This document shows positions 1 to 64,000 of a stretch of 64,000 nucleotides of DNA, one piece after another. The stretch is from Capsaspora owczarzaki ATCC 30864 (lineage: Eukaryota; Opisthokonta; Filasterea). Each line of letters starts with the position of its first letter. Position 1 is the stretch's first letter. The position numbers and the translations under genes are program-made. Location: NCBI RefSeq assembly GCF_000151315.2, contig NW_011887305.1, positions 658,826-722,825 on the forward strand. Direction: 5' to 3'. The notes under the pieces are model-generated. The model did not search any database, was not told the DNA's origin, and saw nothing but the letters and a program-made list of their open reading frames with translations.

Positions 1-311
1 CTGCCACAATACAATCACCTTTTCACTGTGATTGTGAGAATTCAAAAAAGGAGGAGGAAGAAGAAGAAGAACAAGACGATTATGATAATTCTGTGCCACT
101 CTGCTCGCTCAGCGCTCAATGCACTTCATATCTAACGATTCCTCCCTTTGCGTGTCACAGATAATGATGAAGAAAGCAAAAAACAAATTTCATCGAGAGA
201 TCTGGTTTGAGTCCAATTGCGTCGGGATCTAGATCCAGTCGTCATACATTTGTTTTTTGTTTTTTGACAGACGTGTCAAATTCATCAAGCAGGCCTCGTT
301 CTCAAAGCAGT

Positions 312-341
<30 letters not shown>
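1..341. other. 5' flank of the FKRP-like gene
   Basis: I see no separate gene here. The stretch is A/G-rich (GAA-type repeats near 50-75) and ends in an AGC trinucleotide run at about 308-341, directly before the preferred start codon at 342. An in-frame ATG at 207 would add 45 residues ending in a serine run, so the AGC repeat is either the 5' UTR or a serine-rich N-terminal extension. Confidence 0.5.
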
Positions 342-343
<2 letters not shown>

Positions 344-2882
344 GATTCGGACCGTCCGCGTGGCGCAACCACGGCCGAGGTGCCGGTCGCCTGCCTTTGT
401 GCTGTTCATTGCCGCGATGGTGGCAGTCAATCTGATGGCGTTGTGGTGGATGGCAGCAACGCCCATCAACAATGACGCATCTCACCGGCACATGTTCACC
501 AAAGGCCGCCATTCTGCAGCCCACCCTCCGCCGCCGCGGACGACTCTTGAGCACGATCAGGATGATTCTAGCGGGGTTGACGTTCTGGGAGACTTGCCGA
601 TTGCGGGGCAGACGCACACGCTGCTCGATGACGAATCGCTTGCGGCTGTTTTGGCCGCGTTGCCACCGCACGCCCTCGCGGCTGCATTTGAGTCGCAGGT
701 GAGCTTGATTTTCCGCGACTTTTTCTACTTTGAAAACCGCATTGCAGAGACGGTCGATGCCTGGCGCGCGCTCTTTCCCGAGATTGCCGTGCGCATCGTT
801 GCGAGCGAAGTGCCGTATCCGCCGCTCCAGCTCTCCAAGGACGCACTTGCCGGCGATACCAAGGTGATACCCCTGAACTTTCGACCAGGCCAGGATGCGG
901 TGCTTCGTGATCCGATGCACCACATTTCGACGCGACTCGTGTTTCTCGTTCCCGATGCAGTGGTGCCGCAGAGTCGCGCCGAGGCCGCGTTGTTGCTGTT
1001 GGCGTGGGCGCAGCAGACCTTGTTGCTTGGCTACGACGAGGTTGTCGCAGACCCCGCGGAGAGCAGTATGGCGCGGTCTGTCCTTGTTGCGGGCCAAGTC
1101 ATCACCGTGCCAACGGACGCGGACAAGCCGTCGCGCTCAAAGTTGCTCTGCAGCTGCGAAGACTTTGTCCTGGACGTCCGCCGGTGGTCTCTGACATACT
1201 TTCCGCCAGAGTCGCCGATCGTCGACAAGAGCGAACAGGCTGAGATTGTCACGCATTTCGCACAGCTGAGCCTGCTCGAGGTGTCACTGCGGAAGCAATG
1301 GGAGGATTTTGCTCAGCAGGTGCTGGGCGACGACTTTACTTTGCCGACGGTCGAGGTCGTGCCCACTCAGCAGTGCTCGCGGATACGCTGCGACTTGACT
1401 GGTTCGCACGCGATCGCATTCGACGAGACGCCGCTGCTCCTGGCTGCCTCGAGCTTGAGCCAGCTTTCATGGACGGAGCGTCCGACCTCCTTTGGCATTT
1501 TTCTTGAAGCCTCCGTCAAAGGGTGGCGTGTAAGTCTGCTGCAAGACAAGCGCGGTAGTGTTCATGTTTTGTTTCGTTGTGGGCTTAACTCTGTTGCAAT
1601 CAAAACTTTGCGCCAAAACGAAACAAACAGACCGCGTTGGTGACAACCCCTGTGTTGCAAACGCCCGATCGAACGGCCGTGCTTGATGCCCACCAGCGAC
1701 AAAAGTACGAAGCGCTATTCGGCAGGCTGCAGCAATCGCTGTACCCACGGTTTCACCTCAAGCAGATTGCCCGCGTTTCCGTCCGCCCCGAGCCCGATCC
1801 GACGAATGCCCAGGCGTTGAACAATTACCTCCCTCCGCATTGGAATTCTCACTTTTTGAGCGGGCCACTCGAAGTTGCATCCGGCGGCCACGAAGGCGAG
1901 GAGCCAAACCAAGGCACGACCGTGCAGCAATCCCCACTCACGTTATTGAATGCGCACCTGCGCTCTCCACTTGACGGCGTGCCGGCATCCAAACGCGAAG
2001 TGCGGTCGCTCGGCTGCTCGAAAAAGACCTCGCGGTGCTTTGGCACAGTTTTTCACGACTCTCCCGAGTACATTGCAGCCGGGCGCTGGACGCCTCCATG
2101 CTGCCTCGATGCGCTCCGAACCACCGGGCGATACCTGTTTAATCTCTTGGACAAGGCAGGAGTTCGGTATTGGCTGGAGGGTGGCAGCTTGCTGGGTGCT
2201 GCGCGCCATCACGACATTATTCCTTGGGTGAGTTTTGTGTGTGGTGAAGCGAGGCAAAGAAACAAGGTGTTGACTTGTCGTGGCTCACTCGACCGTTTCG
2301 ATTTCACGATTGATAGGACTACGACATTGACATTGGCATCTACCTCGAAGACGTGAGCAAGTGCCCTGAACTCTTGGCCGCCTCAAAGCTCGCGGACGGC
2401 GTTGGAAAGGAGCTGGACGGGTACATTTGGGAGAACGCGCGTGAGGGCGACTTTTATCGCATTCAATTCAGCGCCTCCAACCACCTTCACGTCGACATAT
2501 TTCCCTTCCATGAACGGCCGTCCGATCGTACCAAGAACGAACCAGAGGGTGGAATGATGACCAAATCCACTTGGATGGCGACGCACAAGCAGGACACTGA
2601 ATTTCCTGCGCATTATCTCAAGCCTCTTGCCCGGATAGGTACCTGCCTCGCGCGTTTCATTTATGCGATGAAATGCACTGTGTGTGTATGTGTGTGGGGA
2701 GGGGGGGGTTTGATGTGTGTGCCATGTGCTGACGTCGCATTCTGTTGTCTCTTCCCATTTCAGAATTTTTGGGCATGAACGTCTCCATTCCAAACCATCA
2801 CATTGAATTTCTCGAGTACAAGTTTGGGCCCGGGGTGGTAGAGCATCCGCGCTATCCAGGGCCGACACGAGTGATTGTATAA
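342..2882 (+). CDS. FKRP: Fukutin-related protein-like LicD-family glycosyl-phosphotransferase
   Basis: Four exons: 342-1529, 1631-2227, 2317-2638, 2764-2882, giving about 741 aa. Animal FKRP is a Golgi type II membrane enzyme that adds ribitol-phosphate to the glycan of alpha-dystroglycan. Seen here: a short basic cytoplasmic tail and one membrane segment (about residues 18-38, [20 protein letters not shown]), a long stem, a cysteine cluster ([11 protein letters not shown] then PPCC) matching the FKRP zinc-binding loop, then [14 protein letters not shown] and, across the exon 2/3 junction, the metal-binding [12 protein letters not shown]. Residues such as SNHLHVD and the C-terminal EYKFGPGV...PRYPGP also follow FKRP. 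The start at 342 puts the signal anchor near the N terminus; an in-frame ATG at 207 would add a serine run. At about 741 aa it is longer than the human protein (495 aa), mostly in the stem. The acceptor substrate here is unknown. Confidence 0.88.
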
Positions 2883-2997
2883 GACAAACTTCCCTTGCTG
2901 TTCTTAACACGCAGAAAAAAAGTTTGTTGATCAACGGCCTTCAAAATTAATGTACAAATACATGTTATCTCCAAGAAATTGACACTAAAACACTAGA

Positions 2998-4103
2998 TTA
3001 TTCATCGTCGGCTTCCTCTTGACCATCAACCGTCGTGTCAGCGGCAGCACGAGCGCTGCGCGGTCGGTGTCGACGAACACGTTTACGCTTGCCGTCAGCC
3101 AAGCCGTTTGTTGCATTCTGACCAGACCATACGGATTGGGGAAAAGTAAGTAAATAAATGGCACGTACTCGGACTGTCTCCCCCAAACCACGAATGTATC
3201 AGCGAGGAAACGGAAAAAAAAAACTTACAGATTCCTCCACGTCATCGGCTGGGCGCTTCACTCCGGCAGCGAACCGACCAGAAGAATAATCGCTCAAACC
3301 AGATGATGATGATGATGCATTTCGGGCTGATTCTACTGCAGCTGCAGCCTCGGCAGCAGCTCGCGCAATGACAGACGGTGGGACGTAGCCGGGATCTAGC
3401 CCCTTTGCGATCAACGCCATGCGTTTTCGCCGCAGCTTCTTGATCATACCACGTGTCAGTGCGAATGCATCTCCGTTTCGAGTAGCAGACCCAGATGCGG
3501 CTGCGGTTGGTTTGACGGCGGCCTTTTTGCTGGCGAGGGAGTTTGGTTCTTGGGCGACTTTTCGTCGGAACTTTGGCTTGCCGTCATCAAGGGGCACGAG
3601 CTGCTTGAGCTTGTGCTTTTCCTCACTCGAAGCACCGAGCTTGTTGTGTTCGAGCTGCATGAATGAATGAATGAAAAACAAAACAAACAAAAAACAAACA
3701 AACAAAAAACCGCGACGCTGAGTTTTGCGATCGACACAAGCAAACCACGAGGTCAAGGAAGTCACCTTTGAGGCTTTCGACTGCGATGCATCTGATGGTG
3801 CCTCCAGAATGGCACAGTTGTAGTCGACATAGAGAATAGGAACGCCTGATGACGGGAGCGAGAATCAAAACACAATGTTTAGCCACATAGTTATGCGTTC
3901 GTTGCCATTGTGCCCAGACTGATCTCGGAAGCAAATTAAATCAAATGGCTTGACGTACAGGGCACTTTGCGCAGGCGTTGTCGCAGCACGTAATCTTGTG
4001 TTGCAACCAGCAGCTTGTGCGGATTGCCCGATTCACCTGACAGGCACAGCGAACAGTGAGTTCAGCGCCCCGCCGATCCAGCCACCCCGACAGCACAACC
4101 ATC

Positions 4104-4140
<37 letters not shown>

Positions 4141-4732
4141 AACGCCTGGAACAGCATTCTGGCTAGACCAGGAAGCGCGGTAGTTGTTACCGATGAGACG
4201 CATGAGGCACTGCGAGCCAGTCAACGCGGGCGAGTGGCCGCAGCGGCGATGCTCCAGCTTGCGCGTTGCAAGGTACGCGCCGGCGTAGACTTCGCCAAGC
4301 ATCTTGAGCTCGTTGACGATGCACGCGGTGGTCACGAGGGCGGTCTGTGCGCCGAGGTACGCCGGGATGTGCTCTTGCACATGGAGCTTGGACTCGAGCG
4401 CAGCGATCATGAACGTGCCGTCCACTATGACCCACCCAGACAGCCATGCATGCAATTCAACAGCAAAGGTCAGCACACATGCCAACATCATGAAAAAATC
4501 CGAGAATGGATCGTCGGGTGTCTGTCTGAGCCTCAGCAAGCCTCAGTCCAATGTGCACGTTCAGCCAACTCTTTCCCCTTTCATTGAGATCAAGTAGTAG
4601 CGTGGATTATGGCTTGTTTTTTTTGGGGGGGGGTGGTCTGTTACCGAGTACAGTGTACGGCGGGTTGAGATCAAACTTGCTGCTGTAGAAGCGAAGCAAG
4701 CGTCGCGAGTGCTTCAGACGCGAAACTTTCAT
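2998..4732 (-). CDS. UTP23: rRNA-processing protein UTP23
   Basis: Six exons on the minus strand: 4645-4732, 4191-4424, 3959-4036, 3766-3845, 3229-3654, 2998-3117, about 341 aa. UTP23 is a PIN-domain-like component of the small-subunit processome that acts in early 18S rRNA maturation in the nucleolus. The N terminus MKVSRLKHSRRLLRFY followed across the first intron by YTVLVDGTF matches the family start. The next part (QEHIPAYLGAQTALVTTAC, VNELKMLG, then GESGNPHKLLVATQDYVLR and VPILYVDYN) is the PIN-like core, and the C-terminal part is lysine/arginine-rich and disordered as in UTP23/FCF1. The human protein is about 249 aa; the extra length is the tail. An AAC repeat (about 4104-4140) lies in intron 2. 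The stop lies about 115 bp from the end of the convergent FKRP-like gene, so the 3' UTRs probably abut or overlap. Confidence 0.9.
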
Positions 4733-5081
4733 TTCTAGTATAAAGTAAGAGTGAAGGCAGTCAAGGTGATAAGTGAAGAAGAGAGAATAGAAACAGAGAT
4801 GGTGATAGGAAGGAAGGAAATAGAAAGGGAAACTGAAGGAAAGCGCGTTCGACTTGTAGAGTTGAACTGAATCAGAGTTCTACCAAAGCAATTCAGACAT
4901 GCAAAATAGAGATATACAGTACTGTAGTAGTGCTATGGTCAACTAGTTGCGAACAAAACTGACGAGCAAAAACTCTTTATGGTGGTAGAAAACTAAACCG
5001 ACAACGAAACAACCAAATAAAACAAGAGAAACCAGAAAAAGCAACTACGACAACAACCACGCACGGCTGAGGAACATCCGG
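4733..5081. other. Intergenic spacer between UTP23 and the ammonium transporter
   Basis: About 350 bp, A/G-rich on the plus strand. It must hold the UTP23 promoter/5' UTR and the 3' UTR of the ammonium transporter (both minus strand). I see no ORF or repeat of note. Confidence 0.5.
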
Positions 5082-6635
5082 TTATTGAATGTTCTTGCTC
5101 AGCTTGGTACGCTCAAAGAAAAAGCCACTGCCAGTCGTGTTAACATCGCGGGAGATGCGGGGCGCAGGAGTCGTGCCACGGGAGAGCGATGATGGCGGAC
5201 GCGGGCTGGGGTTGGCAGAGGGCTTCTTGGAGATGAGGGCAGTCTGCTCGTCCTCCTCGTCAATATTTTGAGCCGCATGGAGCATGGGCACCGGGGAGGA
5301 GATTTGGCTCGAGGCCAGATTGTTCTCGTCAAAGTAGTGATCGTACGCGCGCTCGCCGTGCTCGACATGGTCCAGACCGTGGTGCTCCTCCTCTTCAGAG
5401 ATGGCAAGGCCTCCGAAGCGGTCAATCGCCTTCATAATCACAAAGGTGACGGCGGCAGCGTAGGTGCCAGCAACAACGACGCCCGTCACTTGGTAGCCAA
5501 ACAGCCACCAGCCGCCACCGTTGATCACGCCGTTCGGAATGCCCTCGTCAATGCTCGCGTCCGCTGCAAGGCCAGTGGCCAGCGCTCCGATAATGCCAGT
5601 CAGACCGTGCACCGAGCTGACGTCCAAGGCATCGTCAATGCGCAGGCGGCCCTTGATGAAGTGCACGCTAAAGTACGAGGCAACGCCCAGAACAAGGCCG
5701 AGGACCAGGCTGGCCTGGGAGTTAATGTAGCCAGCGGCAGGGGTGATGCCTGCGAGGCCTGCAATGACACCGTTCAAGATGGCCAGGGTCGACGGGCGAT
5801 GGCGCCACCAGGCAATGAAAAACCAGACACATCCGCACATGCTCGAGCCAATCTGGGTGGAGGCGATGGCGGACGTCGAGAGGGCACCGGCGCGGAGCGC
5901 GCTGCCTGCGTTAAAGCCAAACCAGCCCATCCACAAAAGACCGGCACCGAGAGCAGCCAGCGGCACGTTGGAGGGTGGGAACTCGCCGTGGTACTGGTCA
6001 AACCCCTGGCGACGACCGAGAAGGAGTGCGCCAACAAGGCAGCTTGCGCCAGCAGTCGTGTGAATGACAATGCCGCCAGCAAAGTCGAGCGTGCCGAGCT
6101 TGGCGAGCCAGCCGTTGCCCCAAATCCAGTGCGCCACCGGGTAGTAGACGAAAATCTCCCACAAAATAATGATGAGCATGAAGGAGCGGAACTTGAGACG
6201 CTCTGCGAACGAGCCCGTCATGAGCAGCGGGGTGATGGCGGCAAACATCATCTGGAAGAGGGCAAACACAGCCGCGGGAATGGTTGGCGCGTGCGGCGAG
6301 CAGCGCGAGAACGACACGTCCAGGAAGAGCGCATTGTCAAAGGTGCCAATGACGCCACCCTGATCGGTGCCGAAAGTGAGCGAGTAGCCAAAGACGTTCC
6401 ACATGGTGCTGAGCACGGCAATGCCGCTGAAAATCTGCGTAATAATCGACAAGGTGTTCTTGGAGCGCAGCAGGCCTGCCTCGAAAAAGGCCAGCGCCGG
6501 CATCATGCCCAGCACGAGCACAAACGAGATGGATACCCATGCAGTGTCGCCCGAGTTGATATCGCAGACAGTGTCGTTTCCGAGAGTGCCAGCGTCAGCA
6601 ACAGCAGCAGCAGCAGCAGCGGCCAGTTCGGACAT
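5082..6635 (-). CDS. Ammonium transporter, AMT/MEP/Rh superfamily
   Basis: Intronless, 517 aa. Plasma-membrane channel/transporter for ammonium, expected to work as a trimer with 11 membrane helices. Seen: an N-terminal alanine tract (residues about 5-11), WVSISFVLVLGMMPALAFFE (helix 1), LLMTGSFAERLKF, the family signature around DFAGGIVIHTTAG with the first pore histidine (about residue 191), the WFGFNAGSAL loop, and the second pore histidine in SSVHGLTGIIGALATG (about residue 348). Both twin histidines are kept, so transport is likely intact. The hydrophobic core ends near residue 420; the remaining roughly 100 residues are an acidic, then Ser/Pro-rich cytoplasmic tail, where such proteins are usually regulated. 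Length is typical for the AMT2/MEP branch. The single-exon structure contrasts with most neighbours; this can reflect retroposition or transfer, but base composition looks normal. Confidence 0.93.
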   Translation of the reverse strand: MSELAAAAAAAVADAGTLGNDTVCDINSGDTAWVSISFVLVLGMMPALAFFEAGLLRSKNTLSIITQIFSGIAVLSTMWNVFGYSLTFGTDQGGVIGTFDNALFLDVSFSRCSPHAPTIPAAVFALFQMMFAAITPLLMTGSFAERLKFRSFMLIIILWEIFVYYPVAHWIWGNGWLAKLGTLDFAGGIVIHTTAGASCLVGALLLGRRQGFDQYHGEFPPSNVPLAALGAGLLWMGWFGFNAGSALRAGALSTSAIASTQIGSSMCGCVWFFIAWWRHRPSTLAILNGVIAGLAGITPAAGYINSQASLVLGLVLGVASYFSVHFIKGRLRIDDALDVSSVHGLTGIIGALATGLAADASIDEGIPNGVINGGGWWLFGYQVTGVVVAGTYAAAVTFVIMKAIDRFGGLAISEEEEHHGLDHVEHGERAYDHYFDENNLASSQISSPVPMLHAAQNIDEEDEQTALISKKPSANPSPRPPSSLSRGTTPAPRISRDVNTTGSGFFFERTKLSKNIQ

Positions 6636-7881
6636 GATTATCGGGCGCTTGCTTGAATCCAGCCAGGGCAGAGGATCGAATCAAATCACGTTTTGTTGCG
6701 TTTGAAGGTGAAACACACTTGCACAGTCGGTTGTTTGTTTTGCTTGAGGATGTGACTTGGAAACGAACGAACGAACGAACGAACGAGCGAACAGCAAAAA
6801 AATCAAACTAGAACAAAAGCAAGCTGACGAGATCAGATCCAAGTGAGTGGGTTTAAGATTGAATCAGTGGATCTTGCTTGATGATGAATGTTTGATGCAA
6901 CCTTCTCAATAATGTTCTTGATTGAATGGGGTGCCCAAAATCCCCCATTTTGCCACACCCCCGCTTCACACCCTCCGGCTCGCCCACCCACATCCCATTC
7001 TCCCCCACGACCTGACTCTTCACACCTCCCAGCAAAGTCACCCACACCACAGCATCGATTTGCCGAGTGATAATCTTAACACCGTGCCCAAATTACAAAT
7101 TCGGTGCAAACCATCAAAAAACCAAAAACCAAAAACAAGCGACCTCCTCTGAGCAAAGCCGAGCGTCGGGTTCCGAAAACAGTGAAACCACGCGCTTTTT
7201 TTTTTTTTTTTTTTTGTAGGGGAAATTCCCGACCACAGAAACACAACAAAGCAACAAAACAACAGAACAACCAAAAAAAACTACTCGTGACGAAGGAAGA
7301 AGAGGAGGCGATAACGAAAGAGATGAACGAAAAGGCAGAGAGAAGCAGCGGGATTTGGAGAAAAGGGAGGTTCGACTGGTTGTGCGCAGAGCTGCACAAA
7401 CAGCAGCGATTGCGCAGACAACGGCAACGTGATGGCATCGGCCGAGTCGAGTGGAGAGAGAAGAGGGAGGAGGCGAGTTGGGTGCGAGAGGTGGGGGTGA
7501 GTGAGTGTGGTACACTCGATTGGAACTGTGAGTGTGGCAGCATCAGGGCGACCGCGTTCGTCGCGTCTCACACCATTCACTGAAGCATCATCAGCAAGCG
7601 AAAAGAGAGCGAAGAGAGAAGTAGGAGCAGCAGAGAAGAAGAGGAACAAAACATCGAGGCTGAAGGACAAGACTCGCTGCTTCTCACATGTCGAACCAGC
7701 CATGCATTTGCACTTGATGGCAGACGTTTCGCAAAAGAACAACAAAAAATACATCGAAAGCCATTCAGCAAACGCAAGCGCGAGTGCGAAGAGAGAGGAG
7801 AGAGAGAGAGAGGAGAGAGAGAGGCGGAGAGGCGGACCAGAGAGCGAGAGAGAGAGAGAGAGAAGGAACGACAGGGGGAAA

Positions 7882-7928
<47 letters not shown>

Positions 7929-8349
7929 CAAAGTGCCTACCAAATAATAAACTGAGCAGCGTCGAAATGATTTGGATAGATCTGTTATCGCATTGTGTGG
8001 TTGTGCGCGTCAAGTTTGAGCAGATGAGGTCTTGATACGCTTGCAGCGAAGAGTCAACCAAGAATCCGAAAACAAATTGATCGAGTTCAATCTGATCGTA
8101 TGGAATAACGGAGGTTGCATAGGGCAAACGAGCAAGCCAGGAAGCAACATTGCGATCATGCTAGAAACGTGCGAGAAAGATGGGCTCTGCGCAGAGCATG
8201 CGAGGAGAGAGAAGAAACTTAGAGAAGACTAAACTTGGTGTTTAACGAGCACGTTACACGAGAGGGACGAATAGGCAGATTGCCTGCATATTGGGCACTG
8301 AGCTGACAGATATGGGTTGGAGTGTAGCAGAGCATTCCCATGACTGTCG
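6636..8349. other. Low-complexity intergenic region, 1.7 kb
   Basis: No convincing gene. The plus strand is C-rich at about 6930-7010 and then strongly A/G-rich from about 7100 to 7925, with an 18-nt T run (about 7198-7216), a GA-rich stretch (about 7793-7862) and a long A run. The open frames here are products of this composition. The part from about 7930 to 8349 shows no recognisable feature; it includes the 3' flank of LRR paralog A. Confidence 0.5.
7793..7925. repeat. GA-rich microsatellite followed by a 43-base A run
   Basis: The purine tract of GA and GAGAGG units at about 7793-7862 is followed by an uninterrupted A run at 7883-7925. No retroelement ORF or obvious target-site duplication is visible around it, so I read it as simple sequence and not as the tail of an inserted element. 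Confidence 0.85.
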
Positions 8350-10034
8350 TTAAACATATCCAACACGAAGCGATTCAAACACTACATCTCGAGAAGACTT
8401 GCTGGCTCGAACTTGAACCTGCCAACCCGCGCGCATTTGTCGGATGACAGGATGACTCGCTGGCAGGATTGTCACAAGCTCGAGGCTCGAATCGACGAGG
8501 GTCGGTTTCACCGAGCATTCATATTGAACAGCGCGTTGCTCATCTAGGACAATCAAATCAAAGCGGCTGCTGCCGTTGCTGTCGAAACGGTTTCCCATGT
8601 CACGAAACACTTGAATTGCTTTCACACGAACCGAACCTCCATCAATCCTTTGAGGTAGTGTGACTTTCAGAATACGCTCGGGGGAATCATAAAAATGCGA
8701 TCGCTTGGTGTGCTGCACGCCTTGCCAGTAGTGCGCTTTGTCCATAATGAGCTCGGCAAGCTCGGCTGGTAGTGCTGGAAGAGATATGGGTTGATCTTTC
8801 AGCTCCTGTCCGCTGGCCAGTAAGTGAAACACGTTCTGAAGATCTTCAGCAGTTGCTAATCGTCGTGGAAGTAAGGAGAACAAACGAGGATGCACCTGCC
8901 GATCGATTCTATGCAAGCAAGGTGAATGAGCACTCAGCGGGGCAACTCCTTTGGTTGGAGCATGAATCGTTTGGATAAAACAACGAACAAAAGTGTAGTC
9001 AGAGTTCGGTTGACTTGACGCGCTTCACCAATCGCTTGAAGACCAGCTTTGCCAATGCAATTGAATCGTAGACTATCGTTTCAAGGGTGAGCAAGGTATG
9101 GCTGACCCTCGCCCAACGACCGAGACCAGCAAAGCAAAGCGCACAGCAACTTACTCGAGCAACCCCAGCGTCGTGTTCACTTTGAGTGCCTCAGCAATTG
9201 CCAGCGCTCCAGCATCGCCAGTCTGATTCTGGTACAGACTGTTCATCCCCTCCATCAGTAAGCACTATGAATGCCCTTTGTAGGTTCCCCCACTGGCAAA
9301 CATTCGTGGAAGCGAGCTGTCTTACCCGAGCCGAGTCACCGTCTTGTTCTCTCTGAGTGCCTCAGCAATGGCCTGCGCTCCAGCATCGCCAATCTGATTC
9401 TGATACAAACTGTCCATCCCTCAGTGAACCACCCTTGCAGTCCCTCTACTGAAATCACCCACTCACATCAAAGTGAGATAGATGATGCCTTACCTGAGCA
9501 CAGCCAGTGTCGTGTTCACCTTGAGTGCTTCAGCAATCGCCTGCGCTCCGGCAGCGCCAATCTGATTCTCTCGCAGGCTGTCCGTCCCCTCCGTTCGTGA
9601 GCACTCGGACTGACCTCTACTGGATCACTTCCTCATGCATCAGTCACCAAGATTCAGCTTACTCGAGCGTAGTCACTGCCTTGTTCATTTGGAGTGCCTC
9701 AGCAATCGCCCGCGCTCCAGTAGCGCCAATCCGATTCTGGTAGAGACTTGTCCCGTCCCCTCCATCCGTGAGCACCTCGGAATGGCACTTGCAAGCATCC
9801 GTGAATGCGAGCTGTCTTACCTGAGCTCCGTCACCGTCGTGTTCACTTTGAGTGCCTCAGCAATGGCTTGCGCTTCAGCATCGCCAATCTGCCTCTCAGC
9901 CAGACTGTTCCCTCCATTTTCGTCGGTACAACTCGCTGTCCACATTGTTGCCAATAACCTCGAGCTTCCTCTTACTCGAGATGCTTCTTCGCATTCTTGA
10001 CTTTGTCATACAACTCGCGCTGTCTCGAATTCAT
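8350..10034 (-). CDS. LRR (RI-type) protein with F-box-like C-terminal domain, paralog A
   Basis: Eight exons on the minus strand: 9976-10034, 9821-9904, 9663-9746, 9494-9577, 9326-9409, 9155-9238, 8989-9072, 8350-8908; about 373 aa. Exon 1 gives a short charged N terminus (RQRELYDKVKNAKKHL). Exons 2-7 are each exactly 84 nt, enter and leave in phase 2, and each encodes one 28-residue ribonuclease-inhibitor-type leucine-rich repeat of the form NQIGDAGAQAIAEALK. The repeat in exon 7 is divergent (LRFNCIGKAGLQAIGEAR). The last exon holds a conserved domain of about 185 residues starting with LPALPAELAELIMDKAHYW, which resembles an F-box-like start, and ending MRAGWQVQVRASKSSRDVVF. All junctions follow GT-AG and keep frame, so this copy looks intact. 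Three relatives lie at 14.0-15.7, 21.4-22.3 and 57.7-59.3 kb. Function unknown; LRRs suggest protein binding, possibly as a ubiquitin-ligase adaptor (inference). Confidence 0.75.
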
Positions 10035-10277
10035 CTTCGAAAACGATAGTATTCTTGGACGATCTCAGCAGAACAGCAAAGGACTGTCAGTTGCTCCCAA
10101 AAGGTTTGTCAAGCGACCTGTTTTTGTTCGCATCGTCTCTGTTCAGATTTGTGCCTAGCATTTCGTGTTTCATCGTCATTAATCCAAAGTGGCGACGATA
10201 AACAAACAAAGAAACAAACAAATAAACAAAGAAACAAACAACAAACAAACAAACAAACAAACAAACAAACAAACAAA

Positions 10278-10312
<35 letters not shown>

Positions 10313-10685
10313 CCAGCCCCAAGACGATATCAACGCAGCATCAACTGAATTACAACTCCAGGCATGCAATACAAGTGTGTGTCCAAGAAATCGTCAAGAA
10401 AGAAGGTTGGACCAAAACGATGTTGATGTGCTTCATCAAGGCTTGTGTCCCCCGAAGCCACGCAGGCCTCCTTGTATGGCAGAAGCCTGATGGGTAAAGC
10501 CGACATTTTCGAACAAACCGCGGTCACCTATCCCTGTCATTGGCGCAAAGGGAGCCAAACCAAATTTCAATCCATTGTTGGCGCTGCAATCGTTGGCTTT
10601 GATTTGAATCGTGTTCACTGAAACAACAAGAAAACCCTTCATACACACACGCACACGCACACACTAGACATTCAATCCCGGTGAG
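10035..10685. other. Spacer between LRR paralog A and GMP synthase
   Basis: About 650 bp holding a CAAA/A microsatellite (10200-10311), the presumed LRR A promoter and the GMPS 3' flank. A minus-strand open frame at 10436-10617, preceded by a good splice-acceptor-like TTGTTGTTTCAG, could be an exon (Gly/Phe-rich, about 60 codons), but I cannot connect it to any gene. Confidence 0.45.
10200..10311. repeat. CAAA tetranucleotide microsatellite plus A run
   Basis: About 80 bases of CAAA units with GAAA and TAAA variants, ending in an A run of about 33 bases at 10279-10311. Simple sequence only. Confidence 0.9.
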
Positions 10686-13509
10686 TTATTCCCACTCGGT
10701 GGTGCCTGGTGGCTTGGAGGTAAGATCGTACACGACGCGCGAAATGTTGGGAGTCGCGGCGAGAACCTCGGCCACCATCTTGGACAGCACGTCTTCGGGA
10801 ATGTCGCGACCGGGTACCGCTGGAACGCCAGTCATAAAGTCGTTGGTGATGAACGTGCGGATGGCGATTGAGCGTCGGGGCGAGATGACGGCGCCTTCCT
10901 CTGATGCGAGTCCAGGCGAGCCCTTGCCGTCCTCAAAGTCCACGGGGAAGACAATCACAGGGACTTGGCTCAAGGCGGTCACCAAGTTGGCCTCGAGCAG
11001 ATGGCGGTTGACAACAGCATCAGCTGCGCGAAGCTGGTCGACAACGTCGGGTGTGAGGTGGGTCACCGAGATGCGGCGAATGGGCCTGTCCACAGGCTCG
11101 CCAAACACGTACACGACACGGTTGATGTTGTGGCACACCTTGGGAATGAGCTTGGCAAATGCAAAGAGCTTCTTCCAGTCGGCAGCACCCGACGCAGGCT
11201 TGGCCAGCGAGAGCGCGGCAATGTAGCTGTACGTGCGACCATCGCCTTGGACGCCGACCGTCATGACGGGCAGCAGCGTGACGGAGAGGCCGTGATCCTC
11301 GTGAAGCCAGGATGGATCGCCGTTGATGGAGCTGACAATGCGGTCGCGCACTGCCTGGCGGTCTGACGAGATGGCGCGAGTGTTGACAATGTCCTTCAAC
11401 AGTTGGTTGGTGGCGTCAAACGAGGCATCAATAAACGGCTTTTCCGTGCACAAAATGCGCACCACAAGGCCAGGCCCGGGGAAGGGCTGTCGCATCACCA
11501 TTTCGGTGGGCAGACCGAGCTTTTTGCCAAGCTCGCGCACCTCGTCCTTGTGGTAGTCCTTGAGCGGCTCAATCACACGACCAAGCTTGCGCAACTCGCG
11601 CACGAGCTCGGTGTCGTTGTGGTGTGTCTTGATGGCGTCAGCGGCACTCGAGGCGAGCGACGAAGCGCTCTCGATGAGATCCGGCCTCAAGGTGCCCTGG
11701 GCGAGATAGACGTCTTCTGGGCGGAGGTTGAGGTCCTTGACGGCTGTTTCAGCGACTCTGTGTAGTACAAAAGCAGCCCCACGCGAAGATGCATGGAAAA
11801 TATTAGCCCGATGAGCAGACACCCGACACTGCCAAAAAAAAAAAAAAAAAAAAAAAAAACTTTGGACGAGCAACAACACAACGCACCGCATGAACGTGTC
11901 GCCGACAATCTTGCGCTTCTCCTCGGGAGCAGTGGTCTCCTTGAGTTTCTTGGTCTCGTACTTGGTGACGCGATCGCGGGCAGTGATGGTGGTGGTGGCA
12001 TTGTAGAAGGTCTCGGAAGCATCGACCACACGCAGGTTGAGGCCGAGGTGGCCGAGCGAGACAGAGACGAGCTTGGACTCGTCTTGGCGCATAAAACCAT
12101 TGTCAATGTGCAGAGCAACGACTCGGTCGGGGTTGATGGCCTTGGTGAGCAGCGCAGCGCAGACGGACGAGTCGACGCCGCCCGAAACAAGCACGAGCAC
12201 CTTCTTGTCGCCGACGAGCGACTGGATTTCCTTGATGCAGACATCCTCGCGGTCCTCGATCGTGTACGAGCCAGTGCAGCCGGCGCACTCGAACAAAAAG
12301 TTGCGAATCATCTCCTTGCCGTTGGTGCTGAGTTCGACTTCGGGGTGGAACTGGACGCCATAGATGCGACGCTTGGGGTCTTCGATGGCCGACACGAGCA
12401 CGCCCGAGCGCGCAGAGACACGGAAGCCCGGCGCCACCTGATCGATTGAATCTCCATGGGTCAGCAGGACCTGCTGCTCGCGAGCGAGGTTCTTGAACAA
12501 GGGCGAGTCCGTCTCGACGAGAATCTCGTCCTGACCGTCCTCGCGCTGCTCCTTCCGCACGACGGTGCCGCCAAAGTGCAGGTTGCAGAGCTGCATGCCG
12601 TAGCAGATGCCCAAGAGCGGGATGCCAATGTCCAGCAGCGCGGGATCGTACTTTGGTGCGTTCTCCGAGTACACTGAGCTTGGTCCACCCGAGATGATGA
12701 CAGCTCTGCATGCAGTCGCAGTCAACAATTCGAAATCAGAGACCAAAGAGAGTCAAGTTTAGTCACTGGTATAGAAGGGGAGGGGTGGGGGAAGGCGGAA
12801 AGGGGTTTCGCTGTGGACCCATTCAAGGAGAGGTACTTCATTCAACACTCGATAAGACTCAGGGCGTCGCTCGTTGTCCTGGGAATTGGCTGAAAGTGTT
12901 GACGGTTGATGTGATGAGATAGTGAATGAGAGAGAGAGAGGGAAGGGGGAAGGGAGAGAGCGAAGGGGGGGGGGGCGAACACTTCAATAGAGTCAGTGGC
13001 GGAGGACACACGAGGCGCCCACATGAGGACTTGGATCGTGCGTTGACTGCAAACCAGCACAAGCTTCAGAAACGGAGGACGAACAAAGTGACAACGGAAG
13101 GGGGTGTTTTTTAAGAAGGAGAGGATGGAGAGGACGAAGGAGCAAAGTAGGGGAGGAGCGAGCAAAGTAGGGGAGCAGAAATGGGGCCACAGCAGCAAAC
13201 CCCGACAGACTGAGGCGAGGCAAAATGCTGGGGATAGTGTGCACTTGATGAGGATGATGATGAGGATGATGATGATGAGGATGATGATGACGAGGATGAT
13301 GATGGCAGTGAGACGGTGGCTGGGTGCGTCCCGTACTTGTAGTTGCCGGCCTTGAGGACGTCGATCGGTGTGTTGAGCGGGAGCAGCTCGGTGGCGACGT
13401 TGAGCTCGCGGACCTTGCGATCAATCACCTTGCCATACTGGGCACCGGCATCGAGAATGACAACCACCTCGGACGGCGGTGCGACAGCGGCGTGCGGATG
13501 GTGCGACAT
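10686..13509 (-). CDS. GMPS: GMP synthase (glutamine-hydrolysing)
   Basis: Three exons on the minus strand: 13337-13509, 11887-12705, 10686-11757; about 687 aa (human 693). Converts XMP to GMP using glutamine and ATP, the last step of guanylate synthesis, in the cytosol. N-terminal class I glutamine amidotransferase: VVILDAGAQYGKVI, ISGGPSSVY, nucleophile in LLGICYGMQL, catalytic His/Glu in VQFHPEVE. ATP pyrophosphatase: P-loop VLVSGGVDSSV, then HIDNGFMR, LAQGTLRPDLIES, KTHHNDTEL and PGPGLVVRI. The C-terminal dimerisation domain ends in the diagnostic SKPPGTTEWE. Intron 1 (631 nt) carries GAT repeats at about 13249-13308; intron 2 (129 nt) carries a run of about 24 sense-strand T at 11837-11860. 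An insert in the dimerisation part matches the eukaryotic (human-type) GMPS rather than bacterial GuaA. Confidence 0.96.
13249..13308. repeat. GAT/GAG trinucleotide repeat in GMPS intron 1
   Basis: Imperfect GAT-rich trinucleotide run (ATC-rich on the sense strand of GMPS), lying inside the first intron close to its 5' splice site. Confidence 0.7.
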
Positions 13510-14002
13510 GTGTGGGTAGGATGTGGGCTGGAGATTGAAAAAGACTGAGCAGAGAAGAAACTACATTTAGGAAGGAAAATACACAATGACGAAAAGGTGG
13601 ACACCATCTACACTCAATGGGATGGAAATGGCGAATGCAAAACCATTGCAGACGCTTGTTGGATTGACCAGGTGGAACATGTGAAAGCGGACTGGCGGAC
13701 TGTGAAAGAAGCCCCTCTTTCCCTCGTTCAAACCAACGCGATCTACCATCCACAAGGGGGAGGGTGTGTGTGTGTTTGATATCACAGTACATGCTGCAGA
13801 GCTACTGTGGAAAATTCGGCCAGCGCATGTCGCAGAGCAACGCTTTGTCAAAAAAGAAGGTCAAACAAGAGACGAGTGTAGATGAGCATGAAGGCCGAGG
13901 ACGAATCTAGAGAAACAAGGCCGAGGACGAATCTAGAGAAACAAAAGAAAAAAAGACAATTGCATCGAGTTTGTTTTTTGGGAAGGGGTGTCCTATGAGA
14001 GC
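13510..14002. other. Head-to-head promoter region, GMPS / LRR paralog B
   Basis: About 490 bp between two divergent start codons. It contains a perfect 26-bp tandem duplication at 13893-13944. No ORF of note. Confidence 0.5.
13893..13944. repeat. 26-bp direct tandem duplication
   Basis: Two perfect adjacent copies of a 26-bp unit beginning GGCCGAGGACG and containing ATCTAGAG. It lies in the shared upstream region of GMPS and LRR paralog B, about 60 bp from the LRR B start. Origin unknown. Confidence 0.9.
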
Positions 14003-15677
14003 ATGACTGGCGGGCAGCGTATCGCGTTCGACAGAGTCAAGAATGCGAGAGGATCTTTATCGTAAGAGAAAACTCGAGCTGATTGGACCCGTGTGACAAC
14101 GCGTGTGTGGACTGACGAAACGGAGGAACAGTCTGGGGGCTGCACAGATTGGCGATGCTGAAGCGCAAGCGATTGCCGAGGCACTCAAAGTGAACACGAC
14201 GCTGAAGGACCTCTGGTCAGGCATCTGTGTTGTTCGGTGGGTAATCCAGCAAGTGTACTGACAACAACGGACGGACAGTCTGTGGGAGAATCAGATTGGC
14301 GATACTGGAGCGCAAGCGATTGCTGAAGCACTCAAAGTGAACAAGACACTGATTGCGCTCTAGTAAGGCATCTGTGCTGTTGGGTGGGTGATTCACGACA
14401 GTAAGAGTGGCTCATTGATGGAAGAAATGTACAGCTTGTGGATGAATCAGATTGGCGACGGCGGAGCGCAGGCGATTGCTGAAGCACTCAAAGCGAACAA
14501 AAGCATGACTTCACTCTCGTAAGGCGTTTTTTTTTTTTTTGACGAATGCTTGTGGATGATCAAGTAGAAGGGATTAGGAGTGCTCACAGACGGAGGGGAC
14601 GGACAGACTGGCTCAGAATCAGATTAGCGATGCTGGAGCGCAGGCGATCGCGGACACACTCAAAGTGAACAAGACGCTGTGTTCTCTGGAGTAAGGCATC
14701 TCGCTTCCACGAATGCTTGCGAGTGAGTGGGTGAACTTACAAAGGGCATTCAGGGTGCTCACTGATGGAGGGGATGAACAGTCTGCAACAGAATCAGATT
14801 GGCGATGCTGGAGGGTTGGCAATTGCTGAAGCACTCAAGGTGAACACGAGGCTGGAGTTCTCGAGTAAGTTGCTGCGCTCTTTGCTTTGCTGGTCTCGCT
14901 CATTGAGCCAGGATCAGACATACCTTGCTCACCCTTTAAGCGATAGTCTAACATACAACTGCATTGGCAAGGCTGGTTTTCAAGCGATTCGTGAAGCGCG
15001 TCAAGTCAACCGAACTCTGAATAGACTTGTGTTCGTTGTTTGTCCGAACGATTTGTGCTCCAACCAAAGGAGTCGCCCTGCTGACTCGCTTGGACAGCTT
15101 CAAACCCCAGCTCCACTTTATTGCATTCTCCTTGTTTCCACGAATGGCAACTGCTGAAGACCTTCAGACCGTGTTTCGCTTGCTGACCAGAGGACAGGAG
15201 TTGGAGGATCAACCCACATCTCTACCAGCACTACCAGCCGAGATTGCCGAGCTCATTATGGACGAAGCGCACTACTGGCAAGGCGTGCAGCACACCAAGC
15301 GACAGTGGTTTGGTGATGATACTCCCAACTCTATTCTGAAAGTCACCGTCCCTCAAGGTGTCAATGGGAATTCAATCCGTGTGAAAGCAATTCAAGTGCT
15401 TCGTGACTGGAATAGAAGTAACGACATCATCGGCAGCGGCTTTGATTTGGTTGTCCTAGATGAGCAAGGCGCTGTTCAATATGAATTCTCAGCAAAACCG
15501 ACTTTTGCCAATCGGAGTCTCCAGCTTGTGACAATCGTGCCAGCCAACCATCCTGTCATCCAACAAATGCGCGCGGGTTGGCAGGTTCAAGTTCGAGCCA
15601 GCAAGTCTTCTCGAGATGTGCATTTTGAATCGCTTTATGTTGGATGTACAGTCGAGCGGGTGAATTTCAGAGGCTGA
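14003..15677 (+). CDS. LRR (RI-type) protein with F-box-like C-terminal domain, paralog B
   Basis: Eight exons: 14003-14061, 14132-14215, 14279-14362, 14435-14518, 14607-14690, 14782-14868, 14947-15030, 15098-15677; about 381 aa. Same plan as paralog A: short N terminus (FDRVKNARGSL), 84-nt phase-2 exons each carrying one 28-residue LRR, then the conserved C-terminal domain (LPALPAEIAELIMDEAHYW ... MRAGWQVQVRASKSSRD). Odd point: in exon 6 the base before the usual splice site is missing relative to paralogs A and D. The aligned donor (GTAAGT at 14865) would then shift the frame to an immediate stop. Frame is kept only with a weaker donor four bases downstream (GTTGCT at 14869) or by retaining the intron, which is open. 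The C terminus has nine extra residues beyond the family end. It may be functional or a young pseudogene. Confidence 0.65.
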
Positions 15678-17471
15678 GTTCGCCGTCTTTACATCACACT
15701 TTTGCATGTTGTTTTGTTTTTGTTTTTTGGAGTGCAATCTCGGTGCATCTGGTCCAACAACCGCGCCCCCAACAACCCCTTCTCCCATTCGATCGACTTC
15801 CTTCGCTTTTGGCTCCTGGTCATCGGAGGTATGCACAACTTTGACAGGACAAATAAAAAAATGCAACCCAACAAAAAAAAAAAAAAAAAAATCCATCCCA
15901 CAAAAGAGAAAGGTTACGCCTACCAACGCAATTTGTGTGCCGGCGATCGCCGCGTAGGTGTCAAACGCAGCGTGTGCTTTGGCAACATGACCCTACAGTG
16001 TAGCTTTGAGGGGGGGCCCAAAAGCATTCATCGTGACCTGGATCTCGTTTGAAGCAAGATGAAGCGTCGGGATCTAATGGACGGATCTACGGCACACGCA
16101 TCTTTCTCCAACAGCTGTTCTTTGTTTATCTTCGTCTGCAGAAGAGAGGGCAGCAACTGCTGTTTTGCCTGTTTGTTATCTCTCTTTGCCTCTCGATCGT
16201 CCTTTCGTCAATGTAGTGTTTTTTTTTTCCGCTATTTTGCTCTTACCGCCGAGGCTGACTCGCTGGTGTCTCATGCATCATGTTTCTGTGACTTTTTTTA
16301 AAGGGTTAAAAAATCACAACTTGTGTTTTTATTTGGAGTTTTGTGTTTTTTTATGTCGATTTTATTTTCCACTCTATTTTTTTTTTTTTACTATTTTTTT
16401 TATATTTTTCGGCGATTTGAGCTTGACTTTTGCTGGCAAAAGCAGGCACCCTTTTCTTTTCATCTAACGCCCCATTTTTTCATCATCTTTTCATCCTCTT
16501 TTCTTCACTTGTCGTCTCCTCCTCTTTTCCTTTCCCTCGTTTTTTTTTTTTTTTTTTTTTTTTCTTTTCGGTGGTGGTTGCGTGAGTGATCCAACCCACA
16601 AAAACACAAACAACACCAACGCTTTTCTTGTTTTTTTTTTTTTTTTTTTTTCTTGTTGCATGAGCTCTGTCGTGCACTTGACTGCCTCCGTTCCATCTCG
16701 TTGTTCTTCCTTCCATCCTTGATTTCCTTTTTTCTTCCTTCTTCTTCCTCTCGTTCTCCTTCCTGCTTGAGCATGCGCTGGCGCATCACTCACTGACTCG
16801 TTTTTTTTTTATTTTTTTTTATTTTTATTTTCGTCCTTTAACCACAAACCCGCAAAAACGCGTCACATCCTTCTCGTCTCACACTTTTCAATTCCCGCTC
16901 TCTCTTTCACTCTCATTCCTTCGCTCTCTTCTTCTTCTTCCTACTCATCATCTTCATCTTCTCCTTCCTCCCCTTTCCGATCCGCTTTCCCCCTCCTCTT
17001 TTTCAAATCGTCTCTGCAGCTGGTCTGCCGAGTCATCATCCCCTCCCCCTTTTTTTTTTTTCGCTTTTTTTTTTTTCGTTCCTTTGCACGCGCTCTCCGC
17101 TTCCGTCCCCAGGCATCTCCTGCTGCTGTCTCCAAGTCTGCTTCTGATCTAGTTCACGCTCTTGCTGGCCCTTATTCCCTCCGCTTGACTCCCCCTCCCC
17201 CTTCCCGCGTTGCTGCCGCTTCAGCGTTTCGAAAGGCTGATTCAAAACCAAGCTTAAAGTCGAGTCCGGTTTTTATTTTTTTGTTGTTTTTTATTGTTTT
17301 TTATTTTTTTTTTTTTATTTCCGCGGCTTTTAACTTTTTCCCATTCAAACGCTCGTTCCTTCTCATCCTTCCTCTCTCTCTTCCGATTGCTTTTCTTCCT
17401 ACGACTTCTCTTTCTTTCTTTCTTCCGACTTGCATCTCTTTCTTCGACAAGCACAGCTGCTGCGCGGTTGA
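15678..17471. other. T-rich 5' region upstream of the polyQ zinc finger gene
   Basis: About 1.8 kb without a supported gene. The plus strand is strongly pyrimidine-rich, with many T runs (for example about 16380-16390, 16540-16563, 16631-16651, 17050-17060, 17298-17318). Open frames on both strands follow from this bias. It may be promoter, long 5' UTR or 5' intron of the zinc finger gene. Confidence 0.5.
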
Positions 17472-18332
17472 ATGCCATTGTCGTCCCTGTCCACTCCCCA
17501 GCAACCACAACCACAACCACAGCAACACGTCCTCCATTCTTGTTTACAGCAGCAGCAACAGCATCAGCGTCCGCATCTTCAACCAGCTGCAACAAACCCC
17601 TTCCAGCCATTGATGCCACCTGCGCCCACGTCGACACTGACTGCAGCGGCGTATCATCATTCTCAGCATTCTCAGTCTTCCTACGTCCCAACTCTGCTTG
17701 CGGCGGCCGCCCTTCCATCCGCTCCTTCTGCTCCTGCCCCCTCTGCGCCTCCCATGCTGATGATGCAGCAACTCCAGAATCAGCAGCAGCAGCAGCCGCA
17801 GCAGCAGCAGCAGCATCAGCAGGGGTCGTACTATGCCCCTCAGCAGCAGCAGCAGCAGCAGCAGCAGCCAGTGTTGACTCAGCTGACCCCTTTTGGAGCA
17901 ACACCTTCTTCCGTCTCGAATGCCAACGGCCCGATGCTCATGATGGTCCCGCCTGCCCCTCGCAGCCACCCCAGTAACCACTATCAGCAGCAGCATCAGC
18001 AGCAGCATCAGCAGCAGCATCAGCAGCAGCAGCAGTGGACGACGGCTGGATCGGAGGCTTGTCCCCAGCAGTTTTACACTTCATACCCAGCCCCTGCTAC
18101 TGCGACTGCTGCGCCTTACCACCCCCAGCAACAGCAGCAGGGTATGGCGCACCACGTTGGCCAGCCCATGGTTCAGCAGCAGCAGCAGCACCATCAGCAG
18201 CAGCAGCAACAACCGCAGCAAGCCTATTACTTCCGGCAGCCAACTCCGCCCTCGTCGGCAACCTCGTCGCATGGCTCGCAGTCGTTCTCTGCGTTCATGT
18301 CGGCTGCCTCGACCCTGCTCGCTCAGCAAGCC

Positions 18333-18369
<37 letters not shown>

Positions 18370-20888
18370 CGCACCCACACCACCAGCACCACCACCAGCA
18401 GCCGCACCACAAGAATGGTATGCCGCTTCCGTCGCCAACCGAGCACGAGCCGACGACCTCCTCAACGCTCGCCCGCCTTCCCAAGCCCAGCCCGGTCGTC
18501 ATCCTGAACCAGCCCTACCATGCTCAGCACCCTCAGCTGCAGCCCTTCCCACAGCAGCAGCAACCGCAGCAGCAGCAGCAATTCCAACAGCATTTCATGC
18601 CGCAGCAACCGCAACAACAGATCTTTTATCAACAGGCTGCTGCTGCTCCTTCTATGACGCAGCAGCATCACCAACAACTCCACACGTCGTCATCCGGCGC
18701 TGCTGGCAGCGCTGGAATGACCTTCTCGGCACCCACCGGATTTGTTGTCGGAGCGTCGGCAATGGAAGGTGAGCCCACTCCGCGGTCTGGCGCCTCGTCC
18801 GCTGGCTCGACGACCTCGACCGTCCGCTTCTTCCCACAGACCACCACCGCCGCCGCCGCCGCCACAGGCATCCCTGTTGCTTCATCCTCACCCATGGCGA
18901 ACGCGAGCATCCTGAACGCGACGTCGCTGTCGTCGTCGTCGTTGTCAACGGTCTACCCTCCCTCCCTCATCACCCCAACCACGAGCAGCAGTGCGTTTGC
19001 CGTGCCCGTGTCGCCCCGCACCACCACGACCGCATCCGGAACACCATCCGTCATGTCCATGGGAGTCAGTGCTGCTGCTGCTGCTGCTGCCTCCTCTGCA
19101 ATTCCTCCGATGATGATGCACGTGAGCAGCGATCCGCATCCGATGGCTGCTGCAACCACCGCCGCGGCCGCTGCTGCCCTCTCGGCGCTCGCCTCGTCGT
19201 CCTCATCGTCGATGCCGTCCATTCACGGTCACGCTGCACCGTTGCAAATGCACGCCATGCCGAGTGTTGCTGGGCCTCAACCGCAGCAACAGCAGCATTG
19301 GATTGTAAATCCCGCCCACCATGTTCCCCAGAAACATTCCTTTGACCAGTCTGCCCCCATGCTCAACATGCCCCAGTCTGCTGCTGCGCCGTACGTCCAA
19401 GGGCAAGTGCACCCTCACCACCACCTTCCTCTGCAGCAGCCTCAGCAGCAGCAACAACAACAACAATTCCACTTTGTGACCGTCCACGGGCCAAATTCTA
19501 CAACCACACCCAGCCATCCGAATCGATCTCGAATGCTGCATCCCAGCGTCGCCAACACGGCTTCTGCTTCCTCGTCGGATGCCGTTGCGTTTGTGACGGC
19601 TGCGGTGGCCAAGGCCCGCGATCTCTGGAAGAAGGTGTCGCACGACGAGGCTTACGAGGACAAGCCTGCCGTTGCACCCTTGGGCCAGACCGTGTCGCCG
19701 ACCACAGTGGCATCCTCTCAAGCGGACGCGGCTCTCGTCGCCAAGCGAAGCAAGCGATCCAGCTCGTCGAGCACCTCCAGCGAAGAGGACAAGACCTCCT
19801 TGTCGGCTGCTCCTGCTGCTTCTGCTGCACCTGCGCCTGGCGGAATCAAGCGGTCGCGCACTGAAATGCACGCTCCGACTCATGCTCGCCATCGCAAGCC
19901 TGCTGCTGCTGCTGCCGACGACGACGACGACGACGCCGCCGCCGATGCCGAGGACGAGGAAGAAGAAGAGGAGCCCGAAGACGACGAGGAGGAAGAGGAT
20001 GATCCCTACCATGCCCAAGACGAGGATAGCACCAGCCACGATGACGATGACGATGATGATGAGGATTACCGCGATGGCACCAGGCATCACCAACACTGCA
20101 ATCATTCGCACGCGTCGCCAGACGAATCGGGTCGCGCTGTGCGCCGCCCCCGTCTGGACAGCGAGCACAGTCAAGACAGTGAGCTGCGGCTGGCCGTACT
20201 CACTCGAGATTTGCTGGTCGAGTACGCAAACCCCTCGGGCAAGCGTGTCTTTGAGACTGGCATTGTCACGGAAAGCTGGATGGCTCAGCACAACAACACC
20301 TGCCCCATGGCTGGCTGTGGGGAGGTGCTCAAGACTGCGTATGCCATGCGCAAGCATCTGAATGCCGTGCACAACCGCCCGCGGTACAACTGCCAACCAT
20401 GTGGCGTGGTTTGCGAAACCCCGCTCGACCTGCGTCTGCACATGTCTGCCAAACACCAGGGCACCGTGTACGCCTGTGAGCACTGCGACAAGATGATGCC
20501 CAAGCTGTCTCGGTTGCTCGCGCATGCAGAGGTGGAGCACCCCGGCACGCTGTATGATTGCACCATTTGCAACAAGCGGTATCTGGTCGCGAGTGGGCTG
20601 CGATCACACATCGAGTCCATCCACAATGGCGCGCGCTTCCGTTGCGAGTTTTGCGGGCGCTGCTTCAACGTGCACTGCAATCTGCGCACGCACATGCTGG
20701 CCAAGCACACGAGTGCGCGCTACCACTGCGACCAGTGCGACAAGGTCTTCACCATGGCGCGCAGTCTGCGCACGCACATCAACTCCATCCACAAGGGCAT
20801 TCGCCACGCCTGCACCTACTGCCCCAAGACGTTCACGCGTCTGGTTGCGCTCCGCAAGCACGAGCGAGGCGTCCACCATTCTGATTGA
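17472..20888 (+). CDS. PolyQ-rich protein with seven C-terminal C2H2 zinc fingers
   Basis: Intronless, 1138 aa, likely a nuclear DNA-binding protein. Residues 1 to about 680 are dominated by Gln runs mixed with His, Pro, Ala and Ser (CAG-rich DNA). A Ser/Lys patch near 755-790 is followed by an acidic block (Asp/Glu runs about 815-865). The last 195 residues hold seven tandem C2H2 fingers from about residue 944; each ends in His-x4-His, for example CEFCGRCFNVHCNLRTHMLAKH in shortened form C-x2-C-x12-H-x4-H. The first finger has C-x4-C spacing (CPMAGC). Linkers are not the TGEKP type. The fingers resemble multi-finger transcription factors in general and I cannot assign an ortholog. The start at 17472 is the first Met; a later start would only shorten the disordered region. 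Confidence 0.85.
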
Positions 20889-21421
20889 GACGGTTGGTTG
20901 CCCAATGCTTTTTTTTTCTGGACTCCTTTATTCTTGTGAGAGGGGCTGGCTTCCCCATACACAAACTGAGAGGTACCTTTCTGAAACCGTCGATCATCTC
21001 GACAACACTTGGAGATGTTTTTCATTTTTCTTCTTTTTTTTTTTTTAGTTTGATGCATTTGTTTTTTCGAACCATGTTCTTTTTGTTGACCTGCGCCTTG
21101 ATTCTTTTCTTCTTGCTTGTACTTGCTACATGAGTATGCCGGTCGATTTTTTGGTGCGCTTTGCGTTGCTTCGATGTTGGACGTTGCGCAACGCGTCGAG
21201 TCGCCCAAATTGTTGTGCCGTGCTGCGACTGGGTTGAAGGTTTGGTGTTGTTTGATTACCGACCTCCCCCGCGCGCTTCTTTTTGTTTGCTTGGTGTGGA
21301 CGAATTGTACTGAATGAAAAAGTTGTTCCACCTCCACACTTCCGTTCATTTGAGGAGGTTATTCAATGCACTCGAAAAACACAGCAACAACAGGAGCTGG
21401 AGCATCGGCCATCAAAGGTTG
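20889..21421. other. Convergent spacer, zinc finger gene / LRR paralog C
   Basis: About 530 bp of T-rich sequence forming the two 3' flanks. No ORF or RNA gene recognised. Confidence 0.5.
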
Positions 21422-22311
21422 TCAGAGGTATCCGACATGAAGCCAATTGAATCGCATTGCATGGTCCGACTTGCTTGATCGAATTTCAACCGTCCAACCC
21501 TCGCGCATTTGTCGGATGATGGGATGACTCGCCGGACTGATCGTCAAATACATCGGGAGGTATTTTTCTGTCACGAAGCGCTTGAATGGTTTTCACACGA
21601 ATCGACGCTCCATTGACGTTCCGAGGCACTGTAAATGCCCTAGGATAGAAGGATAAATGTTGAGCGCATTGCTCGCCCTGCCAGTAAGACGCTTCGTCCA
21701 TAATGAGTTCGGCAATCTCGACCGGCAGGGCCGGCAGAGTCGCGAATTGATCCTTCATCTCCGGTCCGCTGATCAGCAGGTTGAACACGGTCTGAGTGTT
21801 CTCGGCAGTTTCGAAGCGCGGCAGTAAGGAGAGTGCAAGAGGGTCTCTCTGGAAGTCGAAGCTGTGCAACAAACCAGCGAGGTACATGATCAGCAAGTAT
21901 GGCCACTCCGTCAGTTTGAGCATGTTTGCCCGAGCAACAATGGCGCTCATACGTAAGTGAACGCCTGCAGTTGACTGTCTGCGCCTTCCTAAGCGACTGA
22001 ACACCAGCATGGCCAATGAAATTGTTGCGTAGACTATCTCGCAACGGGTGAGCAGAAAGACAACATGGCGAGGTATGGCTGGCCAACCTACCTGAGTGTA
22101 GTCACCGTCTTGTTCACTCTGAGTGCTTCAGCAATCGCCAGCGCTCCGCCATTGTTAACCCGTTCCATTGTCAGACTGTCCGTCACGCCACTGGGTAAGC
22201 ACACGGAAGGTCGCACTTTCCAATAAATACTGGCTTGCACTTACTCTGCGAATTCGCAACGAGGTCATACAACCTGTGCTGGCTCTCAGTCAACGGTCGA
22301 TCCAGCACCAT
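21422..22311 (-). pseudogene. Degenerate LRR family member, paralog C
   Basis: Minus strand, exon-like blocks 22241-22311, 22092-22175, 21953-22033, 21422-21861. The first block encodes the family N terminus (HRLYDLVANSQ), followed by one clear LRR (84 nt) and one divergent terminal LRR (81 nt, one codon short). The family has five or six LRR exons in the other copies. The last exon starts normally (LPALPVEIAELIMDEASYW, VNGASIRVKTIQALRD) but then lacks about 35 residues of the family domain and changes frame. Read straight, it ends at 21486 in an unrelated tail; in the shifted frame the family end is recognisable down to a stop at 21422-21424 (SHPIIRQMREGWTVEIR). The strong first donor (GTAAGT at 22244) would also break frame, though a weaker one four bases on keeps it. 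Most likely a decaying copy; a shortened functional protein cannot be excluded. Confidence 0.65.
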
Positions 22312-22532
22312 TGAAGCAGCTGTACAGCAAAGCAAAGCAAACCCTCCAACAACACAAACGACAACTGACCTGCACATTACCGAAAGGGGTCGACTGAAAT
22401 GGTGATCAACATTATTCGCCGACATTAGCGACAATATGCCCAAATCAATGCGCGCGTTTCAATCGCATGTATTATTCGATTGCGCCTCAGTTATCAGTCC
22501 TTGTTTTTTTGTTGGTTGTCGTCTCAGAACCA
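22312..22532. promoter_or_regulatory. Short head-to-head intergenic region, LRR C / RADX-like gene
   Basis: Only about 220 bp separate the two divergent start codons, so the promoters must be shared or overlapping. This is inferred from gene positions; no TATA box or other motif stands out. Confidence 0.4.
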
Positions 22533-25500
22533 ATGTCAAACGCGCCGACACCGCCACTCTCGCCAAATGCAATCGCCGCGCTGAACGACATTGTGAACAA
22601 CCGCGACGCCGCGCACCCGTTCGGCAGCCCAATCGCCGTCGACTCCGTGCTTCACGTTCTTGCAATCTTCCGATGTGAGTCGTCGAGCGTCCTGTTGGCT
22701 GGGAGCGGGGGTGGTGGAGCAGCGCGCAACTTTCAAAGTCGAGTGAAGCGAGCGGTGAAGGGTTTCTCTCGCTCCCACTCTCACAAGCAGAGCAACAGAG
22801 CGATCGACGCTCGCTCTGATCTCACACACTTCGTGGAGCCAATGCCTTCTTGCACACAGGCTGGCCAGGTCCCGCAGTGGATGGCTCGCGTGCCCGTTCG
22901 AGCGGCGAAACGAGAAAACGAAACACAACAAAATCTTGAAAAAAAAATACAAAAATAAAAATAAAATCAAAAAAAGGCGGGAAAAAGTTGAACGCAAAAG
23001 CGGCTGAAACAAAATTCAATGCCTGCTGAATCGCAATGGTCGGACTGAGACTTTGTGGTGGTTGTTGTTGCTCACCACTGGAACGATTGATCAAACCCAC
23101 TGTCATTCAATATGTGGGGATTGCGATGATGATCGGACTAACAATTTGTGCTCAAACCTGTTGATTGTTTTGACATTTCGATCTTCCATCAGACACGGTC
23201 GACGACCGTCATTTGGCAGTTAGCCGGCAAACTTCAGACGGCTTTGCTGATGCGTTCGATGTGGTGCTCAGCGACGGCACATCCACGGTAAGTGTGCCAA
23301 TCCGTATCCGAGATCGTGGCTGCTGAGTGATTTTTTATTTGTTTTTTTTTTTTGGTTGTTTGTTTGTGGTGATGCGCACGTAGGTAAAGCTGCTGCTTGC
23401 ATCGATCTTCAACAAGAATGTACACTCTGGCGCATTGCAGCAATTTGATGTGATTCGAGTAAGCATACTCCCATACGATGTTTCACCTTCCTGGTTGTTC
23501 ATGTTGTTTCCTATTTATTTATTTATTTATTTTTTGGCTTGATTCACCTTTCCTCCACGCATCTGACACAACTAGGTCAAAAGCATTGCTCGGCAGGTCG
23601 ACGAAAAGATCCTACAGGCAGAGCCATTCGGAATTCTCGTGGAATACGAGCATGCCGGCAGGCTCCTGAAGCACCAACTCGAGAGCTTTTCAGACACACT
23701 CACTCCGCTCACTCGTGGCCGAGTCTACTATAGCGATCTTTACAGCTTGGACTTTCCTTCTTACGATAGCAGGTGGAGTAAACTCAATATCAATCTGACT
23801 CAGGTACGTTGCGCTTTGTACGTTGCGCTTTGTTTCGTGTCGCCAACCCTCCATGTGTATCCACAGGACCAAGGCGCAGACGGTCATCCCATTGGGGAAA
23901 TCATCTCCAAACACGCTGAACTCGACGCAAAACCTTCCATCATGGGTCGCGTCGTCCGCAAGACCGATGTTTCTTCGTACGCCAAGCCCGGTTCGCGGCA
24001 GCTCTACCCCATCATCTTTGGGCTGGTCATTGGTAGGATTGTGTGCATGGCTTTTTATTTGGGTATTCCACGCAGAGGGGTACTGCGGGTCGGCAGCGTT
24101 ACTAGTCCAATTGCTTTTTTTTTCGGGTTTTTTTTTTTTTTTTGTGATTGCTTCGCTTCCAGCCGACGATACCGGAGCCATCCCTGTCGTCTTCTGGAAT
24201 GATCTTTGCGCGAGATTCTACCAATCTATCGCTGTCGGCGATGTCTTGGTTATTTCAGGCTTCAAACTGCAGCCTGCATATCAAGCAACATTCCCAAACT
24301 TTCCGTACGAGCTTTCGCTCAACCAGTCGCACCCCGAAGCCCAAGTCTCGCGGCTAACGCCGACTGGACACTTTGATACCCTGTCATACTCTGGAAACGA
24401 CATCTTCCCGCCAGCCTCGGCCATCGAGACCGTTGTCCCGATTGCCCTGTTTGATCGACTGACCTCGTCAACAACGATCACGCTTGCAGGCATCATCACG
24501 GCCGTCGGACCGATCGAACGCGAGCGACTGCCATCGTCCAAGTTTGTTGTGTATCGCTGGATTTGTGTGGTGGACTTGGGCGCAGGTGCCAAAGCCAAAC
24601 CCTCCGCACCGTTTTGGGTCCGCGTTGGCACCTGCTCTCAGTCGGGCTTTATCTCGAGCGCCCTCCCTGGCCAAGCCGTGTTGCTGACACGGCTCAAGTT
24701 TGTAAGGCCCCCCATCAAAATCGACAGCACTGGCATAAAGTCAGACAGAACGACGCGATGTTTTGGGGTCACGACTCGCGAATCCCAATTCTACTCGCTC
24801 CCAACCGAGCGCCAGACTTGTGCAGGATCCGCTGTGCTTGACGATGCTGCAGCACTGACTGCCGATCCCAGCCCAGAGACGGATCGCCTTGGCCCGTTCG
24901 TGCTGCAGCCTTCCGCAGTCGCCATGCATGATGCAGCGGCGATGGCTCGCACAACCTGTCGCCTTAGTCTCGAAACTATTGCCATTGAGAGCAGGAACAT
25001 GGCGTTTTTGAGTCCTACGTCGCAGGTGCGCGAATATTTGGCGTCGCCAGTGGTCAAGCATGTGATTGCAGCTTGCAACGCCACAAGTCTGTCCTTCCTG
25101 CGTCCAATGAAACTGCTGCTTCACCCAGTGATCGTTGGAGACCGCATGCCGGATACTGTCGACCAAATGACTGAGCTCGCCCATTCCGATGACGGAAGCA
25201 ATGCGTGGGAGTCGACAGGCCATCGGCACAGCCACCCGCCCTTGAGTTCCTTGGACGAGGTCAAGACGGCAGCCGCCAATCTGCACCTGTTTGAGTCCAT
25301 GTCGGTTCTTGTTCAAGGCACCATCAATAGCTTTCACCTGAGCGAGGAAGTTGCCCAAGTCTGCGTGCTGGAAGAAGCGAATGCATCGGCTTTGACGCCA
25401 ACAGCCTCTTCCTCGCAGACAAACGCCACAGCTGGCACGTCATCGTCGACTTCCCTACCCACGCGCAGTCGAAGATCCGCCAGTGCGATGGACGCGCCGT

Positions 25501-26340
25501 CCGCCTCTGAGACGGTTGCGACGCGCTCCAGCAAACGGCTTCGTGGCGGTGCCAAACCCAGTCCTAGCCAGTCCCTCAAAGGTGCGTCTTCTGCGGCCGT
25601 GCTCGCCGAAAGCGCACCCAAGCTGAGCTCGCAGCAACTGGCTGCCGCATCCAAAGGTATTCCGGAACCAGAGCTGGTCTGGACCTTTGACATCAGCTCC
25701 GTGCCAAACACGGCGCATCCTTTTGGGCTGATTGTCCCGCCCAAGCGTTCGTTTGATATGAGCATTGTTCCGGCAGTGGAAGCTGCTGGCGCGACCACAT
25801 TTGCGAGGACTGCTTGGAGCATGAGCATTTCCGGCATCAACGCCCAAAGCGAGCCGCTCAAAATTGGTGTCACGCCTGACTGCGCGGAAACCGTTCATCG
25901 AGTGGATGAGGTATGGCGGGGTTTTCTTTTAGCGACACGATAGTGGAATCGTGGTTGTTTCGGATTTTGACTCGTGGCTGGCCTTCTTTTTTTTTGGTTT
26001 TTTTTTTTGGCTATTCCTTTTTTTCCTCGTTGTGGCATGTAGGGACTGAGCTTGCGTGAAGCTCTTGTGGCACGATTCTCTCCCGAGCTGCTCCAAGGCA
26101 TTGCCGATGTCGAAGAGGATGCGACAAAGTTGCAAACGACGGTAATTGTCGTTGGTTTTGTTGCTTTGAGGTTTTGCCCCTGTTTTTCATTTGGTTTGCT
26201 GATTGCCTTTGCTGCATATTGACTTTGACTTCCAGCTGGTGAATAACCTGGGTGATCGCCGATTACTGTTTGCCATTCGGTTGCATCGTGAAAGCAGCCA
26301 TCGAGTCGTCGCCATTTTGTCGCGAGTCTATCCCTTGTAG
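22533..26340 (+). CDS. RADX-like RPA1-related single-stranded DNA-binding protein
   Basis: Eight exons: 22533-22674, 23193-23287, 23384-23458, 23576-23803, 23867-24032, 24163-25910, 26043-26141, 26236-26340; about 885 aa (human RADX about 855). RADX binds single-stranded DNA at replication forks through RPA-like OB folds and limits RAD51 there. Seen: an N-terminal OB-like segment (DAFDVVLSDGTSTVKLLL), an RPA70-type OB segment across exons 5-6 (KPSIMGRVVRKTDVS ... DDTGAIPVVFWNDLC ... GDVLVISGFKLQPAY), then a region with VVYRWICVVDLG ... RESQFYSLP resembling the RADX middle part, and an acidic/Ser-rich linker before the C terminus. The family call rests on remembered RADX features and length; a divergent RPA1 paralog is the alternative. 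The frame is open to an ATG at 22467 that would add a hydrophobic leader, unlikely for a nuclear protein, so the second Met was chosen. Confidence 0.6.
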
Positions 26341-27047
26341 CCTGCTTGTTCCCGCCCTTTTTTGTTGTTGTTGTTGTTGTTTCCACTTTTCCATTTCGTT
26401 GGAGTAAATCTTTTGCGCGCATGAACCCGTCAGATGGCTAAAATGGTGATGTTGACAATGGCGTTGGATTGGCTGAAAACGAAACAGACATCTCTCCCTC
26501 TCGCGCATCAAAGAGTCGCCTTGCTTTGCCCCGGCCCACCACCTCCTCAGCCCTCCTTTTCCGAATTGACACCATCTCCTGCCATTTGGCTGCCATTGCG
26601 TCAGTCGCAGATTGCCGGTCGCGGAATGGCTGCTGATGACTTTTCCACCTCGCTCTGCGTTCGCCAATTTCCAGCCAATCGCGTTCGGTTCTGAATGCGC
26701 ACAATTTCCAAGCGTTGTTTTTTTTTTTTTTTTGTGCAAAACACAAATTCAGTTCCAGTTGTTCACTCTTCATTTTTGTTTTTCCCCGTTTCGTTTCCAT
26801 TTAGTGCTGTTCGTCACTCGAAGGTTGACTCGACTAGATCTGCGAACATCGAAAGCGTTTGAGCAAAGAATCGGCAAAACAACCAAAAGCAAGTCCGTCC
26901 GATTTGGTCCATCCAAGTCTTCGAAATCTGCGGACATCAATCTGCGGCACTGTTCGGTCTGTGCATTTGTTTTTGTAATCGACATACCTTTGCTTATCAA
27001 CAAAACGTACAAGTTTCAGCCATCACAAGCGCCTTCTTCATCCAAGA
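26341..27047. other. Spacer between the RADX-like and RING ligase genes
   Basis: About 700 bp; 3' flank of the RADX-like gene and promoter of the next gene. It includes GTT repeats (about 26361-26380) and a T run (about 26717-26733). No gene seen. Confidence 0.5.
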
Positions 27048-29436
27048 ATGAGCTCGGAATCGCAGGAGCACAACGCGGCTGTTCGACAGCAGCACAATCA
27101 CGCGCATCATCACCATCCCCGTGCCGCCCATACTCGGGAGAATGAGGCAGCATTTCAAGAGCACGATTCGCTGCACAAGGCCAATGTGGTTCATGAAGTG
27201 CATGGTAAGTTGGTGTAGAACTGCAGAACTGCACAAATTTAGAAATGTACCGTGCAGCTGCTCACATCCTGCGAATCCCGCTTCTTCTTCTCCTCTTCCT
27301 CCGTCAATGCATCAAATTATCACCACCTAATGCACCACAGAACACACAAGCGACGTCGACGCCGAACTCCACGCGCACCTTCCATCGGGAAGCATTTCTC
27401 CTCCTGCCGTGCAAATATCATTCGCGCCGGCTCCAGTGATTGAGCTGTTTGCTGCGCTGCAGCCCTCCGCTCTGATCGGCAAAACGAGTACCTCAAGCCA
27501 AGAAATGCATCAGCAAATCCACGCTCTGCAACGTGCTGCTGGAGTGGCTCGCCAACAACCTGACGAGCAGATTCTGCGCCAAATCATCCAGCCAGGGGTG
27601 CTTGATGGCGTGGTTATGCTGCTGGGCCACGCATGGACGCCAGTCGTGGTCATCGAGGCTGCCAGGACGCTCGCCAATTGGTCGCACCATTCAGAAATTC
27701 TCTCAGACCAGCTCAGCCGCCGAGGTGCGGTCGAATCACTGCTTCAGCTCCTTCCCCGTCATCTCGACAACATGGAGGTGGTGCGCTGCGCAACGCATGC
27801 CATTGCCAATCTGTTTGCGCACTCCAACGAAAATGTCGTGCTGGCAACCAACATTCAGATTCCGTGGCCTTGCTCGGGCGCGCCCTTCCCGTGCGACCGG
27901 CCGGTCAGCGGTGTGGCCGCGCTGGTGCACTTGCTTCGTCATACGGCGGAGCAGGGCTATCCCACTGCAGCCGTGCAGGTCGCTCGAGGTCTGGCGCATT
28001 GCACGCGCGTCCCGACCGCGGCAGCGTTGATTCTGAGTGCCCAGTCGCTCAACCACAGCCCTGATGACAAGGGCGCATCCAACCCATCGTCACCGTGCGC
28101 CGTCACTGGCTGCCCCCTCAATTTTGAGAGCTCGGACGAGGCGAGCGAATCCGACCAGTCCGAGCACCATGACGCGCCGAATTCCACGTCTGAACACGGC
28201 CTTCCTTCTCCCGCGCTTCGCACAACGAGTGCACCAATGCCAATCCCCGAGAATTCTCTAAATCGCGCACGCGACCAGTCTCGCGCGCGCTTCTACTCTT
28301 ACGCCATGGATATCTTTTCGGGAACCCTCAAGTGGTACCTCGAAGTGGAAGAGTACGCTCGGCAACACGGAGCAGATCTTAACGTGGAGGAGAACGAGGA
28401 CAACGATGTCACCTTCTTCTTGGCGCGTGTGTTTGCCAACATTTCCTTGATGGAAGGAACGAGCGGTCGCTTTCTATCCTTGGCCGAAATTCCGCGTCAG
28501 CTCGTCGCCTTGCTGCAAATCAAGCCCCACCCCGTTTCGAGCAGCAGGATTTACGCGCCAATCACGGCCAAGCTGATTGCACAGACCGTGGCCAATATTG
28601 GCGTGCATACGGCCTGCTGCGTCCAGCTGCTCTCCGAGAACTGCGCTGCCACTTTGATCGCAAGCATGCAGGCCGTTCTAGCGCCTATTGTCGCGGCATC
28701 AAGCGCCGGCTCACTGAGCCAGCAATCAACCGCGCTTGCCGAGTATCTCGAAGAGCATTCCGAGCTGGTGCGTTGCCTGACGCATGCGATTGCGAACATT
28801 GCCCAAGTCTCGCAAGACGAACGGGTGTTTGCTCCGCTCGTCCAGCCTCTGACGCTGGCTCTCACAGTCGCTCAAAACGAAGTGGTGCTTGCCACGTTCG
28901 GCATGTGCATCTTTAGCCTTTGCGCTGATTCTCAAATGGCACATGCATTTTCGCGCGCCGACTTGCTGGCACGGCTCCGTGCGCAGCACTCGCGCATTAT
29001 CGTGTCGAGAAGCGATCAGCTCGGGAGCGCTCACGTCGCAGCGGCCTTGTTCCAGCTCGATCGTGCACAGCAGCCCCTTGTTGAGCTCCGACCTGCTGGA
29101 ATCCATCCCGACCGCTTGTCCGAGCTGTTCGAAAAGTACGCGTACGAGGTGAAGAAGAGCTCGGACACGCCGGCGCTTGTGGACGAGCTACGAGACGATC
29201 AGATCTTCCGTATGGATTCCGACGAAGACAGTGATGTGTCTTGCAACGATGGGTGCGACGGATGCACGCACGACGACGAAGCTCAATGCCCAATTTGCAT
29301 GGAGTGCGTCGCAGCTGGCGATGTGATGGTTCGCCTCCCATCGTGTGGACATGTCTTCCACGTTAGCTGCGTTGGACTGTGGCTCGAGTCGCATACGGCG
29401 TGCCCAATGTGCCGTTGCGAGGTGCTGAAGCGATAA
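27048..29436 (+). CDS. ARM-repeat-like RING-H2 E3 ubiquitin ligase
   Basis: Two exons: 27048-27204 and 27341-29436; about 750 aa. The N terminus is His-rich (HNHAHHHHPR). The middle (about 75-640) is helical, with repeated blocks such as VLDGVVMLLGHAWTPVVVIE, RTLANWSHHSEIL and CLTHAIANIAQ, typical of armadillo-type repeats, interrupted by an acidic Ser-rich insert (about residues 295-345). The last 50 residues are a RING-H2 finger: CPICMEC, then LPSCGHVFHVSCVGLW and ACPMC, giving the C3H2C3 ligand set for two zinc ions. RING-H2 fingers recruit E2 enzymes and ARM repeats bind substrates, so a cytosolic or nuclear E3 ligase is likely. I recognise no specific ortholog. The second exon is preceded by CACCACAG and its phase fits exon 1. 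Confidence 0.8.
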
Positions 29437-30436
29437 AATGTGTGTTGGTTTTTATGTCAATGATGTGGAATTTATTTTGGACAATTTGCTCCTTGTACTA
29501 GTATGTCAACGTTTAGCTGAATAAATTGGTTTTGACCTTGTTGTACTGTGTTGGAAACGACTCGACCGAGCGTAGATGTCGAGTGAAAGCGAATGGTGCC
29601 AGGATCTTTGTCGCGTACTTGGGCCAGCGTGATATCCCTTGTCCCGCTCCCGTTATCAATTCTTCCACCACTGGTTGATTCGAAATATAGTTCAAGTCAA
29701 ATATGTAGGGCACTTGTGCCCTCGCAGGCGTTGGGGACCGCACCAAACACGAGTAAATTGGAGCAACATTCTCGGAGGCGGCGAAGGGACGATCGCCCAT
29801 CAATGACCAGCGCCATTCTTTCAAATTTTGTCTTTCTTATCAATTTTATGTATTATTATGTTTAAAAATCAAGGATTTCGGCGAGAACATACTCCAATCC
29901 AACTTTAGATCGACTGGAGCACATCAATTGATCTTTTTGATTGACGCAGGTCGTGACGGGGCGCAAGCCCCAAATCCGAACCAACCAATACTCCCGGCTT
30001 TCATTAACAGCTAAATGAGCTAGAATTCAAGTTCCAGCAACCTTCGCCGGCTGGAAGGACTTGTATCACGTCCCGCCACAGCGCGCGAATTCGAGTTTCG
30101 GTTTCTTCCACCGTACTCTGTTCTTCCAAACGCATTTTTTGTCATGCCGTTTTAAGTGTAATATTTCGGTTGAATGCAACCTGTTTGCGAGCAACGTCTT
30201 GCCGCTCTGTCATTCCGGCGCCGAGTCCACTGAGGTCCTCTGACAAGCGAAAATCGCTGTATTGCGACCAAAGAACTCTGAGGCTTTTCACGCTCCCCCC
30301 CCCTTGCTCGCGCACCAGCTCCCGTACATGGCAAGCTTGTTCGCAGTGCATCCAACATGACTGGAGTTGCTTTTGCGGTTGATTTTTTCTCAGACATGTT
30401 CCACTCCTTTCTTTGTGCGGTTGCCGGCTTCCCAAA
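29437..30436. other. 1-kb spacer with an orphan minus-strand ORF
   Basis: Contains a minus-strand open frame at 29513-29824 (103 codons from the first ATG). Its composition is protein-like (for example PYIFDLNYISNQPVVEELI), with no low-complexity bias, but I recognise no family. The rest shows no feature except the presumed promoter of the next gene and a C run near 30294-30303. Confidence 0.4.
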
Positions 30437-31880
30437 ATGAGCTGGACTCGCTCGGACGCCTCGAGCCACTCCGCCATGCTCAGCAGCAGTAGCAGCGACA
30501 TTGGCGCTGTCTGCATTGAGCTGCGTCCGACAGCATTGACGACGCCTGAGAATGAGACTGACTGGGCTTCCATTGCCCAACAACAACCCAATCAAGACCT
30601 TCAACAACTGGAGCAGCAGAGCAGCGGCGACGCGACCGAGCTCGAGGTGCTCCAGTTTCCAAGTAGCAACAGTAGTGCCAACAGCAATGCAGCTGATAGA
30701 CTGAAAGCGGCTGGAGCCGGAGCCGGAGCAGAACCCACCGCCGCCACCGAGTCGGCCGACCGCAAGCAGCCAACGATCAAAGCCAAGCAAGTGCCGCCGC
30801 GAGTGCTGGCGCTGGCGACCCCGCGCGTGCGTAGAATGCTCAAGCTGAGGACGCGGATACGGTTTGTGTCGTTTGTGCTGTTTGCCGTGCTGGGCAAGAC
30901 GCTGCTGCTGTCGCTCGTGCTGCCGTTCTGGGGCGAGACGAGCATCTCGCAGACGCGCAATGTCACTGCTGCGCCGCCGACGCCGTCAACTCCAGGCACC
31001 TTCAATGTCCATGTCGATGTCAGCGACAAGAATGTCGGACTGCTGTTCGAGTACTCGGACTTTGGCCACCGCGCAAGTACGTGTTTTGCTTGAGATTTGG
31101 ATTCATTCTTTTGGATTTCGAGTTTTTTGTTGTTTCGTTTGGGAGCATCCTTCAGTGAGGGTCAAGTGCTATTGCGATAGTGCGAACAAGTGTGCACTCA
31201 CAAATGCTTTGTATTTTGGCTGTGCGAATCAGCATTTCCGCAATGGCCGTTCGGACTCTCCGCGTTCCTCATGTGTGTCTCGATTGTCTTGCTGATGGCA
31301 ACCGGACTTGTGCTCGAGCATTGTCGGCGATGTATTCTGGAAGGCCAGCGAGTACTCGGCTACCACACTGCTGCCGCCATTCTACCGCTCTTCCAAAGTA
31401 ACTTGACAGTTTTGTCGGATGTTGGTTTGAGTCAGAATCTGACATTTTCGCTGATTTCTGTGTTTTTTGTGGTTTTTTTTTTTTTTTTTTTGCCCTCCAG
31501 TTCTCGCGCAGCTCGGAGCGTTCTACATTTTTGGTCGGTACGGCATGCCGCGCGAAATGGATGACGGCACTGCCAACTACCAGTGGGACTCGACCGTCTG
31601 GGGCGGCTCAATCTACGAGCTGTTTGTCATTATGGCGATGGAGGGCCTGCAGTGCATCACACATCTCAACCTCCGCCTTGTGGTTGGGCAAATACCCGGC
31701 GAGGTCCTCAAGTACGAAGACGAGCTCGATTCCAAGGAGAAGGCGGAAGAAGGAGAAGCAGACGACAGCGGCGATCGGTTGTCCGCGCCAAGATCCACCT
31801 CTGCTCTGATGGCCGAGTCCATGCGAGAGGACGCCAGTCGCTCTTCCACCGAGCAAGACGCTTGGCCCTCGCATGTGTAA
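30437..31880 (+). CDS. Unknown membrane protein with four predicted helices
   Basis: Three exons: 30437-31076, 31233-31397, 31501-31880; about 394 aa. The first 140 residues are polar and Gln/Ser/Ala-rich, ending in a basic stretch (RRMLKLRTRIR). Four hydrophobic segments follow at about residues 141-163 (FVSFVLFAVLGKTLLLSLVL), 220-242 (GLSAFLMCVSIVLLMATGLV), 255-280 (YHTAAAILPLFQSILAQLGA) and 304-327 (SIYELFVIMAMEGLQCI). The loop between helices 1 and 2 has an N-V-T glycosylation motif, consistent with a luminal or outside position, and the C-terminal tail is acidic and Ser-rich. Exon phases match at both junctions, and intron 2 has a run of about 20 T before its CTCCAG acceptor. I do not recognise the family, so no function is proposed. 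Confidence 0.7.
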
Positions 31881-32104
31881 AAAGAATGATTTTTTTTTTT
31901 TGAGTCGCTGTTGTTGTTTCTCTTCCTCTGTTGACGAGTGATGAGCTTAGTAGTTTAAGTCGTTTTTGTACCACCGGTTTTCTGTTCAATAGCATGTTAC
32001 TTTGGTCTGGGATGAATCGTTCGCTTGCAATCACGCTTCCATATGCTGTATGTACTTGTCACTCTTTGTTTGTCCCCTCATACAGTAGTACTGCACGTTT
32101 GACA

Positions 32105-34557
32105 ATGTCGACGCGCGAGGTCATCACGCTCCAGTTTGGCCACTATGCGAATTTTGTCGGAACGCACTTCTGGAACGCCCAGCAGGCGCAGTTCACGCTC
32201 CCGAGTCCGAACGCAGTCCAGCATGTCGACCACGACGTGCTCTTCCGCAGCGGCCAGACGCGGGCGAGCGACGACGAAGCCAGCGCATCATCGGGCTCGC
32301 TGCTGCTGAGTGGCAATCAGACGGGCGCGGTGATCTCGACGTACACGCCGCGCCTGCTCGCGTTCGACCTGAAGGGCAGTCTCAGCACAATGAGCAAGGT
32401 TGGCGCCGGGTTGTACTCGGAGTACTCGGAGCGACCGTCCACCAGCAGCGCCGACCAGCAAGCCGCATGGTAACCTCCCTTAGTTCACTCACTCACTCGT
32501 CATGTTTGTCACCGCACCGCCATTCAATTTCAATGCAGTAGAGCTCAGAGTTATCGGGTGTGCGCTTTTGTTTTTGTTTTTGCTCATAATGTATTTCGGG
32601 GTGGTGGCGAAATGATTTTGACAGGGCTGGGAATATTCAACGAATCGAGCAATCCACTGCTCAGAAGCACCCCTTCATGGCCGAGCTGGACGCAGATTAT
32701 CATGTAAGGCATCTGAGCACTGCTGTGGTGCTCGTGAGCAGTTACCGCCTCATACATGACCTGCACAGTACAATCTGACCGTTTGTCTAACTTTTACGTG
32801 CTTACCTTGCTTGCGTTGTCCTGGCTCTTGTCATCTCGCTTGTAGGCGGCGATTGCAGGGCGACCCAGACCCCAGCGCGAACGATTCGTGCTCGACTACC
32901 AAAATGTTCGGTTTTGGTCGGACGTCTGTGTCATGCACTTGCATCCCCGTTCAGTTCAGCTGACATCCAAGTTTGTGCATCACAGCTCCATCGAGCCGTT
33001 CGATCTTTACGGCCACGGCTCCTCTGTCTGGGCAGATCCAGATGTAAGAGACTCGACAGAGCTTTTTGGGGTGAATGAGTTTGCCTGCTCGTGTTCGAAA
33101 TTTGCTCATCTTGGCTCCAACCTCCTCTCAAAACAGTTCCAAGACAAGGTGGAAACCGACTTGCACTTCTTTGCGGAGGAATGCGACTCTCTGCATGGGT
33201 TTCACATCCTTGCGGATGTCGCCAGTGGGTTTGGTGGCTTGACGGAATCCGTCTTATCGCTCGTTGCAGACGAGTATGGCTCAAAGTCACGTCTCGTATT
33301 TGGGCTGTCTCCGTATTGTCACAACTACTCGGACGATCTGCAGCAGGTCACAATCAGGTTTTGTATTGTGTGAGAGTGTTTGAAAATCGCACTCACTCTC
33401 GTTTTTTTTTTTTTTTTTTTTTTTTTTTTTGTCTTGGGTTCTGGGCACGCAAATAGGAGACGTACCGAGCCAAGAGTGCCATCAACAACGTTCTTAGTAC
33501 TGCGGCAATCAGTGAATTGGCGTCCTGTTACGTTCCCGTTTCCGACTCCATTTTGAACTTTTCTCCACCCGGACTGAATGCTCGTGTAAAGCAGACCCCA
33601 GTTTTCCCCCCATTATCGTCTTGGCCGAATTCCCCAACAAGCTTTCACCGTCTCACCTACTTCTCACCCACTTGCTACCTCCCAACACAGGCTAATTCGT
33701 GGTATCATTCTTCTGCCGTGGTGGCGTCTCTCATCGACACGGTCACCCTGCCTTATCGATTGACCAAGCAGCACACATCCATTCATCACATCCTGAGCGT
33801 GCTTGCACTCGGCGGTGCCCGGGGTGGCTTGGCCGGCCTCGCCGCTGCCACGCGCTACCCAAGGACCTTCAGTCCCGAAAATCTGGACAAGCAACTCGAG
33901 TCTGCCCCTTCGTACCGCTCCTCTGATGTCGAAGCTGCCTTTACATCATTTACACCTGGTGTTTCTGTGAAGGTATATTTCTGGCTCTCGGGTGCTCCTC
34001 TTCAACGAGTTCTGTTTTAAATGTGTTCCATCTGGTTCTTTGGCTTGATTTTGGTACTTTATGCAGGGTGACATTCGGTCTCAATTCACGACGCTTCGTG
34101 GAATTCTCAAGGGGTTATCTGGAGAGCAAACGCAAGAAGTGTTTTCTCACTTTGCCGTTGCTGGGTAGGTTGTCCGTCGGCCTTTGTTTTTGTTATTTTA
34201 CTAAGAGATGCGCCTCGCTCACGTGAACTCAACCCTTTTGCTCTCATCAGATCGCTGTCGCAAGCATGTGACACGTCTAGCGCCTTCCCGTTGGAGGCCC
34301 CATTCCCGTGCTCGGTCTTTGGATACGCCTCCGCCTCGGAAATTCCGACTTCTCACCCCGTCATCGCGTCCCTCCGCTCTGGTGGTCGGGTGAGCAGTGG
34401 CGCCGTCAATCACGCAGTCAAGGCCCTACGTGACGCGAGCTACGCTACCTACGCGCACGAGTATGATAATTGTGGCGTGAGCCGTGACGATCTGACAGAG
34501 GCCCGCGAATCTCTCCTCAACCTGCGGGACACTGATTCGGATGATGTCGACTTCTAG
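32105..34557 (+). CDS. MSTO1: Misato/DML1 tubulin-like mitochondrial distribution protein
   Basis: Eight exons: 32105-32469, 32625-32703, 32846-33043, 33137-33346, 33457-33585, 33691-33972, 34067-34164, 34251-34557; about 555 aa (human MSTO1 about 570). Misato/DML1 proteins are tubulin/FtsZ-related and affect mitochondrial distribution and morphology. The N terminus REVITLQFGHYANFVGTHFW is the misato segment I hallmark. Further matches are YTPRLLAFDLKGSLS, FWSDVCVMHLHPRS, LHFFAEECDSLHGFHILAD and DTVTLPYRL. The 105-nt intron between exons 5 and 6 (33586-33690) is a multiple of three and has no stop, so retention would add 35 residues; family alignment favours removal. Intron 4 has about 30 consecutive T upstream of its AATAG acceptor. 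The stop lies only 75 bp from the stop of convergent KMT5A. Confidence 0.9.
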
Positions 34558-34632
34558 AGAAAGAAGTGTACCAGTACGCTCAATATTCTCCTTGTATTTT
34601 GCTCAGCATTTAAAGTACACGTCTTTGTTTTG

Positions 34633-36039
34633 CTACTGGGCGAGCCACGGCATCGCTGCGATTGTGGCGGCGTTTCGTTCCCCATAGTCATACCACAGAG
34701 CATCGCCCCGACTGATGTGTTTGGTGGCGAAAAACACAAGCCTTGGCTTGTCGTCGACAGTTAAAATGCGGGTGAGGAGGTTTTGGTCGGTCTTGCTGTG
34801 GTTGATGAGGCGGCCTTTTCTTGTCGAATGCGTCGCATCAACACTGACCAGCGGGGAAACAAGGTTAATTAGAGGAACATCGAACAACAAAACCAAAGCA
34901 CAAGCATGGCGATGCATTGTTGGACATTGTATTCTTACCACCACCTGGTCTCCTTGTGCTGGAAAAAGTACATGTAGCAGCCAATCGACTCATCCTTCAT
35001 GTACTCTTCGTTCCGACGCTTCGCCTCAGAAATGTCAATCAAGTCGCCTGCGTACTCGCACACGTAGTCACTTCGTTCATAATCACGCGTGGCTTTGATT
35101 CCAAATCCGATGGTGGGCGTTTGGTAAACCTGTTGTGAGAGCAGACAAATTGCTCAGTTAAGCAAAAGCAAACGGTGATTGCATGAATCCACGAGTCTGG
35201 TTCACTCGTACCTCCAGATGGTCCTCGTTGCCAATTCGAATGGCCTGCTGAATGTTTGCGAGGAGGAGTCTCTGTGCGGCGCAAAACCGGAACAATAATG
35301 CATGTTAGTTCCACAAAATTGCGTTCTTGCTTTGTGTGCGTGTACCTCATCTAACGCAGTAACTCACCTTGACTTCTGACGAACACTGTCGCATGCTCCG
35401 TCGTTCAAAGCTTGAGGTCGGAGTGAGAACTGGCGGCAGAGGGAGGGTCGCTTGTCTCGAGATTGGCACGCCGGATGGTGCTGCAATTGCTTGGGTATTT
35501 TTCTCGGTATTGGATGAGCTGTTCTCAGAAGTCGCAGCAGTAGGAGCAGAAGCAGTAGCAGGAGCAGTAGCAGGAGCAGGAGCAGTAGTAGAAGCAGCAG
35601 CAGCAGAAGCAGCAACAGCATCGATCTGCCCTTTTAGTGATCGCGCTGTGGGCTTTGCTGCTGCTGCGCGAGCAGTCCTCGATTTGGCAGGAGAGCTCGG
35701 CATAGGTTGTGTCTGAGCTTGTTCTTCAGCATCTGCAGCTTTGGACTGCCGAGACTTTGCGACGGCGGGAGAGCTTGTCCGCGGTTCGGGCTTCTCCAAG
35801 TTGTGGGGCGACCTGCGAGGCGATCTGCGGGCGGGAAGCTCCTCTACAACGTCGACCACGTCTTCATCTGCCTCGTCGTCGACGGCGGGCTTCGACCGTC
35901 TGGCTTTGGCCTTGCTTGGCGAGCGCGGCGACGGTTTCGTGTTTGAAACGGACACCGACGCAGCGACGTTCTCTTCGTCGCCAGACTGCGGCTCTGGCTT
36001 TGCCTGCACCGCTGACGCCTTCTTGGATGTCTTGGTCAT
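34633..36039 (-). CDS. KMT5A: SET-domain histone H4-K20 monomethyltransferase (KMT5A/SET8/PR-Set7)
   Basis: Four exons on the minus strand: 35368-36039, 35212-35271, 34939-35129, 34633-34843; about 377 aa (human KMT5A about 393). KMT5A puts a single methyl group on H4 Lys20 in chromatin and acts in cell-cycle control. The first 225 residues are disordered, rich in Lys, Ser-Pro and an Ala/Thr/Pro tract. The C-terminal SET domain shows GFGIKATRDYERSDYVCEY, GDLIDISEAKRR, GCYMYFFQHKETRWC, VDATHSTRKGRLINHSK with the invariant NHS, and the end WYDYGERNAATIAAMPWL, the KMT5A form rather than SUV420 or SET7. No post-SET cysteines follow, as expected. The two Ser-Pro-rich motifs RRSPRRSP could be phosphorylation sites (inference). 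Confidence 0.92.
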
Positions 36040-36573
36040 TGCTCGTAGTGGAAATCGAAGTGGCTTCAAGCGCAGAGGAAGCAGCAAAGCAAAAAAAAAC
36101 GAAAGCGAGCTCCGTTTCAAAAAAAAAAAAAAAGTGAAACAAAAAAAAAAAAAAAAAAAAAAAGTGAAACGGTTTCAAAATCCGAAAGCGGAAAATCAAT
36201 CAGAAAATCAGAAAGTCAATCAGAAAAATCAGAAAATGGAATCAAAAATGTTGAATTCTGATTCTGATCAACGTTCGAAAAACCAGAATGATGTCTCAAT
36301 GGTTTGCCAGCAAAAGCCAGCTCAAACAATCTTCTCAATCGACTCACACAGCTGGTAGGTTACCCAACGACGGGAGGGATGGGGTTGGGGGAACATGGCT
36401 CTAGCATTGTCGCCTTACGATCAGAATCTCTGAGAAGCTCAGTTCAGTCTCAGATTTCTCGCCATTGAACACTTTGAACAGCCCCCTTCGATCGTCTATC
36501 TTCAACTTCTAACTTGTATCGTATTCAATCTTATTTCATCTACTACTTTTTGCATCACATTCACCAAAGCACA
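36040..36573. promoter_or_regulatory. Divergent promoter region, KMT5A / EXOSC3
   Basis: About 535 bp between two divergent starts. It has A runs (about 36118-36133 and 36142-36163) and imperfect CAGAAAATCA repeats (about 36195-36240). The promoter role is inferred from position. Confidence 0.45.
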
Positions 36574-37453
36574 ATGGCGACCATTGACGAGCTGTTTCCA
36601 CGCATTGGCTCGGTGGTGCTGCCGGGCGACGCGCTGGGCGATCTCGAAGCGGGCGACTCGGCCGACCCTGCCGACGGTCCAGGCTCAACCACCTCAAACT
36701 CAAGCTTGCACGCGTTTACGCAGCACGGCGGGCGACTGCGGCTGGGGCCTGGCCTGGCGCAGGAAGGCGGCCGCGTCATTGCAGCGAGCCGCGCAGGCGT
36801 CCTCCAAGGCAGCATGGGCGCCGCGAGCACGGGCACTGGCGCCAACGCACACTCGAGCCAGGTCGCGCGCCTGTACATTGCGTCCTCCCAGAAGCGGGTA
36901 AACGCGTCGCCAGAAAGCGAGGCTGTGAACTGAAGTGGATGATTGCCGTCCATGTGGATTTGCATTGGCAAAACCATTGAGGCATTGGTCGGATTTTCAC
37001 TCAACTTTGTGCGTTTGTGGTCGGATGCTCGACAAAATGCTCGACGTTGATGTTTGTTAGTATGTGCCGGCCAAGGACGAGCTCGTCGTCGGGATTATCA
37101 CAGACCGCATGGGCGAGGCATTCAAGGTCGACATTGGCGCGGCTGCATCTGCGTCGCTCTCGTTCCTGGCGTTCGAAGGCGCAACAAAGCGCAACAGACC
37201 CAACTTGGCGATTGGCGCGCTCGTCTATGGCAAGCTCGCCGTGGCGAATAAGGACATGGAGCCCGAAATGGTCTGCATCGACGCGGCAGACAAGGCCGCG
37301 GGCATGGGCGAGCTCACCGGCGGGTATCTAATTCACATTTCATCAGGCTTGACCCGGAGGTAAAAAATGCGCCTGCAGCAGGAAGAAGAGAGGGATAGGG
37401 GTGGGGGTGAGGATTTGCAGAAAGCCAGAGATCGCTCCCATTCCGAACCCGCT

Positions 37454-37490
<37 letters not shown>

Positions 37491-37724
37491 TGTCTATCAC
37501 CGTTTCCCTTCTCACGCAGATTGCTCTCTCGTGATCCGGCCGTGCTTATTGCGCTCGGCAAGCACTTTGCGCTGGAAACGGCGATTGGGCTCAACGGCCG
37601 CACCTGGATTAACGCACAAACCCCGCAGCAGGTTGTGCTGATTGCAAACGCCATCCAAAACTCAGAGTTCATGACAGTAGCCCAGATTAACGCGATGGTG
37701 CAGCGATTAGTGCAAGCGCTTTGA
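36574..37724 (+). CDS. EXOSC3: Exosome complex cap subunit RRP40/EXOSC3
   Basis: Three exons: 36574-36897, 37061-37359, 37520-37724; 275 aa, about the same length as human EXOSC3. The protein is an RNA-binding cap subunit of the nuclear and cytoplasmic RNA exosome. Seen: N-terminal domain, S1 domain from about residue 109 (YVPAKDELVVGIITDRMGEA, FKVDIGAAASASLS, then FEGATKRNRPNLAIGALVYG and ANKDMEPEMVCID, both nearly identical to the family), and C-terminal KH domain with the GxNG loop in IGLNGRTWIN. All three exons join in frame. A CT microsatellite (about 37460-37482) lies in intron 2. Confidence 0.94.
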
Positions 37725-38539
37725 AACGTTATCAATAGACATTTTTTTTCACGCCGGCGTCATTTCCTGTCGTCGTATCGTCCCAGCGACTTTGGCGACA
37801 TTTTTCGTAGTCGGTGCTTGAATGCGCGTCATGGAGCATCAGTGTCCCTTCCCATGAAAGGAACTGGTGACGACAATCGTGCAGCGCCACGCCTGTGTAA
37901 ATGACGCCGCAAAATCTGTCGCTCATTGTCGCTCATTGTCGCTCATTGCCGCTTCGTCCAGCTCGTCCAGCTGAAGAGCGGGGGTCTGGGCATTGTGAAG
38001 TTGTTTGGGCAGCATTTCCGCAAATGAATGTCTCAGTCATTTCAATTTTGTACCTGATTTTTCGCGCGCGAAAGTTGGTTGGAGTTCTGCAAGCCACCAA
38101 GATTTGTCTGTTTTCTCGCTTGTTGAAATGGTATCTGGAGCATGGGTTGATCATCACGGAAGTGTACTCTGCTACACCTGCGACTCCGAATGCGATTTTT
38201 GGTGAATTCGCGGACTATGTGTCGGATTATCGTCGACAAAGTGACAAGAATCCTGCCGACAAGGTCAGCGCGGATAAAGCCAACAATGATGGTTGCTCAA
38301 CCTTCGGACGAACCGTGATGGATAAATCGAGACATACAGTATACTGACTGGTGGGGTTTGTTGAATTTGTGCAACATCGAAAACCAGCTGTTACAACTGT
38401 CTATGAGTGAGCGATCATCCAACTGCATCCCCATATGAATCGTCATTTATCACAACCTTCAAGTTCTTTCTTAGTCAATCCGATCTGATACCCAGTCGTC
38501 TTCCGCTTTTGCCTACCGTCTCTGCTGCGAATCCAAACC
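37725..38539. other. Spacer containing a viral-type DNA polymerase fossil
   Basis: Between EXOSC3 and the folate synthase gene. It holds three copies of a TCGCTCATTG decamer (about 37919-37948), the polymerase-like fragment (38045-38347) described separately, and the presumed promoter of the next gene. Confidence 0.5.
38045..38347 (+). mobile_element. Fragment of a protein-primed-type family B DNA polymerase (DNA_pol_B_2), element remnant
   Basis: An open frame from about 37901 to a stop at 38345-38347; its last 90 or so codons resemble the palm/motif B part of DNA_pol_B_2 polymerases, found in Polintons/Mavericks, adintoviruses and related elements and in linear plasmids. Evidence: LLKWYLEHGLIITEVY, FADYVSDYRRQSDKNPADK and FGRTVMDKSRHT, which follow the order and spacing of the family. 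The usual K-x3-N-S-x-Y-G motif B is degraded here (NDGCSTFGRT). No upstream metal-binding DxxSLYPS motif, no other element gene and no terminal repeats are seen nearby, so this is a dead fragment. The family is recognised from memory of its motifs, and a search is needed to fix the source. Confidence 0.6.
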
Positions 38540-40708
38540 ATGCTGCGCTGCTGTGCTGCCATTGTGGCGCGCCCAGCATTGCGTCAGCACGCACAACGCG
38601 ACTTGCACCATCCGACACTGAGTGCCACTCTGCACAGCGACGACGCGCCAACGCACCGCCCGTCCACGCGGATGCTGAGCTCGCGGCTGCTGCTTCCCGC
38701 CAAGAAGCTGCTGGTTCCCGCCAAGAAGCCGCTCAGCCGGCAGTCGACCGCCACCGCCGCGACGCCGCAGCGCGCGTTCTCATCGCATCACCAAGCCACT
38801 GAGCACTTTCCGACAAGACCGGGCGGTCTGCTGGGCGGAGAGCCGCTCGCTCGTTCCGCGACCTCTGCCTCGTCGTCGTCCACATTGTCGCCTTTTTACA
38901 ATGGCTCTGCACAAATGCTTCCGACCAGGGTCCAATCTCATGCAATGTTCAACACGTTCGTGCAAGCACCAAGTCCGATCTACGCCACTCCGGCGCGACA
39001 TGCGTCGTCCAAGCCTGAAATTTCAATGTCTGGCAAGGCGTACGCGCGGTTGGTGCGATTTGTCCAAGAGCACGCAGACCGCCTGCCATTGCTACTGCCG
39101 CCAGTCATTCATGTAGCAGGCACAAACGGAAAGGGCATGGTGTGTGCCATGACCGAAAGCACGCTGCGGGTATCCGGGCTGACCACGGGCTTGTTTGTGT
39201 CCCCGCCGCTGGTGCATGACCGGGATTCAATTCGCATCAACAACCGGCCGGTGTCGGAAGAGCTCCTTGAAGAGTCGCGTGCGTGGGTTTTGGCACGGCT
39301 GGAGGATTTCCAAAAGCGCCCCACCCCGTATGCACGCTTCGCCTTCCCCAACGAGAAGGACCGCTTTTTGACCGAGTTTGAGGTGCTGACGCTGGTTGCC
39401 TTCCGCATATTCATTGCAAGCAAGGTCGATGTGGCAGTGATTGAATGCGGCATGGGTGGCATGCACGATGCGACCAACTTGATCCGGTCAAGTGCCGTTA
39501 GCGTCGTTACCTCGGTCTCACTCGAGCACAGCCAATTTCTTGGGGGCGCCGTGACGCAAATCGCCCAGAACAAGAGTGCCATTGCTCGATCTTTCAAGCC
39601 TACAGTCGTTGGCCCCATGCATGATCTCGAAGTGGTCCGTACGATCGCCACCTCCTTGATATACCAAAGCTCCTGTCCGGTTTGGTCTGAGCCGGCCGAG
39701 CTGGTCTCGCCCGATGCCCACATCACCGCATCTCCTGCCTCCGATGCTGCACGCCAACTCGCACAGTCCAATTCAAAGTCCGAAACACCCAGCACGCGTC
39801 AGTTGTACCGCGCCCGCTACGCTGGGATTGAATTTCAACTGCCCAGTCCCAGCCCAACAACGCTTATTAATGCTGGCATTGCTGTCGATGTGATTCGGTC
39901 GGCCCGCATCTCCCACCCTACATTCTACCACATTCGTGATGAACACATTGCGCAAGGACTGGCGCAGTTTTATTGGCCGGGCCGAATGCAGTGGACTCGG
40001 TTTACGTTCGACTCCTCGTCCTCCTCCTCTTCTTCTTCCTCTTCCTCCTCCTCGACCAAAGCTGATGCAGCCAACACGGCCAAGCAACCCGCGGAAACGA
40101 AGACGAAAACGAAAAAAGAGAGTCTGCCGTCCAATAGCGGCGGGAAAATTGACATGCCAGTCCTCCTTGATGGAGCGCACAACCCGGCCGCGTTTGTTGA
40201 GCTTCGGAGATTTGTCGACGCCGAGCAGCAGGCGTGGGTGGATGCCAATCCCAAGCTCCCGCCTCGGCCTATCGTGTGGATTCTGGCGGTGACGCAGTCA
40301 AAGGACGTGGCAGAGATTGGTCGAGCCTTGCTCGCCGTGCCCGAGAGTGAGGCCGCAGCGGGTCGCAGTCCATCGCCCAAGCCAACACAAAATGAAACGA
40401 TTGTCTGCGTCCCTCATACGCCTCCCAAGTCCATGCCGTGGCTGTCGTGCATCCAGCCAACGGACCTTGCTGAGCAACTCCAGGGGTTTTCCTCACCCAG
40501 GATCAAGGTGCGATCAGAGGCCAGCTTGTTTGCTGCACTTCAGAGCACATACGCAGCCATGACTTCTGAGACCACGGATGGACCAGCACCGCTGGTGGTT
40601 GTGTGTGGTTCGCTGTATCTGGTTCGCACGTTCTACCTCTTGCAGCGCAGCGGCAATTCCAGTCCCGAGTTTTTGGCATCGACCACCGGTGCTGATTATG
40701 TCGAATAG
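38540..40708 (+). CDS. Folylpolyglutamate / dihydrofolate synthase, probably mitochondrial
   Basis: Intronless, 722 aa. Mur-ligase-family enzyme that joins glutamate to folates (or to dihydropteroate) with ATP. Seen: ATP P-loop HVAGTNGKGMV (about residues 190-200), LFVSPPLVHDRDSIRIN, VAVIECGMGGMHDATN with the Mg-binding Glu, SLEHSQFLGG, and the C-terminal ligase signature LLDGAHNPAAF (about 541-551). The first 160 residues are Arg/Ser/Ala-rich with few acidic residues, like a mitochondrial targeting region, followed by a low-complexity spacer. A serine run (about 491-507) and Lys-rich insert separate the two domains. The core fits both FPGS and dihydrofolate synthase, and I cannot decide between them by eye. 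It is much longer than typical members (430-590 aa) because of the leader and the insert. Confidence 0.82.
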   Translation: MLRCCAAIVARPALRQHAQRDLHHPTLSATLHSDDAPTHRPSTRMLSSRLLLPAKKLLVPAKKPLSRQSTATAATPQRAFSSHHQATEHFPTRPGGLLGGEPLARSATSASSSSTLSPFYNGSAQMLPTRVQSHAMFNTFVQAPSPIYATPARHASSKPEISMSGKAYARLVRFVQEHADRLPLLLPPVIHVAGTNGKGMVCAMTESTLRVSGLTTGLFVSPPLVHDRDSIRINNRPVSEELLEESRAWVLARLEDFQKRPTPYARFAFPNEKDRFLTEFEVLTLVAFRIFIASKVDVAVIECGMGGMHDATNLIRSSAVSVVTSVSLEHSQFLGGAVTQIAQNKSAIARSFKPTVVGPMHDLEVVRTIATSLIYQSSCPVWSEPAELVSPDAHITASPASDAARQLAQSNSKSETPSTRQLYRARYAGIEFQLPSPSPTTLINAGIAVDVIRSARISHPTFYHIRDEHIAQGLAQFYWPGRMQWTRFTFDSSSSSSSSSSSSSSTKADAANTAKQPAETKTKTKKESLPSNSGGKIDMPVLLDGAHNPAAFVELRRFVDAEQQAWVDANPKLPPRPIVWILAVTQSKDVAEIGRALLAVPESEAAAGRSPSPKPTQNETIVCVPHTPPKSMPWLSCIQPTDLAEQLQGFSSPRIKVRSEASLFAALQSTYAAMTSETTDGPAPLVVVCGSLYLVRTFYLLQRSGNSSPEFLASTTGADYVE

Positions 40709-41129
40709 TGCGGGGGCGAGGGCGTGCCACGGCGTCTAGCAAAAACGCCAGCAAACACACCAAAATGCGGTCTTGCTGTTGGGCGATCTGCGTTTTCGTT
40801 GTTGTTGTTTCAATCGAGATGAAGCAAGTCAACAAGTTTTAACAACGGTTGCCTTTGTTTCTTTTGTTTCTTTTGTTTCTATGTTTCATGGAATACACTT
40901 TCTGAGCACTTTTTTGAACTGTCTTTTCAAATCCTTCCTCAGAACTCCAAAAGCTGCTTTTCTTTTCTTTCCTTGTTTCGCATTGCAGCTCCCCAACCCC
41001 CACCCCACCCCCGCCCTCCTTCTTCCCCAATGATACGCCATATCTTTTTCCCTTTGTATCACTTCTGTTCGATCTTTCATTCATTCATTCATTCATTCAT
41101 TCTTTTTTTTTTTCTTTTTTTTTTTTCCA
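40709..41129. promoter_or_regulatory. Spacer upstream of the F-BAR/RasGAP gene
   Basis: About 420 bp, pyrimidine-rich near its end, with five TTCA-type repeats at about 41078-41102 and T runs directly before the ATG at 41130. It is the presumed promoter and 5' UTR, by position only. Confidence 0.4.
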
Positions 41130-44100
41130 ATGGTTTTGACGTTTGCAAAGTCGCTTGTGGTACGTCGCTCCCCTTCTCTCTCTTCTCTCCCTCCCTCCCG
41201 CCTCCTCTTCCTCCCTCCCCCTCATTCACTTCCCTCTTCGTTCTGCTCACTCTCCAATCGACCTCGTCTCGTGGTTCTCGTTTTCCACTTTCAATCGTTA
41301 CTTTATTTTTACTTTATTTTTACTTTATTTTTTTTTTTATTCCTTTTGCCGCAATGCAAAAGCGGATCATTTTTTCCCCTTCTTTCCCCTCTTCGTTCAT
41401 TCTCTTCACTTTCCCTTCACTTTCCCTTCACTTTGCTAACGACAACAAATGCGAATCGTCATCAACAAACACGAATGTCTCGTTTGGATTTGTTTGGAGG
41501 ACTCCAGTGTCGAGTGTCGGAGATGGTCTTTCTTTCGTTTTGCGGGTTTCCCCTTCAACAAACAGTTCCCAAGCCGACCCGAAACCCTCAACGCACTCAC
41601 TCACACACACTCTCTCACACTGTCAATCCATTCAAATCCACACATTAACTAACTGGCGCTTGTCATGGTGGTGGTGGTGGTGGGGTCCAGCACAACTTTG
41701 ACAATGTGTGCAAGTACACTGAGGACGGCCTCGCCATGGCCCGCGACGTCGTCTCGTTCATCCGCAAGCGCCAGGCCATCGAGTCCGAGTACGCCAAGGC
41801 ACTCAGTACGTTGGTTCATCCTTTGTTCATCATCGTTGTGCTGTGGTTTGGGGCTCCCTCTCTCCCTCTCCCCACAACGCTTCTCCACCTCTGGTTGTTT
41901 GTTCCTGTTCAAATCTCGCTGCGGTGTTGCTGCACGTCGTTGCGTATGCGGTTCCGGACTTCCCACAATGCACTTCCATTTCGTAATGTGCTCTGAGCCC
42001 GCATGACGCCCCCCCCCCCCTGTGCGAGGGACGCTGAACTGTGTCTTTGTCAGCTCGACCCCATCTTGGTTTACAGTCCAATCTCAACCCTGTTACAACC
42101 AACCATTCAATGCTCACCTATGATTTGGTTTTTTTTTGTACAAATTCAAACACTCTGCTGATGATTAAGGCAAGCTGTGCGTGCAAATGAAGGACACGGT
42201 TCCAGCAGACAAGCGCGTCGCTCTTCAGGGTGGCGAGGAAACGGATTTGTTTGGGTAAAACGAACGAAAACGAAAAAGAACAGAATGAAACCGAGCAACT
42301 ACGAATACTCACCCCTCGAGGGATTCGTGGTGGTCGGTAGGTCTGTTCTCGGCACCTGGTACAGCGTGCTCGAGGAGGCGCACCAGGCAGCGATGGTGCA
42401 GGAGCATCTTGCCGCCGAGCTGGGACACCGAGCGGCAGACCCTTTGCAAGCACGTCTCAAGGATCTCGAGACGCAGCGCAAACAGGTACCGCCGTGATTG
42501 TCTGTTGCTGCTGTAGAGGTGTAGTGATGGATCAGTTTGACGGCGGCACACCTCTGACTTTGCTGCTTTGTGTTTTGAATCGCGACCCAGCTCGTGCAAG
42601 ACGGCCAACGCGATTCAAAGGAGTTGCAAGAATCGTACACTGCGCTCAAGAAGGTCAAGTCGGTCTATGATGGGTTGCGCAAGGAGTCGGACGAAATCGT
42701 GGCCAAGCACGAGGAATCCAAGAACAACCATATGAGCAAGGAAAAGGACGTTTCAAAAGTACGGCATCAGTCCTTTTCAGCGGTCTTTGTCTGGCTGTTG
42801 TCTTGTTGTAGCGGAGCGATTTGGTGCACGTTTTCTGCGACTGATGTTTGTTTCGCCCGGTGCTTTTTTTTTTTTTTTTTTTTTGTTTTGTTTTCAGCTC
42901 AAAGGCAAGGCTGACGCTGCGTTGGAAAAGGCCAACACTGCTCTCAAGCAGTTCAATCAAAAGGAGTCCGAGTGCAAAAAGCAACAAGAAGTGTTTTTCC
43001 AGCATCGAATGCCCGACATTTTGGCGGTATGCGGGGTTTTGTTTTTTTGGTTGCTCTGGTTGCTCTTGGCCGATTCTTCTTTCATCCACATTCGCGGCGG
43101 TTCTTGAATGGCTAATGGTGTCGCCCTTTCCTACAGTTGTGCCAACATGTCGAAGAGGAGCGATGCCGTGCTGTGAGGGACACTTTCGTCACGATGAAAG
43201 ACGTGATTGAGGACCGTTTCCAACGCCTGGCCACCTTGTCCGAGCGGTTTGCCAGGGCTGTTTCAAGCATTGACATCCATGTTGACATGGAAGAGTTCAT
43301 CAGCAACACGGTAAACTTGTCGTTGATTTTGTGTTTGTTTGCAAGTCCCTGAATTGTTCTCATTATTTATTGTTTGTTTGGCTTCCTTTTGTTTTTTGAC
43401 ACTTTCTGCTTCCAGGCTGGAGATCGTAGCGTATCCGTCATGTCACTCCTCTACCCAAGCAAGAAGGGACGCCTCTTTGTGCACAAGCGTGGCGAAGCAG
43501 CCGACCGTTGGCGTCAGCAATTCCTGGTGCTCATGAATGATCAGCAACTCCTCTATCTGTTTGATTCTGAAGATGTAAGCGCCAATTGGGGTCGAAGGCT
43601 TGTTTTATCTTCTCGCCAGAATGGGTTCTCACGCTTGCTTTTGTACTTTTGTTCCTTGGTGGAATAGTCGACCAAACCTCGCTCGATCGTGTCCATTTCC
43701 AGCGGTGATCGCACAGTTCGACCAGTCGACGAGTCCTTGTTTGGCAGACCTAATTGCTTCCAAATCATTTCGAATGACGACACCCTCTACTTCCAGGCCG
43801 AGGACGACAACGAACGTCGGGAGTGGCTCAACAAACTCCTGAACATTTCAATCGGCCAAAAGTTTACGCGACGCGAGCTGGTCTCTCGTCACGTCACCAG
43901 TCTTCATCTCCGTGTCATCGAAGCCAAGAAACTGAGCAAGAGCGGCGATCTCTACTGTCTCGTTCGGTTGGATTCGGAGCTTCAGGCTCGAACCCAAACC
44001 CGAAAGGATACCAACGCCCCATTCTGGAGTGAAGAGTTCTTCTTTGAGTACGTTCTTGTTTTGAACTCCTCCTCCCCCGGGCCACTCACGCACAAACACA

Positions 44101-46476
44101 TACACCAACATTGTTTGCGCGTCGTTTTCACTGTTTTTCTGACTTTTTTGGTCTCTGTATTCACTTGCTCCCCCAAATTATCAGTGAGGTTCCTGCGTCG
44201 GTCGGCAATCTCGAAATTGTCATCATGAATAGCAAGCGCGACTTGGGCAGCGCGTTCGGCTTCAATCCGAAGGACACGGAAGTTGGCGTGGTCAGCGTGC
44301 CGATTTCCTCCCTGTCATCCGATTCAGTTTTTGAAGATTGGATCAACGTCTTTACTGAGGCAAGCAGCATTGGCTTTGAGGCGTCTTTGCGCGCCCGCAT
44401 CAAGTTCTCCGACCAGCTGATCAAGCCGCTCGCATCGTACCAGCCTATGCTCGATCTCCTCGACGAGCCCACGTTCATCACCTCGCTCAGCACCGTGATT
44501 CCTGCAGCAGACCGCGAGAATCTCGCGCGGACGCTCATTCAAATTGCCCATGGAAGCGATCGAGTCCAGCAATTCATCGTCCGTCTCATCAAGGACGAGA
44601 TTGCCTCGACAGACGACCCCAACATTATCTTCCGAGGCAACTCGCTTGCCACCAAGACGATTGATCAGGTGAGTTTCTCCCAGTTCAGACTCGTGTTGCC
44701 TGTTATCGACATACAGTCTCCTCACCATTCATTTGTTTTCCGTTTTTTTTTCTCTGTTGTGCTTGTTCAGTTCATGAAACTCGTGGGCATGAAGTATTTG
44801 CACAATACGTTGTCGTCGGTCATCAAGAGCATCTACGATTCCAAGACTGCCGCGGAGGTACGTACTGCAAAAGGTTTTGGGGGGCTTTTGCCCATAGTGC
44901 TTCGTGGCGAATCTTCATTGTTTTGCGCTTGTATGATCATCATCAGGTTGATCCCACCCGAGTGTCCAACCCGAACGATCTCAAGCAAAACTGGCGTCGT
45001 TTGCTTGTTTTCATGAATCACACCTGGGATGCCATTCTGCACTCGCTTGATAGCTGCCCAATGTACGTTCACAGTCCTCGTCCTGTTGGGATTGGTGTGA
45101 CGTGCACACGGCTGCTTGCTCACACAAATTTTTGGCTTGCGTGAATCAGGGCGTTGCGCGCTGTCTTCCGTGCCATCACCACCTTCACTAACAACAAGTT
45201 TGGGGCTGATTCGGTCAGCCAGTACACCGCTGTCAGGTAATTTGCTTTGCTTTTTTTTCTTGCTTTCATTGTCGTTGCCGTTCCACTCGACAGTTGCGGA
45301 ATGCTGATTGGAGAACGCTTGATCTTGCGAAATAGCGGTTTCTTCTTCTTGCGCTTCATGTGCCCGGCGATTCTCAACCCCAAGCTCTTTGACATGATGC
45401 CGAGTATGTCCTGCTGTTGCTTTGAAAAGTTGGTGACCAAAGCCCCCTTTTGCCAAGCCGAGTGCTGATCTGCTGATCTTGCTCCTCTGCACACCAGCGC
45501 ACCCGGAAGAGCACACTGCTCGCACGTTGACCTTGATTGCCAAGACGCTTCAAAATCTGGGCAACCTCGTCGAGTTTGGCGCCAAAGAGCCATTCATGGT
45601 CGACATGAACGAATTCATTGCGGCAAACCTGGACAAGATGAAGCAGTGCATCACGATGATTTCGGTATGATTTTTTTTTGCCGGGTTTCCTTTTTGAATG
45701 TGTGTGTGTTGGTTCAGTTCTCTCACCGCCTTTCCTGCCCTTTCCCACCGTCTGCTACTTGCATTTATTGTTCGCTTGCTCTTAGCTTGTGCCCAGTGGA
45801 GTCGAGCCGAAGGCCGACCTGGGCTCTGTGGATCTGGCGCGACATGCAGCCGTGCTTCATCACTTCCTCGAAGGCAACTTTGCAGCAGTTGTTAGCACCT
45901 CGCCGTTGTCTGAGGTACGCCAGGACGTCGACTTTTTTTTTTTTTTTTTTTTTTTTTTGCTCCAATTACCACAGCATGCATTGCGAAAGCTCATTCGTGT
46001 ATTTTTTCTTCTGCATTGTGTTGAACACGATTGAACAGGATCCCGATGTTGCACGTAAGCTCAAGATGGCGCTGGAGACCCTCTCGAGCGCTGCTGACTC
46101 GTCGATCAGTTTGGTATGGAAGGATGCGCAATGTCGGCACTTTTTTGCGAAAAAGCACTAAAGCAGCATGCTGACCGCTCTGTGCTGCTCGCTTGCTCAG
46201 AACGAACTGGAAACCAAGGTCACTGCCATTGCCTTGTATGATTACATTGCGCAGCGCGAGGACGAGCTGTCGTTCTCGGAGGGCGATACCATCATTTTGA
46301 TCTCGACCGAGATTGAGGATGCGGAGGGCTGGTGCATTGCACAGCACAATGGCAACACTGGCCTGGTGCCCTTGACTTATGTGTGGATTGATGTAAGCGA
46401 CACTTGCGCTCTCGTCTTGGCTGGTGATTTGTGTGTGTCCAAAACAAGCTCAGAATGCGCATTGCTTTGTGCATTG

Positions 46477-46568
<92 letters not shown>

Positions 46569-47917
46569 TTCAGGATTCAACTTCGTCTGCTGACGGCGCC
46601 AACCCCGCCCAACCCAACTCGGACACCCACCAGTACGATCCAGTTGCCGTTGAGGCCGCTTCGGTGGCAGATCCCATCTACGAATCGATCGACTCGCGTG
46701 CCCCAAGCAAGCCTGCGCCTCGTGCGGTGTCTTCCAGCGCCGAGACCTCCGGCGACAGCGGCCCTTCGCAGGCTGACAAGGAGCGTGCCGAGCGCATGCG
46801 TCAGGTCCAGTTGAAGGCGTATGCCGAGTCACATACCGCGCCACCGCTGCCGCCGTTGAGCAAGTCGATGGCTCCGACGGCGACGACCGCGACAACGACG
46901 ACGACGGCGGCGACGACGACTACCGCGGAAGGCGGATCCATCACTCTCGCATCTGTTGCGGCACTGCTCGAGTCCGATACTGCGTCTCAGCGCGATCGCT
47001 CGAATAGCGGCGGTAAGCCGGCCTTCCCGCCCCCTGCACGCGGCGTCACAACAACGCAGTTCCGACCAAAGCTTGGCTCGGTCAGCGTCAACAACGCCAG
47101 GCCTGCGCAGACAACGGTCAAAGCGCCCCTCGACCCGGCTGCCGTGTACGCTTTGCCCCAAAAGTCTGCCAACACTCCCACGTCTGCCGCCAGCTTGGAA
47201 ATTCAGCGCGAGCGCGAACGATCCGAGCGCGCGGATCAAGAGCGTGCCGAATTGGAAGCCGAGGGTCTCGCGGGTGTGACTGGAAATGGGCGTACACTCC
47301 TTGTCAAGCCCAAAGCCGCTGCGCGATCGTCCGTGAGCAACGCCTCGTCCACGACTTCCTCCTCGCCGACGGCTTCGTCGTCCTCTCCGAGCGGCGCGAG
47401 CCCCTCCCCAGCCTTTGCCCCGCCAATTCCAAACGTGCCAAAGCCGAACCTTGCTGCTTCATCGCAAGCTGGCCCTGCTGCGAGCTCGCTGAGCCGACAG
47501 ACCTCTCTCCCCGTGGAATCAACGCCGCCGACCACGGTCAACCAGCGACGCTCTGTGTTTGGTGCCGCGGCGAATGACAGCAACAGCACGGCAGCACCGC
47601 CCAGCATTGCCGGATTGAAAAAGCCTACTCTCGGGAACGCGAGCGGCCCAACCCCTCCAAGCCAGCTCCCTGCCAAGCCCAGCAACTTGGTCGGCTCTTC
47701 GACAACATCTGCCTCGTCCACTACTGCAGCCAGCACTGCAAAGCCGCCAGCGCTGGTCGCCAAGCCCGCGGCGCTCGTCAACAAGGCCCCGTCCGGTCCT
47801 CCTGATAAGCTTCCGCCAAAGCCCGCTGCCGTTGCAGACAAGTCTCAACCCGCTCCAGGCGACGAATCTGAAAAGCCTGCGTGGTTTAAGGACTTCCAGA
47901 AGAAGGCCGGCAACTAG
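41130..47917 (+). CDS. F-BAR, PH, C2, RasGAP and SH3 multidomain protein
   Basis: Nineteen exons: 41130-41159, 41691-41805, 42170-42254, 42341-42485, 42591-42758, 42898-43026, 43137-43310, 43416-43574, 43668-44047, 44185-44668, 44771-44857, 44947-45062, 45150-45236, 45294-45403, 45498-45664, 45786-45914, 46039-46113, 46201-46392, 46574-47917; about 1391 aa, all phases matching. Order: F-BAR (1-282; TFAKSLV then HNFDNVCKYTEDGLAMARD), PH (about 283-385; KKGRLFVHKRG ... EWLNKLLNI), C2 (about 390-510; LHLRVIEAKKLSKSGDLY), RasGAP (about 540-860; NIIFRGNSLATKTID with the arginine finger and FFLRFMCPAILNP), SH3 (about 886-940; TAIALYDYIAQREDELSF) and a long Pro/Ser-rich tail. PH-C2-RasGAP matches the SynGAP/RASA groups; F-BAR binds curved membrane. 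Expected to turn off Ras at membranes where actin or endocytosis is active (inference). Exon 1 is a 30-nt coding microexon before a 531-nt intron; the start is inferred from F-BAR homology. Confidence 0.88.
46480..46557. repeat. TG dinucleotide microsatellite next to a 3' splice site
   Basis: About 39 uninterrupted TG units in the last intron of the F-BAR/RasGAP gene, followed by CGCGCG, GTTT and the CAG acceptor ending at 46573. The repeat takes the place where a pyrimidine tract is normally found. Confidence 0.95.
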
Positions 47918-48108
47918 TTTGTACTATTTTGTTTCGTTGGTGTCTTATTGTTTGTGGCTTTGCAGAGTTTGCAATCACTTTTTTTTCAATACAACGCTGG
48001 TTGTTTGTGTTCATTTCGACTTTTTTTTGCTTCATGTTGCCTTTTATATTTATTTAATGGAGCACAAAAGCTTGTTTTTTTTTTTTTTTTTTTGTTTTTT
48101 TTTTTTTT
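47918..48108. terminator. Short convergent 3' region, RasGAP / Treslin-like genes
   Basis: About 190 bp between two stop codons, with T runs at about 48075-48093 and 48095-48108. Both 3' UTRs and poly(A) sites must lie here. Call by position only. Confidence 0.4.
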
Positions 48109-51100
48109 TCACCACTGAAGTGCTCGCCGGGATTTGAGCGCAGGACGGATGGGTGACCTTGGCGATGTGCGCTGCGGAGAGGGGTCGACATGCAATGCCG
48201 CAGCTGTTGGGTCGTGCTCAGCGAAGGTAGGTCGTGAAACTGCTCCGTTGAACGAGGTTGATGCGACGGCTGCTGAACCATCTGGTTCAGGTGGATTGAT
48301 ATTCGCAGCAGGCCGCCCGACCGCCGCGCTAGGACGCCGTGCAGCAACAGGAGCCCCTGCAAGAAACGAGACTGCAGCCGTGACTGGTGCGGCCGAGGGC
48401 GGAATGGTTGCGTTCACGACCAGGCCAGACGCTCCGATGCCGCTGCCGTCGACAGGCCCCAGTTGGCGAGACAATGTACGAAGCATCTTGACCGGTGTTT
48501 CGAGCGCAATCCTTCCAAGTCCGGCAGCAGCAGCACCACCAGAGGCATCGCGAGCGCCATCGCCTTGATTCTTGACCGGTGTGTCTTGGGCAGTCACCTC
48601 GTCGCCAGAAGCAAGCCGAGGTCGCTTGCCGGGATGCGTTGCATGCGTGCCAGAGGAGGAAGAGGCGGAGTGATCGACTTCGCCAGCATTCCGCTTGAAA
48701 GGTTGGACAGGAGACATTGCGAGGGCGGCGGTGGTGGTTGTGGCGCGACCAACACCCGACCCAGAGGAAGCAGCAGCGACGGGCTGACTCGCTGGTGCAG
48801 TTGCTGTTGCAGCTGCTTGCGTCGGCATGGAGAACACGTACCGCGTCTGAGCTTCGAGTTGCTTGGCTGCCGTCGAGTCCGATGACAGATACTTTGACTT
48901 TGTCCCAAAGCGCGATGCTGGGGCTCGCTGCTGCTTGGAGGATTGCTGGCGGCTTGTGTTGGTCGGAACATCAATCAACGTGGCAGGCCCGCGGGAAATG
49001 ACACGATTAGGTTTGGGTGTGGCGGATTTAGAAGCGACAAGCCCTGTTGCTGCTGCTGCCGCTGCCGCTGCTGCTGCTGCTGCCTTGGAGGAAGAGCCCG
49101 CCACCGCTGCTGGAAGAGTGAACTTTGGAACAGTAGTAGTAGTTGACGCGCCGACCACAGTCGCGGTGGCTGACGTGATGGTTGCGGACGTGGGTAGCAT
49201 GGCCATCTCGGGCGCACCAACAATCTGAATCGCAGTGGCGGCCACGTCCATAGGTGCGGTGGGCGACGGTGCTGCAGCCGCTGGAGAAGGCGCCTCGTCG
49301 ACTTCTGGTGCAATGAGGGCAGGAGGAATGATCAGCTCGTACGCATCAAACAAGCCACGAAGCGTGATGGGGTAGACGAGGAGATGACGCGCAACCAAAC
49401 ACGATTCGAGAAAGCGCGCCAGGCCGCCCCGCTCGCGGGACAACAAGATCGACAGCGACGCCAGGCTCTTCTCGAGCGGTATCAGCTCTGTTTGAGGAAT
49501 TGGATCCGGCAGCGTGTTGACACGGCAGAGCTCAAAGCGAGCCACGATATCCGCTTGAATGCTGCGAAAGAGGGCGCAAGCAGTTTCACAAACGCAAGCA
49601 GTTTCACAAGTCAGAAATCAGAAACCAGCAACTCCACAACAAGTCAAGCAAAGACGCACAAACCAAAAAACCAACAAAAAAAGCACACGGATGCTTACTT
49701 GCGTCGCTTGGAATCAGGCGTGGCAACCGAAACCATCTGAGTCAGGTACGCCTGTAGCAGTGCCGCTCCGCCGTGTGCATTTTCAACGGCTGCCGGCAAA
49801 GCGGAAAGCGCAAAATCAACAACGGGAACTTCGCGCGTGGCTCGTGTCACGAGTTGCACCAAGTCGCGGGTCGAAGTGGCTGCCGAAATCAACGGCGCTA
49901 AAGCCGACCAGCCAGTCGGAGCACGAAACGGCGAGCTACGCATGCGAATGGGCGACGATGCTGGCTTTCGAGGTGTCGAGGAAGGTTGACTCGAGGAAGC
50001 ATGGTCTGCAGCAAGCATCGACCGCAAACCCAGCGGCTTGGTCGAGTTAAGCTTGACTGTGCTCTCGTGATACTCGAGCAGCGAAATTTCGGCGTACTTT
50101 CGCATCATCAAGGATGGCTGTCGAATGAGATCTCGATGAGGCCGGTCGCCAGCATCACTCTGGCCACGATGGTGACTTGCCGCGATGGATTGCAGCCAGG
50201 CAAGACTGGTTGCCGGAATGGATGCGCCTGAAAACGGATACCACGGTTCAAGACACAGTGACTGAAAGACGGGCGGGTCGTTGCCCATTTCCGCTGTAGA
50301 ACAGGTAGTTACCGTACCGTCGCCGTCGTCGGGGCGGGCATCAACTGCGGCGGATGTCTGTGTGTGTATCGGGTGCAGTGCCTTGAAATACTCGAGATCT
50401 TTGAGAGCAAGCAGTGCGTTCAATCGCATCGAGAATGGCAAAGCAGGCTGCGGCCCACCGAGCAGAATGGCGGACGGGAGAATCGCACCGTGCGTCGTTC
50501 GGCAGAGGTGCTGCAACGAATGTCGAGCAGGAGCAGAAACAAACCCGAGGCCCTGGTGGTGCAGACAACATCAATTCACACAAGAACGAAGAGTCGACGA
50601 GTGGGTTTAGTTGAGTGATTTGCGACAACCACACCAACAACCAAAAAGCGAGAGAGACAAAAAAAACCACCGGCAACTACTGACCGAGTTCACTGAGGCC
50701 CGCACATCAACCCAAAACAGCGCAAGGCACTGCTCCTTCCATTTTTGTGCAATTTGCGACAGTGCCAAGTCAGCCTTGACGGAGGCGTTGATTGACGCCA
50801 AGTACGGCGCTTGGGTAGACTTGAGCGCCTCCGCGGTAGTGGGCACAAACAGCTCATCCATGGGCGAAGGCATGTCCAACGCGTCGCCCATCTCGTGGAG
50901 GGAGGAAGGACACGGACGGAGCAACAGGACGACATTGCGCGCCGATTCGAGCGCGTTGAACGGCCGCTGCCACAACTTGGTCGCAGTCACGGGAGCGGGT
51001 CCAGACTTTACAGGCGATTCCAAATGTTGGGGGTTCCATTGGAAGTCGCTCAACACCTCCTTCAGGGCGGTCGCAACGCAGCGAAGCGCGGAAGCGGAGG

Positions 51101-52856
51101 CCGGGGTGACCTCGCTGTAGTCGGAACGAGAGTATGCGGATGTTGTCGGGTTTGGAGTGTTTGAACGCGCCGTAGCAGCGCTCCGTCGGCCTCCTGTCAA
51201 ACTCCTGGTTCGGCCCAGCTCGACGCCACCACCACCTCCAGCAGCCTGAGCACCAAAGGCAATGCCGCCGCTGGAAGCATTTCCATCAGTCACAGGAGTC
51301 AGCGGCACGTGATGTTGAGCTGATTCAGTTTGAATACTTGCAGTTTTTCCACTGCTGGAGGTGGCCGGTTGTGCTAGTAAGAATGCCAGCGTCGCGCTGT
51401 GCTGGGAGGACGTTCGCAACAACGAGAGTGACAGCGCCATCTGCTCGCGCAGTTCGGAAGCCACCTCGCTGATGCTGGTGCTCGAGAGCTCATTAAATAC
51501 GTGGCGGTCGAGGTTGGCCAAGTCCGACCGACTGCTGTTGAAGAATTTGACGCCCCAGAGAAATGGACGCGAGTTTGAGGCGGAGTGCGCCTTGGCCGAA
51601 TACGAAAAGGTGCTGGTCTTGGGTGCCGAGCTGGTAGGTGCACTCAAGCTCGCGACATGGATGGCATTCGCGTGGAGATGGACGAGCGTTTTGACAATCA
51701 CGGCTTCGATTAACGAGCAATAGTCGGCAGCCCAGGTCGGGAGGGTTTTGGGGGTGACAGATTCAAGGGTAGCGACCATGTCAAGCGTCGATGATACGTA
51801 CGCACGCATATCGGCCCGAGTGAGGTTGGATGCTGGTAGAGGTAGGGTTGACCCGCCCAGCAAGTCGACTCGCACATCCAAACCAGTCTCGCTTAAAGAC
51901 CCAGGAATCGACGAGGTCGACAAGTGCCTCGCACGCAGCATGTCGCCGTACGTTGGTTTTGGCTCGTTTGGTGACATGGCTACGGTTGGCGAGTCTTGAT
52001 GGTGGGATGACCACTCGTAGCTTGGCGCCGATGCGCGCCGCGACTTTGCTTCGTAGCTGGCCGACTGGGCAAAACCAGCCTCGCCGTGAGCAAGCCGACC
52101 ACGTCCAGTGACGATTCGAGGAGACCGCGGCAGCGTACCGACCGGCTGGGCCGAGGACTGCTTGTCTGCTGCTGCGACACGTTCAAAGACAGACTCGGAC
52201 GCATCCCAGCCAGTCTCGTCCTCGTAGGCGCCACGCCGATTGCGAGGCCGGTTCAAGCCAGACGCTCGCATGGCCTGCTTGCTGGATACCAACGGATCAC
52301 GATTGGGAGCACTGGCTTGCGCCGATGCTCGCGGACTGCGACGCGGCGAGTGTTTCAGCAAGAGCAGACTTCCATCCGACCCAACATCGTCCGAGTCGTC
52401 CGTCTGTCCCAGTGTTGTCTGTCCTTCTCTCGATCGATGATGCTCGTGGCGATGGTTCTGATGGTGGCTGGATGTCTCATCCGGCTCCACGTCCACGTCG
52501 AGTATCGAGCTGGCGCTTGGACGATCAGAACCATGAGCAGCAGCGGACGCAGCAGCCCAGTGGTGGTTCCGATGGGTTTCAGCCACATCGTGTGTGACAG
52601 TTGCAGTCCTCGCGTCTTGATGGAGCTTGTCTTGGGCAAGCAGCGGGCGCGCGTTGAAAATGGCGGGAAACGGTCCTGCTTGAGACGCGAGCGAGTCTTC
52701 GCCGCCGCCGCCTTCGCCGCCGTGCTGTGCATCGACCTGGACAACGGAGACTGAACCTGTCTTGGGCACGCTGCCGTAGCGATGCGGCGTCGTGGCGAGC
52801 GCGGCTGCGACCGGCGACGTGTCGATCAGCAGCACAACCCGCTGCGTCTTCCACAT
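48109..52856 (-). CDS. Treslin/TICRR-like DNA replication initiation factor
   Basis: Three exons on the minus strand: 50685-52856, 49699-50510, 48109-49561; about 1478 aa with matching phases. Treslin (Sld3 relative) helps load CDC45 at origins after CDK phosphorylation. Similarities seen: N terminus RVVLLIDTS (Treslin begins with a like strand), NVVLLLRPCPSSLHEMGDAL plus CLALFWVDVRAS near residues 640-720, THGAILPSA at the start of exon 2, and in exon 3 ADIVARFELCRVN and YPITLRGLFDAYELIIPPAL, which recall the Sld3-Treslin domain. Between the N-terminal strand and the rest of the first domain lies a long disordered Ser/His/Asp-rich insert (about residues 40-420). The C-terminal 350 residues are disordered, with Ala runs and Ser-Pro/Thr-Pro sites that could be CDK targets. 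The match is scattered and from memory, so the assignment is moderate. Confidence 0.6.
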
Positions 52857-53204
52857 TGCGCAAACTGAGCGAGCCGCGAGCTGAACAGCTCAGGTTGACA
52901 GGTTGCAATGCAACAAGACGTTAAAGAAGCAAAAAGTGAGTGGATCAAGGCTTGAGTTTGAAGGAATAATAATAATAAAATAAAAAACTACTGCACACAG
53001 AGTTTTGAACAAACTCAAGCAAGGGCTTTGTCTGAGAATACTGGAATCGGGTGTTGATCTCCAGCTGGATTGAACGAATTCGGTTGCAATACAAAGGTAG
53101 ATTCACAAGAAGAAAAGGGGAGGATGATTCACACAAGAAGAACAGCACAGCACAACACAACGCAGAAATACACACCAGCGCAACATCGTGCACAGCGCAC
53201 TCTG
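52857..53204. other. Spacer between the Treslin-like and formin genes
   Basis: About 350 bp; promoter of the Treslin-like gene and 3' flank of the formin gene, both minus strand. It has an AT-rich AATAAT stretch at about 52963-52985 that could supply the formin poly(A) signal. No gene. Confidence 0.45.
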
Positions 53205-56200
53205 TTAGACGTTGGCACCAAGAGCTTCGTACCAGTCGCGGGCGTCAGCTTCAGTGTCTGCGCGGAGCTGCCATTGGCGCTCTGGCGTTTCTATGAAAAG
53301 CATCTTGCCGTTTTTGGGATCGATGCTGAGCGGACAACCCTTGACGTGGACGCTACCGACCGCCTTGCCGTCACGCTTCTTGAAATAGTGCATGTAGCCG
53401 TCCTGCAGCTCAAACCAGCGGCGATCCCACTTTGGACGAATGTGCTTGCCACCCGATAGCTTTTCCAGGTAGCCCATCATCGGTCGATCACGCTTCTTGA
53501 ACGTGTTGGCAGCGAATGGCGAGGCGGGTGCTGCCGTGCTGGTCGAGGCAGGGTTGTTGTTCGGGTTGTTCTGCTGATGAATGAGAAAATCGAGGGGGGG
53601 GGGAAACAAACAAAGCGTACGAGCAATTGCACGGTGAAAAAGGAATGCCGCCAAAACAAAACAAACCCCCAAAGCACATCGCTTACATTCAGAATACTGT
53701 TACGGTTGCTTGACGGAATGGTCGACTGCGAGGAGTCTGTGGCTGCCGAACTTCGCTGCAGAGATTTACAAAAAAAAAAATACGGACGAATCAGGACGCT
53801 GCAGGCATCCCTCCAGTTCTTCAACAGTAGACTGACCAAAACACAAAACCATACCTGCGATGAATTTCGGGCCCATTCTGGAGTTTCGCGTTCCTTGGTC
53901 GACTGAGGTGACTGTGCTTGCGTCGGCATGATGGAAGCGCGGTTTTTGGCCTTTTCGGCAGCCAGATCGCGCCCAGTTCGAGCCTCGAGCGCAGTGGTAA
54001 AGCGCGTTGCAAAGTAGTTGATGGTGCTAAAGACCTCTTCGCTGTCCGTCGTGTTGGTCTCTCCGAACTTGACCAGCACTTCTTTAAACAGGCGGTTCAT
54101 CTGAACGCATTCTGCTGAAAGAGTCTCGAGCTTGGTTTCATGGAATTCGAGGAAGCTCTGTGCACACAAAGGCGAAATCAAATCAGGACCAAGAATGATC
54201 ACCGCACCGCATGCAACAAATCGCCCCCCCCCCCGCTATAAATGATGAACGCACAAGCAAATCCGTCTGGAACTTGCGCTCAAATGCAGTGGAGGTATCT
54301 GTAATCTTGAGGGCATCCGCATTGCGGCGAATCTTCTCGAGATCTTTCTTGAGCAGCTCGCCTTCCGCAGAGATGCCCTTGACGGAGACTGTTGAAGAAG
54401 AATGAGGCTTCGAAAAGACGTGTTCTCGGCAGCACCCCCCGCCTCCCCTTCCCTTCTCCCTTCTCCCTTCTCTTCAAAAAATCCATCTCTTCAGCTCTTA
54501 CGTTGAGCAGCGAGTTGCACACTGGCCAAATTCTTGGTAAATTCGACCAACGCGGGATTCTGCTTTTGGAGCGTCTCGAGCAGGAAATCAACAAGAGTGT
54601 ACTTGCGATCGGCGCCGTGGACCTCGTTGATTTTCATCAGGGTGTTGAGCTTGAAACCGTAGGCGCCACCGCGCGGAGTGGAGCCGTTCAGATAGTTGCC
54701 CATGGCGAGCAAGTACTGCAACACCTCCTCAAACTCCTTGCTGGCCAGCAAGTCCTTGCATGCGGCCAGCGTCATTTGGATTTCGGGCTCCACATCGGCG
54801 AGGCGGTCGGGAAACTCGCGCAGCGTAAAGAGCAAGTCCAAACGAGCATTCAGGTTGGGAATCTCAATCAGCTGCATCAAAAACTGATCCGCAGGAGCCA
54901 GTTCGGCCTTGTTATCCTTGTAGTTTTTGTACGCCTCAATTTCCTCCGGAGTCGGCGCAAAGCGCTTGAAGGCTATAACATGTTCGAGCGGCAGACCGTC
55001 CGTGATCATGCACAGCATCTTTGGCAACTCTGACAAGGAACCCTTGTAGCCACTGAGGAAGATGCCAATGTTTTGGCCACGCTTGCCATCGAGCAGCGTT
55101 TTGACCTCGGGGCGGTCTTTGCGCTTGAGCTTGGTGTCGGCCTTGGCGTCCAGGCCGAACGTCTCTTCAAGCGCCATCTCGTCAAACTTGAGCGCCTCCT
55201 CGTTCACACCCTCCCACACGGTTGTGGCAATCTTCATGGGCGGAACCTTGGTCCAGTGCAACGGCCGCATCTTGGTCGACGGCTTGATGACGCGCTTGGG
55301 TGGCAGTCCGGCATTGTTGCCACCCATACCAGGCGGTGGCGGCGGCGGTGGTGCACCACCAAACCCGCCCATGGGCGGGGGCGGAGGAGGAGGGCCACCA
55401 AAGTCGCCAAAGTCGCCATCGCCACCACCCATCATGCCAGGTGGCGGCGGCGGCGGTCCACCAAATCCGCCAAAACCACCGTCGTTGTTGCTCGAGTCCC
55501 CAAACCCACTCTTGCTACCACCGTGCATGCTGTCTCCTCCAGGTGCGTTGCTGCTCCCTTGGTTGCCACGCCCAAGGCGCCCCATGGCCGACCCCAAAGC
55601 CGAACTGAGACCGCCTCCCGACGACAACGCACCAGAGCCGCCGCCAGAAGCGGAAGTGTTTTTGCCGCCTCTCGCGTTGGATGTCGAGTGGATAAAGTCA
55701 TTGAGCTTGTCTGTCAGTGCAAACACATTCTCGAGCTTTCCGAGCGAGACCTCGTCCTTGCGGGAGGACAATTGCGAGCGGAGGTCGTTCAATTGCTGCT
55801 GCATGGTCATGGTGAGACCGGCAAGCTGCGAGGCAATGCTGCCCGAAAACTCGGAGGCACCTGCCGTCACGGACGATGCCCTGAGCAAGGCGGCGTACCA
55901 CGCGTCGCGCTCTTGCTCGACCGCCGCGATCGGCTTGTCGGTGAGATTGAGCACGCGGAAGCTAAACTGCTTCTTGCTGGTGTGGATGACAAAGCCGTTG
56001 GGCAAGCGCGAAAAGGTGACCGAGCGCAAGTCCAGCGGGACAATGTTGAGCGCGTTCTCGCGATCGTCCATTTTAAAGTAGGCGACTTCGCCCTCGCTGA
56101 TTTTGAGCCAACGCCGGGCCCAGAACATCATCGAGGCCGAGTGGCCACGCTTTTCCACCTCGCCCTCCATAATGACGTTGCGAGCTTGGTTCATGAGATC

Positions 56201-56956
56201 GGCCGTCGAGTAGTTGACCTCGACCCCTTGGGAGCTGGACGGGCCCTCCTCGCCGTCCTCGCCGTCCACAGCAAACGACTGGGACGCCAGGTCGACGCCC
56301 TGCGATGTTTGCTCCGACTGCTTGGTCTTGGTGACAATGTAGTTGATGAGTCGCGAGATGCGAATCTTCTCCTCGATCGAGTCCGCGTCGTACTCTGACG
56401 GCTCGTGGTTGACAAAGTTGATGGTGAATCGGAGGCCATCTTCGCATTCGCAGCTTTCGACTGTTGCAGACAGAAGGGGGAAGGAAGCGCGAAGTGAGTG
56501 GTCGAGGTTATACCAGGAGTGCATTTGGATTTTGGTCTTCATGAAGGTTCATTCGCAGCGTGTGTTCCAATGCCTGATGGACAAACGCAAACCTCGAGCA
56601 TTTGCATTGTCGGTCGATGGCGAAGGAAAGAGAGAGATAGAGAGAGAGAGAAAGAGAGCGTAGAGCGAGGATTTGAGCTACCAGAGCACCACTCCGCAGC
56701 AGCAGCAGCGAGACCCGAAACCCGAAACCCGGACCTGCCCATGAGAATGACGATGATTGCATAAATGCATGGACGGGGGGCGCCAAATGGCAATGGAGAG
56801 CGTGACAAGGGCGGAAAAGAAAGAAACGAGAACAACAAACAAACAAAGAAGAAGAAAAACCGCAGCAATTCGAATTGGCGTTTAAAAACCAGCAATTTCG
56901 ATACGACGAGTTCACTGCGCGTGGTTAAGTTTTGGTAGCTTCAGAGATTCATGGTT

Positions 56957-56989
<33 letters not shown>

Positions 56990-57193
56990 TAAAGAATTGC
57001 ATTGTGTTTTACTTTGGTTGAATTCAAACCGTTTGTCGCGGTTTCCTCGCTTAATGTTGCACAGGACGCGCGACTGGAAATCGATCTGCAGAATGCGACG
57101 CTGAGCAGACTTGAGCTTGGTGTACTTGTACACGCCAAAGTTGAAGACGCGCTCCTCTGAGCCCGATCCCGAGCCAGAAGCAGGAACGTCCAT
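53205..57193 (-). CDS. Diaphanous-type formin (FH1-FH2) with PH domains at both ends
   Basis: Six exons on the minus strand: 57013-57193, 54502-56460, 54255-54388, 53855-54157, 53687-53755, 53205-53570; about 1003 aa. Formins nucleate and elongate actin filaments. Order: N-terminal PH-like segment (1 to about 120; VFNFGVYKYTKLKSAQRR ... EKIRISRLINYIV), PH domain (about 158-258; EGEVEKRGHSASMMFWARRW), a Gly/Ser linker, FH1 with several runs of 6-7 Pro (about 400-450) for profilin, FH2 (about 450-840; MRPLHWTKV, GQNIGIFLSGYKGS, YLLAMGNYLNG, GFKLNTLMKI), then a Ser-rich linker and a second PH domain (about 905-1002; MGYLEKLSGGKHIRPKWDRR ... DARDWYEALGA). No GTPase-binding/DID region is seen, so membrane lipid binding may replace Rho control (inference). 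Intron 1 (552 nt) contains a 30-base homopolymer. Confidence 0.9.
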
Positions 57194-57226
57194 ATTGCAA
57201 AAAAAAAAAAAAAAAAAAAAAAAAAA
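56958..57226. repeat. Long homopolymer runs around formin exon 1
   Basis: A T run at about 56958-56988 lies in formin intron 1 and an A run at 57199-57226 lies five bases upstream of the formin ATG, so the predicted 5' UTR ends in about 28 U. Both flank the 181-nt first exon. Confidence 0.85.
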
Positions 57227-57697
57227 GTGAGACTGAGATTTGTGCAGATTTGAGTTTCTCAGACACTGCTTTTTGTTGTTTGTTTCATCCGCGATCAAAA
57301 ATGTGCGTGAGCCGGTGCTTTGTCTACATCGATGCAAGGCGCGAGGGAGGGAAGGAGGACAGTCTCGCGATGGTGACGGTTATTGGAACTGGACGCTCAG
57401 AATGTTTTGGTTTTGGGAGACTTGCCTCTGAGCAAGCTGATGTGTTACTTGTCCTTCCTCGATCTGAAACACATTTGACTGACACTTCTCATCGAGTTCA
57501 CCACAGCTCAAACGCCTATCAAAAGAGCAACGAGCAAAAACGGTCTGTCTCTTTTTTTCCCTCTCGCTGTTTGATTTTTCACTCGTCAACTGTGAACACG
57601 AATATCGAGCATGAATATGGAAAGAATCAAGACTCAGAAATGGAGTTGAGTCTGCTTTTGGGGAAGGTGTCAGTCCTTGTTCAACAGTTTTGAGAAG
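57194..57697. promoter_or_regulatory. Divergent promoter region, formin / LRR paralog D
   Basis: About 500 bp between divergent starts. Apart from the A run at its left edge, no motif or gene stands out. Confidence 0.4.
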
Positions 57698-59250
57698 ATG
57701 CAGTTCACTCGGAGCATGAGGAAGAGACAGCGCGAGCTGTACGACCAAGTCAAGAATGCGAGGAAGCATCTCGCGTGAGAGGAATCTCGAGTTTATTGGA
57801 ACAGTGTGGCAAGCTTGTACTGACGAAATGGAGGGATCAGCGTTGATAGGAATCAGATTAGCAATACTGAAGTGCAAATCTTTGCCGAGGCACTCAAGGT
57901 GAACACGACGGCGACTTCGCTCGGGTAAGCCAAATCTTATTGACTGATGCATGTGAGTGAGTGATCGAGTGGTAGGGATTAGGAGCGCTCGCTGACGGAG
58001 GGGACGGGCAGTCTGGCGCATAATCAGATTGACGATTCTGCAGCGGCGATGATTGCTGAGGCACTCAAGGTGAACACAGCACTGGCTTATATCGAGTAAG
58101 TTGTTGTGCGCTTTGCTTGACGCATGGAAGTGGGCGGGGGGGGGAGATCCTGCCGAGCATGAAGAGCACTCACCGATGGAGAGGACGGATAGTTTGGGCT
58201 GGAATCAGATTGGCGATGCTGGAGCGCAGGCCATTGCTGAGACACTCAAAGTGAACAAGACGCTGACTAGGCTCGGGTAAGACAGCTCACTTCCACGAAT
58301 GCTTGCGAGTGAGTGAGTGATCCTACAAAGGGCATTCATTGTGCTCACTGATGGAGGGGATGAACAGTCTGTACCAGAATCAGATTAGCGATGCTGGAGC
58401 GCTGGCAATTGCTGAGGCACTCAAAGTGAACACGACGCTGGCTTATGTTGAGTCAGTTGCTGCGCACTTTGCTTTGCTGGTCTCGCTCATTGAGCCAGTG
58501 TCAGCCATACCTTGCTCACCCTTCAAGTGATAGTCTGCGACTCAATTGCATTGGAAATGCTGGTCTTCAAGCGCTTGGTGAAGCGCGTCAAGTCAGCCAT
58601 ACTCTGCTTGACCTTAAGTAGGTTTGTTGCCCGAAGATGACTGCTCCTCCAACGCCCTGCTGAGTGCTTATTCACCTTGCTTGCATAGCATCGACCAGCA
58701 GATGCATCCTCGTATGTTCTCCTTACTTTCGCGACGATTAGCAACTGCCGAAGATCTTCAGAACGTGTTCCACTTGCTAAGCAGCGGACTGGCGCTTGAG
58801 GATCAATCGGCAGCGCTGCCCGCACTACCAGCCGAGATTGCTGAGCTCATTATGGACAATGCGCACTACTGGCAAGGCGTGCAGCACACCAAGCGATTGC
58901 ATTTTTATGATGATAGCCCCGCCTATATTCTGAACGTCACACTGCCTCAAGGCGTTAATGGGAATTCAATCCGTGTGAAAGCAATTAATGTGTTTCGGGA
59001 CAGTCGTCCACTTTACGGCAGCAACGGCAGCAGCGGCTTTGATTTGATTGTTCGAGATGAGCAAGGCGCTGTTCGATATGAATGCTCGGTGAAACCGACC
59101 CTTGTCGATTCGAACCTCGACCTTGTGACAATCCTGCCAGCCAATCATCCTGTCATCCGACGAATGCGCGCGGGTTGGCAGGTTCAAGTTCGAGCCAGCA
59201 AGTCTTCTCGAGATGTGTTGTTTGAATCGCTTTATGTTGGATATTTCTAG
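57698..59250 (+). CDS. LRR (RI-type) protein with F-box-like C-terminal domain, paralog D
   Basis: Seven exons: 57698-57774, 57841-57924, 58012-58095, 58193-58276, 58368-58451, 58534-58617, 58689-59250; about 352 aa. The N terminus is RQRELYDQVKNARKHL. Exons 2-6 are all 84 nt, phase 2 to phase 2, one LRR each (five repeats; paralog A has six). The first repeat is the most divergent (VDRNQISNTEVQIFAEALK), and the last is the family's terminal type (LRLNCIGNAGLQALGEAR). The final exon encodes the shared domain, LPALPAEIAELIMDNAHYW to SKSSRDVLFESLYVGYF. All splice sites are GT-AG; exon 5 uses GTCAGT. The introns share recognisable sequence with those of paralogs A and B, such as a GATGGAGGGGATGAACAG acceptor. 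This copy looks intact. Function unknown. Confidence 0.75.
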
Positions 59251-59581
59251 CGCAAATCTTTGGAGTACGTGTGCGTGGAGAACGCCCGTCTGTTCGTATT
59301 TGGAAATTAAAGTGAAACATCTCTACAGGGTTCATGCAGGCTTTTACTCTCAGCCTTCATTGTACGGGACAAAACAGCCTCGAAACGCACAGGCTAAAAT
59401 GCAACAGCTCGCAGCTTCGGAACTTCTTCGCTTGGATTGCAGTAACCGCTAGAGCAGCTCCAGTGCCAATTGCCGACGTTGGTCCTTCTCTGTCCTTCTC
59501 TTATTTTCTTTTTTCCTATTATTTTGTTTCTCTCAGGGACTGAGATGCCACTTCCAGTCTTCTTCGTTTCGCCCTCGACTG
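59251..59581. other. Spacer between LRR paralog D and DTWD1
   Basis: About 330 bp; 3' flank of LRR D and promoter of the DTWD1-like gene. No feature seen. Confidence 0.45.
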
Positions 59582-61009
59582 ATGTCTGAATCGACCTCGA
59601 CCTCGACTTCCGTCGCCGCCGCACCCGAGCTCGAAAAGTTCCCCGACTGGTCTCCGTTCCAGGACCTCAAGATTGCGTCGCACGAGCCGCTGTACGCAGC
59701 AGAGCGAGCTGGCCGCGTCGCCTGCCCAAAGTGCCAGCACAAGCGCCTCTTCTTCTGCTTTGATTGCCGCATCCCGCTCGGTAACACCACGCCTCGACTG
59801 ACTCTCCTTCTTGAGTGGCACACGAGTTGGGTGGTCGCGAGCTGGCCGGGGCCAAGGGGGGGGAAGGGGGTCCAGGTCCAATCCCCGTCCCCTTCGCCCA
59901 CGAGGAGCGAGCCACCCCCGAACCCCGTTTCTTCAGCGAGCTTCAAGCTCAAGTCAAATGAATCACTCACAGTTTGGAGCATGTTTTGACTTGTGTGTTC
60001 TTATTGAATGCTTGGATGCGCAGCCGAGCGAACGCTGCCGAACGTCGAGCTTCCATTGCGTTTGGACATTATCAAGCACAAGTAAGCAAGCGCTTGTTCA
60101 TTGGGGTTGAGCAAGTATATCGACATCAAAGCATGACAGAAGCATGAGCAACGAAGCTCACTTCTGTTGTTTGTTTGTTTGATTTGTTCATGCACTTACT
60201 TACTGCACCAAAGGGGCGAGGCAAACTCAAAGAGCACTGCTATTCACGCAGCCATCATTGCGCCGCACCAGACTGCAATCTACGAGCATCCCGCCGTGCC
60301 GGAAGACATTGACCCAACTCGCACTGTGCTCGTCTTCCCAAGCAAGGACGCACTGACGTTCGAGGACCTGCCAGACGACTTTGTCGAGAAGGGCGGCCGT
60401 GTCATGTTCATCGACTCGACCTGGAACCAAGCGCACGGCGTCAACTCCAACCCCGCGCTGGCAGGCATCCCGCGCATCAAGTTTACCAGCGAGACGTCGC
60501 GCTTCTGGCGGCACCAGAAGGACAAGCCAGCCACCTACCTCGCCACCATCGAGGCCATTCACCACTTTTTCCGCCTGCTGCACGAGCGCTTTACGCGCAC
60601 GCCCTATGACGGTCGCTACGACAACCTGCTCTACTTTTTCTCTCGACAGTACCATCGCATTCAGCAGCACTACGAGGGCGCAGACTCGAAGAAGAACTGG
60701 CGTCTCGAAGCCATGAACTTTTTCCAGCTCCCCGAGTATGGACTTTGATTGTTGGGGGAGGATGGGGGGAAGGGAAGAGAGGTGGTGCTGTTTTGTATCT
60801 GTTTTGTTGAGTGTTTTGTTTGAGAGGGGTTTGGAGACCAGATTGCTCATCCATTGCGCTTTGGGATGAATAGAGACAAGTCCAAGCGGACCGCGTCGGA
60901 AGCCGAGGCCAGCGAGAACGACGAGGAAGAGACACGCCGCACAAGGCCACGATTGGAAGAAGACAAGACCGCTGATGATGCTACTACATCCGCGACCGCG
61001 ACGGCTTGA
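59582..61009 (+). CDS. DTWD1: DTWD1-type tRNA-uridine aminocarboxypropyltransferase
   Basis: Four exons: 59582-59780, 60024-60081, 60214-60735, 60874-61009; about 304 aa. DTW-domain enzymes transfer the aminocarboxypropyl group of S-adenosylmethionine to uridine in tRNA (acp3U). Seen: an N-terminal zinc-like motif (CPKCQHKRLFFCFDC), PLRLDIIKHKGEANSKST, the HPAV and VLVFPSKDA segments, the DTW-family core FIDSTWNQAHG, IPRIKF, and SRFWRHQKDKPATYLATIEA, followed by YDNLLYFFSRQYHRIQ. All exon phases agree. If the last intron is retained, the protein ends three residues later at 60748 and loses an acidic/basic tail of about 46 residues (KRTASEAEASENDEEE). Family alignment stops before this point and does not decide between the forms. 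Confidence 0.88.
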
Positions 61010-61323
61010 TGTGGGCTTCTCGGCGCCTTGTTGTTGTGATTTCATGCGTTTTTGTTGTTGTTGTTTTTTGTACAAGCGCGAATTTTTAGTCAACGTTCGA
61101 ACAGCCCCAGAGCAACACGAATTGCCGCAACCGCTGGCACTTTGATCAGCGAATGCTCCTTACTCGGAATCCAACTCGTTGCGAGCTTTACGAGCTCGTT
61201 CTGCATTCAGCTTTGGCTCTGTTTCCATCTTCCAAAAACCACTGCCGTGCAACCATTCCCACTTTCTCCTCAAAACCCAAATCAGTCTTTTTTTTTTTTT
61301 TCCTCATCACCAATTGAGTCCCA
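61010..61323. promoter_or_regulatory. Spacer between DTWD1 and RABGGTA
   Basis: About 310 bp; 3' flank and promoter. A T run lies at about 61288-61301, shortly before the RABGGTA ATG. No other feature. Confidence 0.4.
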
Positions 61324-63315
61324 ATGGTACGCGCTTCTGTCATCTGCTTGAAACCGAACGCTGAGCGCATTCTGAGCTGACCGACCCCCATTGCGCTTTG
61401 TGACCACCCAACCACCCAACCACCCAACCACCCAACAATTCCCGTCATCATCACCATCTCCTCCTCGCCTGAATTAGCACGGTCGGAGCCGCGTCAAGTC
61501 CGCTGCCGAGGTTGAGGAAGCCAAGCAGAAGGAGCGCAGCAAGAAGCTCGCCTTGTTCCAGCAGCTCAACGCGCGCGTCTTTGCCAAGGTACCACAGAAA
61601 GGCATAGTGAATTGGATGCGAGGCACGAAGAAGGAGAAAAGGGCAGAAGGACGGGCGAGCCCAGCTGAGGGTTTTGGGAAACGCCAATGCTAACTCACTC
61701 AGACTTGTACGCGTACTCATCCTCATACTCACATGCACTTCAATCTGCAATTTTTTTTTATTTTGGGCATTCGATATTTCTAGTACCAAGCCAAGGAGTA
61801 CGATGACGAGGCGTTTGCATTGACGAGAGAGCTCCTGTCGCGCAGTCCCGAGATTTACACGCTCTGGAATTACCGTCGATGCATTATGCTCAAAAGGTTT
61901 TTGCAGACGTACGTGAATGATGCAGATTGCTTGATCTGCCGTCGGAAGTTGAAGAGGGCTCGAATCGACTGACTATTTGGGGAGGGAGGAACGAGTTTGG
62001 AACCTTTTGGTGTGTTGCATTGGAAATTGGTGAAAAGCTCAACGAAACTATCGGAAACAACGTTGTTGTAGGGATTGCAATGTGCAAGACGAATGCAAGG
62101 CAGAGCTCACCTTCCTCGAAGGCTGCATTGCAACAAACCCAAAGTGCTATTGGCTGTGGAATCATCGACGATGGTAACCATTCGACAACAAAAGTTTGGC
62201 TCCTCTGCTGCGTTTGGGGTTTTGTGCTCACTCTCTCGGCTTGCTTACTTTGTGCGTGGTAGGCTGTTGGAACAAGCGCCAAAGCCCGATTGGAAGAACG
62301 AGCTGGATCTGACGAGTCAATTTCTCAATCGCGACTCGCGAAACTGTAAGATAGCAGGTGTTCCCATTTGGGGGTCCTCTTGATCCTCACCTTGAGATGT
62401 CTATTCTCTCTGTAAAGTTCATTGCTGGGACTATCGTCGCCACGTCGCACGCTGTGCCTCGGTTTCGTTGAAATCCGAGTTTGAGTTTACCACCGCAAAG
62501 ATTGAGCAAAACTTTTCCAACTACAGCGCCTGGCACTACCGCAGCAAGCTGCTCCCCATGATTTTTGCAGATCAAGCGGACTCTTCGACGATTCTGGAGA
62601 GCCAACTTCACAAAGGTAGCTGCACTGTTGGATCGTTTTTTTTGCGATTTGTTTTTTTGTCGACACCAACTCACAGGCGCTCCTGACGTCCGATCAGAGT
62701 TTGATATGGTACAATCCGCGTGCTTTACAGAGCCAGAAGATCAGAGCGCTTGGTTTTACTACCGGTGGTTGCTTGGCAAAGGTGCGCTTCTGCTGCTCTC
62801 GTTGTTCTGTAAAATTTGGTTGCCAACGGTCTCCGCTTTCCTCGCCGCAGGCAAGAACGTCGCACTCGCCGACACTACATCCTCAAAGACCACCCACCAA
62901 CTCTCGCCAGGCACGCGTGAAGTTCTCGAGTCCGAGTTGGGCGCATTCCGCGAGTTATTGGAGCTCGAGCCCGACAGCAAATGTGCGTGTGTCTGTTGTT
63001 GGATGGTTGTTAGAGGCTGGTCTCGGTTTTCTGACTCTTTTTGTGCATGCTCATGCTATTTGTGCGTGTCTAGGGGCCATTCTGACATCGTTGTTGTTGA
63101 TGCACGCCATCGACATGCGCGCCCACCGCGAGGAAATTCTAACCAGCCTGGACCGTCTTCGCGCTGTTGATCCGTGCCGTCGCCGATACTATAACGATTT
63201 GCGTATGTTGTTCATGCGATTGTGGGGAAAGCGTCGCTTTTTGCAGCTCACTTTGAATTTGCCAATAAACACAGGAACGCGGCTTTTGGCCGAGTTGGAC
63301 GCTGCTGCCCAATAA
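61324..63315 (+). CDS. RABGGTA: Rab geranylgeranyltransferase alpha subunit
   Basis: Ten exons: 61324-61326, 61478-61588, 61784-61908, 62072-62173, 62263-62345, 62418-62615, 62677-62781, 62851-62982, 63074-63202, 63275-63315; about 342 aa. With the beta subunit it adds geranylgeranyl groups to Rab GTPases. The protein starts [17 protein letters not shown] as in the family (human begins MHGR). Prenyltransferase alpha repeats are visible: [49 protein letters not shown] and [14 protein letters not shown], then [15 protein letters not shown] and [19 protein letters not shown]. The first coding exon is only the ATG, followed at once by a GTACGC donor. The animal Ig-like insert and the C-terminal LRR domain are absent, as in yeast Bet4. 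Confidence 0.92.
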
Positions 63316-63717
63316 CAGACAACCAGCAGCGTGTATGCTCGTCGAGTATTGCTGCTGATGTCTGGGTGTCAAGGAGGCGTTTTTTGACCTGCAAAGGAGC
63401 TATGTTTGAGTGTTTCATTGTAAAAGTACAATCCATCTGTGTTTTCATTCAATCTCGCGCTGTTATTCCCATCTTGTGCGTTGAACATTGTCTGGCGTGG
63501 TCTCTGCGACCTTGCTACGCGATTTGTGTCTAAACCCAAGTCCATCAAGCTCGACAGTGAGTACATTGCAAGCGTGAACGTGTCTGAGCACAGATGGACG
63601 GACGCCTGCAGACCCCACTCTTCCACCACCAATTTCCCAGTGTCTCAGTTTCTCAGTTTCTCACACAAGCACCATGTGTGAATGGTCGTCGCGCCAAGCC
63701 AACCGCGGGCTGCACAC
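63316..63717. other. Convergent spacer at the right edge
   Basis: About 400 bp between RABGGTA and the small minus-strand gene. No convincing coding sequence; a downstream exon of the small gene could lie here (see that entry). Confidence 0.4.
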
Positions 63718-63938
63718 TTACAGGCGGTAACCCTTGAATCCAGTGTAGACAAAGACGCCGACGCCCAGCGCCCAGTAGACCCCTAGCAAAGCAAAAATGC
63801 CCCCAAAAACAGCTCAAGAGTAGTAAGCGACGTGGTTTTCGTGAGCGTCGTCACAAGCGCGCGAGAGGTGGATGTTCGGATCTGCACACCTGCGAGCTTG
63901 GTCTGCTTGCGCCAGTAGTCTGTCACTCTGCTCAACAT
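63718..63938 (-). CDS. Tiny single-helix membrane protein, possibly mitochondrial ATP synthase subunit j/i-like
   Basis: Two exons on the minus strand: 63890-63938 and 63718-63782, giving a 37-residue protein. It has a basic amphipathic start (MLSRVTDYWRKQTKLAG) and one hydrophobic helix (VYWALGVGVFVYTGF) followed by KGYRL. The start, the VYW motif and the helix position resemble yeast Atp18 (subunit j) and animal ATP5MJ, small proteins of the mitochondrial ATP synthase membrane part. The similarity is short, so this is tentative. The stop overlaps a good donor (CCT|GTAAGT), so a further exon to the left cannot be excluded. It is too short for usual ORF cut-offs; support comes from matching splice phases and the clean start-helix arrangement. 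Confidence 0.4.
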
Positions 63939-64000
63939 GAGTGTATGTGTGTGTGATGATGATACTCTGTCAATTGTATGGATTTGCAAGTGAAGAAGAA
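63939..64000. other. Right edge, upstream of the small membrane protein gene
   Basis: Presumed 5' UTR/promoter of the minus-strand gene, with a TG-rich stretch. The sequence is cut by the window edge. Confidence 0.3.

Follow-up and report, generated by a model that had tools for sequence, protein, structure and literature searches.

Animal RasGAPs are, as far as is known, directed to membranes by SH2, PH and C2 domains and by partner proteins. p120RasGAP/RASA1 is built as SH2-SH3-SH2-PH-C2-RasGAP, and in the SynGAP/nGAP/RASAL2/DAB2IP group a C2-RasGAP unit has a PH upstream; in SynGAP-type proteins the C2 supports RapGAP activity. FBP17 and CIP4, whose F-BARs are tubulating, and the F-BAR RhoGAPs (srGAP, Rgd1) work via SH3/HR1 or RhoGAP domains and are not known to act via a RasGAP. 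To our knowledge, RGBARG of Dictyostelium is the sole studied protein that has both a BAR domain and a RasGAP. According to the available part of its description, RGBARG (RCC1, RhoGEF, BAR, RasGAP) is an active RasGAP that confines the patch of active Ras at cups; its BAR domain binds phosphoinositides with two or more phosphates and, on its own, is found throughout the plasma membrane with no enrichment at curvature, and its GAP domain also supplies spatial information (PMC7416115).

By analogy, RGBARG is the nearest studied counterpart of the Capsaspora owczarzaki F-BAR RasGAP that we describe here. As far as the accessible portion of the published description goes, the two are alike in having a BAR-type membrane domain and a RasGAP in one chain, yet RGBARG has a BAR rather than an F-BAR, carries RCC1 and RhoGEF in addition, and is described there with neither PH nor C2 being named (PMC7416115).

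Within the window (the whole stretch of 64,000 nucleotides that was analysed), 19 exons on the forward strand, from 41130 to 47917, splice into a single open frame encoding a 1377-aa protein, with GT-AG borders at 18/18 introns. Exons 1-7 lie at 41130-41159, 41691-41805, 42170-42254, 42341-42485, 42591-42758, 42898-43026 and 43137-43310; exons 8-13 at 43416-43574, 43668-44047, 44185-44668, 44771-44857, 44947-45062 and 45150-45236; and exons 14-19 at 45336-45403, 45498-45664, 45786-45914, 46039-46113, 46201-46392 and 46574-47917, the last with the stop. The start of exon 14 at 45336 yields TAVSGFFFLRF, which is identical in the deposited protein and much like Dictyostelium RasGAPs. This deposited protein ('hypothetical protein, variant 1', P0001) matches the 1377-aa product exactly from Met26 (41736-41738) to the end, as its suffix, and lacks the 25 residues encoded by exon 1 and the beginning of exon 2 (aa 1-25, 41130-41735). 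Exons 1-2 are supported because the matches of two relatives, P0038 and P0002, to the Capsaspora F-BAR start at residue 3.

The domain order from N- to C-terminus is F-BAR, PH, C2, RasGAP, SH3 and a Ser/Thr/Pro-rich tail, all encoded on the forward strand. In a Pfam-A search made on a 1391-aa version of the protein (14 extra residues at an exon 14 start of 45294), matches above cut-offs were obtained for FCH (E=1.1e-13; 51.7 bits vs a curated cut-off of 27.8), PH (5.5e-12), C2 (1.3e-10), RasGAP (2.4e-32; 112.9 bits vs 28.3) and SH3_9 (6.7e-14). The F-BAR covers aa 2-282 (exons 1-7, 41133-43310), with an FCH core at aa 13-95; the PH, about aa 296-399 (43455-43859); the C2, about aa 409-520 (43887-44359, across the intron 44048-44184), which aligns with the p120RasGAP C2-GAP 9bz4; and the RasGAP, about aa 540-790 (44417-45640), with which p120GAP and SynGAP chains align. 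Its arginine finger, R612 (44633-44635), stands in FRGNSLATK, aligned with FRATTLAST of p120GAP; R726 (45352-45354) is the arginine of the FLR motif, and N765 and K772 (45563-45586) align with p120GAP residues that we take to be N942 and K949. Each of the four is kept in 19/19 sequences of alignment A2, and, judged by alignment, the catalytic residues are intact, their roles presumably being those of the arginine finger, FLR arginine and supporting Asn and Lys of p120GAP. Exon 18 (46201-46392, aa 868-931), a single 64-aa exon with phase 0 at both ends, encodes the SH3 (about aa 876-928). The tail (aa 932-1377, 46577-47914) contains 12.8% Pro and 24.4% Ser+Thr, with 12 overlapping PxxP; scanned for [RK]xxPxxP and PxxPx[RK], it has zero of either. 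An earlier note on this DNA had proposed a single gene of 19 in-phase exons, with this order of domains and an intact arginine finger and FLR motif, and both proposals are borne out, the first by frame, splice borders and the exact suffix, the second by Pfam and the invariant R612 and R726.

At the level of sequence, the protein is a p120/SynGAP-type RasGAP (PH-C2-RasGAP core) with an FBP17/CIP4-like F-BAR at its N-terminus. p120GAP is its best sequence match in the PDB and also the best fold match of the structure model of P0002, from the choanoflagellate Salpingoeca rosetta. With RASA1 it has in common the order of the core and the catalytic residues; RASA1, however, has SH2 domains and lacks an F-BAR, whereas in the Capsaspora protein Pfam-A finds no SH2 and the SH3 follows the RasGAP. 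Apart from this protein, Capsaspora has a RASA1-like one (P0015/CAOG_06967) with SH2, SH3, PH, C2 and RasGAP. With the SynGAP group it shares a PH upstream of C2-RasGAP. Among the matches listed, the SynGAP/DAB2IP group carries PF25321 (PH_RASGAP) and, in several cases, a C-terminal PF12004, with no FCH; in the Capsaspora protein, PF25321 reaches 23.5 bits, below its cut-off of 27, and Pfam-A finds no PF12004.

FBP17 and CIP4 are the F-BARs nearest by sequence, and fold and length are common to them, srGAP, Rgd1 and the Capsaspora protein. FBP17 is the best PDB F-BAR match (32 bits in a sequence search), covering residues 7-275, as would a full-length helical domain of about 280 residues; with a family profile, FBP17 rises to 102 bits and CIP4 to 84. 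The model of P0002 (mean pLDDT 69.7), a relative and not the Capsaspora protein itself, has long helices in the F-BAR part, and its fold matches include the srGAP2 and Rgd1 F-BARs. The Capsaspora F-BAR has slightly more acidic than basic residues (48 D+E vs 44 K+R), and therefore strong membrane bending is not assured. Compared with the other F-BARs in the PDB and in the Capsaspora genome, those of fungal-group RasGAPs come as close as 106 bits, against 32 for the best PDB F-BAR, although 2 of the 13 score below the latter (P0054, 31; P0043, 23).

To see how widely this join occurs, we can turn to the domains of the RasGAPs found by search, where FCH is annotated on at least 15 proteins (15/120 among the matches listed, out of 477), among them proteins of named Chytridiomycota and at least one of Neocallimastigomycota; it is also annotated on S. 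rosetta P0002. For instance, proteins of the chytrids Gaertneriomyces, Borealophlyctis, Dinochytrium, Rhizophlyctis and Phlyctochytrium planicorne, all deposited as 'Ras GTPase-activating protein 1', a name that hides the F-BAR, share FCH, C2 and RasGAP with Capsaspora, and PH is annotated in all except Dinochytrium; unlike in Capsaspora, SH3 is not annotated. The order that defines the subfamily (F-BAR, PH, C2, RasGAP) is found in the Capsaspora protein, which is also the only FCH-bearing RasGAP with an SH3 among the matches listed. Within this sample, SH3 alone looks specific to the Capsaspora lineage. In the Capsaspora genome, FCH (at least 8 matches) and RasGAP (at least 22 exon-level matches) lie near each other, among these matches, only at this gene, whose own exons also account for 6/6 matches of an F-BAR protein search. 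The other 18 of 19 SH3 matches there are only 33-51% identical, hence no close source for the SH3 exon was found in that genome. A search with alignment A1 (2 members) returned its own two members as sole matches.

The trees leave the grouping of these proteins ambiguous. All F-BAR RasGAPs as one clade were recovered in none of the RasGAP-only, hand-sliced and PH-C2-RasGAP core trees, and AU tests rejected this constraint in none (p-AU 0.342 in the first test, 0.258 on the hand-sliced tree, 0.152 on the core tree). A grouping of F-BAR with RASA1 was not rejected either (0.204 in the first test, 0.161 on the core tree), nor were, on the core tree, F-BAR with nGAP/RASAL2 (0.288) and RASA1 with nGAP/RASAL2 (0.114). 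In the core tree the holozoan F-BAR trio is sister to animal nGAP/RASAL2 at 92/89, on a branch that is not starred; in the hand-sliced tree the trio joins a SynGAP-type group at 84/84, P0012 included; and in the RasGAP-only tree, whose bootstrap is not settled, it does not adjoin the nGAP/RASAL2 group. A link to animal SynGAP-type proteins is no more than possible. As for the samples, P0013, P0023 and P0034 were unlabelled in the RasGAP-only tree and placed in the F-BAR set for the first AU test; P0013 was labelled F-BAR in the other two trees, though its sequence is truncated at the N-terminus and shows no F-BAR. The hand-sliced tree, with slice starts set manually, and the core tree are without P0017, P0020, P0022, P0023 and P0034, and the core tree also without P0012, P0058, P0047 and P0011. 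In RASA3-type sequences of the hand-sliced tree, the part upstream of the GAP is presumably not a PH, going by their assumed domain order.

The Capsaspora protein probably works as a membrane-scaffolded, dimeric RasGAP. Its F-BAR would form a dimer that rests, at invaginations or cups, on plasma membrane rich in phosphoinositides; further membrane contacts, and the orientation of the GAP, would come from PH and C2; and the GAP would convert Ras-GTP, perhaps Rap-GTP too, to GDP at such sites, thereby limiting the active Ras patch in space. The added SH3 exon and Pro/Ser-rich tail of Capsaspora may recruit actin or endocytic partners. Taken as a whole, we favour with moderate confidence an intact p120/SynGAP-type RasGAP with an old F-BAR fusion, acting locally on membrane Ras.

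A serious contender, to which we give somewhat less than an even chance, is that the F-BAR is a mere dimerising, curvature-blind anchor to the plasma membrane in general, and that binding of the GAP to Ras and of PH/C2 to lipids sets the location, as in RGBARG. The F-BAR not being basic overall would fit such an anchor, while its nearness to the tubulating FBP17 and CIP4 speaks against it. The accessible text on RGBARG, with a BAR that binds plasma membrane everywhere and a GAP domain that gives spatial information (PMC7416115), also points to an anchor. Yet the comparison crosses from BAR to F-BAR and from one architecture to another.

We consider it doubtful that the main substrate is Rap, as in SynGAP-type proteins, instead of Ras. 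The 92/89 grouping of the holozoan trio with nGAP/RASAL2 in one tree is consistent with a Rap substrate, but the branch carries no star, the AU tests leave rival groupings standing, and the best PDB sequence match is p120GAP.

Regarding its origin, the F-BAR and RasGAP were probably already fused before fungi and holozoans diverged, Capsaspora having inherited the fusion: as chytrids and a choanoflagellate have the same join, the design is old. Separate fusions in fungi and holozoans, or transfer of the gene between them, seem improbable: the best trees do not make F-BAR RasGAPs one clade and two fungal-group F-BARs are no nearer to Capsaspora than FBP17, but the domain order is identical, the stretch from F-BAR end to PH (aa 270-330) is alike in length in 17/19 sequences of alignment A2 (60-67 residues; 81 and 86 in the remaining two), most members' F-BARs are nearer to that of Capsaspora than the best solved F-BAR among those compared, and the AU tests do not reject one clade. 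A recent fusion specific to Capsaspora or holozoans is far less probable still: its SH3, found in P0001 only among the FCH-bearing matches listed, would suit it, but chytrid and neocallimastigomycete members exist, and we rejected a lineage-specific F-BAR join on these fungal proteins. We see next to no chance that two adjacent genes were mistakenly merged near 43310, a reading for which we found no supporting point and which we discarded, since the deposited protein and relatives from other phyla cross the junction (S. rosetta P0002 aligns across 91% of the query region, spanning exons 7/8) and intron 7 is a phase 0, GT-AG intron of 105 nt; the break there that the earlier note had named as its refutation is bridged by homology.

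Of the note's broader claims, that animal RasGAPs of the SynGAP and RASA groups are without F-BAR agrees with the matches listed, among which no animal-named RasGAP has FCH. Its direct coupling of Ras shut-off to membrane curvature would be a conjecture, given that the BAR of RGBARG by itself shows no enrichment at curvature (PMC7416115). Its 'early or lineage-specific' Ras control stands as early, and fails as lineage-specific or unicellular-holozoan. The architecture, with members in Chytridiomycota, Neocallimastigomycota and S. rosetta, is thus already widespread, which is one half of what the note said would refute it; as to the other half, its being already described, the accessible portions of open-access full texts (including PMC4374526, PMC8146680, PMC8560551, PMC7416115 and PMC12871552) yielded no description of F-BAR and RasGAP in one protein.

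The F-BAR RasGAP is thus an old opisthokont design, absent from animal Ras off-switches among the matches listed. We regard as conceivable, though unlikely, that the fungi/animal ancestor had a membrane-scaffolded F-BAR-PH-C2-RasGAP and that SynGAP/DAB2IP/RASAL2 are that gene minus the F-BAR, lost at the animal root; if true, some animal Ras brakes would now depend on partner proteins to reach membranes, a task for which they formerly had a domain of their own. Public annotations that hide the F-BAR of these RasGAPs are open to correction. That chytrids, a choanoflagellate and Capsaspora have all retained a RasGAP with its own F-BAR suggests that a membrane scaffold within the protein itself controlled Ras in space before animals arose, and that this arrangement was subsequently lost or its task passed to other proteins; the question of spatial Ras control becomes testable in the unicellular relatives of animals.

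The earlier note had proposed a single gene joining F-BAR, PH, C2, RasGAP and SH3 domains, and such a gene is indeed present. It lies on the + strand at 41130-47917 (the window being C14:658826-722825 in a 29-contig genome that totals 27,456,641 bases), and its 19 exons, with GT-AG ends at 18 of 18 introns, read in one frame into 1377 residues, in which the Pfam domains FCH, PH, C2, RasGAP and SH3 each score above the curated cut-off. In a protein search, an early query from the locus matched P0001, 'hypothetical protein, variant 1' of Capsaspora owczarzaki (by taxonomy a filasterean opisthokont), with 98% identity over 97%. P0001 is an exact suffix of our product, 25 residues shorter: it starts at Met26 in exon 2 (first codon 41736-41738), so that it is without the start of the FCH helix, which exon 1 (41130-41159), together with the opening portion of exon 2, supplies (region 41130-41735). 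The longer N-terminus is likely to be correct, since the alignments of P0038, a EukProt transcript, and of P0002, from Salpingoeca rosetta, to the window F-BAR both start at residue 3. Intron 13 (45237-45335) was placed by comparison with P0001. An alternative in-frame AG within it ends at 45293; used as acceptor, this would add 14 residues to the RasGAP domain just ahead of GFFFLRF, and it is disfavoured by P0001 and the relatives. A long (TG)n repeat is found in intron 18 (46480-46560), adjoining the SH3 exon. Overall, we consider the gene model good.

FBP17, the closest F-BAR in the PDB by sequence, aligns to the window F-BAR over residues 7-275, and chains of p120GAP and SynGAP align to the RasGAP region. 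The arginine finger (R612), the FLR arginine (R726), and N765 and K772, which align with supporting residues of p120GAP (presumably N942 and K949), are identical in all 19 sequences of our alignment of F-BAR RasGAPs. The SH3 is carried by exon 18, whose form is compatible with exon shuffling because it encodes 64 residues with phase 0 at both ends. The tail of 446 residues comes entirely from the last exon (12.8% Pro, 24.4% Ser+Thr).

The same note took the architecture to be an early or lineage-specific form of Ras control in unicellular holozoans. It appears to be old, and its spread is wider than claimed. Among the 12 proteins retrieved in a first search, P0002 has FCH, PH, C2 and RasGAP (33% identity over 91%). 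With the RasGAP region as query, 477 matches were obtained, and 15 of the best 120 carry FCH, chytrids included, which removes the holozoan restriction: P0001, Gaertneriomyces (2), Spizellomyces, Piromyces, Borealophlyctis, Phlyctochytrium (2), Dinochytrium (P0043, with no PH among its listed domains), Rhizophlyctis, P0038 and four further proteins. Gaertneriomyces belongs to Chytridiomycota and Piromyces to Neocallimastigomycota. No animal-named RasGAP among these 120 carries FCH. An HMM built from the window F-BAR and 15 of these proteins matches 20 of 128 retrieved proteins; the four outside the model set (P0017, P0022, P0053, P0068) all begin inside the domain. The SH3 is what may set the Capsaspora line apart: none is listed on FCH proteins other than P0001 in the first search or the best 120 matches, nor did a Pfam scan of P0002, P0038, P0014 and P0040 find one. 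Two retrieved proteins, P0059 and P0070 (one from Paraphysoderma), show another uncommon combination, RasGAP with a LIM domain (PF00412).

As the FCH proteins among the best 120 matches were retrieved through their RasGAP domain, likeness between their F-BARs is independent evidence on how often the two domains were joined. Compared with the window F-BAR, P0038 reaches 173 bits and P0002 152, and the 13 other FCH proteins range from 106 (P0048) to 23 bits (P0043); 11 of the 13 exceed the 32 bits of FBP17, the best PDB F-BAR in a whole-protein search. An HMM from the fungal-group F-BARs gives the window 178 bits, and for the segment running from the F-BAR end into the PH, 17 of 19 members have 60-67 residues, P0054 and P0053 having 81 and 86. 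These scores and junction lengths favour a single fusion predating the split of fungi and holozoans. The chance that F-BAR and RasGAP were fused independently more than once is slightly raised by the two fungal-group F-BARs scoring below FBP17, P0054 (31 bits) and P0043.

A holozoan trio (window protein/P0001, P0002 and P0038) was recovered in three trees (99/95, 99/97 and, in the core tree, 99/96), and P0038 is probably of choanoflagellate origin, since it pairs with the S. rosetta protein at 100/99. The fungal group also formed a clade, but was not joined to the trio; holding both as one clade was not rejected in three tests (p-AU 0.342, 0.258, 0.152). In the core tree, animal nGAP/RASAL2 sequences adjoin the trio at 92/89. 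This branch is the basis, not proof, of a reading in which the animal SynGAP/DAB2IP/RASAL2 group would derive from an ancestral F-BAR-PH-C2-RasGAP by losing the F-BAR. Rival groupings were likewise unrejected (p-AU 0.161 for F-BAR+RASA1, 0.288 for F-BAR+nGAP/RASAL2, 0.114 for RASA1+nGAP/RASAL2).

Profile matches in the genome place FCH in at least eight places and RasGAP in at least 22 exon-level matches, near each other only at this gene; the window F-BAR, searched against the genome, matches its own exons only. Capsaspora also has P0015, with the RASA1 domain set, and P0037, named RAS p21 protein activator 3 (both among the best 120 of 477 matches), hence the F-BAR RasGAP exists alongside a RASA1, not in its place. 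Other open frames in the window encode a formin FH2 domain (54494-56548, - strand, E=1.2e-65), about 6.6 kb downstream of the gene, GATase and GMP synthase C-terminal domains (10689-12752, -, Pfam scan), and a fukutin-related protein stem domain (171-1640, +, E=9.8e-25). Another, at 50610-52889 (-), weakly matches the Treslin N-terminus (E=8.5e-07). A long frame at 38489-40705 (+) matches no Pfam family at 1e-4; it contains HVAGTNGKG, a sequence known from folylpolyglutamate synthases.

Full-text searches of open-access papers, screened mostly by title and the opening of the abstract, turned up no account of F-BAR and RasGAP in one protein; the subscription literature, outside our scope, may hold a description. 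The window protein represents an old subfamily within a known class of proteins, one that appears undescribed in the open-access literature surveyed. Its nearest tested analogue is Dictyostelium RGBARG, which has a BAR where the window protein has an F-BAR. RGBARG has an active RasGAP and restrains Ras at macropinocytic cups, and its BAR domain, hypothesized at the outset to act through curvature, gave general membrane recruitment instead (PMC7416115). We therefore treat as tentative the earlier suggestion that Ras shut-off is tied to membrane curvature. The window protein would be a membrane-bound dimer that switches off Ras, perhaps Rap, at the phosphoinositide-rich plasma membrane, while its SH3 and tail would serve actin or endocytic partners.
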